Source of the DNA: Pseudomonadota bacterium
Lineage (GTDB): Bacteria; Pseudomonadota; Gammaproteobacteria; Burkholderiales; Burkholderiaceae_C
NCBI GenBank assembly: GCA_021845505.1
Contig: JAJZVU010000020.1
Coordinates: 1-62,223, forward strand
DNA length: 62,223 nt
Direction of reading: 5' to 3'
Within the stretch, counting starts at the first letter, position 1. Each line of letters starts with the position of its first letter. Below are positions 1-62,223 of the stretch, in pieces. Position numbers and translations under genes: made by a program. The notes below the pieces were generated by a model. The model was not told the origin of the DNA, made no database searches, and saw only the letters and a list, made by a program, of their open reading frames with translations.

Positions 1-663
1 TGGGAGATCTACGCCGAGCAGAACGGCGGCGCGCTGTTCCGCGACCTGGCGCGCTACGGCATCCGCGAGCCCAAGGGCTGGAAGGACGCCTGCGAGGCCA
101 AGGACCACATCAGCCACCAGGCCTGGGGCACCTTCTACAACTACGCCGCGGCCGCGCCGTTCCACACCTGGATCCCGCGCGAGGACGAGATGGAATGGCT
201 CTCCCAGCAGTATCCCGACAGCTTCGACAAGCTGTACCGGCCGCGGCTGGAGTACTGGAAGGAGCAGGCCCAGCACAACAACCGCTTCTACAACAAGACG
301 CTGCCGATGCTGTGCACGACCTGCCAGATCCCGATGCTGTTCACCGAGCCCGGCGACGCGACCAAGATCTGCTACCGCGAAAGCGACTTCGGCGGCGACA
401 AGTACCACTTCTGCAGCGATCACTGCAAGGAGATCTTCGACCACGAGCCGCAGAAGTACATCCAGTCGTGGCTCCCGGTCCATCAGATCTACCAGGGCCA
501 CTGCTTCAAGCCGGGAACCGACCCCACTCGCGAGGGCTTCGACCCGCTGCTCGCGGTGCTGGATTACTACGAACTCGCGGTGGGGCGCGACAACTTCGAC
601 TTCGAGGGGTCGGAGGACCAGAAGAACTTCGCCCATTGGCGCGGCCAGGCGCAAAGCGTCTGA
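1..663 (+). CDS. dmpN: Phenol hydroxylase large (P3, alpha) subunit, 3' part
   Basis: The frame is open from base 1 and encodes the last 220 residues of the oxygenase alpha subunit of a multicomponent phenol hydroxylase, which hydroxylates phenol to catechol. The diiron ligands would lie upstream of the window. Visible here is the C-terminal cysteine cluster CTTC (local residues 105 and 108) and FCSDHC (138 and 142). In this family such residues form a structural zinc site. The internal Met at 190 is not the start, because homologous sequence (WEIYAEQNGG...) continues to the window edge. The next gene, the P4 subunit, follows 46 bases later, matching the dmpKLMNOP order. Confidence 0.93.
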   Translation, partial: WEIYAEQNGGALFRDLARYGIREPKGWKDACEAKDHISHQAWGTFYNYAAAAPFHTWIPREDEMEWLSQQYPDSFDKLYRPRLEYWKEQAQHNNRFYNKTLPMLCTTCQIPMLFTEPGDATKICYRESDFGGDKYHFCSDHCKEIFDHEPQKYIQSWLPVHQIYQGHCFKPGTDPTREGFDPLLAVLDYYELAVGRDNFDFEGSEDQKNFAHWRGQAQSV

Positions 664-709
664 GCGGCGATCTCCCCTACCCCGTGACCCTTTCCACCAG
701 GAGACAACG

Positions 710-1066
710 ATGAGCGTAGCTGCCGTCGCCCCCTACGAACTGCCCGCCCGCGACACGGTGGACAAGTTCCCCGCCCCGCTGCTGTACATCGGCTGGGAAG
801 ACCACCTGCTGTTCTGCGCCCCGTTCTGCCTGCCGCTGCCGCCGGACATGCCGTTCGGCGCGCTGGCCACCCAGGTGCTGCCGGGTATCTACGGCTACCA
901 CCCGGACTTCGCCCGCATCGACTGGCAGAAGGTGCAGTGGCTCAAGTCGGGCAAGCCCTTCTCGCCCGACCCGGCGAAGTCGCTGGCCGAGAACGGGCTG
1001 CGCCACAAGGACGTGATCCGCTTCCGCACCCCGGGCCTGAACGGCATCCAGGGTTCCTGCAGCTGA
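710..1066 (+). CDS. dmpO: Phenol hydroxylase P4 subunit
   Basis: A 118-residue protein with the full-length pattern of the DmpO/PhhO component, the small subunit that completes the alpha-beta-gamma oxygenase of phenol hydroxylase. Recognisable stretches are KFPAPLLYIGWEDHLLFCAP near residue 20 and the C-terminal GLNGIQGSCS. A good ribosome binding site (AGGAG, spacing about 6) precedes the ATG. It sits between the alpha subunit and the reductase component, as in other dmp-type operons. Length equals the family norm. No cofactor site is expected in this subunit. Confidence 0.92.
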   Translation: MSVAAVAPYELPARDTVDKFPAPLLYIGWEDHLLFCAPFCLPLPPDMPFGALATQVLPGIYGYHPDFARIDWQKVQWLKSGKPFSPDPAKSLAENGLRHKDVIRFRTPGLNGIQGSCS

Positions 1067-1116
1067 GGACTGGCCGGCGGCGCCCTCGCGGGCGCCGCCG
1101 CGCCGGGAACACCACC

Positions 1117-2178
1117 ATGAGCTTCCAACTGACCATCGAACCCCTGGGCGCGACCATCGAGGTCGAGGACGGCCAGACCATGCTCGACGCCGCGCTGCGC
1201 AACGGCATCTACCTGCCGCACGCCTGCTGCCACGGCCTTTGCGGAACCTGCAAGGTGCAGGTGCAGAGCGGGGAGATCGACATCGGCGAAGCCAACCCCT
1301 TCGCCTTGATGGATTTCGAGCGCGACGAGGGCAAGGCGCTGGCCTGCTGCGCCACGCTGCAGGGCGACACGACCATCGAGGCCGACATCGACGAGGAGCC
1401 CGACGCGCTGGTGATCCCGGTACGCGACTTCGCCGCCGAGGTCGTTCGCATCGAGGACCTGACACCCACCATCCGCGCCATCTGGCTGCGGCTGGACAAG
1501 GCGCTGCAGTTCCAGGCCGGCCAGTACGTGCAGCTGGAAATCCCCGGCCTCGGCCAGAGCCGCGCGTTCTCCATCGCCAACGCGCCGCACGAGGTCGAGG
1601 CCAGCGGATGCATCGAGATCAACGTGCGGCGGGTTCCCGGCGGCCAGGGCACCGGCTACCTGCACGAGCAGCTGCAGACCGGGCAGCGGCTGCGGCTGTC
1701 CGGCCCCTACGGCCGGTTCTTCGTGCGGCGCTCGGCGCAGCGCCCGCTGCTGTTCATGGCCGGCGGTTCCGGACTGTCGAGCCCGCGCTCGATGATCCTG
1801 GACCTGCTGCACCAGGGCTGCGAGCTGCCGATCACCCTGGTCTACGGCCAGCGCAGCGCGGCGGAGCTCTACTACGACCGCGAGTTCCGCGAACTGGCCG
1901 CGCGCCACGCCAATTTCCACTACCTGCCGGCGCTGTCGGAACCGTCGCCCGGCGGCGCGGACGTGGCGCAGGGCATGGTGCACGAAGTGGCCAAGTCGCA
2001 CTTCGCCGGCGACTTCTCGCAGCAAAGCGCCTACCTGTGCGGCCCTCCCCTGATGATCGACGCCTGCATCAACGCGCTGATGCAGGGAAGGCTGTACGAG
2101 GCGAATATCTACCACGAGAAATTCATCTCGGCGGCCGACGCCCAACAAGTGCGCAGCCCGCTGTTCAAGAGGATCTGA
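1117..2178 (+). CDS. dmpP: Phenol hydroxylase P5 reductase (2Fe-2S, FAD)
   Basis: This 353-residue protein passes electrons from NAD(P)H to the hydroxylase. The N-terminal plant-type ferredoxin domain has C37-X4-C42-X2-C45 and a fourth Cys at 77 or 78. It is followed by a flavin domain (RAFSIANAP) and a nucleotide-binding domain (GGSGLSSP). The open frame extends upstream to 937, but that stretch overlaps dmpO and has no homology. ATG 1117 gives the exact family length and the expected start MSFQLTIEP. A hairpin-like GGCGCCCTCGCGGGCGCC lies in the 50-base gap after dmpO. Confidence 0.94.
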   Translation: MSFQLTIEPLGATIEVEDGQTMLDAALRNGIYLPHACCHGLCGTCKVQVQSGEIDIGEANPFALMDFERDEGKALACCATLQGDTTIEADIDEEPDALVIPVRDFAAEVVRIEDLTPTIRAIWLRLDKALQFQAGQYVQLEIPGLGQSRAFSIANAPHEVEASGCIEINVRRVPGGQGTGYLHEQLQTGQRLRLSGPYGRFFVRRSAQRPLLFMAGGSGLSSPRSMILDLLHQGCELPITLVYGQRSAAELYYDREFRELAARHANFHYLPALSEPSPGGADVAQGMVHEVAKSHFAGDFSQQSAYLCGPPLMIDACINALMQGRLYEANIYHEKFISAADAQQVRSPLFKRI

Positions 2179-2179
2179 C

Positions 2180-2539
2180 ATGAGCCAGGCAGCCGCCAGC
2201 AAGCTGCAGGTCACCATCCGCCAGACCGGGGAGTCCTTCGCGTGCCGCGACGACCAGTCGGTGCTGGCGGCGATGGCCTCCACCGGGCGCCGGGGCATTC
2301 CGGTGGGCTGCCTGGGCGGGGGCTGCGGGGTGTGCAAGATCCGCCTGCTCAGCGGGCAGGTGAGCAGGCTCGGCCCGGTCAGCCGGGCGCATGTCACGAG
2401 CGACGAGGAGGGCCAGGGCTACACGCTGGCCTGCCGCGTGGCGCCTTGCAGCGAACTCGAGGTGGAGGTCGCGGGCAAGTTCTGCAAGCCGTTTTTCAAG
2501 GGATTCGGCAGTGGCGCGAATCCGGTTTCCCCCAAGTAA
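2180..2539 (+). CDS. dmpQ: XylT-type [2Fe-2S] ferredoxin
   Basis: A 119-residue ferredoxin with C44-X4-C49-X2-C52 and C85, the plant-type cluster pattern. In meta pathways this protein reduces the active-site iron of catechol 2,3-dioxygenase back to Fe(II) after oxidative inactivation, and its gene normally lies just upstream of the dioxygenase, as here. The start codon is one base after the dmpP stop, which suggests translational coupling. It is unlikely to serve the hydroxylase itself because dmpP carries its own ferredoxin domain. Confidence 0.92.
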
Positions 2540-2552
2540 CCACGACGAGGAG

Positions 2553-3503
2553 ATGAACATGGGTGTGATGCGAATCGGCCATGCCAGCCTGAAGGTGATG
2601 GACATGGCAGCCGCCCTCAAGCACTACGAGAAGGTGCTGGGGATGAAGAAGACCATGGAGGACAACAAGGGCAACGTGTACCTGAAGTGCTGGGACGAGT
2701 GGGACAAGTACTCGCTGGTGCTGACCCCGGCCGAGGAGGCCGGGCTGAACCACGTGGCCTACAAGGTCGAGCATGACTCCGACCTGGACGCGCTGCAAAA
2801 GCGCATCGAGGCCTACGGCATCAAGACCGCGGTGCTGCCCGAGGGCACGCTGCCGTCGACCGGGCGCATGCTGCAGTTCAACCTGCCCAGCGGGCACGAG
2901 ATGCGGCTGTACGCGATGAAGGAGAAGGTCGGCACCGACGTCGGCTCGACCAACCCCGACCCCTGGCCCGACGACATCCGCGGCGCCGGCGCGCACTGGC
3001 TCGACCACTGCCTGCTGATGTGCGAGATGAACCCCGAGGCGGGGATCAACAAGGTGGCCGAGAACACCGAGTTCATGTCCAAGGTGCTGGACTTCTACCT
3101 GGCCGAGCAGGTCATGGTGGGCCCGGGCAACTCCATCCAGGCGGCGACCTGGATGTTCCGCACCTCCACCCCGCACGACATCGCCTTCGTCGCCGGCCCG
3201 CGCATGGGGCTGCACCACATCGCGTTCTTCCTCGATTCGTGGGACGACGTGCTGAAGGCGGCCGACGTGATGGCCAAGAACAAGACCCGCATCGACGTCG
3301 CGCCCACCCGGCACGGCATCACCCGCGGCACCACCATCTACTTCTTCGACCCCAGCGGCAACCGCAACGAGACCTTCGCGGGCCTGGGCTACATGGCGCA
3401 GCCCGACCGGCCGGTGACCACGTGGACCGAGGACCACCTGGGCAGCGGCATCTTCTACCACACCGGGGAGCTGGTGCCCTCCTTCACCGAGGTCTACACC
3501 TGA
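2553..3503 (+). CDS. dmpB: Catechol 2,3-dioxygenase (extradiol)
   Basis: A 316-residue type I extradiol dioxygenase that opens catechol to 2-hydroxymuconic semialdehyde. Two vicinal-oxygen-chelate modules are visible. The Fe(II) ligands are His152 (LDHCLL), His222 (GLHHIAFF) and Glu273 (GNRNETF), in line with XylE H153, H214 and E265. The start is ambiguous: ATG 2553 gives MNMGVMR, matching XylE MNKGVMR, but the GAGGAG motif abuts it directly and fits better with the ATG at 2559 (spacing 6). The frame upstream to 2391 overlaps dmpQ and is a shadow. Confidence 0.95.
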
Positions 3504-3982
3504 TGGCTGCCGGCAGCCAGGCCCAGGCTGGCGCCGCCGCCGGCGCCAGCGTGCAGCAGCGGGTCGTCGACTGGCCCGCCGCGGCGCGCGCCGTGCAGGC
3601 CGCGGCGCGGCACGCGGCGCAGCTGGGCGTGCAGGTCAACGTCGCGGTGGTCGATTGCGGCGGCAACCTGGCGGCGTTCCTGCGCATGCCGGGGGCTCCG
3701 CTGCACTCCATCGACATCGCGATCGACAAGGCCTACACCGCGGCCAGCTTCGGCCTGCCCACCGGCGCCTGGACCGACGCGCTGCAGCAGCATTCGCCGG
3801 CGGTGCGCCAGGGACTGCCGCTGCGCCCGCGCTTCGTCGCCTTCGGCGGCGGGCTGCCGCTGCTCGAAGGCGGCCAGCGCATCGGCGGCATCGGCGTGTC
3901 CGGCGGCAGCGAGCAGCAGGACGAGGCCTGCGCGCAGGCCGGCTGCCAGGCGCTGGCGCAGGCGTCCGAGGCCGCGCCCTAG
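3503..3982 (+). CDS. HbpS/GlcG-like (DUF336) protein inside the meta operon
   Basis: A 159-residue protein of the GlcG/HbpS (DUF336, heme-binding-protein-like) family. Typical stretches are VNVAVVDCGGNLAAFLRMPGAP, the SIDIAIDKAYTAASFG helix and the C-terminal GGIGVSGGSEQQDEACA. It overlaps the dmpB stop by one base (TGATG), so translation is probably coupled. Family members bind heme or small ligands, and some are found in aromatic and glycolate operons with unknown roles. A part in protecting or reactivating the iron dioxygenase, or in handling an unstable intermediate, would fit the position but is inference. Confidence 0.85.
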   Translation: MAAGSQAQAGAAAGASVQQRVVDWPAAARAVQAAARHAAQLGVQVNVAVVDCGGNLAAFLRMPGAPLHSIDIAIDKAYTAASFGLPTGAWTDALQQHSPAVRQGLPLRPRFVAFGGGLPLLEGGQRIGGIGVSGGSEQQDEACAQAGCQALAQASEAAP

Positions 3983-4009
3983 TCCGTCTTCCAACTCCAC
4001 CCATCCATC

Positions 4010-5515
4010 ATGCTGATCACCGAACCCCAAGCCCCGGCGCGCAGCAGCGCCGGCACCGACGCGCTGCAGATCGACCACTTCATCAACGGCACGGCGGTCG
4101 CCTCGGCGCGCCGATTCGACAAGCGCTCGCCGCTGGACGGGCGGCTGCTGGCGCGCGTGGCCGAGGCCACGCGCGAGCAGGTCGACAGCGCGGTGCGCGC
4201 CGCGCGCGCGGCGCTCGGGGGCCCGTGGGGAACCCTGACCGTGGCGCAGCGGGTCGACCTGCTGTACGCGGTGGCCGATGGAATCAACCGGCGCTTCGAC
4301 GACTTCCTGGCCGCCGAGGTGGCCGACACCGGCAAGCCGATGAGCCTGGCGCGCCACGTGGACATCCCGCGCGGGGCTGCGAACTTCAAGATCTTCGCCG
4401 ACGTGGTGAAGAACGTGCCGACCGAATTCTTCGAGATGTCCACCCCCGACGGGCTGGGGGCGATCAACTACGCGCTGCGCCGCCCGGTGGGCGTGGTCGG
4501 CGTGATCTGCCCGTGGAACCTGCCGCTGCTGCTGATGACCTGGAAGGTGGGCCCGGCGCTGGCCTGCGGCAACACCGTGGTGGTCAAGCCCTCGGAGGAG
4601 ACGCCGCAGACCGCCACGCTGCTGGGCGAGGTGATGAACGCGGCCGGGGTTCCGGCCGGGGTGTACAACGTGGTGCACGGCTTCGGGCCGGGTTCGGCCG
4701 GCGAGTTCCTCACCAGCCACCCCGGGGTCAACGCCATCACCTTCACCGGCGAGACCCGCACCGGCGAGGTGATCATGAAGGCCGCCGCCACCGGCGCGCG
4801 CCCGGTGAGCCTGGAGATGGGGGGCAAGAACGCCGCGGTGGTGTTCGAGGACTGCGACTTCGACGCCGCCATCGAGGGCACGCTGCGCTCGTGCTTCGCC
4901 AACTGCGGCCAGGTCTGCCTGGGCACCGAGAGGGTGTACGTGCAGCGCCCGCTCTTCGATCGCTTCGTGCAGGCCCTGCGGCGCGGGGCCGAGGCCATGC
5001 GGCTCGGGCGCCCCGAGGACCCGGCCACCGCGATGGGCCCGCTGATCAGCCAGGAGCACCGCGACAAGGTGCTGTCGTACTACCGCAAGGCGGCCGAGCT
5101 GGGCGCCGTCGTGGTCACCGGAGGCGGCGTGCCCGACATGCCGGCGGATCTGGCCGGCGGCGCCTGGGTGCAGCCCACGCTGTGGACCGGGCTGGGCGAC
5201 GACTCGCCGATCGCCCGCGAGGAGATCTTCGGCCCCTGCGCGCTGCTCATGCCCTTCGACACCGAGGAGGAAGTGCTGCGCCGGGTCAACGACAACGCCT
5301 ACGGGCTGGCCACCGCCATCTGGACGCGCGACCTGCAGCGCGCGCACCGCGTGGCCGCCGCCATCGAGGTGGGAATCGCCTGGGTCAACTCCTGGTTCCT
5401 GCGCGACCTGCGCACCCCCTTCGGCGGCGCCAAGCAGTCGGGAATCGGGCGCGAGGGCGGCGTGCACTCGCTGGAGTTCTACACCGAACTGAAGAACGTC
5501 TGCATCAAGCTGTGA
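4010..5515 (+). CDS. dmpC: 2-hydroxymuconic semialdehyde dehydrogenase
   Basis: A 501-residue aldehyde dehydrogenase that oxidises 2-hydroxymuconic semialdehyde to 4-oxalocrotonate with NAD+, opening the oxalocrotonate branch. The general base Glu269 (SLEMGGKN) and nucleophile Cys303 (FANCGQVCLG) are present, as is the coenzyme motif around FTGETRTGEV. It is about 15 residues longer than DmpC/XylG because of an N-terminal extension before IDHFINGT. No strong ribosome site precedes ATG 4010, so a start further in cannot be ruled out. It lies 27 bases after the HbpS-like gene. Confidence 0.93.
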   Translation: MLITEPQAPARSSAGTDALQIDHFINGTAVASARRFDKRSPLDGRLLARVAEATREQVDSAVRAARAALGGPWGTLTVAQRVDLLYAVADGINRRFDDFLAAEVADTGKPMSLARHVDIPRGAANFKIFADVVKNVPTEFFEMSTPDGLGAINYALRRPVGVVGVICPWNLPLLLMTWKVGPALACGNTVVVKPSEETPQTATLLGEVMNAAGVPAGVYNVVHGFGPGSAGEFLTSHPGVNAITFTGETRTGEVIMKAAATGARPVSLEMGGKNAAVVFEDCDFDAAIEGTLRSCFANCGQVCLGTERVYVQRPLFDRFVQALRRGAEAMRLGRPEDPATAMGPLISQEHRDKVLSYYRKAAELGAVVVTGGGVPDMPADLAGGAWVQPTLWTGLGDDSPIAREEIFGPCALLMPFDTEEEVLRRVNDNAYGLATAIWTRDLQRAHRVAAAIEVGIAWVNSWFLRDLRTPFGGAKQSGIGREGGVHSLEFYTELKNVCIKL

Positions 5516-5543
5516 AAACCAGCGACGCCAGGAGCCACGCACG

Positions 5544-6422
5544 ATGAGCGCAGCGCAGCAGGCCGCACCGGCCAACCCCGAGATCGCCCGCGAAGTCGTC
5601 GCGGCGGGGATCCGCACCAACTACCACGACGTCGGCGAGGGCCCGCCGGTGCTGCTGATCCACGGCTCGGGACCCGGCGTGTCGGCGTGGGCCAACTGGC
5701 GGCTGCTGCTGCCCGAGCTGTCGCGCCAGGCGCGCGTGCTCGCGCCGGACATGGCGGGCTTCGGCTTCACCGAGCGCCGTGCCGGCCAGCGCTACGACAT
5801 GCCGACCTGGGTCGCGCAGGCGGTCGGGCTGCTCGACGCGCTGTCCATCGAGCGCTGCGACCTCGTCGGCAACTCCTTCGGCGGCGCGCTGGCGCTGGCG
5901 CTGGCGATCGCCCACCCGCAGCGCGTGCGCAGGCTGGTGCTGATGGGCAGCGTGGGAGTGCCCTTCGACATCACCCCCGGGCTGGATGCGGTCTGGGGCT
6001 ACCAGCCGTCGCTGGCGCGCATGCGCGAGCTGCTGGACATCTTCGCCTGGGACCGCTCGCTGGTCAACGACGAGCTGGCTCAGCTGCGCTACGCCGCCAG
6101 CATCCGGCCGGGTTTCCAGGAGTCCTTCGCCGCGATGTTCCCGGCGCCCCGCCAGCGCTGGGTCGACGCGATGGCCAGCCGCGAGAGCGACATCCGCTCG
6201 CTGCCCCACCAGACGCTGGTGGTGCATGGGCGCGAGGACCGGGTGATCCCGCTGTCGACCTCGCTGACCCTGGCGTCGTGGATCCCGCGCGCCCAGCTGC
6301 ACGTCTACGGGCAGTGCGGACACTGGACGCAGATCGAGCACGCGCAGCGCTTCGCTCGCCTCGTCGGAGACTTCTTTGCCGAGGCGGCTGCCGACGAGCC
6401 GGCGCCCCTGTCGAGGACCTGA
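5544..6422 (+). CDS. dmpD: 2-hydroxymuconic semialdehyde hydrolase
   Basis: A 292-residue alpha/beta hydrolase of the DmpD/XylF meta-cleavage-product group. It splits the ring-fission product to 2-hydroxypenta-2,4-dienoate and a carboxylate (formate from unsubstituted catechol). The catalytic triad is Ser111 (GNSFGG), Asp232 (HGREDRVIP) and His260 (GQCGHW). The oxyanion region LLIHGSGPG is typical. It starts 28 bases after dmpC. Having both this and the dehydrogenase gives the operon the two parallel routes known from dmp and xyl clusters. Confidence 0.93.
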   Translation: MSAAQQAAPANPEIAREVVAAGIRTNYHDVGEGPPVLLIHGSGPGVSAWANWRLLLPELSRQARVLAPDMAGFGFTERRAGQRYDMPTWVAQAVGLLDALSIERCDLVGNSFGGALALALAIAHPQRVRRLVLMGSVGVPFDITPGLDAVWGYQPSLARMRELLDIFAWDRSLVNDELAQLRYAASIRPGFQESFAAMFPAPRQRWVDAMASRESDIRSLPHQTLVVHGREDRVIPLSTSLTLASWIPRAQLHVYGQCGHWTQIEHAQRFARLVGDFFAEAAADEPAPLSRT

Positions 6423-6426
6423 TTCC

Positions 6427-7209
6427 ATGCAACAACCCCTGATCGAAACCCTGGGCGACGAGCTCTACGACGCGCTGCGCGCGGGCAAGGTACTCGAGCC
6501 GCTGAGCTCGCGCCACCCCGACATCACCATCGAGGACGCCTATGCGGTGCAGCAGCGCATGATCGCGCGCCGGCTGGGGGCCGGCGAGACCGTGGTGGGC
6601 AAGAAGATCGGCGTGACGTCGAAGGCGGTGATGGACATGCTGGGGGTGTACCAGCCGGACTTCGGCTGGCTGCTCTCGGGCATGGTGTTCGACGACGGCA
6701 GCACCATCGAGCGCTCCAGGCTGATCCAGCCCAAGGCCGAGGGGGAGATCGCCTTCGTGCTCAAGCACGCGCTGCGCGGCCCCGGGGTCAGCGCGGCGCA
6801 GGTGCTGGCGGCCACCGAATACGTCATGCCCTGCTTCGAGATCGTCGACTCGCGCATCCGCGACTGGAAGATCCGCATCCAGGACACGGTGGCCGACAAC
6901 GCCTCGTGCGGGGTGTTCGTGCTGGGCGACCGCGCGGTGAGCCCTCGCGAGGTGGACCTGACCAGCTGCGGCATGGTGCTGGAGAAGAACGGCGAGGTGT
7001 TCGCAACAGGTGCCGGCGCCGCCGCGCTGGGCTCGCCGCTGAACGCGGTGGCCTGGCTGGCCAACACCCTGGGGCGGCTGGGCATCGGCCTGGAAGCCGG
7101 GGAAGTGATCCTGTCGGGGGCGCTGGCGGCGATGGCGCCGATCGCCGCGGGGGACCATTTCCGGGTGAGCATCGGCGGCATCGGGTCGTGCGCGGTGCGC
7201 TTTGCCTGA
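6427..7209 (+). CDS. dmpE: 2-oxopent-4-enoate hydratase
   Basis: A 260-residue member of the hydratase/decarboxylase (FAH-like) family, almost exactly the length of DmpE. It hydrates 2-hydroxypenta-2,4-dienoate to 4-hydroxy-2-oxovalerate. Metal-site acidic residues lie in QPKAEGEIAFVL and CFEIVDSRI. It is a paralogue of the decarboxylase gene at 10081 in the same operon, and the two proteins normally form a complex. The frame runs upstream to 6376 inside dmpD; ATG 6427, four bases past the dmpD stop, is the sensible start. Confidence 0.92.
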   Translation: MQQPLIETLGDELYDALRAGKVLEPLSSRHPDITIEDAYAVQQRMIARRLGAGETVVGKKIGVTSKAVMDMLGVYQPDFGWLLSGMVFDDGSTIERSRLIQPKAEGEIAFVLKHALRGPGVSAAQVLAATEYVMPCFEIVDSRIRDWKIRIQDTVADNASCGVFVLGDRAVSPREVDLTSCGMVLEKNGEVFATGAGAAALGSPLNAVAWLANTLGRLGIGLEAGEVILSGALAAMAPIAAGDHFRVSIGGIGSCAVRFA

Positions 7210-7219
7210 GGATCCGGCG

Positions 7220-8017
7220 ATGGACCTGCAATTGCGAGGCAAGCGCGCTCTGGTCACCGGATCGACCGCGGGAATCGGTCGCGCGATCGCCGGCGTGCTG
7301 GCCGCCGAAGGCGCGACGGTGCTGGTCAACGGCCGCTCGGCGGCGCGCGTGGACGCGACCATCGACGCGCTGCGCCGGGAGCTGGGCGGCACCGCCAGCC
7401 TGGTGGCCGCGCCGGCCGACCTCGCCAGCGCCGACGGCTGCGCCGGGTTGCTGCGCGCCCAGCCGGACATCGACATCCTGGTCAACAACCTGGGCATCTT
7501 CGAACCCAAGGCCTTCGAGCACATTCCCGATGCCGACTGGATGCGCATGTTCGAGGTCAACGTGATGAGCGGCGTGCGGCTGTCGCGCCACTACCTGCCG
7601 CGCATGAAGGCCGCGGGCTGGGGGCGCATCGTGTTCATTTCGAGCGAGTCCGGCCTGTGCCCGCCGGCCGAGATGGTGCATTACGGCATGAGCAAGACGG
7701 CGCAGATCGCCGTCGCGCGCGGCATCGCCGAGACCACCACCGGCACCGGCGTGACGGTCAACAGCGTGCTTCCCGGCCCCACCGGCACCGAGGGCGTGGC
7801 CGAGTTCTTCGGTCAGCTCGCCAGCCAGGCCGGGGTGTCGCGCGAGGACTTCGTCGAGCGCTTCTTCCGCGAGGCGCGGCCGACCTCGATCAACCGCCGG
7901 CTGGCCGAGCCGGCCGAGGTCGCCGCCGTGGTGGCCTTTGTCTGCAGCCCCCTGTCCAGCGCCATCAACGGCGCCGCGGTGCGCGCCGAGGGCGGAGTGG
8001 TGCGCTGCATCGGCTGA
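7220..8017 (+). CDS. SDR-family oxidoreductase in the meta operon
   Basis: A 265-residue classical short-chain dehydrogenase. It shows the nucleotide motif TGSTAGIG (about residues 14-21), NNLG in place of the usual NNAG, and the catalytic Ser...Tyr-X3-Lys (SSESG, then YGMSK). It lies between dmpE and dmpF, a place where the archetypal operons have no gene. Substrate is unknown; a keto or hydroxy acid from the lower pathway or an alcohol side product is possible. A TTG at 7202 could extend it by six residues but would overlap dmpE, so ATG 7220 is preferred. Confidence 0.85.
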   Translation: MDLQLRGKRALVTGSTAGIGRAIAGVLAAEGATVLVNGRSAARVDATIDALRRELGGTASLVAAPADLASADGCAGLLRAQPDIDILVNNLGIFEPKAFEHIPDADWMRMFEVNVMSGVRLSRHYLPRMKAAGWGRIVFISSESGLCPPAEMVHYGMSKTAQIAVARGIAETTTGTGVTVNSVLPGPTGTEGVAEFFGQLASQAGVSREDFVERFFREARPTSINRRLAEPAEVAAVVAFVCSPLSSAINGAAVRAEGGVVRCIG

Positions 8018-8080
8018 ATCGACGGATCGCCCGCGCATGGCCGGTCCCCTGCATACCCTGTTTTCCTGAAGGATGAGACG

Positions 8081-9001
8081 ATGAGCAAGAAGATCCGTTG
8101 TGCGCTGATCGGTCCGGGCAACATCGGCACCGATCTGCTGGCCAAGCTGATGCGCAGCCCGGTGCTCGAGCCGGTGTGGATGGTGGGAATCGACCCCACG
8201 TCGGACGGCCTGAAGAAGGCGCGCGAGCTGGGGCTGAAGACCACCGCGGAGGGGGTCGACGGCCTGCTGCCGCACGTGGCCGCCGACGGCATCCAGATCG
8301 CCTTCGACGCCACCAGCGCGTACGTGCACAAGGCCAACTCCGACAAGCTCAACGCGCTGGGGGTGATGATGGTCGACCTCACGCCGGCGGCCATCGGTCC
8401 GTACTGCGTTCCGCCGGTGAACCTGGCCGAGCACATCGGGCGCCGCGAGATGAACGTCAACATGGTCACCTGCGGCGGCCAGGCGACGATCCCGATGGTC
8501 TACGCGGTCTCGCGCGTGCAGCCTGTGGACTACGCGGAGATCGTGGCCACCGTGTCCTCGCGCTCGGCCGGCCCGGGAACGCGCAAGAACATCGACGAGT
8601 TCACCCGCACCACCTCGGGCGCGGTGGCCAAGGTGGGAGGCGCGCGCGAGGGCAAGGCCATCATCATCATCAACCCGGCCGAGCCGCCGCTGATCATGCG
8701 CGACACCGTGCACTGCCTGACCGCCGGCGAGCCCGACCAGGCGCGCATCCGCGAGTCGGTCGAGCGCATGGTCGCCGAGGTGCGCAAGTACGTTCCCGGC
8801 TACCGCGTGGTCAACGGCCCGGTGTTCGACGGCAAGCGGGTGTCGATCTACCTGGAGGTCGAGGGCCTGGGCGACTACCTGCCCAAGTACGCCGGCAACC
8901 TGGACATCATGACGGCCGCGGCAGCGCGCACCGCCGAGATGTTCGCCGAGGAACTGCTGGCCGGGCGCATCACCCTGGAGCCGGTGGCGATCGCCGCCTG
9001 A
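8081..9001 (+). CDS. dmpF: Acetaldehyde dehydrogenase (acylating)
   Basis: A 306-residue enzyme that converts acetaldehyde, NAD+ and CoA to acetyl-CoA. The N-terminal Rossmann motif is [10 protein letters not shown] and the thioester-forming nucleophile is Cys131 (MVTCGGQAT), close to Cys132 of DmpF. It forms a channelling complex with the aldolase encoded next, so toxic acetaldehyde does not escape. A gap of 63 bases separates it from the SDR gene, with a weak GATGAGACG stretch before the ATG. Confidence 0.95.
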
Positions 9002-9037
9002 GCCCCCCACGGCCACCCCACACGCAAGGAAACGATC

Positions 9038-10084
9038 ATGGACCTGAAGGGCAGGAACATCACGCTGCACGACATGACGCTGCGCGACGGCATGCATCCC
9101 AAGCGCCACCAGATCAGCCTGGAGCAGATGCGCCAGGTCGCGCGCGCGCTCGACGAGGCGGGCATGCCGATGCTGGAGGTCACCCACGGCGACGGCCTGG
9201 GCGGCGCCTCGGTGAACTACGGATTTCCGGCGCACACCGACCGCGAGTACCTGGAGGCGGTGGTGCCGCTGATGAAGCGCACCAAGGTGTCGGCGCTGCT
9301 GCTGCCGGGGATCGGCACCGTCGACCACCTGAGGATGGCCCACGAGCTGGGGGTGCACACCATCCGCGTGGCCACCCACTGCACCGAGGCCGACGTGTCC
9401 GAGCAGCACATCACCCTGGCGCGCAAGCTGGGCATGGACACGGTGGGCTTCCTGATGATGGCCCACATGAACAGCCCCGAGGGCCTGGTCAGGCAGGCGA
9501 AGCTGATGGAGGGGTACGGGGCCAACTGCATCTACGTCACCGACTCGGCCGGCTACATGCTGCCCGACGACGTGAAGGCGCGCATCGACGCGGTGCGCGC
9601 AGCGCTCAAGCCCGAGACCGAACTGGGCTTCCACGGCCACCACAACCTGGCGATGGGGGTGGCCAACTCGCTGATGGCCATCGACTGCGGGGCCAACCGC
9701 ATCGACGCCGCGTGCGCCGGGCTGGGCGCCGGCGCCGGCAACACCCCGATGGAGGTGCTGGTGGCGGTGCTCGACCGCATGGGCGTGCGCACCGGAGTGG
9801 ACGTGTGGAAGATCCAGGACGTGGCCGAGGACCTGGTGGTGCCGCTGATGGACTTCCCGATCCGCATCGACCGCGACGCGCTGACCCTGGGCTACGCCGG
9901 GGTGTACGGCTCGTTCCTGCTGTTCGCCAAGCGCGCGCAGGACAAGTACGGGGTGCCGGCGCGCGACATCCTGGTGGAGCTGGGACGCCGCGGCATGGTG
10001 GGCGGCCAGGAGGACATGATCGAGGACACCGCGCTGACCCTGCAGCGCCAGCGCGCGGCCGCCGCGGCCAAGGAGGCGGCATGA
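9038..10084 (+). CDS. dmpG: 4-hydroxy-2-oxovalerate aldolase
   Basis: A 348-residue HMG-CoA-lyase-type TIM-barrel aldolase that splits 4-hydroxy-2-oxovalerate into pyruvate and acetaldehyde. The metal-binding Asp lies in MTLRDGMH (Asp17) and the paired histidines in GFHGHHN. The C-terminal communication domain for the dehydrogenase partner is present. Length is typical for DmpG. The last codons overlap the start of the decarboxylase gene by four bases (ATGA). Confidence 0.95.
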
Positions 10085-10869
10085 CGCTGGACGCGCAGAC
10101 GGTGGCCGCGCTGGCGCAGCGCCTGGACGAGTGCGCGCTGCACGCGCGCGACACGACCAAGATCACCGACGATCACCCGGACATGGACTGGGCCGACGCC
10201 TACGCGGTGCAGGACGCGCTGTGCGGGCGGCAACTGGCTCGCGGGGCGCGCCTGGTGGGCTACAAGGCCGGGCTGACCTCGTTTGCCAAGATGCGCCAGA
10301 TGGGGGTGGACTCGCCGGTGTTCGGCTACCTGCTCGACGCCCACGCGCTGGTCGACGGCGGCGAGTGCAAGGCGGCCGAGCTGATCCACCCCAAGGTGGA
10401 GCCGGAGATCGCCTTCGTGCTGGGGCGCGAGCTCAAGGGCCCGGGCTGCCACATCGGCGCGGTGCTGGCCGCCACCGACTTCGTGCTCGCCGGCATCGAG
10501 GTGATCGACAGCCGCTACCGCGACTTCAAGTTCGACCTCAAGAGCGTGATCGCCGACAACACCTCGGCGGCGCGCTTCGTGGTCGGCGGCCAGCCGCTGG
10601 CGGTGGCCGGCAGCGAACTGCGCACGGCCGGCGTGGTGATGGAGAAAAACGGCCTGCCGGTGGCCTTCGGCGCCGGCGCCGCGGTGCTCGGGCACCCGGC
10701 CACCGCGGTGGCCATGCTGGCCAACCACCTCGGCGCCCTCGGCCGCAGCCTGCCCGCCGGCTCCATCGTGCTGTCGGGGGGCATCACCGAGGCCGTGGCC
10801 GTCGCCGCCGGCGACCATGTCAGCCTGCGCCTGCAGGGCGCCGGCTCGACGTCGATCCGCTTTGCCTGA
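10081..10869 (+). CDS. dmpH: 4-oxalocrotonate decarboxylase
   Basis: A 262-residue homologue of the hydratase at 6427, with [13 protein letters not shown] and [13 protein letters not shown] around the metal site. It decarboxylates 2-oxo-hex-3-enedioate to 2-hydroxypentadienoate in the dehydrogenase branch. DmpH and DmpE are known to associate so the unstable dienol is passed on. ATG 10081 overlaps the dmpG stop (ATGA). The same frame is open far upstream through dmpF and dmpG, but that part is an antisense-like shadow rich in Arg and Gly. Confidence 0.92.
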
Positions 10870-10904
10870 ATGACCTGAATCGCCTGCAACCGCGCGGAGC
10901 CGCC

Positions 10905-11096
10905 ATGCCCATCGCCCATCTGTACATCCTCGAAGGCCGCGACGACGAGCGCAAGGAGCGCCTGATCGCCGAGGTCACCGAGGCCATCCACCGCGCCATC
11001 GACGCCCCGGTGGAGTCCATCCGGGTGCTGCTGGTCGAGATGCCCAAGCAGCACTTCGGCATCGCCGGCCAGAGCGCGAAAAAGCGCGGCCGCTGA
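10905..11096 (+). CDS. dmpI: 4-oxalocrotonate tautomerase
   Basis: A 63-residue protein; after Met removal it is 62 residues with the catalytic N-terminal Pro1, Arg11, Arg39 and Phe50, the complete active-site set of 4-oxalocrotonate tautomerase. It isomerises the 2-hydroxy to the 2-oxo form of oxalocrotonate before decarboxylation. This is the last gene of the phenol operon. A hairpin follows the stop codon and the next gene is convergent. Confidence 0.94.
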   Translation: MPIAHLYILEGRDDERKERLIAEVTEAIHRAIDAPVESIRVLLVEMPKQHFGIAGQSAKKRGR

Positions 11097-11112
11097 AGCC
11101 GCCCCGGCGGCT
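11097..11112. terminator. Hairpin between convergent dmpI and response-regulator genes
   Basis: AGCCGCC-CC-GGCGGCT is a perfect 7-base inverted repeat starting at the dmpI stop and ending on the last base of the opposite gene. It occupies the whole 15-base gap, so it could stop transcription from both sides. There is no T-tract, so it is not a canonical intrinsic terminator. Confidence 0.4.
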
Positions 11113-11807
11113 CACTCCGGCTGCCCCTGGCTCTCCACCCACTGCATCGCGCTGCGGGTGAGTTCGCTGCCGCTGTGCAGGTTGAGCTTGCGCTTGGCCT
11201 TCTCGCGGTGGGTCTCCACCGTCTTCACGCTCAGGTGCAGGTGGGAGGCGATCTGCGAGGGCTTGAGGCCGCGGCCGATGAGTTCGAACACCGCGAGTTC
11301 GCGCGCGGTCAGGCGGCCGATCGCCTCGTTGGGCGAGACGCCGCTGCGCAGCCCGCTGACCGTCTGCTCGGTCATCGCCCGGCTCAGCCAGACATGCCCG
11401 CGCAGGCATTCGCGCACCGCGTCGGCGACGTGCCGCCCGGCCTCCTCCTTGCTGACGTAGCCGCAGGCGCCGGCGCCGAGGGCGCGCAGCGCGAACAGCT
11501 TTTCGTCGTGCATCGAGCACACCAGCACCCGCAGCTGCGGCTGCTGGGCATGCAGGCGCTTGATCAGCTCCAGGCCGTTGCCGTCGCCCAGCGACAGGTC
11601 GGTGACCACCAGATCGGGATGCAGCGCGCGCACCGCGGCCAGCGCATCGGCGAGGCTGGCGGCCTCGCCGCAGACCTGCAGGTCGGGTTCGCCTTCGAGC
11701 AGCGCGCGCAAGCCCATGCGCACCAGCGGATGGTCGTCGACCAGCAGGATGCGCCAGCCGTCCGCCCGGCGCGTGCCGGCGTCGGGTGGCGCCAGGTTGG
11801 AGCTCAT
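11112..11807 (-). CDS. NarL/FixJ-type response regulator
   Basis: A 231-residue regulator with an N-terminal receiver domain (acidic pair in VDDHP, phospho-acceptor Asp70 in VVTDLSL, Lys in GYVSKEE) and a C-terminal LuxR-type helix-turn-helix (LTARELAVFELIGRGLKPSQIA...KTVETHR). No histidine kinase gene is nearby, so it is an orphan in this window. The frame extends to 11852, but MSSNLAPP at 11807 is closer to a normal N-terminus. It need not control the convergent phenol operon, which in other bacteria is run by a DmpR-type sigma54 activator. Confidence 0.88.
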   Translation of the reverse strand: MSSNLAPPDAGTRRADGWRILLVDDHPLVRMGLRALLEGEPDLQVCGEAASLADALAAVRALHPDLVVTDLSLGDGNGLELIKRLHAQQPQLRVLVCSMHDEKLFALRALGAGACGYVSKEEAGRHVADAVRECLRGHVWLSRAMTEQTVSGLRSGVSPNEAIGRLTARELAVFELIGRGLKPSQIASHLHLSVKTVETHREKAKRKLNLHSGSELTRSAMQWVESQGQPE

Positions 11808-11922
11808 GCCGCGGCGGCCCGTGATGGGGGGCGCGCAAGCGCGGCGCCCCAACCATCCACCTTAAAGCATCGCGGCCGCGCTGCCAAGCCGCCGCTGCGC
11901 CGCCTGCGCCGGGAAGGCCGCA

Positions 11923-12771
11923 TCACGCGGCCATTGCCGGCGCCAGCCCGGCCAGCGCGGAAGCGCGCTGCGGCGGCATCGCGACGCGCGCCGCTGCGGC
12001 GCGCACGCCCACGCGCGGCTCGCTGGTATCCAGCAGCGCCAGCAACGCCGCGCGGTCGACGATGCGCACCCTGCGCCGGGCCAGCGCCAGCAGGCCGGCG
12101 CGATGCAACTCGGTGAACACCCGACTGACCGTCTCCAGGCGGAAGCCCAGGTATTCGCCGATGTCCTCGCGGCTCATGCGCAAGGTGAATTCATCGCCGG
12201 CGAGCCCGCGCCGGGCGTAGCGCTGCGACAATTCCAGCAGGAAGCGCACCAGGCGCTCGCGCACGTGCATGCTGCCCAGCGCGAACTGCTGGCCCTGCGC
12301 CTGCACCAGCGCCTGCGCCATCGCCCGGCACAGGTGGCGCTGCACGGCCGGGAAGCGCCCGGCCAGCACCTCGAGGTGGGCCAGGTCGACCTCGCAGACC
12401 TGCGAAGCCTCGAGCGCGACCACGTCGGCCCCGTACACCCCGCCCAGCCCCTCCAGGCCCAGCCAGTCGCCGGCCTCGTGGAAGCCGACGATGCGCTGGC
12501 GTCCGTCGGCCAGGCCGACCAGCGCCTTGAACGCGCCATGGTGGACGATGAACACCCGCGACGCCGGCTGGCCGGCGCGCACCAGGCGGGCGCCCTTGGC
12601 CACCCGCTGCGGGCTGCCGAGCACCTCCTGCAGCGCGGCGGGCGCCTGTTCGCCCAGCACCCCGGGCAGGCAGTTGCGGCGGTGGAAACACATCGAACAG
12701 GCGTCTGCCGCAGCGGCCGCACCCGCCGACCCGGGCTGCGCCAGCAGCCTGGCTGCGCAGGGGGCGTTCAT
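11923..12771 (-). CDS. FNR-type Crp-family regulator with Fe-S cysteines
   Basis: A 282-residue Crp/Fnr regulator. The N-terminus has C25-X2-C28-X5-C34 and a further Cys126, the same spacing as the [4Fe-4S] ligands of E. coli FNR, so it is likely an oxygen sensor. The cyclic-nucleotide-like domain is followed by a winged helix whose recognition helix reads LETVSRV; Glu213, Ser216 and Arg217 match the FNR residues that read TTGAT-N4-ATCAA. The C-terminus is about 30 residues longer than FNR and Ala-rich. Targets are not evident here; I saw no clear FNR box in the neighbouring promoters. Confidence 0.88.
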   Translation of the reverse strand: MNAPCAARLLAQPGSAGAAAAADACSMCFHRRNCLPGVLGEQAPAALQEVLGSPQRVAKGARLVRAGQPASRVFIVHHGAFKALVGLADGRQRIVGFHEAGDWLGLEGLGGVYGADVVALEASQVCEVDLAHLEVLAGRFPAVQRHLCRAMAQALVQAQGQQFALGSMHVRERLVRFLLELSQRYARRGLAGDEFTLRMSREDIGEYLGFRLETVSRVFTELHRAGLLALARRRVRIVDRAALLALLDTSEPRVGVRAAAARVAMPPQRASALAGLAPAMAA

Positions 12772-12944
12772 GACCGGCCTCCGTCGAGGGTCGTTCCGGC
12801 CGGTGGGCGGTGCGATGGCAGCAGAGAAATGGTTGGTTTCATCTTGGTCTCCGAGTCCATGATGGGAAACGTTGCGGGCCGCGAGACGGGGATGCCCGGC
12901 AGCCGCGATGAAGCCATCCTAGTAACAAGTCGCAACACTCCCTA

Positions 12945-13874
12945 TCAGGGGATCACTGATTTGGCCATCGGGGCTTCTCCCCGGCGCGGCCGCGCGGCGG
13001 CCAGATGCTCGCGCACCACCTGCAGCCAGGCCCGCGCGGCATGCGACAGGTAGGCGCCGCGCAGCCAGGCCAGGTCGATGCGCCAGGCGATCTCCGGCTC
13101 GACCAGCGCGGAAACCGCGAATTCGCCGGCGTCCGGGCGCGGCAGTTCCGAGCCCGGCAGCAGCGCCACGCCGACCCCGCTGCGCACGAGTTCCAGGATG
13201 AACCCGATCTGCCCGCTGCGCCCGGCGATCTGCGGGGTGAAGCCGCATTGCCGGCAGGCCTCGTCGATGCGCTCGTTGAGCATGTAGGGGGCGAGGAACA
13301 GGATCAGCGGCTCCTCGGCCAGCTCGGCCAGCCGCACCACCGGATGGCGGCTCCAGCGCGAGCGCGCGGGCGCCAGCAGCGCGAGCCGGTCGTCGATGAG
13401 CATCAGGTGTTCGTAGCGGCGATCGTCCAGCGGCGCGAGCAAGCCGCCGAGTTCGAGCTCGCCGGCCAGCATCGCCTGCTCGATGGCCCTGGAGCCGTCT
13501 TCGTACAGCTTGAGCTCGATCCCCGGGTGGCGCAGCTTGAAGGCGTGGATCAGCGGCACGAACAGCTGCGGTCCCAGCGGCGGCACGCCGATCCGCAGCT
13601 CCCCGCCGAGGCCCTGCCGCAGGTCGGCGACCCCGGCGCGGATGCTGGCGGCCTCGCGCAACATGCGCTCGGCGTGTCCGAGCACCAGTCGCCCGACGTC
13701 GGTGGGCAGGGCCCGCCGGACGGGCCGCTGCAGCAGCGGCTCGCCGAGTTCGCGCTCGAGCTGGGCGAGCAGCTTGCTGACCGTCGGCTGGGTGGTCCCC
13801 AGGCGATCGGCGGCGGCGGTGAAGCCGCCGCATTGGACGACCTGGACGAAGGCTTCGAGGTTGCGCAGTTCCAT
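12945..13874 (-). CDS. LysR-family regulator next to cidA/lrgB
   Basis: A 309-residue LysR-type regulator, starting MELRNLEAFVQVVQCGGF with the usual N-terminal helix-turn-helix (TAAADRLGTTQPTVSKLLAQLE) and an effector domain of about 220 residues. It is divergent from the cidA-like gene with 151 bases between the start codons, the arrangement of CidR-type regulators and their targets. The open frame upstream of 13874 runs through the opposite strand of the cidA region and is not coding. Confidence 0.88.
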   Translation of the reverse strand: MELRNLEAFVQVVQCGGFTAAADRLGTTQPTVSKLLAQLERELGEPLLQRPVRRALPTDVGRLVLGHAERMLREAASIRAGVADLRQGLGGELRIGVPPLGPQLFVPLIHAFKLRHPGIELKLYEDGSRAIEQAMLAGELELGGLLAPLDDRRYEHLMLIDDRLALLAPARSRWSRHPVVRLAELAEEPLILFLAPYMLNERIDEACRQCGFTPQIAGRSGQIGFILELVRSGVGVALLPGSELPRPDAGEFAVSALVEPEIAWRIDLAWLRGAYLSHAARAWLQVVREHLAAARPRRGEAPMAKSVIP

Positions 13875-13893
13875 CGGGAATTGAATTCTTTCT

Positions 13894-13932
13894 TGGAATG
13901 ATTTCCATCTTAAATAAGCATTCATGGAATGC
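13894..13932. promoter_or_regulatory. Two inverted repeats in the lysR-cidA control region
   Basis: TGGAA-N4-TTCCA (13894-13907) and GCATTC-ATG-GAATGC (13918-13932) are two perfect inverted repeats sharing a GGAAT core, about 24 bases centre to centre. LysR regulators often bind two neighbouring dyads between divergent genes, so these are candidate recognition and activation sites for the regulator at 12945. Confidence 0.45.
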
Positions 13933-14025
13933 AATGCCCGGCCTAAAGTAACGGTCATCGCATCGCACCGACCCGGGCGTTTCCTCCGCACCCCTTGCTG
14001 CACGCCGCGATCCGGCGTGAACACC

Positions 14026-14472
14026 ATGTCCGCAGTGATCCCTTCGTCCGCCGCCACGCCGCCCCGCGGGACCCGCCACGCGCTGGGCGCGCTCTCCCAG
14101 ATCCTGTTTTTCGTCGCCGTATGGTGGCTGGCCCAGGCCGCGGTGCAGTGGCTGCACTGGCGACTGCCGGCCGCGGTGCTGGGCTTGTTCGCGGTGCTGC
14201 TGCTGCTGGCCAGCAAGACCCTGCCGGAGCGGCACCTGGCCAGCGGCGCCGACTGGCTGCTGGGGGAGATGCTGCTGTTCTTCATTCCGCCGGTGCTCGC
14301 GGTGGTGCGCTTCGGGCCGTTGCTGGCCGCCAGCGGCTGGCGGCTGCTCGCGGCCATCGCGCTGGGCAGCCTGCTGGTGATGGCCGGCACCGGCCTGAGC
14401 GTCGAGCGCGTGGCGCACTGGGAGCGCTCCCGCCGCCTGCGTGCAGCCGACGGCGGGAGCGAGCAGCCATGA
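14026..14472 (+). CDS. CidA/LrgA-family holin-like membrane protein
   Basis: A 148-residue protein with four hydrophobic segments, starting after a short polar N-terminus (ILFFVAVWWLAQAAVQWL, AAVLGLFAVLLLLA, FFIPPVLAVVRFGPLLA, LLAAIALGSLLVMAG). This is the CidA/LrgA pattern, small membrane proteins linked to murein hydrolase export and, in several bacteria, to export or overflow of pyruvate and acetate. The start at 14026 is chosen because the upstream part of the frame overlaps the control region. It overlaps the next gene by four bases. Confidence 0.82.
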   Translation: MSAVIPSSAATPPRGTRHALGALSQILFFVAVWWLAQAAVQWLHWRLPAAVLGLFAVLLLLASKTLPERHLASGADWLLGEMLLFFIPPVLAVVRFGPLLAASGWRLLAAIALGSLLVMAGTGLSVERVAHWERSRRLRAADGGSEQP

Positions 14473-15173
14473 ACCTGACGAACGACCGCGTCGCCGCGGC
14501 CAGCCTGGCGTGCCTGCTGGCCACCGTCGGCTGCTACGCGCTGGCGCGCTGGCTGTACCGCCGCCACCGGCGCGCCTGGCTGCAGCCCCTGGTGACCGCT
14601 CCGCTGGTGCTGCTGTCGCTGCTGCTGCTCAGCGGCGTGGGCTACGGGGTGTACCTGCGCGACACCCGCTGGCTGATGTGGATGATGGGCCCGGCGACCA
14701 TCGCCTACGCCTACCCGATCTACCAGCGGCGCGCGCTGCTGCGACGCTATCCGCTGAGCCTGACGGCCGGGGTGCTCAGCGGCCTGGTGCTCGGCCTGCT
14801 CGGCTCCTGGTCGCTGGCGCATCTGCTGCGGCTGCCTCCCGTGCTGGCGCACAGCCTGCTCACCCGCTCGGTGTCGACCCCGTTCGCGATGGCGGCCTCG
14901 GGATATTTCGGCGGAACGCCCGACATCACCGCGCTGTGCGTGCTGGGCACAGGGGTGTTCGGACTGCTGGTCGGCGAGGCCGTGCAAGGCTGGCTCGGCC
15001 TGCGCTCCAGCGTGTCGCGCGGAGCCTCGCTGGGCGCGGCCGCGCACGCCGCCGGCACCGCCAAGGCCTACGAACTCGACGCCGAGATCGGCGCGGTCTC
15101 CAGCCTGACCATGGTGTTCGCCGGCATCGCGATGGTGCTGCTCGCTCCCTGGGTCGGGCGCTGGTTCGGCTGA
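14469..15173 (+). CDS. LrgB/CidB-family membrane protein
   Basis: A 234-residue polytopic membrane protein of the LrgB/CidB family. It carries the family stretch around SVSTPFAMAASGYFGGTPDITALCVLGTG and GAAAHAAGTAKAYE. It is the obligate partner of the CidA-like protein; the ATGA overlap indicates coupled translation. By family knowledge the pair affects autolysis or carboxylate export. Regulation by the divergent LysR gene is likely. Confidence 0.87.
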   Translation: MNLTNDRVAAASLACLLATVGCYALARWLYRRHRRAWLQPLVTAPLVLLSLLLLSGVGYGVYLRDTRWLMWMMGPATIAYAYPIYQRRALLRRYPLSLTAGVLSGLVLGLLGSWSLAHLLRLPPVLAHSLLTRSVSTPFAMAASGYFGGTPDITALCVLGTGVFGLLVGEAVQGWLGLRSSVSRGASLGAAAHAAGTAKAYELDAEIGAVSSLTMVFAGIAMVLLAPWVGRWFG

Positions 15174-15290
15174 CCGGCGACCGCGTCGCGCGCGGCTGGC
15201 GCGGCGCTGTCGTCGCCAGGCGGGGTTGCGCCGTTACATTCATGCTCTACTGTTGTTGCACGTAACGGCCCCGACCCACCGCAACCCGCG

Positions 15291-16034
15291 ATGTCCACTC
15301 CGAACCTTCCCCCGTCCGCACCCCGCCCGGCGTTGCCCAGGGCGGCATGGATCGCCTTCGGCGCCATCGGCACGCTGATCGTCGTGCTGCTGGCCGCCGT
15401 GCTGTACAAGCTCAGCGTGCCGGCGTCACCGCCCGCCGACGCACTGCCGGCCACCGCGGCCGCGTCGGCGGCGCAACCGCCCCAGGGCGCGATGCCGCCG
15501 CCGCGCTCGGCGGTCGCCGTCACCGGCACCCTGCCCGCGGCGAGCCCGGGGGCGGCCTTCCCGCCGTTGTCGGGCGCCCGGCGCGATGCCGACGGCGCCG
15601 CGCGGCCGGCCGCGCCGGCGATGCAGGTGGCCGGGCCGTCGGCCGGGCCCGGCGCCGCGTTCCAGCCGCAGAGCTTCACCCGCCAGGCATCGCCCGCACC
15701 CGCCTGTGCCGACTGCGGCACCGTGGTCGCGGTCCAGCCGGTGCAGCAGCAGGGCCAGGCCAACGGAGTGGGAGCGGTGGTGGGCGGACTGGTCGGCGGC
15801 CTGCTGGGCCACCAGATCGGTGCCGGCAACGGACGCACCGCGGCCACCGTGCTGGGCGCGGTGGGCGGCGGCTTCGCCGGCAACGAGGTGCAAAAGCGCA
15901 TCGACGCCAAGACCGTGTACCGGGTGCGCATCCGCATGGACGACGGCGCCACGCGGGTGCTGACGCTGTCGAACGCGCCGCCGGTGGGCCAACGGGTGCG
16001 GGTGCAGGCCAACGGAGCGTTGACCGCCTATTGA
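15291..16034 (+). CDS. Glycine-zipper 2TM domain protein
   Basis: A 247-residue envelope protein. A single transmembrane or uncleaved signal segment lies at about residues 19-41 (AAWIAFGAIGTLIVVLLAAV). A Pro/Ala-rich linker with a CADC pair follows, then a glycine-zipper segment (GAVVGGLVGGLLGHQIGAGNG...GAVGGGFAGNE) and a short C-terminal beta-rich tail. This resembles the SlyB/PCP-type glycine-zipper domain of outer-membrane or inner-membrane proteins in Burkholderiales. Function is unknown; envelope integrity is a guess. Confidence 0.75.
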   Translation: MSTPNLPPSAPRPALPRAAWIAFGAIGTLIVVLLAAVLYKLSVPASPPADALPATAAASAAQPPQGAMPPPRSAVAVTGTLPAASPGAAFPPLSGARRDADGAARPAAPAMQVAGPSAGPGAAFQPQSFTRQASPAPACADCGTVVAVQPVQQQGQANGVGAVVGGLVGGLLGHQIGAGNGRTAATVLGAVGGGFAGNEVQKRIDAKTVYRVRIRMDDGATRVLTLSNAPPVGQRVRVQANGALTAY

Positions 16035-16068
16035 CGCCGGATGCCGGATGCCGGACGCCGGACGCCGG
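16034..16068. repeat. Heptamer tandem repeat (ACGCCGG/ATGCCGG) x5
   Basis: Five head-to-tail 7-base units A(C/T)GCCGG start on the last base of the preceding stop codon. The number of units would be prone to slippage. It lies in untranslated sequence, so no coding effect is expected. The rest of the 214-base gap up to 16248 shows no clear promoter. Confidence 0.7.
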
Positions 16069-16248
16069 CGAGACGCGAAGGACCGCAGCCCCGAGCAAGA
16101 CCCGCGCATGGCCGGCGCCCAGGCCGCGGCTCGGCGAAGCGATCCGCGCGCGTCAAGATGGGAATTTTTACCAGCCCAGATCGCTGCTAGGCTACCATGC
16201 AGCCTATCGTGAACCCGCCGCGCCCGCGCGCGGCCTCCACCCGACCCC

Positions 16249-17145
16249 ATGGGACGCCTGCCCCTTCGCCCGCATGGTGCTGCCGCACACACGCCCGCAG
16301 CCCCGCCGGCGGCCGAGGTGCTGCACGCCCTCGGTCAGGTGCTGGCCCCGCTGGTGCGGCTGCTGCTGGCCAGTGGAGTCGACTATACGCGGCTGTCGGC
16401 CGAACTCAAGCCCCTGTTCATCGAGCAGGCGCGGCTGGAGCTGGCGCGCCACGGGCAGCGCCCGACCGATTCGGCGATCAGCGTGCTCAGCGGAGTGCAT
16501 CGCAAGGACGTGCGCGCCTGGCGCGAGGGTGGATTGCACCTGCGCATCGCGCAGGAAGTCTCGCCGCCGTCGCAGCTGTTCGCCCACTGGCTGGCCGATC
16601 CCCGGCTGTGTGACCCGCAGGGGCGCCCGCAGGCGCTGCCGCGCCTGGGGCCCGGGCCCTCCTTCGAAGCGCTGGCGCGTTCGGTGACCCAGGACGTGCA
16701 CCCCTTCACGCTGCTGGGAGAGCTGCTGAGGCTGGGTCTGGTGCAGGTCGAACAGCGCGACGGCCAGGACTGGGTGGTCCCCCACTCCGAGGGTTTCGTT
16801 CCCGCGCCGGGCTCGCGCGAACTGGTCGAGTTGTTCGGCGCCAACGTCGCCGACCATGCGGCCAGCGCGGTGGCCAACCTGCTGGGCCAGGGGCCGTTCA
16901 TGGAACAAAGCGTGTTTGCCAGCGGCCTCAGCCCGGAGTCGGCGCGGCGACTGGGCGATCTGGCGCGCAACCTGTGGATGCACGCCAGGCGGCAGATGAT
17001 CGGCGAGGCGAGCCGGCTGTACGAATCCGACCGCGGCCGCGCCGACGCCACCCGGCGCATGCGCTTCGGCTCCTACTACTGGGCCGAGGAGCAGGACGCA
17101 GCGGACGCGGCCGACGCGCTGCACGACCCGGAGCAGCTGGAATGA
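16249..17145 (+). CDS. DUF6502 family protein
   Basis: A 298-residue soluble protein recognisable as the DUF6502 family by AEVLHALGQVLAPLVRLLLASGVDYTRLSAELKPLFIEQA near the N-terminus and the RPTDSAISVLSGVHRKDVRAWRE segment, which looks like a winged-helix-type helical region. The function of the family is unknown. Its stop overlaps the start of the DUF5666 lipoprotein gene by four bases, so the two are co-translated. No membrane segment or signal peptide is present. Confidence 0.78.
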   Translation: MGRLPLRPHGAAAHTPAAPPAAEVLHALGQVLAPLVRLLLASGVDYTRLSAELKPLFIEQARLELARHGQRPTDSAISVLSGVHRKDVRAWREGGLHLRIAQEVSPPSQLFAHWLADPRLCDPQGRPQALPRLGPGPSFEALARSVTQDVHPFTLLGELLRLGLVQVEQRDGQDWVVPHSEGFVPAPGSRELVELFGANVADHAASAVANLLGQGPFMEQSVFASGLSPESARRLGDLARNLWMHARRQMIGEASRLYESDRGRADATRRMRFGSYYWAEEQDAADAADALHDPEQLE

Positions 17146-18794
17146 CCGACCTGTGGACGGCCTGGCTGCGCCAGCTCAGGATGTCCGGCGCCGCGCTGGC
17201 GCTGAGCGCGCTGGCCGCCTGCGGCGGCGGCGCGCCGTCGCGCAGCGGCGCCGCCGCCGATCCGGTCGGCACCAGCGGGGTGTACATCGGCACCGTCACC
17301 GGATTGGGCAGCGTGATCGTGGAAGGACACAGCTTCGAGGGCGCGCCGCCGCACTACTTCAACGACGACGACCCGGGGGCGGCGCAGCCTGCCAGCGCGG
17401 TCGGCCTGGGCCAGCGGCTGCAGATGATCACCGGCGCGGCCGGCGGCGCAGCGCTGGTGGAGCCCGCCGTCGTCGGCCCGGTGCAAGCGGTTTCGCTGGC
17501 CGATGGCAGCCTGGAGGTCAACGGCCTGCGCATCCGGGTCAACGCCGACCCGCGGCTGGCCCCGCCGACCTTCTACTCCGGGCTGGCGGGCTTGGCCGGG
17601 CTGCGTGCCGGCTCGACGGTCGTGCGAATCGACGGCGCGTTCGGGCTGGACTCCGCCGGCCGGCCCTACCTGCTGGCCAGCCGGGTCGTGCAGTTGCCGC
17701 CAGACACCACCCAGGCCCGGCTGAGCGGCCTGGTCTCGCGCTTCGACGCGGCCCGCGGCACGCTGCGGCTGGGCCGCGTGACGGTGCGCCTGGGCTCTGC
17801 GACCCAGATCTACCCGGCCGGATCCACGCTGCGCGACGGCGAGCTGGTGAATGCGTGGAGCCCGCGGCGCATCCACGGCGGCGTGCTCGATGCCGCGGTG
17901 GTGCGGGTGCGCAGCCTGCTCGGCGCATCCGGGCAGGCGCGCATCGGCGGCCTGGCCACCGTCGGTGCCAACGCAGCGCTGCGGGTGGCGGGAATCGCCA
18001 TCGCGCCGGCGGACGCCACGGCGGCCGGCCAGATCGCCTCGCTGCGCAACGGCCAGTACGTGCGGGTGCGCGGCCGCGTCGCCGCCGACGGCGGCCGGGT
18101 GCTGGCGAGCAGCGTGCAGCGGTACGCCGGGCAGGGACCGCAGGTGCGGCTGCGCGGCAATGTCACCAGCTATGTCGACAACGGCCATTTCCTGGTGCGC
18201 GGGGTCGCCGTGGACGCCAGCGCGGCGCTGGCCGGCGCGCGGCTGGGCAACGGGGCCTTCGTGCAGGTGCTGGGCCAGGTCGATCCGGCGGCCCCCGACA
18301 GGGTGCTGGCGAGCCGGGTGCGACACCTGGCGATGGCCCCGCGAGGAGGCACGGTGGACCTGCGCGGAACGGTCAGCCAGTACGACCCGACTCGCGGCAG
18401 CCTGGTGCTGAGCTGGAGCGACGAGGGCGTGACCGAGGCCTCGCTGGTGAACCTGGCTCCCAATGCGGTGTTCGACCGGCTGCGCACCAGCGAATTGCAC
18501 GACGGCTCGACGGTGCGCATCGAGGCCGTCCAGCAGGCCGACAGCCTGCTGGCCTACAGCGTGTCCGCGTGGCGGCGCCCGCCCGACGGCGCCACGCCAG
18601 CGCTGCGCAGCACCCGCGGGCGCGCCTACCGGGTGGGCCCGCAGGCCTTCGAGGTCAACGGCCTGCGCATCCTGCGCGGCGGGGTCGCGCCGCACGGCGG
18701 CGCGCTGCTCGACGGCGCGCGGGTGCGGGTGCGGTTCGCGCCGGCGGGCGCCGGCGGCGCGCTGCTGGCGCGGGCCATCCGGGTCGAGCCCTGA
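17142..18794 (+). CDS. DUF5666 domain lipoprotein
   Basis: A 550-residue predicted lipoprotein: signal segment ending in the lipobox LAAC (ALSALAACGGG, about residues 26-29), then five or more repeats of a small beta domain of the DUF5666 type (patterns such as GxVxxFDAARGTLRLGRVTVRL, LRGNVTSYVDNGHFLVRGVAVD, LRGTVSQYDPTRGSLVLSW). It is coupled to the DUF6502 gene (ATGA). Role unknown; the repeated OB/beta-type modules suggest a periplasmic or surface scaffold. Confidence 0.8.
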   Translation: MTDLWTAWLRQLRMSGAALALSALAACGGGAPSRSGAAADPVGTSGVYIGTVTGLGSVIVEGHSFEGAPPHYFNDDDPGAAQPASAVGLGQRLQMITGAAGGAALVEPAVVGPVQAVSLADGSLEVNGLRIRVNADPRLAPPTFYSGLAGLAGLRAGSTVVRIDGAFGLDSAGRPYLLASRVVQLPPDTTQARLSGLVSRFDAARGTLRLGRVTVRLGSATQIYPAGSTLRDGELVNAWSPRRIHGGVLDAAVVRVRSLLGASGQARIGGLATVGANAALRVAGIAIAPADATAAGQIASLRNGQYVRVRGRVAADGGRVLASSVQRYAGQGPQVRLRGNVTSYVDNGHFLVRGVAVDASAALAGARLGNGAFVQVLGQVDPAAPDRVLASRVRHLAMAPRGGTVDLRGTVSQYDPTRGSLVLSWSDEGVTEASLVNLAPNAVFDRLRTSELHDGSTVRIEAVQQADSLLAYSVSAWRRPPDGATPALRSTRGRAYRVGPQAFEVNGLRILRGGVAPHGGALLDGARVRVRFAPAGAGGALLARAIRVEP

Positions 18795-18826
18795 GGCCCG
18801 CGCGGTCGCGCGCTTGAATCGGCATT

Positions 18827-18832
18827 TATAAT
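18827..18832 (+). promoter_or_regulatory. Perfect -10 hexamer (TATAAT) before the hemerythrin-like gene
   Basis: TATAAT lies 62 bases before the start of the gene at 18894, an AT-rich island in very GC-rich DNA. No good -35 hexamer is found at 16-18 bases upstream, so activator help or a weak -35 would be needed. Confidence 0.45.
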
Positions 18833-18893
18833 TCCGTTTCACGTGCCGCAGCCGCCCGAGCCCGGGCCCGCCGGCAGGCCGGAGGATCCGCCG

Positions 18894-19454
18894 ATGCAAA
18901 TCTCCCCGCAAGGTTCGACCGCCGGCACGGCCGGTTGGGAAGTGCCGCTGGAAATGCTCGCCGCCTGCCACGCCCGCATGCAGCAGCAGTTCGAACTGCT
19001 GCAGCGCCTGCTCCAGCACCTGCAGGAACATGGCGCCGACAGCCAGGCCAGCGAAGCCTGCGAGCGCATCCAGCGCTACTTCGAGACCGCCGCGCGCGAC
19101 CACCACCAGGACGAGGAACAGGACCTGCTGCCGGCGCTGCTCGAGGCGATGGCGGGTTCCGACGCCGTGTGCATACGCGACATCATCGCCCGCCTGGGCG
19201 CCGAGCATCGGGTGCTCGAGCAGCGCTGGCTGGCGCTGCGCGAGTCGCTGCAGGCGGTGCAGGCCGGCGACGCGTCGGCGTTGCAGCCGCAACAGGTGCA
19301 GGCCTTCGTCGCCGCGTACCGCCAGCACATCGACTACGAGCAGGCCGAGGTGCTGCCGATGGCCGAACGCCTGCTCGACGACGAGCAGCTGCAGCGCATC
19401 GGCCGCGCGATGCGGCTGCGCCGCGGCGCGGCCGAGCCGCCGCCGGCGCGTTGA
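18894..19454 (+). CDS. Hemerythrin-like HHE-domain protein
   Basis: A 186-residue four-helix protein of the hemerythrin HHE type. The likely iron-ligand histidines and acids occur in CHARMQQQFELL, ARDHHQDEEQDLLPAL, LGAEHRVLEQRW and YRQHIDYEQAEVLPMA, one set per helix. Such proteins bind a diiron centre and may sense or carry O2 or NO, or take part in iron and redox stress. GGAGG eight bases before ATG 18894 decides the start; the upstream codons from 18843 have no ribosome site. Monocistronic by position. Confidence 0.82.
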   Translation: MQISPQGSTAGTAGWEVPLEMLAACHARMQQQFELLQRLLQHLQEHGADSQASEACERIQRYFETAARDHHQDEEQDLLPALLEAMAGSDAVCIRDIIARLGAEHRVLEQRWLALRESLQAVQAGDASALQPQQVQAFVAAYRQHIDYEQAEVLPMAERLLDDEQLQRIGRAMRLRRGAAEPPPAR

Positions 19455-19480
19455 GCCGGCGCGTTGGGCCGGCGCGCGGC
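19442..19480. repeat. 13-base tandem repeat over a gene end
   Basis: GCCGGCGCGTTG(A/G) occurs twice in tandem (19442-19454 and 19455-19467) with a degraded third unit to 19480. The first unit includes the stop codon of the hemerythrin-like gene. The array fills the gap to the convergent SDR gene and is GC-rich enough to form structure. Confidence 0.55.
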
Positions 19481-19485
19481 CCGGC

Positions 19486-20232
19486 TCAGAGCTCCTGCGC
19501 GGTCGGCCGGTAGAGGATTTCGTTGATGTCCACGTCGTCCGGCTGGGACATCGCGTAGACCACGGCACGCGCGAAGGAGTCGGCGCCGACCGCCAGCTCG
19601 TAGAGCTTGCGCACGTTGTGCGCGACGTCGGGCTCGGTGATCGACGACGGCAGCTCGGTGGCCACCGCGCCGGGGGAGATCACCGTGGTGCGGATGCGGT
19701 AGGGCTTGACCTCCATGCGCAGCCCCTCGGAGATCACCCGCACCGCATGCTTGGTCGCCGCGTACACCGCGCTGCCCGGACGCACCTTGTGGCCGGCCAC
19801 CGACGACACGTTGATGATGTGCCCGCTCTTGCGCTCGCGCATCAGCGGCAGCACCGCGGCGATGCCGTGCAGCACCCCCCTGATGTTGACGTCGATCATG
19901 CGGTTCCAGTCGTCGAGCCTTCGCCGCTCCAGCAGCGAATGCGGCATGACGCCCGCGTTGTTGATCATCACGTCGACGCGGCCGTAGCGCGCCGCTGCGG
20001 CGTCGACCAGCGCCTGCACCTGGGCCGCGTCGGTGACGTCGGTGCGCAGCGCCAGCGCGCGGCCTCCGGCGGCCTGCAGCTCGGCGGCCAGCGCGTCGAT
20101 GCGCGGCTGGCGGCGCGCGCCCAGCACCACCACCGCGCCCAGCGCGCCGAGCATGCGCGCACTGGCCTCGCCGAGGCCGCTGCTGGCGCCGGTGATCACC
20201 ACCACCTTGTCGCGAATATTGTCGGGAAGCAT
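19486..20232 (-). CDS. SDR-family oxidoreductase
   Basis: A 248-residue classical short-chain dehydrogenase with TGASSGLG (residues 15-22), NNAG, SSVAG and YAATK catalytic motifs. The ending [14 protein letters not shown] is typical of the subgroup often annotated as NADP-dependent clavaldehyde-dehydrogenase-like or YdfG-like. The substrate is unknown. It is convergent with the hemerythrin-like gene and 104 bases downstream of nothing co-directional except the hydrolase at 20337, whose stop lies before its start. Confidence 0.86.
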
Positions 20233-20336
20233 TCGTCCTGCCTTGGAGTTCGTCGGGTCCGCGCCGGCGCCGCCGGCCCGGCGTGGCCCACAGGGTCCGG
20301 CGCGGCCCGCGCGCGAGCCGAAAGCTTAGCGCGACC

Positions 20337-20981
20337 TCAGGCGGCGGCGCACTGCGCCGCGACGAGCTCGCGCAGCAGGTGCAGCCTGGCCGTGAAAAAG
20401 TGGTCGGCGCCGGGGATCACGAACACCGGCTGGCGCCGCGGGCGCGCCCATTGCAGCAGCGCCGGCAGCGAAGCCCGCTCGTCGCATTCGCCATGCACCA
20501 GCCAGGCGCCGGGCAGCGGCGCCGGCCGGTAGTCCATCGAGTCCTCGACCCGCCCGACCGGCATGCCGGCCAGCAGCACATGGCGCGCCGCGTCGCCGGC
20601 GTCGGCCAGTCGCGCGGCGACATGCGACTGCACGTAGGCGCCGAAGGAAAATCCCAGCAGCGCCAACGGCAGCCCGGGATGGCCGGCGCGCGCCTGTCGC
20701 GCCAGCTGCAGCAGGTCGCGGGCCTCGCCCTCGCCGCGATCGTGCACGCCCTCGCTCGCCCCGACCCCGCGGAAGTTCGGGCGCAGCGCGAGCCAGCCCT
20801 GGTCGCGCAGCGCGTGGGCGAGCACATGGGGAACCTTGTGCCTGGCACTGCCGCCGAGCAGCGGCTGCGGGTGGGCGACGATTCCCAGGCCGCGCGGCGT
20901 TCCCGCCGGGGCGTCGAGCAGCACCTCGATGCGCCCGGCCTCGCCGTCGGCCCAGATGCGTCGGGTGGGGGGTGGAACCAT
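20337..20981 (-). CDS. Alpha/beta hydrolase (small, cytoplasmic)
   Basis: A 214-residue alpha/beta hydrolase with nucleophile elbow GFSFG, acidic residue in HGECDE and His in GADHFFTARL. It resembles the compact cytoplasmic CocE/dienelactone-type hydrolases found widely in proteobacteria (IVAHPQPLLGGSARHKVPHVLA is a typical N-terminal block). Substrate unknown. The frame could start at 21002, giving seven more residues; ATG 20981 gives MVPPPTRRIW and is slightly preferred. Confidence 0.83.
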   Translation of the reverse strand: MVPPPTRRIWADGEAGRIEVLLDAPAGTPRGLGIVAHPQPLLGGSARHKVPHVLAHALRDQGWLALRPNFRGVGASEGVHDRGEGEARDLLQLARQARAGHPGLPLALLGFSFGAYVQSHVAARLADAGDAARHVLLAGMPVGRVEDSMDYRPAPLPGAWLVHGECDERASLPALLQWARPRRQPVFVIPGADHFFTARLHLLRELVAAQCAAA

Positions 20982-21049
20982 GGCCTGAGTCTGGCGGCGC
21001 ATCGGCCGCTGGCGCTATTCTCGCACCTGCACCACGACACCACCGGCCC

Positions 21050-21256
21050 ATGCCTCGCCCTTCCCGCGCCCGACCTGCCCTGCGTCCCGTCTGGCGCTAT
21101 GCGCTGGCCGCGGCGCTGGGCGTCGGCGCGGCGCTGGCCGCCGACGCGCTGTTCGTGCCCGCCGGCTGGCGGCTGCTGCTCGGGCTGGGGATGGCGTTCT
21201 CGCTGGGATTCGCCGGGTTGTTCTTCGCGGCGATCACCGACCCGCGCCTGCGCTAG
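21050..21256 (+). CDS. Small two-TM membrane protein
   Basis: A 68-residue protein, Arg/Pro-rich at the N-terminus, then two hydrophobic segments ([21 protein letters not shown] and [23 protein letters not shown]). No family is recognised. It is divergent from the hydrolase gene and its last 23 bases overlap the 3' end of the convergent eda gene. No ribosome binding site stands out, so it may be spurious, but the membrane pattern is sensible. Confidence 0.5.
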
Positions 21257-21928
21257 CGTCGCCCGCGCCAGCCCCGCCTGCGCCGCTCCCGGGCGCGGCG
21301 GATCCGCGCGGGCGCGGCAGCGCCGCGGCCTGCGCGGCCAGCGCGGCGATGGTCGGCCAGTCGCGCGCCGCCAGCGCGGCCTGCGGAGTCACCCAGGACC
21401 CGCCGACGCAGGCCACGTTGGGCAGCGCCAGGTAATCGCCGGCGTTGTCCGCGTCGACCCCGCCGGTCGGGCAGAACACCAGTTGCGGCAACGGCCCGTG
21501 CAGCGAGCGCAGCAACGCGCGCCCGCCCACCGCCTCGGCGGGAAACAGCTTGAGGGCGTCGAAGCCCTGTTCGGCGGCGCACATGGCCTCGCTGGCAGTC
21601 GCCACCCCGGGCAGGAAGGCCATGCCACGCCGCAACACCGCCGCGGCCAGCGCCGGGGTCAGTCCCGGGCTGACACCGAACATCGCGCCGGCGTCCAGCG
21701 CCTGTGCCCACTGCGAGGCATCGAGCACGGTGCCCGCGCCCACCACGGCGCGCGGCACCGCGTCGCGGATGCGCCTGAGCACCGGCAGCGCGGCCGCGGT
21801 GCGCAAGGTGATCTCCAGCACCGGCAGCCCGGCGTCGACCAGGGTGTGCGCGAGGTCCTCGGCCAGTCCCGGGTCGCCGACCACCAGCACCGGCATCACC
21901 GGCGCCAGGCGCAGGATGTCACGCGCCT

Positions 21929-21932
<4 letters not shown>
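21234..21932 (-). CDS. eda: KDPG aldolase
   Basis: A 232-residue class I aldolase that splits 2-keto-3-deoxy-6-phosphogluconate into pyruvate and glyceraldehyde 3-phosphate, the last Entner-Doudoroff step. Glu40 (LEITLRT) and Schiff-base Lys128 ([11 protein letters not shown]) are present. The body ends near residue 205; a further Gly/Ala/Pro tail overlaps the convergent small gene. ATG 21932 overlaps the edd stop by four bases, so edd and eda are translationally coupled. Confidence 0.94.
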
Positions 21933-23815
<1,883 letters not shown>

Positions 23816-23826
23816 CGCGGCTCCTG

Positions 23827-23848
23827 CATGTAGTTTGACAACTTTTTA
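23827..23848. promoter_or_regulatory. Candidate HexR half-site region near edd
   Basis: The sequence TGTAGTT-TGAC-AACTTTT (from 23829) contains the inverted repeat AGTT-N4-AACT and the outer TGTA half typical of HexR operators. It lies about 15 bases before the edd start codon, well placed to block edd-eda expression. The CATGTAGTTT decamer at its left end is repeated at 23926. Assignment to HexR rests on the presence of hexR at 27144. Confidence 0.45.
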
Positions 23849-23918
23849 CGCCGATCCGACCGTCATTCCGTCCAAAAAGGCGCAGTGTGCAGGTTAGCAG
23901 AACCCGCGGAGAAATCAA

Positions 23919-23948
23919 TTGACTCCATGTAGTTTTCCTTCATACACT
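23919..23948 (+). promoter_or_regulatory. zwf promoter with overlapping HexR-like box
   Basis: A -35 element TTGACT (23919-23924) and a -10 element TACACT (23943-23948) with an 18-base spacer face zwf. Between and across them lies TGTAGTTTTCCTTCATACA (23928-23946), a TGTA...TACA dyad that resembles HexR operators. A repressor bound here would cover the promoter. In HexR systems KDPG relieves binding, which would couple the operon to its own pathway flux. Confidence 0.5.
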
Positions 23949-24009
23949 GAAGCCATCACGGCCGCGGCCGGTGTGCTCGGGCCGTCCCTTCGAGGCAAAC
24001 ACGACAAGC

Positions 24010-25473
24010 ATGTCCACGACTCCCGCGTTTGACATGGTGCTGTTCGGCGGCACCGGCGACCTGGCGATGCGCAAGATCCTGCCGGCCCTGTTCGAGGCCC
24101 ATCGCGAAGGCACGCTGCACCCGGACGGCCGCATCCTCGCGCTGGGCCGGGCCGCCGGATCGCGCGCCGAATACCTGCAGCAGGTCGAACGCCAGGCGCG
24201 CCCTCACCTGCGCGTGGACGCAGCCGACCCGGCCTGGCAGGGCTTCGTGCAGCGAATCGACTTCCTGCAGCTCGACGCCTCGCGGGCCGAGGACTTTCCC
24301 CCACTCGGCGACTGGCTGGGCAACGCGCCCCGGCAGCGGGTGGTGGTGTGCTACCTGGCGACCGCGCCGCGGCTGTTCGCGCCCATCTGCGCCCACCTGG
24401 CCGCGTGCGGGCTGAACCACGGCAACGTGCGGGTGGTGCTGGAAAAGCCCCTGGGGCATGATTGGGCTTCGTCCGAGGCGATCAATGCGGAAGTCGCGAG
24501 GCATTTCCAGGAGCAGCAGATCTACCGCATCGACCACTACCTGGGCAAGGAGTCGGTGCAGAACCTGATGGCGATCCGGTTCGGCAACGTGCTGTTCGAG
24601 CCCTTGTGGCGCCGCGAATGGATCGACCACGTGCAGATCACCATCGCCGAGGACCTCGGAGTCGAGGGGCGGGGTGAGTTCTACGACAAGACCGGCGCGC
24701 TGCGCGACATGCTGCAGAACCACCTGCTGCAACTGCTGTGCATGGTCGCGATGGAGCCTCCGGCCAGCCTGGACGCCGACGCCATCCGCGACGAAAAGCT
24801 CAAGGTGCTGAAGTCGCTCAAGCCCATCCGCGAGGACGACGTGCCGCGCTGCACGGTGCGCGGCCAGTACCGCGCCGGCGCCGCCGGCGGCCAGCCGGTG
24901 GTCGGCTACCGCCAGGAGCCTGCGGTGGCTGCCGACAGCCTGACCGAGACCTTCGTCGCGGTGCGCGCCGAGGTGGCGAGCTGGCGCTGGTCGGGCGTCC
25001 CGTTCTTCCTGCGCAGCGGCAAGCGCATGCCCGAGCGGCTGGCCGAGATCGTGATCCACTTCCGCCCGGTGCCCCTGAGCCTGTTCGGCATGCCCTCGAC
25101 CACCCAGGGGGTCAACCGCATGGTCATCCGCCTGCAGCCCGAGGAGCGCATCAGCCTGCACTTCCTGGCCAAGCAGGCCGGCGACGGCATGCGGCTGCAA
25201 CCCACGTCGCTCGACCTGGACCTGCTGTCGACCTCCCACCGGCGCCGCGCCGATGCCTACGAGCGCCTGCTGCTCGATGTCATACGCGGCCAGCTGGGCC
25301 TGTTCATGCGCCGCGACGAACTCGCGGCGGCCTGGCGCTGGGTGGAACCGATCCTCGAGACCTGGGAGCGCGACGCCAGCCAGCCCAAGGCCTATACCGC
25401 GGGCACCTGGGGGCCCGCCGCATCCAGCGCGCTGCTGTCGCGCGACGGCGTGGCCTGGCACGAGGAGATCTGA
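24010..25473 (+). CDS. zwf: Glucose-6-phosphate dehydrogenase
   Basis: A 487-residue enzyme oxidising glucose 6-phosphate to 6-phosphogluconolactone. The coenzyme motif is FGGTGDLA (residues 12-19), the EKPLG block is at 145-149, and the substrate site RIDHYLGKE spans 173-181. It starts the plus-strand glucose operon. The open frame upstream to 23971 lacks a ribosome site, and [14 protein letters not shown] at 24010 agrees with family N-termini. Confidence 0.95.
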
Positions 25474-25475
25474 GC

Positions 25476-26180
25476 GTGGCCGCGACACCAGCCGCCTGCC
25501 CTGCGTTGCACACCTTCGACGACGCTGCCGCGCGCGCGGCCGCGCTGGCCGCGACGGCTGCCCGGTGGCTGCGGCGCGCCTGCGACAGCCGCGGCGGCGC
25601 GGTGCTGGCGGTGTCGGGCGGGCGCTCGCCGGTGGCTCTGTTCGAGCGCCTGCGCCTGCTGGACCTGCGCTGGTCCGCGATCACCGTCACGCTGGTCGAC
25701 GAGCGCCTGGTGGCGGCCGACGATCCCGACAGCAATCAGCGGCTGGTGCGCGAGCACCTGCTGCGCGATGCCGCGGCGGCGGCGCGCCTGCACGCGCTGT
25801 TCGACGACCCGGCAGCCGGACTGCAGGCCTGCGTGCGCGAGGCCGAGCGTCGCGCGCTGGCCGCCGACGTGGTGATCCTGGGCATGGGCGAGGACGGCCA
25901 CACCGCATCGCTGTTCGCCGACGCGCGCGGCGGCGAGCAGGCGATGGACCCGCGCTGCCCCCACACCTACGTCGGCCTGGTCCCCCGGCACGCCCCGCAT
26001 GCGCGGGTCAGCATGAGCCTGCGCGCGCTGGCGCAGGCGCCGCAGCTGCTGCTGTCCATCGACGGTCAACGCAAGCGCGAGGTCTACGAGACCGCCTGCG
26101 CGCAGCCCGATAGCCCGCTTCCCGTCGCCCGCCTGCTGCGCGCGCGCGCGGCGCCGCTTGTCACCTTCTGGTCGCCATGA
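25476..26180 (+). CDS. pgl: 6-phosphogluconolactonase
   Basis: A 234-residue DevB/Pgl-type lactonase that hydrolyses 6-phosphogluconolactone. Family motifs are LAVSGGRSPVALFERL, VTLVDERLVAADDPDSNQRLV and VILGMGEDGHTASLF. The start is GTG at 25476, two bases after the zwf stop; no ATG gives the N-terminal helix. Its end overlaps glk by four bases (ATGA). Confidence 0.92.
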   Translation: MAATPAACPALHTFDDAAARAAALAATAARWLRRACDSRGGAVLAVSGGRSPVALFERLRLLDLRWSAITVTLVDERLVAADDPDSNQRLVREHLLRDAAAAARLHALFDDPAAGLQACVREAERRALAADVVILGMGEDGHTASLFADARGGEQAMDPRCPHTYVGLVPRHAPHARVSMSLRALAQAPQLLLSIDGQRKREVYETACAQPDSPLPVARLLRARAAPLVTFWSP

Positions 26181-27151
26181 GCCTTCCCGGATTTCCGCGC
26201 CTGCTCGGCGACATCGGCGGCACCAACGCCCGCTTCGCGCTCCAGCACCCCGGGGGCATCGACCGCGTGCAGGTGCTGCGCTGCGCCGACTTCGACAGCC
26301 TGCAGCAGGCCTTGCGGCATTACCTGCAGGCACAGCGCGCGAGCGTGCGACACGCAGCGCTGGGGATCGCCAATCCGGTGCATTCCGACAGCCTGCGCAT
26401 GACCAATCACCACTGGAGCTTCTCCATCGAGCAGCTGCGAGCCGAACTGGGGCTGCAGGAGCTGCTGGTGATCAACGATTTCGCCGCGCAGGCGCTGGCG
26501 CTGCCCGTGCTGCCGGACCACGAATTGCAGCAGGTCGGCGGCGGACGAGCCGCTCCCGGTGCGGCGAGGGTGGTGCTGGGCGCCGGGACCGGGCTGGGCG
26601 TGGGCGCGCTGCTGCCGGCCGGGGAAGGCCGCTGGCAGGCGCTGGCCGGCGAAGGCGGCCACGTCAGCTTCAGCCCCGCCGACGAACAGGAGGTGGAGCT
26701 GTGGCGCCATGCCCGCGAGCGCCACGGCCACGTGTCGGCCGAGAGGCTGCTCAGCGGCAGCGGGCTGGAGCTCATCCACCGCTGGCTTGGCGAGCTCGCC
26801 GGAGGCGCTCCGGAGCGCGACGCGGCGGCGATCACCCGGGGCGCGCTGCACGAGGACGACGAGCTGTGCCGGCAGACCTTGCGGATGTTCTGCGGCATGC
26901 TCGGGACACTGGCCGGCAACCTGGCGCTCACGCTGGACGCGCGCGCCGGGGTGTACGTGGGCGGCGGCATCGTGCCGCGCATCGCCGGGCTGTTCGCGGC
27001 ATCGCCCTTCCGCCAGCGCTTCGAGGCCAAGGGCCGCTTCGCCGGCGCGCTGGCCGAGATCCCGGTGTACGTGATCCACAGCGCGTGGCCGGGCCTGCTG
27101 GGCGCCGGCGCCGCGCTGCAGCAGCACCTGCAAGGCCGCAGCGATGCTTGA
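26177..27151 (+). CDS. glk: Glucokinase
   Basis: A 324-residue proteobacterial glucokinase phosphorylating free glucose. The N-terminal phosphate loop LLGDIGGTNARFAL, the catalytic-Asp block LLVINDFAAQALALP and VVLGAGTGLGVGALLP are present. Overlaps pgl by four bases and hexR by eight. Because glucan hydrolysis by the neighbouring locus ends in free glucose inside the cell, this kinase is the natural entry point. Confidence 0.94.
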   Translation: MSLPGFPRLLGDIGGTNARFALQHPGGIDRVQVLRCADFDSLQQALRHYLQAQRASVRHAALGIANPVHSDSLRMTNHHWSFSIEQLRAELGLQELLVINDFAAQALALPVLPDHELQQVGGGRAAPGAARVVLGAGTGLGVGALLPAGEGRWQALAGEGGHVSFSPADEQEVELWRHARERHGHVSAERLLSGSGLELIHRWLGELAGGAPERDAAAITRGALHEDDELCRQTLRMFCGMLGTLAGNLALTLDARAGVYVGGGIVPRIAGLFAASPFRQRFEAKGRFAGALAEIPVYVIHSAWPGLLGAGAALQQHLQGRSDA

Positions 27152-28025
27152 GCGGGTGCACGACCAGTACCCCCAGCTGTCGGCCGCCGAACGCCGGGTG
27201 GCCGACGAACTGCTGCGGCGACCGAACGAATTCGCCCGCGCCGCGGTGGCCGACATCGCGCGCGAGGCCGGGGTCAGCCAGCCCACGGTGATCCGCTTCG
27301 CGCGTTCGCTGGGATTGAGCGGACTGCAGGAGCTCAAGCTCAAGCTGGCCGCCAGCCTGGTCGGCGGCGTGCCCTACGTGCACGCCGCGGTGGCACCGGG
27401 CGACGGCATGGCCGAGGTCTCGGCCAAGGTGCTGGACAACGCCGTGTCGGCGCTGATCAAGTGCCGCAACGAAATCAGCGCCCCCAACATGCAACGGGCC
27501 GTCGACTGGCTGGCCGGCGCGCGGCGGGTGGAGTTCTATGGCCTGGGCAATTCGGGCATCGTCGCAGCCGACGCCCAGCACAAGTTCTTCCGCTTCGACA
27601 TCGCCACCGTCGCCTACGCCGACGCGCACACCCAGTCGATGGCCGCCGCGCTGCTCGGCCCGCGCGACGTGCTGGTCGCCATCTCCCACTCGGGGCGCAC
27701 CGCCGAGCTGCTCGACGCGGTGGCCATCGCGCTGCGCAACGGCTGCCGCGTGCTGGCGATCACCTCGCCGGGCACGCCGCTGGCCAGGCTGGCCACGCTG
27801 GCCATCCTGGCCGACGCCGGCGAGGACGGCGACGTCTACAGCCCGATGACCTCGCGCCTGGTCCACCTGGCGCTGATCGACACCCTGGCGGTCGGCGTGG
27901 CGCTCAAGCGCGGCCCCGAGGCCATCGCGCCGCTGGCACGCACCAAGAGCAGCCTGCGCCAGCGCAGGCTGCGCGCCGCGGCGGCCAGCCCCGGCGCCGA
28001 CCCCGACGACCCGCCATGCACCTGA
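27144..28025 (+). CDS. hexR: HexR-type RpiR-family repressor
   Basis: A 293-residue regulator with an N-terminal RpiR helix-turn-helix (about residues 36-60, [26 protein letters not shown]) and a C-terminal SIS sugar-phosphate domain ([34 protein letters not shown]). In HexR proteins the SIS domain binds KDPG. Lying inside the zwf-pgl-glk-pgi operon, it would control its own synthesis. Overlaps glk by eight and pgi by ten bases. Confidence 0.9.
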
Positions 28026-29665
28026 CCGAACTGCCCTCCTGGAAAGCGCTGTGGAGCCACTTCACCCACGCGCGTGACTGGCACATGCGCCAGCTCTTCG
28101 AGGCCGACCCGCAACGCGCACGGACCTTCTGGCTGGAGCACTGCGGGCTGCGCCTGGACTATTCGAAGAACCGCATCACCACCCAGACGATGACCCTGCT
28201 GCTGCAGTTGGCGCGCGAAGCCGGGGTTGCCGAAGGCATCGCGGCGATGTTCGCGGGCGAGCGGATCAACACCACCGAGCACCGCGCCGCGCTGCACGTC
28301 GCGCTGCGCAACCGGTCGGATCAACCCATGCGCATCGACGGCGAAGACGTGATGCCCAAGGTGCGCTCGGTGCTCGAGCGCATGGCGGCCTTCGCCTCCA
28401 GGGTGCGCAGCGGCCAATGGCTGGGCTACACCCACCAGCCGATCACCGACGTGGTCAACATCGGCATCGGCGGCTCGGACCTGGGCTCGCTGATGGTCTG
28501 CCAGGCGCTGCGCGCCCATGCCCATCCCCGGCTGGACATGCACTTCGTCTCCAGCGTGGACAGCGCCCAGCTGAAGGAGACGCTGCGCAGGGTGCATGCC
28601 GAGACCACGCTGTTCATCATCGAATCCAAGACCTTCACCACCCAGGAAACCCTGACCAACGCGCACACCGCGCGCGATTGGTTCCTGCGCCGCGCGCAGG
28701 AACCGCAGGCGGTGGCCAGGCACTTCGTGGCCGTGTCCACCAACCTGAAGGCGGTCAGCGACTTCGGGATCGACCCCAGCAACATGTTCGAGTTCTGGGA
28801 CTGGGTCGGAGGCCGCTTCAGCCTGTGGTCGGCGATCGGACTGCCGATCATGCTGTCCATCGGCGAGCACAACTTCCTCGAACTGCTCGAGGGCGCGCAC
28901 GCGATGGACCTGCACTTCCGCGACGCCCCGCTCGAGCGCAACCTGCCGGTGGTGCTGGCGCTGCTGGGGATCTGGTACATCAACTTCTTCGGCGCCGGCA
29001 GCCATGTGATCGCCCCCTACGACCAGTTCCTGCACCGCCTGCCGGCCTACATCCAGCAGCTGGACATGGAATCCAACGGCAAGCGCGTGACCCGCGAGGG
29101 TCGGCCGGTCGACTACGAGACTGCGCCGATCATCTGGGGCGACAGCGGAATCAACGGGCAGCACGCATTCTTCCAGCTGCTGCACCAGGGCACCCACATC
29201 TCGCCCATCGATTTCATCGGCTCGCTGGACAGCCGCGGTTCGCTGCCGGGGCACCACGAGATCCTGCTGGCCAACATGTTCGCCCAGGCCGAGGCCTTCC
29301 TGCGCGGTCGCGACGCCGCCGAGGCGCGCGCCGAGCTGGCCGTCCAGGGGCTGGCGCCGGCCGAGGTCGAGCGCCTGCAGGCCTTCAAGGTGTTCGACGG
29401 AAACCGGCCGAGCAACACTCTGCTGCTCGATCGCCTGGACCCCCGCCACCTGGGAGCCTTGATCGCGCTGTACGAACACAAGATCTTCGTGCAGGGCCTC
29501 GTCTGGGGACTGAATTCCTTCGACCAGTGGGGGGTCGAGCTGGGCAAGCAGCTGGCGCAGGCGATCCTGGGCGAGCTGCGCGACGAACTGCCGCCGGCGG
29601 CGCGCGACGCCTCCACCACCCGGCTGATCGAACTCTATCGCCGGCAGCGCACGCAGCCCTGCTGA
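28016..29665 (+). CDS. pgi: Glucose-6-phosphate isomerase
   Basis: A 549-residue phosphoglucose isomerase. Signature blocks are [12 protein letters not shown], the [10 protein letters not shown] phosphate loop, [28 protein letters not shown] and [11 protein letters not shown]. It lets fructose 6-phosphate re-enter the oxidative route as glucose 6-phosphate. ATG 28016 overlaps the hexR end; the longer upstream open frame is antisense-like to hexR and not coding. Confidence 0.95.
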
Positions 29666-29714
29666 GCCGCCGCGGGCGGACGCCCCTTTCCGTCAGAACG
29701 ACCCCGAGCCGACG

Positions 29715-30080
29715 ATGCACATCGCCCTCATCGCCCACGACGCGCAGAAGCAGCGCATGATCGAACTGGCGCGCGACTACTCCGACCTGCTGGCCCGGCA
29801 TCGGCTGGTCGCCACCGGCACCACCGGGCTGCGGCTGCGCGAACAGCTCGGCCTGCAGGTCGAGTGCCTGCGCAGCGGCCCGCTGGGCGGCGACCTGCAG
29901 ATCGGCGCGCGCCTGGCCGAGGGCGGAATCGACCTGGTGATCTTCCTGCGCGACCCGATGACCGCGCAGCCCCACGAACCCGACATCAGCGCCTTGCTGC
30001 GCGCCTGCGACGTGCACGACGTGCCGTGCGCGACCAACCCGGCCACCGCCAGGCAGCTGCTCGCTGCGCTTTCCGTCTGA
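29715..30080 (+). CDS. mgsA: Methylglyoxal synthase
   Basis: A 121-residue enzyme turning dihydroxyacetone phosphate into methylglyoxal and phosphate. Family residues seen are IAHDAQK (His8), VATGTTG, the catalytic Asp60 in [25 protein letters not shown] and DVPCATN. It is shorter than the E. coli enzyme, lacking part of the N-terminal extension. As the last gene of the glucose operon it may act as an overflow valve when phosphorylated sugars pile up. The tandem-repeat array begins 24 bases downstream. Confidence 0.92.
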
Positions 30081-30104
30081 CGCGCCAAGGCGCCGGGGGA
30101 AGGT

Positions 30105-30507
30105 GGTGGGCCCCCGGGTCCGGGCTGCGCCCGGACCGCTCCACCTCGCAGCCTGCAGGCTGCTCGGATTCGGCGGGCGCGCCGATGTGCGCAGGCACAT
30201 CGGCGGCTCCCGCCTCATCCCCGAGGGGGGCTGAGCCGGCTTGGGGCGGCCCGGCGCCGGAGCGGGTGAGCCCCCCAGGTCCGGGCTGCGCCCGGACCGC
30301 TCCACCTCGCAGCCTGCAGGCTGCTCGGATTCGGCGGGCGCGCCGATGTGCGCAGGCACATCGGCTGGTCCCGCCTCATCCCCGAGGGGGGCTGAGCCGG
30401 CTTGGGGCGGCCCGGCGCCGGAGCGGGTGGGCCCCCGGGTCCGGGCTGCGCCCGGACCGCCCCCCCCGAGGGGGGGCTGAGCCGGCTTGGGGCGGCCCGG
30501 CGCCGGC
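30105..30507. repeat. Tandem 160/161-base hairpin repeat array (2.5 copies)
   Basis: Units at 30105-30264, 30265-30425 and a shortened 30426-30507. Each full unit has three perfect dyads. In copy 1 these are GGTCCGGGC-TGC-GCCCGGACC (30117-30137), the palindrome GCAGCCTGCAGGCTGC (30148-30163) and GCCGATGTGC-GCAG-GCACATCGGC (30181-30204). Copy 3 lost the second and third dyads by an internal deletion and instead has a C7-cga-G7 stem near 30461-30476. The array fills the whole gap between mgsA and the convergent transporter-hydrolase gene and ends against the stop codon of the latter. No gene is in this stretch; open frames across it only reflect the repeat. Confidence 0.9.
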
Positions 30508-32799
30508 TCAGGCGAACTTGAACTGCTCGCGGCTGTTCCACAGCCCCCAGCTGTCGCCGACGTCGCCTTCCTCGCCGACCTTCCACGACTCGTCGAAGGC
30601 CTCGAAGTAAAACAGCTCCAGCCCCTCGGCGGCGGCCCAGCTCAGGGTATCGACCGCGTATCGCAGCGCGGCATCCGGGCTGGCCTGGGCCAGCCCCTGC
30701 GGCGAGCCGGCGCTGGGCCAGCCGGTCTCGGCGATGACCAGCCGCTTGCCCTGCAGCCAGCCGCGAGTGTCCTCGAGCATCGCCCGCAACCTCGGCTGCG
30801 CCTGTTCCACCGCGCAGCCTTCCCAGAAGGGATAGCAGTTCACGCCGACCACGTCGACGGCCTGCAGCAGCTGCTGGCGGCCGGCCCAGGCCGAATGGGC
30901 GTCGACGACCCCCACCGGGACTGCGGGCGCGCGCTTGCGGAAGTCCTGCACGCGCTCGACCAGTTGCTGCTCGGAGAGCTCGCCGCGCAGCAGGGTCTCG
31001 TTGCCCAGCATCGCCAGGTCGACCTGGGAGTCGCGCGCGAGCTCGACCAGGGCGTCGAACTCCCGCTGGTCGCGCAGCGGGTCGCCGCTGAGCCAGGCAC
31101 CGACCATGGTGCGGAACCCCTGGCTGCGCGCCAGCCGCGCCACCCGGTCATGGCCCTGGGTGCAGGAGAACAGCCGCAGCCACTGCGCATGCCGGCGCAG
31201 CCGCCGCAGGCGCTCGGCGATGCGTTCGGCGTCGAGCTGCGCCCCCGGTGACTGTCCGCCCAGGTAGGGGCCGAAGCACAGCCCGTGCACCCCGCGATCC
31301 AGGCATTGGCTCAGCTGGTTCTGCAGTTCGGCGCGCCCGCCGGCGTCCAGCCGCCACGGCGTGCCGGCCGTCCCGGGCGCTGCGGCGGCCGGCGCGTCGG
31401 CCGCCCGCACGGCCGACGGGGCGGCGCCCACGGCAGCCCGCTGCCGCTCCTGGCGCATGGCGTCGAGTTCGCGCCCCATCGTGCGGACGCTCGGCTCGTC
31501 GAGTTCATAGAACCACAGTCCGAGCATCGCCACCAGCGCGCCCGCGGCGGGAATCAGGCTGGCCATCAGCACCATGCCGTGCAGCGTGTAGGCGCTTTGG
31601 GCGACGTCGGGGCGGTAGCCGAAGTACGAAAGCAGGTAACCGGTTCCGGCGCCTCCGACGGCCCAGCCGAACTTCTGCGCGAACGAAGCGGCCGAGAACA
31701 CCAGCCCGGTGGCGCGTCGCCCGTTCTTCCACTCCGAGTAGTCGGCGGCGTCGGCGTACATCGCCCAGATGAGCGGCGCGGTCGGCGCGGCGAACAGGCT
31801 GATCAGGGTCTGCACGATCCACACCAGCGCCAGGTTGGACGCGGGCACGAAGTAGAAGGCCACCGAGGCCGCCGCGGCCAGGCCCATCGACAGCATGTAG
31901 AAGTTGCGCTTGCCGAATCGCCGCGACAGCGGCGAGGTGGCCATCACGCCGACGATGAAGGCCAGCGCCCCGCTGGTCATCACCGGACCGAAGTAGCGCC
32001 CGCCGTGCGGGACCACGTTCTGGAAGTAGTAGATGGCCACGGTGTTGCGGATGTTGGAGAACGTCAGCGCGGCGACTCCGACCACGCACAGCGCGATCCA
32101 CGGACGGTTGCGGCCCAGGTCGCGCAGGTCGCGCCCGAACGAGCCCTCGACCCGCGGCTCGGGCTGCACCCGCTCGCGGGTCATCGCGAAGGTCACCCAG
32201 TACAGCACCACCGCCAGCGCTGCGTACAGCGTCATGGTCACCTGCCAGCCGCGGGGAGAGTTCTCCGAGCCGCCGAAATGGCGCGCCAGCGGGAGCGCGG
32301 AGTTGACGATGATGAACACCGGCAGCAGCGCCATCACGAAGCGGTAGGAGCACACGCTGGTGCGCTCGCTGGAACTCGGGGTGAGCACCCCCAGCAGCCC
32401 CGAGTAGGGGATGTTCACCGCCGAGTAGGCGAGCATCATCAGACTCAGCGTGACGTAGGCATAGACCAGCTTGGCGGTACCGCTCAGGTCGGGGACGGTG
32501 AACGCCAGCACCGCGGTGACCGCCATCGGCAGCGCCATCCACAGCAGGTACGGGCGGAAGTGCCCCCAGCGGGTATGCGTGCGATCGGCGATCGCGCCGA
32601 TCACCGGGTCGATGAAGGCATCGCCGAAACGGGTGACGAACATCATCGTTCCCATCTGCGCCGCGCTGAGCAGGAACACGTCGGTGTAGTACTTGGCGAT
32701 GAAGATGGAAAACATCTGCCAGAACAGGTTCGACGCGAAGTCGCCGAAGCCGTAGCCGATCTTCTCGGCGACCGACAGGCGTGAAGACGGGCTGTTCAT
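30508..32799 (-). CDS. GPH-family sugar symporter fused to a GH17 domain
   Basis: A 763-residue fusion. Residues 1 to about 435 form a 12-segment GPH/MelB-type glycoside-cation symporter (GYGFGDFASNLFWQM, DAFIDPVIGAIADRTHTRWGHFRPYLLW, YADAADYSEWKNGRRATGLVFSA). A charged and Ala/Pro-rich linker (about 436-480) leads to a GH17 beta-1,3-glucanase-like domain with acid/base Glu601 (MLGNETLLRG) and nucleophile Glu691 (VIAETGWPS). GPH carriers have a cytoplasmic C-terminus, so hydrolysis would occur on the inside as oligomers enter. GGAGG ten bases before ATG 32799 supports the start. It has its own LacI box upstream and is separate from the ATPase gene by 160 bases. Confidence 0.9.
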   Translation of the reverse strand: MNSPSSRLSVAEKIGYGFGDFASNLFWQMFSIFIAKYYTDVFLLSAAQMGTMMFVTRFGDAFIDPVIGAIADRTHTRWGHFRPYLLWMALPMAVTAVLAFTVPDLSGTAKLVYAYVTLSLMMLAYSAVNIPYSGLLGVLTPSSSERTSVCSYRFVMALLPVFIIVNSALPLARHFGGSENSPRGWQVTMTLYAALAVVLYWVTFAMTRERVQPEPRVEGSFGRDLRDLGRNRPWIALCVVGVAALTFSNIRNTVAIYYFQNVVPHGGRYFGPVMTSGALAFIVGVMATSPLSRRFGKRNFYMLSMGLAAAASVAFYFVPASNLALVWIVQTLISLFAAPTAPLIWAMYADAADYSEWKNGRRATGLVFSAASFAQKFGWAVGGAGTGYLLSYFGYRPDVAQSAYTLHGMVLMASLIPAAGALVAMLGLWFYELDEPSVRTMGRELDAMRQERQRAAVGAAPSAVRAADAPAAAAPGTAGTPWRLDAGGRAELQNQLSQCLDRGVHGLCFGPYLGGQSPGAQLDAERIAERLRRLRRHAQWLRLFSCTQGHDRVARLARSQGFRTMVGAWLSGDPLRDQREFDALVELARDSQVDLAMLGNETLLRGELSEQQLVERVQDFRKRAPAVPVGVVDAHSAWAGRQQLLQAVDVVGVNCYPFWEGCAVEQAQPRLRAMLEDTRGWLQGKRLVIAETGWPSAGSPQGLAQASPDAALRYAVDTLSWAAAEGLELFYFEAFDESWKVGEEGDVGDSWGLWNSREQFKFA

Positions 32800-32861
32800 C
32801 GGCTGCAATCCTCCGGGGCGACCGCGGCCGGCGCGCATCGCGCGGCTGTCGCGGGTCGTTT

Positions 32862-32875
32862 TGAAAGCGCTTTCA
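32862..32875. promoter_or_regulatory. LacI-type operator before the transporter-GH17 gene
   Basis: TGAAAGCGCTTTCA is a perfect 14-base palindrome, 63 bases before the start codon at 32799. It matches the core of LacI-family operators and the other copies at 47655 and 49895, so it is assigned to the LacI-family protein at 47724. A convincing -35/-10 pair was not found here. Confidence 0.75.
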
Positions 32876-32959
32876 TCGTTCTCCGCAAGCCTAGCGGGTC
32901 GCGCGCGCCGCCGGCTCTAGGGAATTCCCCAGCGGCGGGCGCCGACGGCGCGCCGCCGT

Positions 32960-34024
<1,065 letters not shown>

Positions 34025-34064
34025 CGAGCCGCTCTCCTCGCCGCGCGGCACACCCGCGAGGCGA

Positions 34065-35006
34065 TCAACCCGGCGCGCACGCGCCGGCGACAAAGCGCTT
34101 GGGCGAGCGCGATTCGGTGTAGATGCCCCAGTGCTTCTCGGGCTCCAGCGGGTCGTCCGAGCCCTTCCACGCCTCGTCGAAGGCCTCGAAGACAAAGCAG
34201 CTGACCGCCGCGCGCCACGACCAGTCGAGCAAGGCGTGCAGGTACAGGCGCTGCAGGCCTTCGCTGGCGTTGGACGCGCAAAAGCCGCGTCCGTTGGCCG
34301 CGCTGGGCCAGCCGGCCTCGGTGATCACCACCTGCTTGCCGGCGAACGCCTGCGCCACCGCCTGGTAGTTGGCCTGGGTATGGTCCAGCGCCTGCTCGAT
34401 GCCCTTGTTCTCCCACACGGGATACGTGTGCAACGACACGAAGTCCACCTCGCGCCCGACCTCGCTTCCCAGTTCGCCCAACCAGGCGGCGTAGTTGTCG
34501 CACACCGTCAGCGGCAGGCCGAGGCCTCGCCGGGCCCGCTGCAACAACTCGCGCACCCGTGCCGGTTGCACCAGGTGGTCGGTCCATTCGACGCAGGCCT
34601 CGTTGCCCACCGCGCCCGCGATGACCACCTCGGGGTAACCCCGCGCCAGCTCGACCAGCCGATCGACCTCGGCCTCGTTGCGCAGGCGGTTGTCCCGCAA
34701 CACCTGCGCGGCATGGCGACCGCCCCAGGGACAGCGCGGATTGTCGACCTCGGCTTCGAGGTAGGCCCCCAGCAGCACGCGCAGCCGCAGCCCATGCCGC
34801 CGGATGACCTCGAGCACCCGCCGCGCGTGCGGTCCGCAGTCGTAGAGGCGGATGAGCCGCCAATGGCGCTGCAGCAGCAGCAGGTCCTCGAGGATCTGCT
34901 CCTGCGTGGGGTAGCTCGACGCGCCCGGGCTCTGGCCGGCGCGGTAGCCCGAATAGCAGATCGCCGGCAGGCAGGGGACCGGACGCGAGTCGGGTTGTTC
35001 AGCCAT
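34065..35006 (-). CDS. GH17 glucan hydrolase (cytoplasmic)
   Basis: A 313-residue GH17 protein with acid/base Glu136 (AVGNEACVE) and nucleophile Glu230 (ITEAGWPSA) on a TIM-barrel. Known GH17 enzymes act on beta-1,3 or mixed beta-glucans, as endoglucanases, exo-enzymes or transglycosylases. No signal peptide is present, so it is expected in the cytoplasm. It overlaps the next upstream gene by eight bases; an alternative start at 35027 would lengthen the overlap. It is the most divergent of the three GH17 domains here. Confidence 0.87.
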   Translation of the reverse strand: MAEQPDSRPVPCLPAICYSGYRAGQSPGASSYPTQEQILEDLLLLQRHWRLIRLYDCGPHARRVLEVIRRHGLRLRVLLGAYLEAEVDNPRCPWGGRHAAQVLRDNRLRNEAEVDRLVELARGYPEVVIAGAVGNEACVEWTDHLVQPARVRELLQRARRGLGLPLTVCDNYAAWLGELGSEVGREVDFVSLHTYPVWENKGIEQALDHTQANYQAVAQAFAGKQVVITEAGWPSAANGRGFCASNASEGLQRLYLHALLDWSWRAAVSCFVFEAFDEAWKGSDDPLEPEKHWGIYTESRSPKRFVAGACAPG

Positions 35007-35967
35007 GCTTGAGTCGACCCTGTTCATCCCACAGTCCCCAGGCCACGCCGACGTCGCCCTCGGCATCGGCCTTCCAGGCTTCGTCGAAAGCGGAGAAATA
35101 GAACATCGGCACGCCGTTGCGCCGGGCCCAGTCCTGGGCGTCGATGAAGTAGCGCATCGCATGGTCCTCGGAGGGCTGCGAGGCACCCTGCGCGGCTCCG
35201 CGGTCGGGCCAGCCGGTCTCGGCGATGAGCACCGGCCTGCCCGCCGCCGCCGCCACCGCGCGCAGGTACATGGACTGCATCGCCTGCAGCGCCTGCTCGC
35301 GCGGGCAGCCTTCCCAGAACGGGTAGCAGTTGATCAGCACCACGTCGCAGGCGGCGGTGACCCGCGGGTGCCTCTCGAACAGGAAGTAGGCGTCCACGTA
35401 GCCCACCGGCACGCCCGGCGCGCGTGCGCGCACTTCCTCGATGCACGCCAGCAGCGCCTGCTCGTCGAGATCTCCGCGCAGCAGCACCTCGTTGCCCACC
35501 GCGGCGATGTCGACCATGCCCGCGCCGGCGAGCCCGACCAGGCCCTCGATCTCCTCGCGGTTGCGCTCCTCGTCGCTGCCCAGCCAGGCGCCGACCAGGG
35601 TGCGCAGGCCGGCACGCCGCGCCAGCCGCGGCGTCGCCTGGTGCCCCAGGGTGCAGGAAAAGCTGCGGATCCACCGGGTGTACGGTCGGATCAGCTCCAG
35701 GCGCTCGGCGATCGCGGGTTCGGCCACCTGCATTCCGGGGCGTTGTCCCGGGCCGTAGGGGCTGAAGCACAAGCCGTGCAGGCCTTGTTCCAGGCTGTGC
35801 CTCCACGCGGCGGCCAGCTGCCGCGGATGCACGGACTGGCTCGCCGCGGTGCCCGGCCACGCAGCGGCAGCCCGCTGCCAAGCCTGCGCGACGCTGCCCG
35901 GCAGCGTGCTGTCGGCCATGGCGTCGGCCGCCGGCGGCGCGCCGCGAGCCGCCAGTTCACGCGACAT
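34999..35967 (-). CDS. GH17 glucan hydrolase, paralogue of the fused domain
   Basis: A 322-residue GH17 protein with Glu160 (AVGNEVLLRG) and Glu250 (IAETGWPDR). It is strikingly similar to the GH17 part of the transporter fusion (shared HGLCF-PY, INCYPFWEGC, VPVG-VDA and EGDVG-WGLW blocks), so one probably arose by duplication of the other. No signal peptide; cytoplasmic by prediction. Overlaps the GH16 gene by eleven bases and the following GH17 gene by eight, so translation is coupled. Confidence 0.88.
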   Translation of the reverse strand: MSRELAARGAPPAADAMADSTLPGSVAQAWQRAAAAWPGTAASQSVHPRQLAAAWRHSLEQGLHGLCFSPYGPGQRPGMQVAEPAIAERLELIRPYTRWIRSFSCTLGHQATPRLARRAGLRTLVGAWLGSDEERNREEIEGLVGLAGAGMVDIAAVGNEVLLRGDLDEQALLACIEEVRARAPGVPVGYVDAYFLFERHPRVTAACDVVLINCYPFWEGCPREQALQAMQSMYLRAVAAAAGRPVLIAETGWPDRGAAQGASQPSEDHAMRYFIDAQDWARRNGVPMFYFSAFDEAWKADAEGDVGVAWGLWDEQGRLKHG

Positions 35968-36886
35968 GGTCCGACTCCTGCCACGGCAGGCGACCCCTGC
36001 CGCGCGGCGCGGGGTCCGCGTAGCCCCCCTGGCGTTCGTAGACCCGGACGTAGTCGAGCATCAGGTCGGCCGGGAAGGGGGTCGAGCCATCGGGGCTTCC
36101 CGGGAAATTGCCCCCGACGGCGATGTTCATCACCAGGTAGAAGGGGCGATCGAACGGCGCCGGCCAGGCGTTGATCTCGTGCTCGCCCTGCGGGCGCACG
36201 CCGGCGCCTTCGCGTGTCCTGCTGCAACTCCACCAGAAATCCTGGCTCGCCCACTTCGTGCCGTCGAGCTCCCAGGAAATGCAGCCCGGCTCCCACTCGA
36301 CGGCGTAGCAATGCCAATCGCCGATGCCCGCGCCGGGCGGCATCCGCAAGCGGTGAGTGACCAGCTCGCGCTGCGGAAAGGCGCAGCCGAAGTGGATGCT
36401 GCCCAGCACCTCGTGGCCCGCGTCGCCGCACACCTCCATGACGTCGATCTCCCCCGAGGCCGCCCAGCGCCCGTAGTGCTCCTCCAGCGGCAGCAGCCAC
36501 AACGCCGGCCACAGGCCCTTGCCATGCGGGACGCGGGCGCGGAATTCGAAGCGGCCATAGCGCTGGGCGAACAGCGCGCTGCCGTCGGCGGCGCGGCTGC
36601 GCAGCCGCGCCGAGGTGTATTCGCAGCCCTCGCGCGACTGCCGCAGCGCACGGATGTGCAGCACGCTGTCGCGTACGAACACATTGCCGGGATCGGCGGT
36701 GTAGTGCTGCAGTTCCTCGTTGCCCCAGCCGGCGATCCACTCGCCGCTCGCGGGGTCGCGAAAGCCGTTGCCCTGCTCGCAATGCCACTTGCCCGCGTCC
36801 AGCGCGTCGCCGTCGAATTCGTCATGCCAGCGCAGCACCCAGCCCTCGCGCCGCAGCGCGTCCGGCCGACCCGTATCCACCCCCAT
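35957..36886 (-). CDS. GH16 beta-glucanase without signal peptide
   Basis: A 309-residue GH16 family protein (laminarinase-like) with the catalytic ExDxxE motif at Glu146-Asp148-Glu151 (GEIDVME). Other family blocks are WHDEFDG near the N-terminus, GWGNEELQHYT, GLWPALWLLP and the C-terminal FYLVMNIAVGGNFPGSP...YVRVYE. No signal peptide or lipobox is found and no earlier start is available, so it should act inside the cell on imported oligosaccharides. It pairs with the exported GH16 at 36905. Confidence 0.9.
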   Translation of the reverse strand: MGVDTGRPDALRREGWVLRWHDEFDGDALDAGKWHCEQGNGFRDPASGEWIAGWGNEELQHYTADPGNVFVRDSVLHIRALRQSREGCEYTSARLRSRAADGSALFAQRYGRFEFRARVPHGKGLWPALWLLPLEEHYGRWAASGEIDVMEVCGDAGHEVLGSIHFGCAFPQRELVTHRLRMPPGAGIGDWHCYAVEWEPGCISWELDGTKWASQDFWWSCSRTREGAGVRPQGEHEINAWPAPFDRPFYLVMNIAVGGNFPGSPDGSTPFPADLMLDYVRVYERQGGYADPAPRGRGRLPWQESDHVA

Positions 36887-36904
36887 CGCCGCTCTCCCGC
36901 TCGC

Positions 36905-37852
36905 TCAGGGAGTCATGTAGCGCACGTAGGCCACCTGCATCGTCTGGTCGAAGCCCGGCGCCGGCGTGCCGCCCAGGTTGCCGCCGATCGCCAGGTTCAT
37001 GATCAGGTAGTACTGGCTGTAGGTGGTGCCGTAGGGCCAGATCGACGAGGCCGGGAAGCTTCCGCCGCTGGTCGGAGTGCAGCTCATCGTGCTCTGGGTG
37101 CAGGTCATCAGCGGCTGGTTGTCGATCGCGAACTCGATCGACCCGGGCGTCCACGCCAACTGGTACAGGTGGAAGCTCGATACCGGGGTGGACAGGGTCG
37201 CCTTCTGGTATTCGTACGAATCGGTATAGGGGTTCGTGTTGCCCGAGGGCATGTGGAAGGTGCTCTGGATCAGCGAGTCCTGGCCCGCGAAATACTGGCC
37301 CAGCCACTCCGCCATGTCGAGTTCGCCGCCGCTCGGCCAGGTCGGCTGCGCGCCGGGGTTGGGCGCCACCGGGCTGGTTCCGGGCAACAGCCAGATCGCC
37401 GGCCACGCCCCCGCTGCGGTGGGCAGCGCGGCCTTGACCTCGAGAAACCCCGGCTTGCTCAGGTCGACCGTCTGCACCGAGGTGATCTTGGCCGACGAGT
37501 AGGTGCAGGGCGATCCGCTGCAGGTGAAGTTGGTCACGCTGGGATCGGCGAAGCCGTGCAGGTCCAGCACACCGCCGGAAACCGTGGCGTTGCTCGCCAG
37601 GTAGTACTCCTCCTCGTTGTTGCCCCAGCCGGGGTTGTTGTACGGCGGGCCGCTGCCGTTGCCCACCTCGGTGGCCCAAAGGGCCGGGTTGGGCGTGCCG
37701 CCGGGATCGGTGGCGAAGTCGTCCTGCCACACCGTCGTCTTGTAGGCGGACGCGAGCCCGCTGCCGCTGCTGCTGCTCGACGGAATCGACCCCGAGCCAC
37801 AACCCGCCAGCAGCACCGCCGCCAGCGCAACCGCCAGTCCTGTCTTCACCAT
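36905..37852 (-). CDS. GH16 beta-glucanase lipoprotein
   Basis: A 315-residue GH16 protein with a lipoprotein signal (lipobox LLAGC, Cys18), a Ser-rich linker, and the catalytic motif Glu177-Asp179-Glu182 (GGELDMAEW). Substrate-binding blocks include NNEEEYYLA and YLIMNLAIGGNLGGTP. It should be anchored in the envelope, facing the periplasm or the surface, and cut beta-1,3-glucan outside the cytoplasm. AGGAG upstream of ATG 37852 sets the start; the longer frame to 37999 is not coding. Confidence 0.9.
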   Translation of the reverse strand: MVKTGLAVALAAVLLAGCGSGSIPSSSSSGSGLASAYKTTVWQDDFATDPGGTPNPALWATEVGNGSGPPYNNPGWGNNEEEYYLASNATVSGGVLDLHGFADPSVTNFTCSGSPCTYSSAKITSVQTVDLSKPGFLEVKAALPTAAGAWPAIWLLPGTSPVAPNPGAQPTWPSGGELDMAEWLGQYFAGQDSLIQSTFHMPSGNTNPYTDSYEYQKATLSTPVSSFHLYQLAWTPGSIEFAIDNQPLMTCTQSTMSCTPTSGGSFPASSIWPYGTTYSQYYLIMNLAIGGNLGGTPAPGFDQTMQVAYVRYMTP

Positions 37853-37895
37853 GTCCTGCTCCTGTCGTCTGATGGATTGCCGATGCGCGCAAGGC

Positions 37896-40214
37896 CTACT
37901 GCTGCGCCGCGCCGCCCGCCGGCGAACGCGCGACGCCGAGCGCATGCGCGGCCACCACCACGCGCGTGCCGTCGCTGAAGCGCACCTGCAGCGGCGCATC
38001 GCCGGCGTTGTAGGCCAGGTGGGTCACCTGGCCGTCGGCCCGGCGAAACACCGCGTACAGAGGGGTGTCGGCGCTGACCGAGAAATCCGGCCGCCCCATG
38101 GATTGCAGGCTGCGGATCCAGAAATACGCATGCGTGCGGCTGTCCCCGCCCTCGGTCGAACCCTGGGAATTCCAGTGGGCCAGCGCCTTGCCGGGGAAGG
38201 CCAGCGCGCGGTACTCGGCGAACACGTCCTGCCAGATGTCCGACGGCGTGCCGTCGGACATGCCGGCGTGGGCGTAGCGCTGGCTCATGTCGCGCATGGC
38301 GCCGAAGAAGCCGGCGATGTAGTCCGGGTCGCGCCCCAGGTAGGTCGACGCGGTGGTGATGGGCAGCAGGTTGATGCCTTGCACCTCCCGCGGGTTCTGC
38401 GTCCACCAGGTGTTGTAGGCGTACTTGTCGCCGAACACCTGCGCCGCCAGCACGCGGTGGTACTGCGGCGCGAACACGATGTGGTGCAGGTCGAACCAGT
38501 AGTCGTCGATCGAATGCACCTCGGTGGTGTAGAGGTAGATCCCCAGGTCCTCGAGCCGGGTGTTGCCGGTGGCGGCGCCCCAGAAGATCAGCCCGGCCCA
38601 GGCGTTGACGGCTTCGGAGGAGGACTCCTGGTTGTTGCCGTCCTCCATCGCCGCGTCGCCGCTGGCCCACGAATGTCCCTCGTAGGGGTCGAAGTTGCGC
38701 AGGAAGGGGTAGCCGGCCAGGCCGTGTCTGGCGGTGGCGATGTCGTCGACCAGCAACTGCACCATGCCGCCCCAGCGCGCAGGCTGCGCCCACTGCGGGT
38801 CGTGCAGCGCCAACTGCGCCGCCGCGTTGATCCAGTAGCCGTAGTGGAAATGGTGATCGTTCATGTGGGTCACGCTTCCGTACTCCGACGGATAGCCCAG
38901 CGTGGTTCCCAGCGTGCGATCGACGACGAAGTAGCTGCTCGAGCTGCTGCCCGAGAAGAACTGCTCGAAATGCCGCTTGAGCATGCCCTCCAGGTCGCGT
39001 GCGTCGGACATGCGGTGTTGGGCGAAGGCGATGTCCATCAGCTGCGCGGCGCGCCCCAGGCCCTTGCCGACCCAGTAGGTTCCGTTGCCTTGCAGGCCGA
39101 AGGCCTCGGGCATTTTCGCGACGTCGCCGCCGAGCAGGCTGTCGACCCGGCTGCCTCCGGCGGCCGCTGGCAGCCGCGGCCAGAAGGGCACGATGCCGTG
39201 GTAGGCCAGGCTGGTGCGGAAATGGCTCGCCGCCAGCAGGCGGACGCGTCCACGCACGCTGTCGAAGCCGAGCTTGCGCAGGCCGGCGATGCGCTGGCCC
39301 CACCACAGGTTGGGGAACAGCCCGACCAGCGGCACCGTCTGCGCGCCCTGCATCGAGCGCGTCGTGAAATCGAAGTCGGTGAGCACCCGGCTGCTCGCCC
39401 GGTCGTACTTCCAGTGCACTCGCGTGCCGGTGACGAAGGCGTAGGCATGGGCCGCGAACAACGCCAGCGTCGACGCGCGGGTGTCGGGCAGCGCGGCGAT
39501 CGAGAAGTAGCCGCTGCCCTGCGGCAGGTCGAGCTGCAGCTCGGTGGGACTGAGCCAGCGCGCCGTGCCGCCCTGCGGCGGATAGACGGCCCACGCCTGG
39601 CCGCCTGTGCGGAACACCTGGCCGGCCTCGCCGAGAGCCTGCGTCACCGGCTCGCGCGGCTGTGCCAGCTGCAACGTCACCCGACGCGAATCGTCGCGGT
39701 AGTAGCTGAAGGGGCTGCCCTGCACCACGGTCGCCAGCAGGGTGTGCCCGCCCCCCGACATCGCCACGCTGGCGCTCCAGTCGCCGTGCCCCGCGAGCAG
39801 CGCCGCTGCGGGCTTGAAGTCCGGCTGCACGGTGATCTGCGCCCGGTGCGGCCATACCACCTGGGCGTAGCCGTCGGGCGCGGTCTGCACGTGCTGGGTC
39901 GGCACGCCGATCTGCCAACCCTGCGGTACCGCGCGGTAGCTCACCGGGATGGCGTACAGCGGGTACGACCAGCGGGTGAACATCACCGACGAATACCACT
40001 GGTTGGTCGGCGCCGCCTGTGCCGCCATCGCCGGTGTGCGGTAGCGCGCCACCGGCGGCTTGTGGCCGGCGGGGCTGAACAGCCCGCCGCGGTGGGGCAT
40101 CGCGTAGTAGCCGCCGAGCCCGTCGGCGATGCGCGGGTTGGCCTGCGAGGCCCATGCCGGCAGCGCCGCGAGCACCGCAGCTGCGCCGAGCACGGCCCTG
40201 GTGATGGTTGCCAT
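37896..40214 (-). CDS. GH81 endo-beta-1,3-glucanase (secreted)
   Basis: A 772-residue GH81 enzyme that attacks long beta-1,3-glucan chains. A Sec signal peptide occupies about residues 1-23 (ending AWASQA). Catalytic-site residues seen are Asp453 (MNDHHFHYGYW) and Glu530/Glu534 (EDGNNQESSSEAVNAW). The family N-terminal block PTNQWYSSVMF is also present. GAGGAG six bases before ATG 40214 fixes the start; the extra 122 codons upstream are antisense to the porin region. It lies 80 bases after the porin gene. Confidence 0.93.
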   Translation of the reverse strand: MATITRAVLGAAAVLAALPAWASQANPRIADGLGGYYAMPHRGGLFSPAGHKPPVARYRTPAMAAQAAPTNQWYSSVMFTRWSYPLYAIPVSYRAVPQGWQIGVPTQHVQTAPDGYAQVVWPHRAQITVQPDFKPAAALLAGHGDWSASVAMSGGGHTLLATVVQGSPFSYYRDDSRRVTLQLAQPREPVTQALGEAGQVFRTGGQAWAVYPPQGGTARWLSPTELQLDLPQGSGYFSIAALPDTRASTLALFAAHAYAFVTGTRVHWKYDRASSRVLTDFDFTTRSMQGAQTVPLVGLFPNLWWGQRIAGLRKLGFDSVRGRVRLLAASHFRTSLAYHGIVPFWPRLPAAAGGSRVDSLLGGDVAKMPEAFGLQGNGTYWVGKGLGRAAQLMDIAFAQHRMSDARDLEGMLKRHFEQFFSGSSSSSYFVVDRTLGTTLGYPSEYGSVTHMNDHHFHYGYWINAAAQLALHDPQWAQPARWGGMVQLLVDDIATARHGLAGYPFLRNFDPYEGHSWASGDAAMEDGNNQESSSEAVNAWAGLIFWGAATGNTRLEDLGIYLYTTEVHSIDDYWFDLHHIVFAPQYHRVLAAQVFGDKYAYNTWWTQNPREVQGINLLPITTASTYLGRDPDYIAGFFGAMRDMSQRYAHAGMSDGTPSDIWQDVFAEYRALAFPGKALAHWNSQGSTEGGDSRTHAYFWIRSLQSMGRPDFSVSADTPLYAVFRRADGQVTHLAYNAGDAPLQVRFSDGTRVVVAAHALGVARSPAGGAAQQ

Positions 40215-40294
40215 CGCTGTCTCCTCTGGCTGCTCTGTGTGGGGGGATGGATCGGGGTCCGGCCGGCGGTCGCGGCAGCGATCGGCGCCGGGAC

Positions 40295-41695
40295 TCAGAA
40301 GGTGACCAGCGCGCCCAGCGTGAAGGTCTCTCCCGACGTGCTCACCCAGGGATTGATGCCGGAGAACTGCCCGTTGCTGGGCATGCTCAGCGGCGCCGGA
40401 CCGAGGTGGCCGAAGCGCACGTAGCCGAAGCCCCCGTAGATGCTCAGGTTGCGGTAGATCTCCGGCATCTTGCGGTACAGCCCCAGGTTGGTGATGACGG
40501 CCCAGTTGCCCTGGCCCCACTGCGTCGGGTTGCTGGTATGTCCGCGCCCCAGGTAGACCATGCCCGCGGTATAGGTCCACAACCCGCGGTAGTGGCTCAG
40601 GCCGAGCAAGAAGTCATTCGTCGATGCCGAGTAGCCCGGCTGGTACGAGGCTCCGTTGTAGGTGGCGGTGGAATAGTTGAAGCCCTGCGAGGGGTACAGG
40701 CAACCCGGCTGGCCGTTGCCGACGTTGGTGACATAGCCGCAGGTCACCGCTTCCCCGGACCAGTAGCTGTGCCGCAGTCCCCAGGTCAGCATCCACTGCG
40801 GCGAGAACCAGTGGTCGCCCTCGAGGATGGCCACGCTCTGCCGCGGCAGCGAACTGTAGACATTGGTGGTCGTGCCGCCGGCGCCGCCCGGCCCCAGCAC
40901 CGGCAGGTTGGACGCGCCGACGAAGGGCCCCTTGCCCCACGACGACTGCCCGGCGCCGTGGCTGGTCTCGAAGGTGAACTCGATCAGGTTGTCGCGGTTG
41001 GAGTACTGGGCGAAGAGCTCGAGCATGCGCGGGGTCGGCGAAAGGTCGGGCCCCTGGGGTCCGATGTACTGGTTGTAGGAGTGGTTGGTGGCGTAGGTCG
41101 CCTCCAGGGTCAGCTTGCCGATGGGCAGGAAGAAGGTGCGGCTGGTGAAGCGCACCGCCTCGGGGAACAGGCCGAATCCGGCGCCGGTTTCGCTCCACGC
41201 GGTGGACAGCCCGATCGGGTAGCTGAACGCATCCTGGCGCGACCAGGCGCGCGCCAGCTGGGTTCCCACCATCAGCGTGCCCAGCGAGGGGTAGGAGATG
41301 CCGACGTATTTCTCGAACCAGTTCTGGCCGACGATGTCGTTGGATCCGTTGCGCAGCCGCTTGGTCAGCACCCCCTCGATCTTCAACCCGTTGTCGAATT
41401 CGTGGTGCAGATTGGCGGTCAGCTGGAACATCGGGGTCGGCGTGGTCACCGTGCCCAGGCTGGTCGGCCTGCACTTGGTCGAGCCCGGCAGCACCTCGCG
41501 CGGGTCGCCATAGCAGATCGGCGGCGGGTTGGTGTTGTTGTCCACCGTGCCGACGTTGTTGGCGACGCCGATCTCGTCCTTGCCGAATCCCGACAGGCTC
41601 AGCGGCCCGAAGTCCGCCGCGTGGGCGGCGACCGACATCCCGGCCAGCAGCAGCGCGATGCAGGCGATTGGTTTCACGATCATCTCCTTGGTCAT
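40295..41695 (-). CDS. Outer-membrane porin of the glucan locus
   Basis: A 466-residue beta-barrel protein: signal peptide (IVKPIACIALLLAGMSVAAHA), then alternating amphipathic strands with many Tyr/Trp/Asn girdle residues, ending in Phe (FTLGALVTF), the usual C-terminal assembly signal. It is most likely the passage for glucan oligosaccharides, since no TonB receptor is in the locus. ATG 41695 lies next to the GH30 stop without a ribosome site; AAGGAG fits better with a GTG at 41677 or ATG 41683, so the mature protein is clear but the start is not. Confidence 0.8.
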   Translation of the reverse strand: MTKEMIVKPIACIALLLAGMSVAAHAADFGPLSLSGFGKDEIGVANNVGTVDNNTNPPPICYGDPREVLPGSTKCRPTSLGTVTTPTPMFQLTANLHHEFDNGLKIEGVLTKRLRNGSNDIVGQNWFEKYVGISYPSLGTLMVGTQLARAWSRQDAFSYPIGLSTAWSETGAGFGLFPEAVRFTSRTFFLPIGKLTLEATYATNHSYNQYIGPQGPDLSPTPRMLELFAQYSNRDNLIEFTFETSHGAGQSSWGKGPFVGASNLPVLGPGGAGGTTTNVYSSLPRQSVAILEGDHWFSPQWMLTWGLRHSYWSGEAVTCGYVTNVGNGQPGCLYPSQGFNYSTATYNGASYQPGYSASTNDFLLGLSHYRGLWTYTAGMVYLGRGHTSNPTQWGQGNWAVITNLGLYRKMPEIYRNLSIYGGFGYVRFGHLGPAPLSMPSNGQFSGINPWVSTSGETFTLGALVTF

Positions 41696-41696
41696 G

Positions 41697-43049
41697 TCAG
41701 TTGCCGGGGGCGTCGGCGAGAAAGGTGGCGATGGCATGCGGTGGCAGGGCCGCCGCGTAGTCGGCGGCAGCGATGCGCAGCCGGAACTGCAGCGGCCGGT
41801 CCTGGCGGTTGAGCACCACGATGGCCAGCTCGCCGTCGCCGCCGACGAAGGCGGTGGCTTCGATGGCCTCGCTCGACGGCGCGCACAGCACGCGGCGCCA
41901 GCCGGGGCGGATGTAGCGCGCGAAATGGCCGATGCAGGCGTACGAGGGCTGGGGCAGCCAGCGGTCGGCAGCCGCGTCGACCAGCACCGGCGCGCTGCAG
42001 TAGTTGCCCACGTGGTTGGGTCCGCCCTGCCGGTCGAGGAACAGGTTCCAGTCGATCCAGCCCACGCTGCCGTGGTCGAGGTCGGCGAGCATCGATTGCG
42101 CGTAGCGCTCGCCGACCTCCCAGGAGTCGGCATGCGGGCCGCCCTCCTGGCAGGCCTCGGTGAGCAACAGCTGCTTGTCGGGCCAGGCCTCGCGCACCCT
42201 TTGCACGTTGCGCCAGCAAGGCTCGCCATACCAGTGGAAGCCCAGGCCCCACAGGTACTCGCGCGCTCGCGCGTCGCCGTACAGCACGCTGGCGCGCTCG
42301 GCCAGCAGGTCGCGGTTGTGATCCCACCCGACGATGCGAACCCCGTGCAGGCCGGCCCGCCGCAGCGCCGGGCCGAGGTGGGCGCCGATGAACTCGGCCT
42401 CCTCCTCGGCGGTGTACAGGCAGGAATCCCAGCGCTGGGCGGCCATCGGCTCGTTCTGCGGGGTCACTCCCCAGATGTCCAGTCCCTGCTCGGCGCAGGC
42501 CTGGATGAAGCGCACGAAGCATTCGGCCCATGCCTGGCGGTACTGGGGCAGCAGCTTGCCGCCGCCGTTCATGCTGCGGTTGTCCTTCATCCAGGCCGGC
42601 GGGCTCCACGGCGACACCAGCAGCCGCAGCGGTTGCGCGGCGACGCGGCGCGCGGCGTGCACCAGCCGCAGCAGCGCCCGCTCGTCGCGCTCGATGCTGA
42701 AGCCGCGCAGTTGCAGGTCGCCCTCGGCCTCCAGGTGCGAGTAGTTGCCCAGCGCGAAGTCGCAACTGCCCATCGGCATGCGGCACAGCGAGTAACCGTG
42801 GCCGCCGTCCGCGGGACAGGCGAAGTACGCCCGCAGCGCCGCGTCGCGGGCCTGCGGCGAAAGCGCCAGCCAGTTGACCGCCGCCGCCTCGGTGAAGGCC
42901 CCGCCGAATCCCTCCAGCGCCTGCATGCGGCGCGTCGGGTCGACCCGCAGCAGCGGGCCGCCGGTGTCGGGCTGGCGCAGCGGCGGCAGCGCCGGCTGTT
43001 CGCTCAGGCGCGACGCCGTGTCGCGTGCGGTGAGGACGGTGCGGAGCAT
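41697..43049 (-). CDS. GH30 family glycoside hydrolase
   Basis: A 450-residue GH30 enzyme (glucosylceramidase-like TIM barrel plus beta domain) with acid/base Glu200 (GVTPQNEP) and nucleophile Glu298 (LLLTEACQ). Members act as beta-1,6-glucanases, beta-glucosidases or beta-xylosidases; in a beta-1,3-glucan locus removal of beta-1,6 branches, as in laminarin, is the best guess. No signal peptide. The start at 43049 (MLRTVLTARD) is preferred to the Arg-rich extension to 43181. Confidence 0.88.
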   Translation of the reverse strand: MLRTVLTARDTASRLSEQPALPPLRQPDTGGPLLRVDPTRRMQALEGFGGAFTEAAAVNWLALSPQARDAALRAYFACPADGGHGYSLCRMPMGSCDFALGNYSHLEAEGDLQLRGFSIERDERALLRLVHAARRVAAQPLRLLVSPWSPPAWMKDNRSMNGGGKLLPQYRQAWAECFVRFIQACAEQGLDIWGVTPQNEPMAAQRWDSCLYTAEEEAEFIGAHLGPALRRAGLHGVRIVGWDHNRDLLAERASVLYGDARAREYLWGLGFHWYGEPCWRNVQRVREAWPDKQLLLTEACQEGGPHADSWEVGERYAQSMLADLDHGSVGWIDWNLFLDRQGGPNHVGNYCSAPVLVDAAADRWLPQPSYACIGHFARYIRPGWRRVLCAPSSEAIEATAFVGGDGELAIVVLNRQDRPLQFRLRIAAADYAAALPPHAIATFLADAPGN

Positions 43050-43095
43050 GGCGGCTTGGCGGGCTGCGCTGTGCTGGTGGCTCGGGTCGTCGCGC

Positions 43096-44454
43096 TCACG
43101 CGGCGGCGCGCTGGCGCATGGCCAGCAGGAAGTCGCGATACCACGCCGCGCTGGCCTTGGGAGTGCGGCGCTGGCTGGCATAGTCCACGTGCACGATGCC
43201 GAAGCGCTTGGCGTAGCCGCTGGCCCATTCGAAATTGTCGAGCAGGCTCCACACCATGAAGCCGCGCAGCGGAACCCCGGCCGCCAGCGCCTGCGCCGCG
43301 GCGGCGATGTGGCGGGCGATGTAGCGGGTGCGCGCGGGGTCGTCGACCCGGCCGCCGACGCATTCGTCGCGGAACGCAGCGCCGTTCTCGGTCACGTACA
43401 GCGCGGGCACCGGGTAGTCGCGATGCAGGCGCAGCAGGAGCTCGGTGAGGCCTCCGGGATAGACCTCCCAGCCCATGTCGGTGAGTTCCGCGCCGAGCGC
43501 CTTCGGGTCGACCGCGCCGGAGGCGCCGACCACGCTTCGCGAGTAGTAGTTCACTCCGAGGAAATCCATCGGCGTGGCGATCAGTCCGAGGTCGCCATCG
43601 GCCACCGTCGGCGCGTCGGCTCCGAACTCCTCCAGCATGTCGGCCGGGTAGCTGCCGCGGAACAGCGGGTCCATGTACCAGCGCACCAGCCTGCCGTCCT
43701 CGATGCGCGCGCGCGTCCGGTCCTGCGGCGATTCGCTGGCCGGCTGCACGGGCGCCAGGTTGAGCACGATGCCCAGGTCGCAGCCCACGCCGTCGGCGCG
43801 CAGCGCGCGCAGCGCCATCCCGTGGCTGAGCAGCAGATGGTGCGCCACCTGCAGCGCCACCGCGCGCTGTTGCAGGCCGGGGGCGAAGATCCCGGTCTCG
43901 TGTCCCAGCACCGCCTGCACGAAGGGCTCGTTGTGGGTGGTCAGCGAGCGCAGCCTGTCGCCCAGCCGTCGCGCGACCCCGCGCGCATAGTCGACGAAGC
44001 GCTGCGCGGTGTCCCGCGCCGCCCAGCCGCCGCCTTCCTGCAGCGCCTGCGGCAGGTCCCAGTGGTTGAGGGTCAGGTGCGGTGCGATGCCGCGTTGCAG
44101 CAGTCCGTCGACCAGGCGCTCGTAGAAATCCAGGCCGCGCGGGTTCCAGGCACCGTGCCCCTGCGGCTGCACGCGCGGCCACGACACCGAGAAGCGATAG
44201 GCGTTGACCCCCAGCCGCGCCACCAGGTCCAGGTCCTCCTGCCAGCGGTGGTAGTGGTCGCAGGCGAGCGCGCCATCGCTGCCGTCGGCGATGGCGCCGG
44301 GGCGGCGGCAGAACACGTCCCAGATGGAGTCGGCGCGGCCATCCTCGCGCACGGCGCCCTCGATCTGGAACGCACTGGTGGCCACGCCCCAGGTGAAGTC
44401 GGGAGGGAAACGGGCGGCCAGCGTGGCGGGATCGAGCGATGGGTCTGGTTGCAT
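43096..44454 (-). CDS. GH1 beta-glucosidase
   Basis: A 452-residue GH1 enzyme with the N-terminal signature FTWGVATSAFQIEGA, acid/base Glu176 (THNEPF) and nucleophile Glu356 (LYVTENGAA). It would release glucose from short beta-glucosides in the cytoplasm. Length is normal for a bacterial GH1. ATG 44454 (MQPDPSLDP) is used; the frame upstream runs antisense through the permease gene. It follows the permease with a 38-base gap. Confidence 0.94.
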   Translation of the reverse strand: MQPDPSLDPATLAARFPPDFTWGVATSAFQIEGAVREDGRADSIWDVFCRRPGAIADGSDGALACDHYHRWQEDLDLVARLGVNAYRFSVSWPRVQPQGHGAWNPRGLDFYERLVDGLLQRGIAPHLTLNHWDLPQALQEGGGWAARDTAQRFVDYARGVARRLGDRLRSLTTHNEPFVQAVLGHETGIFAPGLQQRAVALQVAHHLLLSHGMALRALRADGVGCDLGIVLNLAPVQPASESPQDRTRARIEDGRLVRWYMDPLFRGSYPADMLEEFGADAPTVADGDLGLIATPMDFLGVNYYSRSVVGASGAVDPKALGAELTDMGWEVYPGGLTELLLRLHRDYPVPALYVTENGAAFRDECVGGRVDDPARTRYIARHIAAAAQALAAGVPLRGFMVWSLLDNFEWASGYAKRFGIVHVDYASQRRTPKASAAWYRDFLLAMRQRAAA

Positions 44455-44492
44455 GTCGAGGCTTGGAGGGCAATGCGGTTCGAGAGGCGCGA

Positions 44493-45335
44493 TCACTTGA
44501 GCGCCCCCTGGGTCAGTCCGTCGACCAGGCGCCGCGAGAACACCGCGAACACCGCCAGCAGCGGCACGGTGGCGATGGCCGCGCCGACCATCAGCGCGCC
44601 CCACTGGGTGTCCACCGGGTTCTGCAGGCTGCGCAGCGCCAGCGGCAGGGTGTACATCGAAGGGGAGCGCATGACGATCAACGGCATGAGGAAGTTGTTC
44701 CAGGACGCGATGAAGCTGATCAGCCCCAGCGTGGCCAGCGCCGGGGCGGCCAGCGGCAGCACGATGCGCCAATAGATGGCCCATTCGCCGCAACCGTCCA
44801 GGCGCGCGGCCTGGAGCAGCTCGACCGGCACCGCCGACGCGATGTACTGGCGCATGAGCAGGATGCCGAAGGCGCTGGCCGCGCCGGGCACGTACAGCGC
44901 GCGCGGGCGGTCGATCCAGCGCAGAGCGTCCATCACCATGAAGGCCGGGATCATGTTCATGAACTGCGGCACCAGAAGGGTCGCCAGCACCAGCAGGAAC
45001 AGCGCTCGCTTGAAGGCGAACTCGAAGCGCGCGAAGGCGTATCCCGCCATCGAGCAGAACAACAGGGTCAGCGCGGTGGAAGCGCAGGCCACGTACAGGC
45101 TCAGGCCGAGGTTGCGCCAGAAATCGGTCGCTGCCAGCAGGATGCGCAGGTTGGCGGCCAGGTGGCTGCCGAACCACAGCGGCGGCGGCGAGGCGAAGAT
45201 CGCGCTGCGACGGTGGGTCGCGAACGCCAGCATGAAATACAACGGCGAGGCCATGGCCAGCGCGCCCAGCCCGACCAGCGCGCAGGCCGCGGCGCGCCCG
45301 CCCCGCGGGCCTTGCAGCACTGCGCGCGCGCTCAT
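44493..45335 (-). CDS. Sugar ABC importer permease (MalG type)
   Basis: A 280-residue inner-membrane permease with about six transmembrane segments and the cytoplasmic EAA loop (LLQAARLDGCGEWAIYWRIVLPLAAPAL). MalG-like features are the N-terminal PLYFMLAFATH and C-terminal GALMVGAAIATVPLL. It pairs with the permease at 45332 (ATGA overlap). The very long open frame reaching 47219 is the real gene plus an unrelated upstream shadow. Confidence 0.92.
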   Translation of the reverse strand: MSARAVLQGPRGGRAAACALVGLGALAMASPLYFMLAFATHRRSAIFASPPPLWFGSHLAANLRILLAATDFWRNLGLSLYVACASTALTLLFCSMAGYAFARFEFAFKRALFLLVLATLLVPQFMNMIPAFMVMDALRWIDRPRALYVPGAASAFGILLMRQYIASAVPVELLQAARLDGCGEWAIYWRIVLPLAAPALATLGLISFIASWNNFLMPLIVMRSPSMYTLPLALRSLQNPVDTQWGALMVGAAIATVPLLAVFAVFSRRLVDGLTQGALK

Positions 45336-46300
45336 GCTGCCGGCTCCCGCGTGCGCAACGCCAGCCCGGTGAGCCAGGTGGCCAGCGCGACGACCACGAA
45401 CAGCAGCCAGGACATCGCGCTGGCCCCGCCGAAGTCGTCGAAGTCGAAGGCCTCGCGGTAGAAGTACAGCGCGGCGGTCATGCCGGCCTGGTCGGGCCCG
45501 CCGTGGCCGCCGGTCAGGATGAAGGCTTCGTCGAACAGCTGCAGGCCGCCGATGACGCTCAGCGTGACCGCGAACAGCATCATCGGCCGCAGACCCGGCA
45601 GCGTGACATGCCGGAAGCGCTGCCAGCGGCCCGCGCCGTCGAGCGCGGCCGCTTCGTGCAACTCGGCCGGTATGGCCTGCAGCGCCGCCAGGTACAGCAC
45701 GGTGTTGAATCCCAGGTAGCGCCAGAACACCAGCAGCGCGATCGCCGGCTTGAGGGTGGCCGGGCGGCCGAGCCAGTCGACCGGGTGGCTGGGCAACAGG
45801 TGGCCGATCGCCGGCAAGCGGGCCAGCGCGGCCAGGGCCTGGTCGATCAAGCCGTGATGGGCGGCGAACAGCGAGCTGAACAGGATGGAGATGGCCACCG
45901 TCGAGGTGACGTAGGGAACGAAATACGCCGCCGAGAACAGGTCGCGCAGGCGGCGCGAGGTCGATTGCAGGAACACCGCCAGCGGGATCGCCACCAGGTG
46001 CTGGGGCACCCCTGCGACCACCGCCAGCCACAGGGTGTTGCGCAGGGACTTCCAGAACCAGGGGTCGCGCAGCGCGAACGCGAAGTTGCGCAGGCCGACG
46101 AAGTGCATCGATGCCAGACCGGCGGCCGGCTGCCAGGACTGGAACGCCAGCACCAGCGAAAAGCCCAGCGGGAACAGACCGAAGACCAGGAACAGCAGGA
46201 CGAACGGGCCGAGCAGCAGGTACGGCGCGACGGCGGGCGACAGCCGAGGCAGCCTGCGGCGGCACCCGGGCAGGTTCTCCCGGCCGGCGAGGCTGGCCAT
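45332..46300 (-). CDS. Sugar ABC importer permease (MalF type)
   Basis: A 322-residue inner-membrane permease. Segments such as PYLLLGPFVLLFLVFGLFPLGFSLVLAF and the EAA loop (ELHEAAALDGAGRWQRFRHVTLPGLRPM) are typical of carbohydrate uptake type 1 permeases. It overlaps the binding-protein stop by one base and the next permease by four. Substrate is inferred to be a beta-1,3-gluco-oligosaccharide. Confidence 0.92.
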   Translation of the reverse strand: MASLAGRENLPGCRRRLPRLSPAVAPYLLLGPFVLLFLVFGLFPLGFSLVLAFQSWQPAAGLASMHFVGLRNFAFALRDPWFWKSLRNTLWLAVVAGVPQHLVAIPLAVFLQSTSRRLRDLFSAAYFVPYVTSTVAISILFSSLFAAHHGLIDQALAALARLPAIGHLLPSHPVDWLGRPATLKPAIALLVFWRYLGFNTVLYLAALQAIPAELHEAAALDGAGRWQRFRHVTLPGLRPMMLFAVTLSVIGGLQLFDEAFILTGGHGGPDQAGMTAALYFYREAFDFDDFGGASAMSWLLFVVVALATWLTGLALRTREPAA

Positions 46301-47577
46301 CACGCCTGCCCCACCCGCTGTTGCAGCAGGCGCTGTGCCCGCGCCAACGACTGTGCCGCGGGCACCCCTCGCTCCAGCACGTCGTACAACGCGCTGGCGA
46401 CCACCTCGCTGGCGAAGGCGTCCTGGGAGTCGAGGCGCACGGCGCGGATGTTCCACGCAGCGGTGCGCCACAGCCGGCGCGCCCGCTGCCCGCCCAGATA
46501 GGCGATGGGGGAGTCGAAAAAGGGATCGTCGTAGGTGCGCACCAGCGCCGGAAAGGCGTCGACGCTGCGGAAGGCCTGGATCTGGCGCCTGGGGTCCAGC
46601 GTGAGCAGCCGCAGGAAATCCCACGCCAGCGCCTTGCGCCAGCGTGGCACGCGGGCGGGGATCGCGAGAAAGCTGCCGCCGTAGGCCACCCACGAGCCAG
46701 CCGGCAGTTGCGCGGCCCGCCACAGGCCGCGGCTGCGCGGGGCCAGCCAGGTGGCCAGGTGGCCGGCCAGCCAGGCGCCCGACAGCAGGGTGGCGATGCG
46801 GCCGCGACGGATGGCGCTGGCCCAGGCCGGCGACCAGGCGCGAACGCGCGCGTCCAGTCCGAGGCGGCGCACCTGCGCGGCGAGTTCGAAGCCGCGCGCA
46901 AAGCGCCGCTCGTGCAGCGCAGGCCTGCCGGCCGCATCGAAATACACCCCGGCGCCGGCGGGCAGGCCGCTGCGGATGACGATGTCCAGCACGTCGCCGG
47001 CGTCGGCGACCAGCCAGGCCCCGGTGCTGCGGCGGATCGCCTGGCCCGCGCGCAGGAAGCCCTGCCACGACGACTGCATCTCGGCAGGCGCGACGCCTGC
47101 GGCATGCGCCAGGTCGCCGCGGTACAGCAACGTGCCGGGGCCGATGTCCACCGGCGCGGCCACCACGCTGCCGTCGCGCTGCCGCGCCTGGTCGTACGCA
47201 TAGGCGGTGTAGTCGGCACGGTGCGCGGCGATGCCGTACCGCGGCTGCGCCAGGTCCTGCAGCCCGCCGCCGCGGGCGAAGCGGCCGAGGTAGCCGACCT
47301 CCACCGCCATCACGTCGGGCATGTCCTCGCCGGTGGCCAACGCGGTCAGCATCGCGGTGTGGTGGTCGCCGACCTGGCGGCTGACCACTTGCAGCGGCAC
47401 TGTCGGGTGCAGGCCGCGCCAGGCCGGCAGCGCCTGGCGCGCCACCTGGTCGAGCGAGGGGTAGGCGGCCACCACCAGCGCCCTCGCCCGCAGCCCGCGG
47501 CCGCGGGCGCAGCCGCCCAGCGCCGCGCCCGCGCAGGCCGAGCCCAGTGCTTGGAGGAATGGCCGACGAGGCAGCAT
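46300..47577 (-). CDS. Sugar ABC importer binding lipoprotein
   Basis: A 425-residue family-1 solute-binding protein. The N-terminus has RRPFLQALGSACAGAALGGCARG, a Tat-like twin-Arg signal followed by a lipobox-type GGC. The body shows the usual ALPAWRGLHPTVPLQVV and GPGTLLYRGDLAHAAGV blocks. It is more Arg-rich than most binding proteins, in line with local base composition. It is the first gene of the main glucan operon and lies behind the promoter at 47674-47702. Confidence 0.88.
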   Translation of the reverse strand: MLPRRPFLQALGSACAGAALGGCARGRGLRARALVVAAYPSLDQVARQALPAWRGLHPTVPLQVVSRQVGDHHTAMLTALATGEDMPDVMAVEVGYLGRFARGGGLQDLAQPRYGIAAHRADYTAYAYDQARQRDGSVVAAPVDIGPGTLLYRGDLAHAAGVAPAEMQSSWQGFLRAGQAIRRSTGAWLVADAGDVLDIVIRSGLPAGAGVYFDAAGRPALHERRFARGFELAAQVRRLGLDARVRAWSPAWASAIRRGRIATLLSGAWLAGHLATWLAPRSRGLWRAAQLPAGSWVAYGGSFLAIPARVPRWRKALAWDFLRLLTLDPRRQIQAFRSVDAFPALVRTYDDPFFDSPIAYLGGQRARRLWRTAAWNIRAVRLDSQDAFASEVVASALYDVLERGVPAAQSLARAQRLLQQRVGQA

Positions 47578-47654
47578 GGGAAGGTTGTCGGTGCGGGCCG
47601 TCCACCACCGGTCGGCCGGGTGGTTGCGGGCGTGCGGAGCGGCTGGGCGAGAAG

Positions 47655-47702
47655 TTTGAAAGCGGTTTCAAACATTCTTGAGGCGGCCGCCTCGGGTGTC
47701 AA
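47655..47702 (-). promoter_or_regulatory. Glucan operon promoter with LacI-type operator
   Basis: Reading on the minus strand: a perfect -35 TTGACA (47702-47697), a 17-base spacer, then -10 AAGAAT (47679-47674), followed at once by the operator TTTGAAACCGCTTTCAAA (47672-47655). The operator covers the expected start of transcription, a repressor layout. The spacer itself contains a perfect 14-base palindrome GAGGCGGCCGCCTC (47680-47693). The start codon of the binding-protein gene is 78 bases beyond the operator. Confidence 0.75.
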
Positions 47703-47723
47703 TCTAGGGTTTTTACGGTGGCC

Positions 47724-48797
47724 TCAGGCGCGCCGCCGCGCGCTCGAGTCGCGCGCGATGAGCCGCGGCTCGGGCAGGCGCAGGTCGGCGCGCTCGCCGC
47801 TCAGCAAGGCGACCATCGCGCGAGCGGCCAGCTGGCCCATTTCATGGCTGGGCTGGTGCACCGAGGTCAACGGCGGAATGCAGAAATGCCCGGCCTGCAG
47901 GTCGTCGAAGCCGACCACCGACACGTCCTGCGGCACCGCCACCTTGTGGCGGTGCAGTCCCAGCATGGCGCCGAGTGCCATCTGGTCGTTGGCGGCGAAC
48001 ACCGCGGTGAACTCGGCGCCCCGCCCCAGCAGCTGCTCGATGGCCTGGGCGCCGCTCTGCTCGGAATAATCTCCCGCGACGACCAGGGTTTCGTCGACCG
48101 CCACCCGCCGCGCCCGCATCGCATGACGAAAGCCGCGCTGGCGCTCGACCGCGTCCTGGTGATCGGCCGCGCCGGCGATGAAGGCGATTCGCCGGTGACC
48201 GAGATCGAGCAGGTGCCCGGTGGCCTGGCAGGCGCCGAGGAAGTTGTCGAAACTCAGGCTGGCCAGTTGCGGCGCCGCCAGCGTGCGCCCGGTCACCACC
48301 ACCGGCAGCGCGCGCGCGAGTTCCAGCAGCGCCTGGTCGCTCAAGCGCGCGTCGAGCAGGATGATGCCGTCGACACGCCGCGCCAGCAGCACCGCCACGC
48401 AGCGCTGCTCCTCGCGGTCGTTCCATTGGCCGCTGATGAACAGCGGGCTGTAGCCTGCCGCCTGCAACGCGATTTCCACCCCGCGCAGCGCGGCGCCGTA
48501 GAACGGGCTGTCCAGCGACTGGGTCACCACGCCGATGCTCAGCGTGCGCCCGCCGGCCAGCCCGCGCGCCACCGGATTGGGTACGTAGCCCAGGCGGGCG
48601 ATCGCGGCTTCGACGGCGTGCGCCTTGGCGTCGCTGACCACCGCGGTGCCGTTGAGGATGCGCGACACGGTGCTGGGCGAGACTCCGGCGGCGCGTGCCA
48701 CCATTTCGATGGTCACCACCGGCTGCCGCGGGTCGTCGGGCGGTGGGTCGCTTGGCGCGGTCGCGACGGCGCCGGTGTGGCTGGGGTCCCTTTTCAT
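47724..48797 (-). CDS. LacI-family repressor of the glucan locus
   Basis: A 357-residue LacI/GalR-type regulator. After a 27-residue polar N-terminal extension comes the DNA-binding domain (VTIEMVARAAGVSPSTVSRILNGTAVVSDA...VPNPVARGLAGGRT, with the hinge helix) and then the periplasmic-binding-protein-like effector domain (SIGVVTQSLDSPFYG, FAANDQMALGAML, SVVGFDDL). It lies 12 bases after the hydrolase gene and just upstream of the operon promoter it probably controls. The inducer is likely a gluco-oligosaccharide. Confidence 0.92.
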   Translation of the reverse strand: MKRDPSHTGAVATAPSDPPPDDPRQPVVTIEMVARAAGVSPSTVSRILNGTAVVSDAKAHAVEAAIARLGYVPNPVARGLAGGRTLSIGVVTQSLDSPFYGAALRGVEIALQAAGYSPLFISGQWNDREEQRCVAVLLARRVDGIILLDARLSDQALLELARALPVVVTGRTLAAPQLASLSFDNFLGACQATGHLLDLGHRRIAFIAGAADHQDAVERQRGFRHAMRARRVAVDETLVVAGDYSEQSGAQAIEQLLGRGAEFTAVFAANDQMALGAMLGLHRHKVAVPQDVSVVGFDDLQAGHFCIPPLTSVHQPSHEMGQLAARAMVALLSGERADLRLPEPRLIARDSSARRRA

Positions 48798-48809
48798 GCT
48801 GCGGCGATG

Positions 48810-49793
48810 TTAACGAATGCCACCGGGCGCGGACCCGCCTGCGGTTTGCGCACGGCGCGCGCGGGGCGCCACCCGCACCCTGTCCGGCAGGCCGTGGCGG
48901 CGCAGGAAGGCCAGCACCGCCGCACGCCAGTCCAGCCGGTTGCGATCGAAAATGAAGTGGCCGTTGTTCTTGTCGGCAGGCAGTTCGACATAGCGGCCCC
49001 GGCCCCCGGCCGCGGCGAAGGCACGGAACCAGCGAGCGGGGTTGCGAGGCCCCCACAAGCGGTCGTTGGCGCTGTACAGCCAAAGCGTCGGCAGGCGGTT
49101 GGTCGCGCCGTAGCGGGCGTACACCCGCTGCAGCCGCCAGGGCTGACAGGGATGGTCGAGGTGGTAGCGCACGCTGCCGCCATCGCCGCCGGAGAAGTTG
49201 ATCGCGGCGACGACCCCGGGCAGATCCCGCGACGCGATCGCGATGGCCCCGAGTCCGCCAAAGGAATTGCCGACCACCACCCCGCGCGCCGGATCGACCT
49301 GCGGCAGGCGCGCGAGCGCGGCGACGAGTTGCGCGGTCTCCTGCACCAGCGGCCCGACGGACGCGGCGAAGTGCTCGTCGTCGCAGGCCCCGCTGTCCTC
49401 CAGGTCGGGGCCGCCAGTCACGCCGTAGCCCACGCGGGTGGGCACCGCGACGACGTACCCCAGCGACGCGAAGTAGGCGGCGTTGCCCGGCAGTTCCACC
49501 CGCCCCATGCGCACGCGCGCCGCGGCGCCGGCCGGGCGACCGTGCAACAGCACCAGGAAGGGCGCCGAGCGGGCCGGCAGCCGGCGCAGGCGGGTGATGC
49601 TGACCACCATGTCGTGGCGCACCACGACTCCGTGGGGCATCACCACCCGCACCGGCAGGCTCCAGTGTTCGAAGCGAAAGGCGTCGGGCGGCAGCATCGC
49701 GCGGCAAGGCGCAGCCAGCAGCCCGAGCCAGGCTGCGAGCAGCAGGCGGGGCAGCCAAGGCGCGCTGCGGGTGGGTGATGGGGTTGGCGGCAT
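48810..49793 (-). CDS. Secreted alpha/beta hydrolase
   Basis: A 327-residue protein with a signal peptide (about residues 1-32, LLLAAWLGLLAAPCRA) and an alpha/beta-hydrolase fold: Ser177 (GNSFGG), Asp244 (YSANDRLW) and His279 (NNGHFIFD). It resembles dienelactone-hydrolase/prolyl-oligopeptidase-like esterases. In this context it may remove acyl groups from glucan or act on an unrelated ester; there is no direct evidence. It is co-directional with the LacI gene 12 bases away, so the repressor may be made from the same transcript. Confidence 0.8.
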   Translation of the reverse strand: MPPTPSPTRSAPWLPRLLLAAWLGLLAAPCRAMLPPDAFRFEHWSLPVRVVMPHGVVVRHDMVVSITRLRRLPARSAPFLVLLHGRPAGAAARVRMGRVELPGNAAYFASLGYVVAVPTRVGYGVTGGPDLEDSGACDDEHFAASVGPLVQETAQLVAALARLPQVDPARGVVVGNSFGGLGAIAIASRDLPGVVAAINFSGGDGGSVRYHLDHPCQPWRLQRVYARYGATNRLPTLWLYSANDRLWGPRNPARWFRAFAAAGGRGRYVELPADKNNGHFIFDRNRLDWRAAVLAFLRRHGLPDRVRVAPRARRAQTAGGSAPGGIR

Positions 49794-49894
49794 GCCGAAG
49801 GCTCCGGGCGAGCGGATGGTAACGGCGCCGGCATCGACACTTCTAAGGGAAAGTCTGGATTGGTGAACCTCCGGCCACCGTGGAAACTTCGGCC

Positions 49895-49948
49895 TGAAAG
49901 CGCTTTCATCCCATTGAAAACGATTTCGTACCGAGGCGAGCGCTTTCT
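49895..49948. promoter_or_regulatory. Three LacI-type boxes at exact 20-base steps
   Basis: Box 1 TGAAAGCGCTTTCA (49895-49908) is perfect. Box 2 TGAAAACGATTTCG (49915-49928) and box 3 GGCGAGCGCTTTCT (49935-49948) are degenerate. Their centres fall at 49901.5, 49921.5 and 49941.5. They sit between the divergent hydrolase (start 49793) and lipoprotein (start 50011) genes and could govern both. A clear -35/-10 pair was not identified. Confidence 0.65.
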
Positions 49949-50010
49949 TTCAATACATTGACAAACAACCGCTGAACCCATCCCCTCTGAGGCTCGGCAG
50001 GAGACCTGGA

Positions 50011-50838
50011 ATGCCCGCAACCCCACCCTCGATGAAATGGAAACCCCTGGCGATCGCCTGCTGCGCGGTCGCACTGTGCTCGCTGGCCGCCTGCGGCGGC
50101 GGCGGTGGCAGCACCGTGAGCCTGGCCAACCCATCCAATGGGGGGGGCAACAACCTCGGCGGCGGCGGCGGCGGCCCCACGGTGACCCAGTCGCCGTACC
50201 TGCTGTTCGCCAACGACTACATCCGCTACACGACGCCCAGCGCCGGGGCGTACGTGCATTCGATCCAGGGCGGCAACATCTACGCGCAGACCTCGGGCTA
50301 CACCTACGGCTTCTACGATTCCTCGCAGGCCGATGCCAACCGCACCGGCTTCTACAACTACCAGTTCGAGACCAGCGCCACTCCGGCCGCGGGCGATTAC
50401 GCCCAACTGGTGTTCCTCGCGCCAGGCGGCGGCAGCCTGGACATCAGCCAGGCCAACACCCTGCTGATCACAATGGGCAATACCGTCACGCCCGACCCGA
50501 CCCACGGCAACGCGACCGTCTACACCATCGTGCTGACCGACGGCAACTCGGCCACCAGCGACACCTGCAGCTACAACCAGACCCTGTCGACCGTCGGCCC
50601 CGGCACGCCCAGTGCGGAGGGGGTGCGCAACTACGCCATCCCGCTGAGCCAATTCACCTGCTCCTCCGGAAGCCTGACAGGCCTGCAGTCGCACGGCCTG
50701 ACCACCGTGGTCGTGGTGGTCAAGGGCAGCAACAACCCCAACCTGGTGCCCAACGAGTTCGACACCATCGCGGTCGGCACCATCGGCTTCGCCGACTGGG
50801 GCCAGTCGGCCGCCGACGTCGCGGCGCTGAGCCAGTAG
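50011..50838 (+). CDS. Lipoprotein of unknown fold in the glucan locus
   Basis: A 275-residue predicted lipoprotein (lipobox LAAC, Cys28) with a Gly-rich linker and a beta-rich body full of Tyr, Thr, Ser and Asn (YIRYTTPSAGAYVHSI, GYTYGFYDSS, TGFYNYQFET). No catalytic motif and no named family is recognised. The aromatic-rich, acid-poor surface and the LacI boxes upstream suggest a glycan-binding envelope protein. AGGAG seven bases before ATG 50011 supports the start; ATG 50032 is an alternative that keeps the signal sequence. It has visibly lower Arg content than neighbouring proteins. Confidence 0.8.
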   Translation: MPATPPSMKWKPLAIACCAVALCSLAACGGGGGSTVSLANPSNGGGNNLGGGGGGPTVTQSPYLLFANDYIRYTTPSAGAYVHSIQGGNIYAQTSGYTYGFYDSSQADANRTGFYNYQFETSATPAAGDYAQLVFLAPGGGSLDISQANTLLITMGNTVTPDPTHGNATVYTIVLTDGNSATSDTCSYNQTLSTVGPGTPSAEGVRNYAIPLSQFTCSSGSLTGLQSHGLTTVVVVVKGSNNPNLVPNEFDTIAVGTIGFADWGQSAADVAALSQ

Positions 50839-50851
50839 ACGCAGCGCGGTC

Positions 50852-50877
50852 GGCCGCCGGCTGGCCGGCCGGCGGCC
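50852..50877. terminator. Hairpin after the lipoprotein gene
   Basis: GGCCGCCGGC-TGGCCG-GCCGGCGGCC is a perfect 10-base stem with a 6-base loop, 14 bases after the lipoprotein stop. It lacks a T-tract but is well placed to end the lipoprotein transcript before the LysR gene. Confidence 0.5.
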
Positions 50878-50896
50878 GGGTCTACCATGGGGGTTT

Positions 50897-50924
50897 GCGG
50901 CGCGACGCGCAAGCGTCGCGCCGC
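50897..50924. promoter_or_regulatory. 12-base perfect stem with GCAA loop before a LysR gene
   Basis: GCGGCGCGACGC-GCAA-GCGTCGCGCCGC ends 17 bases before the LysR start codon at 50942. The stem is perfect and the loop is a GNRA tetraloop. It may be a second terminator for the lipoprotein gene, or part of the leader of the LysR transcript where it could hinder ribosome access. No ribosome binding site is visible between it and the ATG. Confidence 0.5.
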
Positions 50925-50941
50925 GCTGCCCCCACCGGCCG

Positions 50942-51847
50942 ATGAACCTGCGATCGATCGACCTGAACCTGCTGCTCGTCTTCGACACCATCTACAGCGA
51001 GCGCAACATCTCCAAGGCGGCGAACAAGCTGGCGCTGTCGCAACCCGCGGTCAGCAATGCGCTGGCGCGGCTTCGCGAGCGCCTGCAGGACCCGCTGTTC
51101 ATCCGCACCACCCACCACATGGTGCCGACGCCGCGCGCCAAGGCGCTGGCGCAACCCATCCGCGAGGCGCTTTCGCTGATCGAAGGCGGGCTGCGCGCCG
51201 GCGAGGCCTTCGACTGCGCGCAGTCGGACCGGCGCTTTGTCATCGGCGTCGAGGACTACGGCGAGGCGGTGGTGCTGCCGCGCTTCCTCGACTGGCTGGC
51301 GCGCGTGGCCCCGAACGTGTCCATCCGCATCCGGCCCGAACCCGGCAGCCACCTGGCCTCGGAAATGAAGGACGGCCAGGTCGATCTGGCGCTGGACTAC
51401 TTCATGCAGCACGAACCGGGCTTCCACAGCGAATGCGTGCTCACCGACGGGCTGCTGACCCTGTCCCGGCCCGGGCATCCGCTGCTGGGCGACCCGCTCA
51501 GCCTGGAGCAATACCTGACGGTGCGCCACATCGCGCTGGTCCCGCGCAGCGGCTCGATGCCGATGATCGACCTGGCGCTGGCCAAGCGCGGGCTGCGGCG
51601 CCAGGTCGCGGTGCAGTTGCCGCACTTCCAGTCGATGCCCCTGCTGGTGAAAAACACCCAGCTGATCTGCACCCTGCCCCGGCGCATGGCGCACCTGTAC
51701 GCCCAGACCTTCGAGCTGCAGACCCACGCGGTGCCGCTGCGGGTGCCGAACTTCCCGATCTACCTGATCTGGCATGCCTCGGCCGATGCCGACCCCGCGC
51801 ACGCCTGGCTGCGCCGCAACCTGATCGACTTCTGCCGCGGCCTGTGA
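50942..51847 (+). CDS. LysR-family regulator
   Basis: A 301-residue LysR-type regulator of the NodD/NahR-like subgroup (MNLRSIDLNLLLVFDTIYSERNISKAANKLALSQPAVSNALARLRE). Residues 90-300 form the effector domain. It is convergent with the acyl-CoA operon that ends at 51863, only 15 bases away, and is the only regulator beside it. Subgroup members often respond to aromatic acids, but the effector is unknown. Confidence 0.88.
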   Translation: MNLRSIDLNLLLVFDTIYSERNISKAANKLALSQPAVSNALARLRERLQDPLFIRTTHHMVPTPRAKALAQPIREALSLIEGGLRAGEAFDCAQSDRRFVIGVEDYGEAVVLPRFLDWLARVAPNVSIRIRPEPGSHLASEMKDGQVDLALDYFMQHEPGFHSECVLTDGLLTLSRPGHPLLGDPLSLEQYLTVRHIALVPRSGSMPMIDLALAKRGLRRQVAVQLPHFQSMPLLVKNTQLICTLPRRMAHLYAQTFELQTHAVPLRVPNFPIYLIWHASADADPAHAWLRRNLIDFCRGL

Positions 51848-51862
51848 GCCGCGGCGGCCGCG

Positions 51863-52645
51863 TCAGCGCGCCGGACTCGCGCCCTTGCGTCGCTGCAGGA
51901 ACTGCGCCATGCGCTGCTTCTGCTCGTCGGTGTCGAACAGCAACTCGAAGCTGCGCCGCTCGAGCATGAGCCCGGCTGCCAGCGAGGAGTCGCCGCCGGC
52001 CAGGACCGCCTGCTTGATCAACTGCAGCGAAAGCGAAGAATGCGACGCGATGGTCGCCGCGATGTCGAGCGCGCGCTGCATCAGCTCGGCGTCGTCGACC
52101 ACCTCGCTGACCATGCCCAGGCGCCACGCCTCGTCGGCGCCGAAGGTCTCTCCGGTCAGCAGGAGTTTCATCGCCCGGTAGTGCCCGATCGCGCGCACCA
52201 GCCGCTGCGTGCCGCCGCCGCCGGGCATGATGCCCAGCTTGACCTCGGGCAGCCCGAAGCTGGCGCCGCGCGCTGCGACGATCACGTCGGCATGCAGCGC
52301 GAGCTCGCAGCCTCCGCCCAGCGCGGGGCCGGCGACCGCGGCGACGATGGGCTTGGGGCAATCGGCGATGACCTTCCAGTAGCGCAGCACGTTCAGGCCA
52401 TGGACCGCGGCCGGACCGAGTTCGTGGATTTCCTTCAGGTCCGCGCCGGCTGCGAACACCTGCTCGCCGCCGGTGATCACAATGCACGCCGTGCGCTCGT
52501 CGTCGACCGCCTGCCGGAACTCCTCGGCCAGCGCCTGGCGCAGCCCGGTGGACAGCGCGTTGCGCGCCTGCGGCCGGTTCAGGCGCAGCCGCAGCACGCC
52601 CGCCGCGGGCCGGTCGCTGAGCACCAATGCGGCTTCGTCAGCCAT
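51863..52645 (-). CDS. Enoyl-CoA hydratase/isomerase family protein
   Basis: A 260-residue crotonase-fold enzyme. The oxyanion-hole blocks are FAAGADLKEI and GPALGGGCELALHAD; the catalytic acid region is FGLPEVKLGIMPGGGGTQRL. Both crotonase Glu positions (Glu in GCELA and in LPEVKLG) are kept, which fits a hydratase. It is the last gene of a run encoding a CoA ligase, an acyl-CoA dehydrogenase and a thiolase-like protein. The upstream extension to 52729 is not supported; ATG 52645 gives the normal length. Confidence 0.9.
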   Translation of the reverse strand: MADEAALVLSDRPAAGVLRLRLNRPQARNALSTGLRQALAEEFRQAVDDERTACIVITGGEQVFAAGADLKEIHELGPAAVHGLNVLRYWKVIADCPKPIVAAVAGPALGGGCELALHADVIVAARGASFGLPEVKLGIMPGGGGTQRLVRAIGHYRAMKLLLTGETFGADEAWRLGMVSEVVDDAELMQRALDIAATIASHSSLSLQLIKQAVLAGGDSSLAAGLMLERRSFELLFDTDEQKQRMAQFLQRRKGASPAR

Positions 52646-52732
52646 CGCCCTTCTCTCCTTTGCTGGAAACTTGAGGGCGGCAGCCCGCTGCGCCCGCGAT
52701 GCGGGCGCAGCGGCGCTGCCGCTGCGCAACGC

Positions 52733-53848
52733 TCACTGCGCCGGCTTGTAGGAGCAGCGCTTGGACAGCAGGTCGTTGGCCTGGTGCAAGGTGGTGACGT
52801 CGATCGCCTTGGCGATCTGCTCGCGGCTGGGAGCATCGGGCAGGATGCCGTACTTCTGCAGGACCGCGCTGCTGCGCGCCAGGGTCTCGGCCAGCCCGGT
52901 CTGGGTGTTGACAAAGGACAGCGGGGAGTCGTTGCTGAGCCCGGTGGCGATGCTGAAGGTCGGCTCGGTGCGCATGATCTCCAGCGCCTGCGCGTGGGTG
53001 ATCCCGGTCAGCTCGGAGAACTCCGGCGCGGCCACGCCCGGGTCCTTGTTCGCCCCGTCGGCACCGACGCTCAGCGCGGCGACGAAACGCGCGACGACGT
53101 CGGGGTGGGCCTTGAGGAACTTGTCGCTGACCACCCAGGTATTGGGCTCGGACACGCCATGCTCGTGCTCCAGCGTGATGACCTTGCCCCCCAGGCTCTT
53201 CAGGCGCTCGATCCAGGTATCCCAGATCCACGCGGCCTTGACCGTGCCGTTGGAAAACGACGCCTGGATGGCGTTGGGCGACAGGTTGAGCAGGTGGATC
53301 TTGTCGACCGGAACCCCCGCCTTGGCCAGCGTCAGATGCATGCCGACCCACGCCGAACTGCCCTTGGGACTGGCCACCGTCTTGCCCTCCAGGTCGGCCA
53401 GGGTCTTGATCCCGCTGTCGGGCGCGACCACCAGGCCTTCCAGGTGTGACACGTCGTTGGTCGAGAACACGACCTTCACCGGCAGCTTGCGGCCGATCGC
53501 GGTCAGCGTCGGCGGGCCACCGACAAAGGCGAAGTCGACGCTGCCGCTGGCCAGCGCGGCCAGTTCGCTCTGGCCGGCCTCGATCTTCACCTGCCTGAGC
53601 TTGAGCCCGAACTTCTGCCAGATGCCCGCTGCGCTGGCATAGAAATACGAGGACAGCCCCGACGGCTGGTACATCACCGTGACGGTGGTCGGCTTGAACG
53701 CCGGCTTGCAGGCCAGGCTCGGCGCAGAGCCGGCCGACGCGGCCGGCGCCCAGGCTGCGAGCAGCGCGGCGGCGGCGACGGTCAGCGCACCGCCCGAGGA
53801 GGCGAGGAACCTCCGGCCGGCGACGGCAAAGCGAGTGGGTGATTTCAT
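52733..53848 (-). CDS. ABC importer binding protein (NrtA/SsuA/TauA type)
   Basis: A 371-residue substrate-binding protein with a twin-Arg-like signal (GRRFLASSGGALTVAAAALLAAWAPAASA). The body matches the aliphatic-sulfonate/nitrate/taurine superfamily (VTVMYQPSGLSSYFYASAAGIWQKFGL, GSVDFAFVGGPPTLTA, ASPKGSSAWVGMHLTLAKAG). The ligand is unknown; the CoA-ligase and beta-oxidation genes around suggest a carboxylate rather than a sulfonate. AGGAG six bases before ATG 53848 sets the start. Confidence 0.88.
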   Translation of the reverse strand: MKSPTRFAVAGRRFLASSGGALTVAAAALLAAWAPAASAGSAPSLACKPAFKPTTVTVMYQPSGLSSYFYASAAGIWQKFGLKLRQVKIEAGQSELAALASGSVDFAFVGGPPTLTAIGRKLPVKVVFSTNDVSHLEGLVVAPDSGIKTLADLEGKTVASPKGSSAWVGMHLTLAKAGVPVDKIHLLNLSPNAIQASFSNGTVKAAWIWDTWIERLKSLGGKVITLEHEHGVSEPNTWVVSDKFLKAHPDVVARFVAALSVGADGANKDPGVAAPEFSELTGITHAQALEIMRTEPTFSIATGLSNDSPLSFVNTQTGLAETLARSSAVLQKYGILPDAPSREQIAKAIDVTTLHQANDLLSKRCSYKPAQ

Positions 53849-53864
53849 TTTCGTCTCCTGTTTG

Positions 53865-54715
<851 letters not shown>

Positions 54716-54719
<4 letters not shown>

Positions 54720-55543
54720 TTGCTGATCCAGTGCAGAAGCCGACGCTGGATCACGGTGAACAACCAGTCCAGCAGCACGCCGATGATGCCGATCAGGATG
54801 ATCCCCACGTACACATAGTTGATGCGGAAGAAGGTCGCCGCGTCCTTGATCATGTAGCCCAGGCCGTGCTGCGCGGCGATCAGCTCGGCCGCCACCACCA
54901 CCGCCCAGCTCAGCGCCATGCCGGTGCGAAAGCCGATGAGGATGGACGGAAGGCTGGCCGGCAGCACGATGCTCATCAGCGTCCGGGCCCCCGACAGGTG
55001 GTAGTTCTGCGCGGCCCGAAGGTAGGCCTCGGGCACCGCGGCGACCCCGGCCGAGGTGGCCAGCACGATGTACAGGAAGCTGGTCATCGCGATCAGCACG
55101 ATGCGCCCCACATCGCTGATTCCGAACCAGATCAGCATCACCGGGATGAAGGCCAGAGCGGGAACCGGGCGCAGGAAGCCGAACAGCGGACCGAGCAGGC
55201 GGCCGACATACTTGTTGTAGCCCATCATCAACCCGATGGGAGTGGCCAGCGCCGCACCGATGAAAAACCCCAGCAGCACCCGCCGCACGCTGGCGGTGAT
55301 CTCCTCGATCAGCGGCACGCCCTCGTAGCCGTGCAGCAGCAGCTTGTGGAAGCTGCGCGCGATGCCGGCAGGCGAACCGATGTACTTCGACGGCAGGAAG
55401 GGGATGTGGGGCAGCGCGAACTGCCAGAAGGCCACGAGGAACACCACCAGCATCGCCGGGTACAGCGGTGAATCGCGGAACGGGTGGCCGCGCTTGTCGC
55501 GGCGCTTCACCCGCTGCAAGGAGCCGGTCGGGTTGTCTGGCAT
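54716..55543 (-). CDS. ABC importer permease (SsuC/TauC type)
   Basis: A 275-residue inner-membrane permease with about six segments (AMLVVFLVAFWQFALP, VLLGFFIGAALATPIGLMMGY, ALAFIPVMLIWFGISDVGRIVLIAM) and the EAA loop (YLRAAQNYHLSGARTLMSIVLPASLPSILIG). It belongs with the following ATPase and binding-protein genes. AGGAG eight bases before ATG 55543 supports the start. A 109-base gap separates it from the CoA-ligase gene. Confidence 0.91.
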
Positions 55544-55652
55544 GCCTGTATCTCCTGATGTTCCTGGTCGCCTACCGACTTTCGACGAACCTGAGGATTG
55601 TCTTCATTCCAAGCTCCGCCCTGTATAGGTGAAACACCCTCCGGGAGCCGCG

Positions 55653-57824
55653 TCACGCCGGCGGCGCGGCTGGCGGGCCCTCGAGCACCATCACGCAATC
55701 GACCGCGGTGGCTCCCTGCGGCCCGACGAGCACCGGGTTCAAGTCGAGCTCGGTCAGCCACGGCCGCATCGCCGCCGCCCACACCGAAAGCCGCGACAAC
55801 AACCCGGCCAGCGCAGCGCGGTCGACCGCCGGCGCGCCGCGCACTCCGTCGAACAGCGCGCGCATGCGCAACTCCTCCAGCATGGCCAGCGCCTCGGCCT
55901 GGCTGAAGGGTGCGAGGCGGAAGGTCACGTCCTTGAGCACCTCGATCAGCACGCCGCCGATACCCACCATCACCACCATGCCGAAATGCGGATCGCGCTG
56001 CACTCCGATCGCCAGCTCCATCTGGCCGGAGCTCATCGGCTGCACGATCACGCCCTCCAGCCTGGCCTGCGGCCTGGCCGCGGCGGCGCGCTGCATCAGG
56101 GTCGCGAAGGCCTCGCGCACGGCGCGCTCGTCGCGCAGGTTGAGCAGCACCCCGCCGACCTCGGTCTTGTGGGTGATGTCGGGGGACTCGATTTTCAGCA
56201 CCACCGCGGTGCCGAAGCCGCGCCAGGCGGCCACCGCCTCGTCGGCGCTGCGCGCCAGCGCGACCGCGGCCATCGGCACCCCCGCGGACTGCAGCCGCGC
56301 GCTGGCCTGCAGCGTGGGCTGCACGCCGGCTTGCCACTGCGCGGTCGCAGCGGGGCCCTCGACCTGCCGCACCGCGGCCTGCAGGCTCGCGCGCTCGTCG
56401 CGCCGGCCCGCCGCCAGGCGACGCCCCTGGTGGTAACGCACCAGGGCCGCGACGGCCTCGACCGCCCGCTCGCCGGCGCCGAACACCACGATGCCCTCGG
56501 CTCGCAGCCGCCTCAGCGCGTCCGGCGGAGCCGCGACCCAGCAGACGACAAAGGGCTTGGTGGTGCGGTCGCGGATTTCCTGGAAGATCGGCACCAGCAG
56601 ATCGACGTAGGCGGTCATCAACTGCAGCCAGACGATCGCCACATCCACCTGCGGGTCCTGCAGCAGCGCGACCACCGACTCGCGCAGCAGGTCCGGGTTG
56701 CCGACGAACTGCCCGGTCACGTCCACCGGATTGTTCGACGAGCCGAACGCGGGCAGCACCGCGGCCAGCGCGGCGCGGGTCGGCGGCGCGAGTTCGGGCA
56801 CCTGCAGCCCGAGTTCCTCGGCGCGGTCGGCCATCATCACCCCGGCGCCGCCCGACTGGGTCGCGATGCCCAGGCCCCCGCCCTGCGGCGCGCGCTCCGA
56901 GCACAGCGCCTCGAGCATGTCGAGCATCTGCTCCTCGTTGCGCGCGCGCAGCACCCCATGCTGGCGCAGCAGCGCGTCGAACACCTCGTCGCCCACCGCC
57001 AGCGAGCCGGTATGCGAGGCGGCGGCGCGCGCCCCGGCGGCCAGCCTTCCGACCTTGGTCAGCACCAGGGGCTTGCCGAGTTCGGCGCAGCGCTCGGCCA
57101 GCCGGATCAGGCCTTCGCCGTCGCGGATCCCCTCCAGGTAACCGGCCGCGACGCGGATTCGCGGATCCTCGATCACCGACAGCATCAAGTCGCTGAACGG
57201 CACCCCGGCCTCGTTGCCGGTGTTGATGAAATAGCCCAGCCCCAGACCGCGCTGGGTGGCCAGCGCGGCGATCGCGGTGCCGAAGGCCCCCGACTGGGTC
57301 ACGAAGGCCACCGGGCCGGCCGAGGTGGGGCCGTCGGCGTACTGGCTGAAGGTCGCGTAGACCTTGTCGAAGGCGTTGACGAAGCCCAGGCAGTTGGGTC
57401 CGCAGAACGCCACCCCATGCTCGTCGGCGCAGCGGCGCAGCCTTTGTTCCAGCAGCTTGCCCTCGGCCCCCATTTCGCCGAAGCCCGAGCTGAAGATCAC
57501 CGCGGCGCCGATGCCCCGCCGCCCCAGCGCTGCGATGCAGGCCTCGACCTCGCGCGCCGGCAGCGCGATGATCGCCAGGTCGGCAGCCTCGGGCAGCGAG
57601 GCCACGTCGGGATGGCAGGCCAGCCCGGCGATTTCGGTGTACTTGGGGTTGACCGGGTAGATGCGCCCGGCGTAGCCCTTGTCCAGCAGGTGCTTGAGCG
57701 GCCGGCCGTTGACCTTGCCGAACTGCGGGCTGGCGCCGATGATGGCGATGGAATGCGGCCGCAGCAGCCGCTCCAGGACGCTGCGCTGCGACGGCACTGC
57801 GGGGACGGTGGAGGTGGTGGTCAT
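55653..57824 (-). CDS. NDP-forming acyl-CoA synthetase family protein
   Basis: A 723-residue single-chain enzyme of the acetate-CoA ligase (ADP-forming)/succinyl-CoA-synthetase superfamily. The N-terminal CoA-binding domain (SIAIIGASPQFGKVNGRPLKHL), the ligase domain with phospho-His271 (AASHTGSLA) and a C-terminal ATP-grasp domain (about 500-723, VVLKIESPDITHKTEVGGVLLNL) are all visible. Homologues activate acetate, aryl acids or feruloyl-type acids. Here it presumably activates the acid brought in by the neighbouring importer. It lies 40 bases after the acyl-CoA dehydrogenase gene. Confidence 0.88.
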   Translation of the reverse strand: MTTTSTVPAVPSQRSVLERLLRPHSIAIIGASPQFGKVNGRPLKHLLDKGYAGRIYPVNPKYTEIAGLACHPDVASLPEAADLAIIALPAREVEACIAALGRRGIGAAVIFSSGFGEMGAEGKLLEQRLRRCADEHGVAFCGPNCLGFVNAFDKVYATFSQYADGPTSAGPVAFVTQSGAFGTAIAALATQRGLGLGYFINTGNEAGVPFSDLMLSVIEDPRIRVAAGYLEGIRDGEGLIRLAERCAELGKPLVLTKVGRLAAGARAAASHTGSLAVGDEVFDALLRQHGVLRARNEEQMLDMLEALCSERAPQGGGLGIATQSGGAGVMMADRAEELGLQVPELAPPTRAALAAVLPAFGSSNNPVDVTGQFVGNPDLLRESVVALLQDPQVDVAIVWLQLMTAYVDLLVPIFQEIRDRTTKPFVVCWVAAPPDALRRLRAEGIVVFGAGERAVEAVAALVRYHQGRRLAAGRRDERASLQAAVRQVEGPAATAQWQAGVQPTLQASARLQSAGVPMAAVALARSADEAVAAWRGFGTAVVLKIESPDITHKTEVGGVLLNLRDERAVREAFATLMQRAAAARPQARLEGVIVQPMSSGQMELAIGVQRDPHFGMVVMVGIGGVLIEVLKDVTFRLAPFSQAEALAMLEELRMRALFDGVRGAPAVDRAALAGLLSRLSVWAAAMRPWLTELDLNPVLVGPQGATAVDCVMVLEGPPAAPPA

Positions 57825-57864
57825 CGAGCCCGTGGACGACAGGTGCGGGAATCGGAGAAGAGCA

Positions 57865-59088
57865 TCAGGAACTGAACGCGGACAGCCCGGTCTGCGCCCG
57901 TCCGAGCACCAGCGCGTGGATGTCGTGGGTGCCCTCGAGGGTGTTGACCGTTTCCATGTTCATCAAATGGCGGATCACGTGGTACTCGTCGGAGATCCCG
58001 TTTCCGCCGTGGATGTCGCGCGCCACGCGGGCGATGTCCAGCGCCTTGCCGGCGCAGTTGCGCTTGAGCAGCGAAACCATTTCGGTGCTCGCTGCCCCCG
58101 CGTCGCGCAGCCTGCTGACGTGCAGGCAGGCCAGCAGGCCCAGCGCGATCTCGGTCTGCATGTCGGCGAGCTTTTTCTGCACCAGCTGGTTGGCCGCCAG
58201 AGGCCGTCCGAACTGCTTGCGGTCGATGGCGTACTGGCGCGCCGCCTGCCAGCAGAACTCGGCCGCCCCCATCGAGCCCCAGCAGATGCCGAAGCGCGCG
58301 TTGTTCAGGCAGGCGAACGGAGCCGCCAGGCCGCGCGCGTCGGGCAGGCGCTGCGACTCCGCGACGAACACGTCGTCCATCAGGATCTGCCCGGTGGGCG
58401 ACGCGCGCACCGAGAACTTGCCCTCGATCTTGCTCGTCGCCAGCCCCTTGGCGCCGCGCTCGAGGATGAAGCCGCGCACCGTGCCCTCGTCGTCCTTCGC
58501 CCACACGACCATCAGGTCGGCGATCGGCGCGTGGGTGATCCAGGTCTTGGTCCCGCTCAGCCTCCAGCCGCCGTCGACCCGGCGCGCGCGGGATTTCATC
58601 GAACCGGGGTCGGAGCCGTGGTCGGGCTCGGTCAGCCCGAAGCAGCCGAGCAACTCGGCGCGCGCCATCGCCGGCAGGTAGCGCTCGCGCTGCTCCTGGC
58701 TGCCGAACAGGTAGATCGGGGTCATCGCCAGCGTGGTCTGCACCCCCAGCGCCGAGCGGTAGCTGGTGTCCACCCGCTCGAACTCGCGGGCGATGAGCCC
58801 GTAGCCGACGTAGCTGATCCCGGCGCAGCCGAAGCCCTGGATGGTCGCGCCGAGGAAGCCCAGCTCGGCCATTTCCTTCATCACCTCGACATCGAAATGC
58901 TCGTGGCGATTGGCCTCGACGATGCGCGGCGCCAGCCGCTCCTGCGCATAGGCCCGCGCGGTGTCGCGGATCATGCGCTCCTCGTCGCTCAGCAGCGAGT
59001 CGATCAGCAGCGGATCGTCCCACTGGAAGCGCGCATCGCGCATCGCCGCCTTGCGCAGGCTGGCGGCGTCGGGGATCGGATGGCTCAT
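57865..59088 (-). CDS. Glutaryl-CoA dehydrogenase-like acyl-CoA dehydrogenase
   Basis: A 407-residue FAD enzyme closely resembling glutaryl-CoA dehydrogenase: [53 protein letters not shown] and [17 protein letters not shown]. Catalytic Glu385 is present, and Arg111 matches the Arg that binds the distal carboxylate of glutaryl-CoA in the human enzyme. This favours a dicarboxylyl-CoA substrate, either with or without decarboxylation. ATG 59088 overlaps the DUF35 stop by four bases; the extension to 59394 is spurious. Confidence 0.88.
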
Positions 59089-59534
59089 GATCCGCCGCTC
59101 GGCGCGGCCTGCTCGGCCAGCGGACGGAACTTGGGGACCCCCGCGTCGGCGCTGATGTCCTCGCAATGCACCTGCACCCGCATTCCGACGCGGATGTCCT
59201 CGGGCCGGCAGTCGGTCACCTGGGCATACATGCGCGCGCCGTCGTCGAGGTCGATCAGGCACAGGATCACCGGCAGGTCGGACTCCCAGCCCGGGTAGTT
59301 CATCGCCACGGTGTAGGAGATGGTGTAGGAATACACCGTGCCGTAGGGCTGCGCGGGCGTCCAGTCGAGCGCCCGGCTGCCGCACTCGATGCACCAGGGC
59401 TTGGGGTGGAAGTTGAAGGTCCCGCAGTCCCGGCAGCGCTGCAGCAGGAAGCGCCCCTGCTTGGCCGCGGTCCAGAACGCGCGCGTCTGGTCGGTGATCT
59501 CAGGCAGCGGTTTGGGTGGCAAGGTCTGGCTCAT
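59085..59534 (-). CDS. Zn-ribbon/OB-fold (DUF35) protein, thiolase partner
   Basis: A 149-residue DUF35-type protein: N-terminal helix, a zinc ribbon with CRDCG and CIECG cysteine pairs (about residues 34-52), then an OB fold ([14 protein letters not shown]...[20 protein letters not shown]). DUF35 proteins form complexes with thiolase-like enzymes, notably the Ltp2-type aldolases of steroid breakdown. It lies four bases after the thiolase-like gene and overlaps the dehydrogenase gene (ATGA). Confidence 0.88.
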
Positions 59535-59538
59535 CGGT

Positions 59539-60756
59539 TCACGGCTCCGTCCCGAGGATGAGGGAAATGCAGCTGCGGCCCGGGCGTCCGTACGGGATGC
59601 CGCCGAAACCGCAGGCCGCGGCGATGCGGGCGTCCTTGACCTGGCGCTCGCCGGCTTCGCCGCGCAACTGGATGACCGACTCGACCACCGGCGAGAAGCC
59701 GCCGATCGCCCCCCCGGGCTGCCCGCCCGAGAGCTGGCCGCCGTCGGTGGACACGGGGAAATCGCCGTGGAAGCGCGTGTCGTGTTCGTCGATGAATCGA
59801 CCGCCCTCGCCCTTCTTGCAAAAGCCCCAGTCCTCCAGGCTCATCATCGCGACAAAGGGGTAGTCGTCGTAGGGCAGGAACAGGTCGACGTCGGAGTGCC
59901 CGACCCCGGCCATCGCCATCGCCAGCGGCGCGGACCTGGCGAAACCGGTGGTCGTCACGTCGGGCAGGCTGCGCGAGCCGTGGTAGTAGTTGTTGGTTTC
60001 GCCGAAACCGCGCAGGAACACCGGCTTGTCGGTGAGCTTGCGTGCGGTCTCGACCGAGGTCACGACATAGGCCAGGCCGCCGTTGACAATGGGCACGCAA
60101 TCGAACAGCCGGATGGGATACGACAGCATCCGCGACGCCATGTAGTCGTCCAGCGTGTAGGGCTTGCGGTAGATCGCCCCGGGGTGGAACGACGCGTTGT
60201 AGCGGGTCGAAACGGCCAGCTTGCCCAGTTGCTCGAAGCGCAGCGACGGGTACTGGTGCATGTAGCGGGTGAGCATCAGCGCGAACTGCGCGGTCGCGCC
60301 CATGACGCCGAACGGCCCCTGGAAGTCCCAGTAGACGCCGCGCGTGCGCTCCGGCGACAGCGGCAGCCCCGGCGCCGCCGAAGGAATGCTCAGCGGGGTG
60401 TCGGCGCCGATCACCAGCATGCGGTCGATGATCCCGGCCTTGATCAGCGCCGCGGCGCGGATCAGCATCGACGAGGCCGACGCGCCGCCCTGGTCCGCGC
60501 GCAGCAGCACCTGCGGGCTGATCCCCAGGTTCTCGGCGGTCGCCGCCGACCAGTTCACCGTGTGCGCGGCCTCGGCGTGGGCGATTCCCAGCCCCTGGCC
60601 GTCGAAATCGTTCTTGCTCAGCCCGGCATGCTTGAGCGCCAGGTCGGCTGCCCATGCAATGTATTCGTCGACGGTCAAGACCGGCTCGCCGGGCTTGACC
60701 CGGCTGTAGGGTGTCCGCCCGACGCCGACAAGGGCCACTTCGGATCGCATGGACAT
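59539..60756 (-). CDS. Thiolase-superfamily protein lacking the catalytic Cys
   Basis: A 405-residue protein of the lipid-transfer/SCP-x thiolase group (VALVGVGRTPYSRV at the N-terminus, MLVIGADTPLS). Where thiolases have the nucleophilic Cys (pattern CxSG or CATG), this one reads ADQGGASASSML, with Gly in place of Cys. The later HDCF-type block is replaced by LPYDDYPF. Such proteins with a DUF35 partner can be aldolases acting on acyl-CoA. ATG 60756 has AAGGAA nine bases upstream; a second Met two codons on is an alternative. Confidence 0.85.
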   Translation of the reverse strand: MSMRSEVALVGVGRTPYSRVKPGEPVLTVDEYIAWAADLALKHAGLSKNDFDGQGLGIAHAEAAHTVNWSAATAENLGISPQVLLRADQGGASASSMLIRAAALIKAGIIDRMLVIGADTPLSIPSAAPGLPLSPERTRGVYWDFQGPFGVMGATAQFALMLTRYMHQYPSLRFEQLGKLAVSTRYNASFHPGAIYRKPYTLDDYMASRMLSYPIRLFDCVPIVNGGLAYVVTSVETARKLTDKPVFLRGFGETNNYYHGSRSLPDVTTTGFARSAPLAMAMAGVGHSDVDLFLPYDDYPFVAMMSLEDWGFCKKGEGGRFIDEHDTRFHGDFPVSTDGGQLSGGQPGGAIGGFSPVVESVIQLRGEAGERQVKDARIAAACGFGGIPYGRPGRSCISLILGTEP

Positions 60757-60963
60757 AAAGCGGGGTTCCTTTCGAGTAGCCGGGAGCCGGACGCCGCCAT
60801 CGGCGGTCCGCATCTCCCGCGGCACAATGCCGGACGCGGCCGCGGCCGGCCGCGTCGGCCGCGGCCAGGCCGCCCGGCGCCGGCGCGGCAGCCCGTGACT
60901 CACGAGCTGCGAACCATGCTAGGCCCTGCCAGCGGCCGCGAGAAGTTTCGATCCGGAATCGGG

Positions 60964-60984
60964 ACTATTGATGATCCGAATAGT
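60964..60984. promoter_or_regulatory. Inverted repeat ACTATT-N9-AATAGT upstream of the thiolase operon
   Basis: ACTATT (60964-60969) and AATAGT (60979-60984) form a perfect 6-base dyad with a 9-base spacer in the 261-base gap between the nitroreductase stop and the thiolase-like start. It is an AT-rich patch in GC-rich DNA and could be an operator. The rest of the gap holds GC-rich CGGCCGCG-type repeats (about 60835-60875) and nothing else recognisable. Confidence 0.35.
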
Positions 60985-61017
60985 GCGCGGCGGCGCAGGC
61001 CGCCGGCGCGGCATCGA

Positions 61018-61611
61018 TCACTCGATGCGGCAGGCCTGCTCGAAGCTCAGCCGCGGCCCCCTGGGGTGCAGCCCGGCCGGGTCGCCGTGGCCGAGGTTGC
61101 AGATGAAGTTGGCGCGCACCGTGCTGCCTGCGAAGAACGCCGCGTTGACCGCGTCGGCGTCGAAGCCGCCCATCGGGCCGCAGTCCAGGCCCAGCGAGCG
61201 CGCAGCCAGCATCAGGTAGGCGCCCTGCAGGCTGGAATTGCGCAATGCCGTCTCGGCGATCAGCTGGGGGTTGCCGATGAACCAGCTGCGGGCCTGGCTG
61301 TTGTGCGGGAACAGTGTCGGCAGGTGGTCGTAGAAGGCCAGGTCCATGCCGACGATCACGTTGACCGGCGCCTGCAGCGTCTTGGCCCGGTTGCCCTCGC
61401 TCATGCACGGCGCCAGCCTGGCCTTGGCCGCCGGCGACTTGACGAACACCAGCCGCGCCGGCGTGCAGTTGGCCGAGGTGGGCCCCCATTTCATCAGGTC
61501 GTAGAGCTGGCGCAGCAGCGCGTCGTCGACCGGCCGGTCGGTGAAACGATTGTGGGTGCGGGCGTGGGTGTAGAGTTGCTCGAGGGCCTGGGAGGGCAGC
61601 GGCTGGTTCAC
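61018..61611 (-). CDS. Nitroreductase-family protein, RutE-like
   Basis: A 197-residue FMN-dependent nitroreductase-fold protein, the length of RutE (malonic semialdehyde reductase). Blocks such as [38 protein letters not shown] and [16 protein letters not shown] match that group. The start is GTG 61611 ([14 protein letters not shown]), with GGAG six bases upstream; the ATG-initiated longer frame to 61683 is Arg-rich and not homologous. No other pyrimidine-catabolism gene is nearby, so a general role in reducing aldehydes or nitro compounds is possible. Confidence 0.85.
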
Positions 61612-61734
61612 GTGGGCTCCGGGTCGGGAATGGGCAAGGTGAAGGCGATCCACGGCGCGTGCGCGTCGACGGTCATGCCGCATTGTCGGCGCATCCGGCG
61701 GCCACCGCGCTCGCAGTCGCCCGCGCCGGCGGGC

Positions 61735-62044
61735 TCACACCCCCAGGTAACGATGCTGCAGCTCGCGGTCCTCGACGATCTGCCGGGCGCTGCACTCGAA
61801 CACCATGCGCCCCTTGTCGAGCAGCTTGCAGCGCGCCCCCAGGCGCTGCACGAAATGCAGGTTCTGCTCGACCACCAGCACCGCGATGCCGTCGCGCCGG
61901 TTGCGCTCGCCGACCACCTCGGCGATCTGCTCGACGATCGACGGCTGGATGCCCTCGGAGGGCTCGTCGAGCAGCAGCAGCGAGGGGCTCGCCCGTCAGC
62001 ATCATCTCGCTCTGCAGCCCCCGGCGCTCGCCATGGGCGAGCAT
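61735..62044 (-). pseudogene. Decayed ABC ATPase remnant (LivF/UrtE type)
   Basis: The last third of a branched-chain amino acid or urea importer ATPase. Intact part: SPSLLLLDEPSEGIQPS, IAVLVVEQNLHFVQRL and the end ELQHRYLGV. Just upstream (around 61988-61999) the reading frame shifts: AHGERRGLQSEMMLT in the neighbouring frame aligns with the region that should precede it, so one extra base (a G in GGG) breaks the gene. The Walker A half is missing altogether, and another gene starts at 62127. The frameshift could be a sequencing error; the lost N-terminus could not. Confidence 0.75.
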
Positions 62045-62126
62045 CGCCGCGGCAGCGCCGCACCAGGCTCCCACGCCGCCGCCCGAAACCCTGCAAAATG
62101 CTCCTGTTCCCACCTCCGCTCCCCCC

Positions 62127-62223
62127 ATGCATTCGACGACCGCCGCCCCCGCGCCGACTCCCGCGGACCCCCAGCTGCGGCACCGCAGAGGCCGGCTCAG
62201 GCGGTTTTTCCTGCGCATCTGGC
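62127..62223 (+). CDS. Start of an unidentified gene, cut by the window edge
   Basis: An open frame from ATG 62127 to the window end gives 32 residues, beginning MHSTTAAPAPTPADPQLRHR and ending in a basic, aromatic stretch (RRFFLRIW), which could precede a membrane segment. No ribosome binding site is visible and the product cannot be named. Confidence 0.3.
   Translation, partial: MHSTTAAPAPTPADPQLRHRRGRLRRFFLRIW

Follow-up and report, generated by a model that had tools for sequence, protein, structure and literature searches.

A GPH-type carrier fused to a GH17 domain in a β-1,3-glucan cluster, most likely formed separately from the Formosa fusion

Why would a bacterium join a sugar carrier and a glycoside hydrolase in a single polypeptide, and has this happened more than once? 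The question is raised by one gene in a stretch of 62,223 nucleotides, which we refer to as the window in the following. On its minus strand, a single open frame of 763 residues runs from 32799 to 30508. The longest possible reading starts with an ATG at 32838 and yields 776 residues, but all residue numbers given here are counted from the methionine at 32799. The gene and its parts are as follows:

30508..32799, minus strand: carrier-hydrolase fusion of 763 residues, assigned from profile, structure and alignment evidence
residues ~1–457 of the fusion: GPH/MelB-type symporter
residues 457–485 of the fusion: linker
residues 486–763 of the fusion: GH17 domain

The carrier part matches the Pfam family MFS_2 (PF13347) at residues 15–435 with 347.5 bits (cut-off 27). 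It also matches the NCBIfam gph model TIGR00792 with 388.5 bits (cut-off 231.35) over positions 1–435 of the 437 in the profile, a full-length match that makes it a member of the GPH:cation symporters; the best-scoring subfamily model is YagG, yet its score stays under the model's own cut-off (399.8 vs 610). The Pfam family Glyco_hydro_17 (PF00332) is found at residues 686–762 with 35.2 bits (cut-off 28.2), through the C-terminal part of the profile only; this match, a TIM-barrel fold and two catalytic glutamates place the domain in GH17. In a sequence search of the PDB, residues 8–441 matched MelB and residues 541–748 the GH17 glucanosyltransferase RmBgt17A. The catalytic pair is present as Glu601, within an NE motif (600–601), and Glu691, within ETGW (at 691), and both residues are invariant across 27 aligned fused proteins, i.e. 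the window's and 26 from other loci. An earlier sequence-only reading of this DNA had proposed just this arrangement, a complete GPH/MelB-type carrier and a GH17 domain in one frame with catalytic glutamates at 601 and 691, and the profile matches and the alignment confirm it.

In the AlphaFold model of the fusion (mean pLDDT 83.1), the helices can be read as 12 membrane segments, the number given by the sequence-only reading, followed by a further helix at 435–457 and a TIM barrel from residue 486. The pLDDT drops below 50 at residues 457–477, as for a disordered linker, and also at 1–3 and 736–748; with a pTM of 0.59, the model does not fix how the two domains are placed relative to each other. 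Foldseek returned MelB as the top match of the fusion model and RmBgt17A as the first GH17 protein, and the GH17 domain matches the fold of 4wtr with a TM-score (target) of 0.85. In MelB-type carriers, the N- and the C-terminus both lie in the cytoplasm. Counted over the first ten loops, 17 lysines and arginines are inside and 5 outside. The MelB fold match, the 12-helix model and these loop charges support a cytoplasmic position of the GH17 domain, as had been predicted. A crude hydropathy scan counted 11 segments and, taken alone, labels the C-terminus as outside; the segment it misses is the helix modeled at 364–392. On the fold and the loop charges, we reject a periplasmic GH17 domain.

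The joint frame itself is genuine. A sequencing error or hidden stop between the domains, which the first reading had named as one point on which it would fail, is unlikely, as relatives have the fused frame intact and both domains are under selection. Among 60 genomes including its own, eight (its own counted) contain a single frame over all or nearly all of the query, and one, G017, contains the carrier only. Carriers at least 55% identical to that of the window form 27 non-redundant rows, 23 of them fused (the window's and 22 others), three unfused (L011, L050 and L053) and one (L052) that ends at a contig end and counts as undecided; the fused share leans high, because the search started from the fusion. 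As three of the 26 decided carriers do without the fused domain, the carrier does not require it. A named genome with the fusion is that of Paucibacter sp. KBW04 (L051). When 369 genomes sampled from the class of the window, its own included, were searched at cut-offs of E 1e-40 and E 1e-60, the window's fusion was the sole fused one among the matches listed. The pN/pS values, obtained alike in seven of seven ortholog pairs, are 0.20–0.38 for the carrier, 0.47–0.68 for the faster-evolving GH17 domain and a near-neutral 0.71–1.15 for the linker, which differs in length and sequence among relatives. Both domains are thus constrained by purifying selection, and the tether between them is free.

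As a kind of protein, the fusion is known. The claim that no carrier-hydrolase fusion had been described proved wrong: an MFS::GH17 protein, FbGH17b, was published in 2018. As documented in the portions of Unfried et al. (2018; PMC6246565) consulted, this Formosa protein, which was cloned, has its GH17 part behind an N-terminal 12-TM MFS transporter. The same portions report a measured exo-β-1,3-glucosidase activity that acts on laminarin only when it is debranched and converts oligosaccharides to glucose; they describe such fusions as common in marine Flavobacteriia and suggest a coupling of hydrolysis and uptake. Further fusions, from gammaproteobacterial MAGs of SAR92, Luminiphilus and SAR86, appear in the consulted parts of PMC10108472 (Microbiome 2023), so that Pseudomonadota are included among the known carriers of this architecture. 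A word search of PMC8371827 and PMC10322874 did not find the term 'fusion'.

What appears to be new in the window lineage is the origin of the fusion. For comparison, the Formosa type was represented by L091, from a MAG titled Formosa sp. Hel1_33_131, and not by the published record itself. The window carrier shares 24% identity with that of L091 and 20–25% with 52 fused carriers of the Formosa type, against 41–45% with the seven unfused carriers nearest to it outside its clade (L145, L170, L172, L171, L149, L173 and L105). Likewise, the L091 carrier is 45–48% identical to unfused carriers outside its clade, e.g. L195–L204. For a carrier tree, 173 frames were reduced to 133 by removing contained copies and to 74 rows at 80% identity; five long rows (L168, L123, L177, L176 and L148) were then left out and L091 added, giving 70 rows. 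In this tree, the window and Formosa types fall into two deep clades (supports 99/99 and 100/100) with unfused members in each; one row taken as unfused on the Formosa side, L108, is truncated by the start of its contig, and L211 is a cut copy of L212, whose whole gene encodes 860 residues. Constraining the 30 fused carriers to one clade costs 1511 log-likelihood units (p-AU 3e-10). Constraining 51 fused GH17 domains together costs 138 units (p-AU 8e-5) in a 94-row tree in which several Pseudomonadota branches are unresolved; L188 was left out, and the stand-alone rows include three of GH17b (L025_1946, L012_516 and L028_549).

The window thus has the Formosa-type architecture, with the carrier N-terminal and the GH17 domain C-terminal, but its carrier, in a separate deep clade, probably does not descend with the Formosa carriers from a single fusion. 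Given the different GPH subfamily and the rejection of one common clade, two or more origins of the fusion are the most likely history. In the window lineage, a different GPH subfamily would have been joined to a GH17 domain of the same subfamily, so that a different importer appears to have been used to build the same machine again. A single ancient fusion with later carrier swaps is less likely.

On the Formosa side, two mixed forms are found. In L212 (3312–5891), a carrier from an otherwise unfused clade is followed by a GH17 domain of the fused clade, and in L188/L214 (L214: 2384–4846), a fused-clade carrier is followed by a tyrosine-bearing GH17 domain of the stand-alone clade; in both, either halves were exchanged or further fusions took place. 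A state before fusion is plausibly seen in the order of G071, where 9 of 41 genomes matched. There, the Formosa-type carrier (up to 57% identity) and GH17 (52–55%) lie at separate places, and none of the matches listed among the 41 genomes covers both halves. The nearest carriers, 56–57% identical and found in four genomes, sit in frames of 480–544 residues, one with stops inside the match. A separate case is L089, from a MAG titled Rhodobacteraceae, whose fused carrier nests inside Flavobacteriaceae, through either horizontal transfer or a misassigned contig.

The neighborhood of the window's fusion gene bears on its substrate and comprises the following features:

32960..34030, minus strand: UgpC/MalK-type sugar ABC ATPase, immediately upstream of the fusion gene (NCBIfam profile)
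34065..35006, minus strand: stand-alone GH17b, no signal peptide seen (Pfam; signal by eye)
34999..35967, minus strand: stand-alone GH17a, no signal peptide seen (Pfam)
35957..36886, minus strand: GH16 glucanase without signal peptide (Pfam; signal by eye)
36905..37852, minus strand: GH16 glucanase with a lipoprotein-type signal, LLAGC (Pfam; signal by eye)
37896..40214, minus strand: GH81 endo-β-1,3-glucanase with signal peptide (Pfam; start and signal by eye)
40295..41683, minus strand: outer-membrane-porin-like protein with signal peptide (name and start by eye; no Pfam family found in a search of 40295–41569)
41697..43181, minus strand: GH30 glycosidase (Pfam)
43096..44454, minus strand: GH1 β-glucosidase, no signal peptide seen (Pfam; signal by eye)
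44493..46400, minus strand: sugar ABC permease region (BPD_transp_1 at residues 451–626; second permease domain presumed)
46300..47577, minus strand: sugar ABC substrate-binding protein (SBP_bac_1), presumably the first gene of the operon
47724..48797, minus strand: LacI-family regulator that presumably binds the three operators listed below
other side of the fusion gene, plus strand: glucose 6-phosphate dehydrogenase, glucokinase, RpiR-type regulator, glucose 6-phosphate isomerase and methylglyoxal synthase (all by eye)

In the direction of transcription, the fusion gene is thus preceded by the ABC binding protein, the permease region, GH1, GH30, the porin-like protein, GH81, the two GH16 enzymes, GH17a, GH17b and the ABC ATPase. 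GH17a is this genome's closest other match to the fused GH17 domain (46% identity). From the company of GH81, two GH16, two further GH17, GH30 and GH1, we infer a β-1,3-glucan as the substrate. With GH17a, GH17b, one GH16 and GH1 lacking signal peptides and GH81 and the other GH16 bearing export signals, a cytoplasmic finishing stage is plausible.

Within this cluster lie three copies of a putative operator:

32862..32875: LacI-type operator, TGAAAGCGCTTTCA, 62 bases before the start codon of the fusion gene
47657..47670: second copy, ahead of the presumed ABC/glycosidase operon
49895..49908: third copy, between the start of a minus-strand frame (49793) and that of a plus-strand frame (50011)

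Exact TGAAANCGNTTTCA occurs three times in the window (mean of 0.00 in shuffles) and three times in the whole 3.7-Mb, 84-contig assembly, all within this glucan cluster, which points to a LacI-type regulon of very small size that includes the fusion gene. The operator is found within 400 bases before the carrier at six of 22 related loci (L032, L034, L035, L038, L048 and L049) and is absent there in the other 16. Beside the third copy, the plus-strand frame at 50011–50838 encodes 275 residues with no Pfam match.

A natural counterpart of the fusion exists in the same genus. G017 (91% complete) encodes a carrier of 464 residues, 84% identical to the window's, with no GH17 domain behind it; a search of this genome with the fusion as query gave no GH17 match at E 0.001, although the missing part could hide one. 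On L048, which has the same length of 43,112 bases as the contig of this carrier and is apparently identical with it, GH81, a GH16 and an ABC ATPase precede the carrier (by eye), and the operator is present. In the cluster of G017 (L213/L048), the carrier and the operator are thus kept, and the two stand-alone GH17 genes are absent together with the fused GH17 domain, as expected for parts of one pathway.

Does the fused domain cut the incoming sugars or rebuild them? As a β-1,3-glucanosyltransferase, it would rearrange incoming oligosaccharides by branching or lengthening them, and so trap or store them. The GH17 part has its best solved-structure match in a transferase, RmBgt17A, and the sections of PMC11005184 consulted describe MlGH17B, 53% identical to the GH17 module of FbGH17B, as a transglycosylase. 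Citing Qin et al., the same sections state that replacing the acceptor-site Tyr, Trp or Glu of RmBgt17A with Ala abolished transfer, with transglycosylation lost in Tyr102Ala, and that FbGH17B has Met in place of the Tyr. Trp659 and Glu660 of the window's domain are conserved, but the Tyr-Trp-Glu set of the RmBgt17A/MlGH17B type is broken at the position of MlGH17B Tyr136, which aligns to Leu604. This key tyrosine is missing from 74 of 77 fused GH17 rows (51 Leu, 20 Met and 3 His, against 3 Tyr), whereas it is retained in most of the 61 stand-alone rows that come from Bacteroidota or unlabeled genomes and show the W/E/E pattern (51 Tyr, 8 Val, 2 Leu). Tyrosine is rare in stand-alone Pseudomonadota rows, too (33 Val, 19 Leu, 1 His and 1 Tyr; n = 54), so there the residue does not mark the fusion. 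FbGH17b, moreover, is reported as a hydrolase in the consulted part of PMC6246565. We therefore regard transfer as improbable; judging from the tyrosine position in the fused rows, hydrolysis is the likelier activity of the domain.

We consider it probable that the fusion is the import-and-cut component of a cluster for β-1,3-glucan of the laminarin type, with hydrolysis in the cytoplasm near the exit of the carrier and an origin independent of that in Formosa. The exported GH81 and GH16 would release laminari-oligosaccharides outside the inner membrane, the GPH symporter would carry them across it, and the C-terminal GH17 domain would hydrolyze them close to the exit. Other cytoplasmic glycosidases would finish the conversion to glucose, which would feed the neighboring glucose-catabolism genes. 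An enzyme held at the exit would be expected to keep the local oligosaccharide concentration low and thereby favor net uptake. One-way uptake through cutting at the exit, as put forward in the sequence-only reading, is a reasonable idea, and a similar one was raised in 2018. Why a fused copy would be needed is not obvious, however, since GH17a, GH17b, one GH16 and GH1, all without signal peptides, could do the cutting.

It is very unlikely that the domain mainly senses or regulates, binding cytoplasmic oligosaccharide and throttling the carrier in the manner of the IIA domain of LacS. The layout of a carrier with a cytoplasmic C-terminal domain is indeed shared with LacS, but the invariance of both catalytic glutamates in the 27 aligned fused proteins speaks against such a role, and a linker of variable length and sequence is more in keeping with a tether than with a fixed regulatory contact.

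A fusion without kinetic gain, which would merely fix expression or membrane placement as a neutral or mildly useful merger of neighboring genes, seems to us rather unlikely, if not strikingly so. Such a merger would be easy, since carrier and GH17 genes share a neighborhood in some relatives (L050 and some genomes of the order of G071); unfused versions persist, and a separate GH17a without signal peptide coexists with the fusion. Against it stand the same fusion in the same order in two distantly related carrier subfamilies and the mixed forms, with a fused-type GH17 on another carrier in L212 and a stand-alone-type GH17 on a fused-type carrier in L188/L214. Fused forms also dominate among the close carriers (23 of 27 rows), in a sample somewhat biased to fused ones. 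Returning to the import-and-cut reading, we give about even chances to its stronger form, in which such a machine evolved at least twice from two GPH subfamilies that are only 20–25% identical, each of which gained a domain of the same GH17 subfamily at its cytoplasmic end, and in which transport and cutting are truly coupled.

If this is true, the exchanged halves (the carrier in L212 and the enzyme in L188/L214) and the near absence of the transferase tyrosine would reflect selection for hydrolysis tethered at the exit. In the literature searched, as far as the consulted portions go, a single characterized example stands for carrier-hydrolase fusion in glycan uptake, and for this a benefit is only suggested. 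An apparent second origin, a same-genus relative with the carrier unfused and the fusion of Paucibacter sp. KBW04 make the benefit of tethering open to comparison in the laboratory.

Several known systems share features with the fusion. MelB and E. coli YagG belong to the same GPH family and have in common with the window carrier its entire fold, but they transport other substrates. Neither of them is known to have an enzyme domain. LacS of Streptococcus is a GPH carrier with a cytoplasmic C-terminal regulatory IIA domain; the window's fusion likewise has an extra cytoplasmic C-terminal domain, which is a catalytic hydrolase instead. MlGH17B of Muricauda lutaonensis shares with the window's fusion the conserved positions of the catalytic Glu, Trp and Glu; it differs in being a stand-alone enzyme, in bearing Tyr136 where the window has Leu604, and, according to the consulted sections of PMC11005184, in acting as a transferase on substrates above DP4. 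A parallel in design is FbGH17b (FORMB_24740) of Formosa sp. Hel1_33_131, with an N-terminal 12-TM GPH-type carrier and a C-terminal GH17 domain in the same order, the latter of the same subfamily (45% identity between the window and L091), in a laminarin cluster that also contains GH30 and another GH17. The differences lie in the carrier, which in Formosa belongs to another GPH subfamily (the 24% identity noted above), and in the tyrosine position, which is Met in Formosa and Leu in the window. They extend to the surrounding machinery: where the Formosa PULs, as far as described in the sources consulted, contain TonB-dependent and SusD-like proteins, the window cluster has an ABC system, a porin-like protein and a LacI-type regulator.
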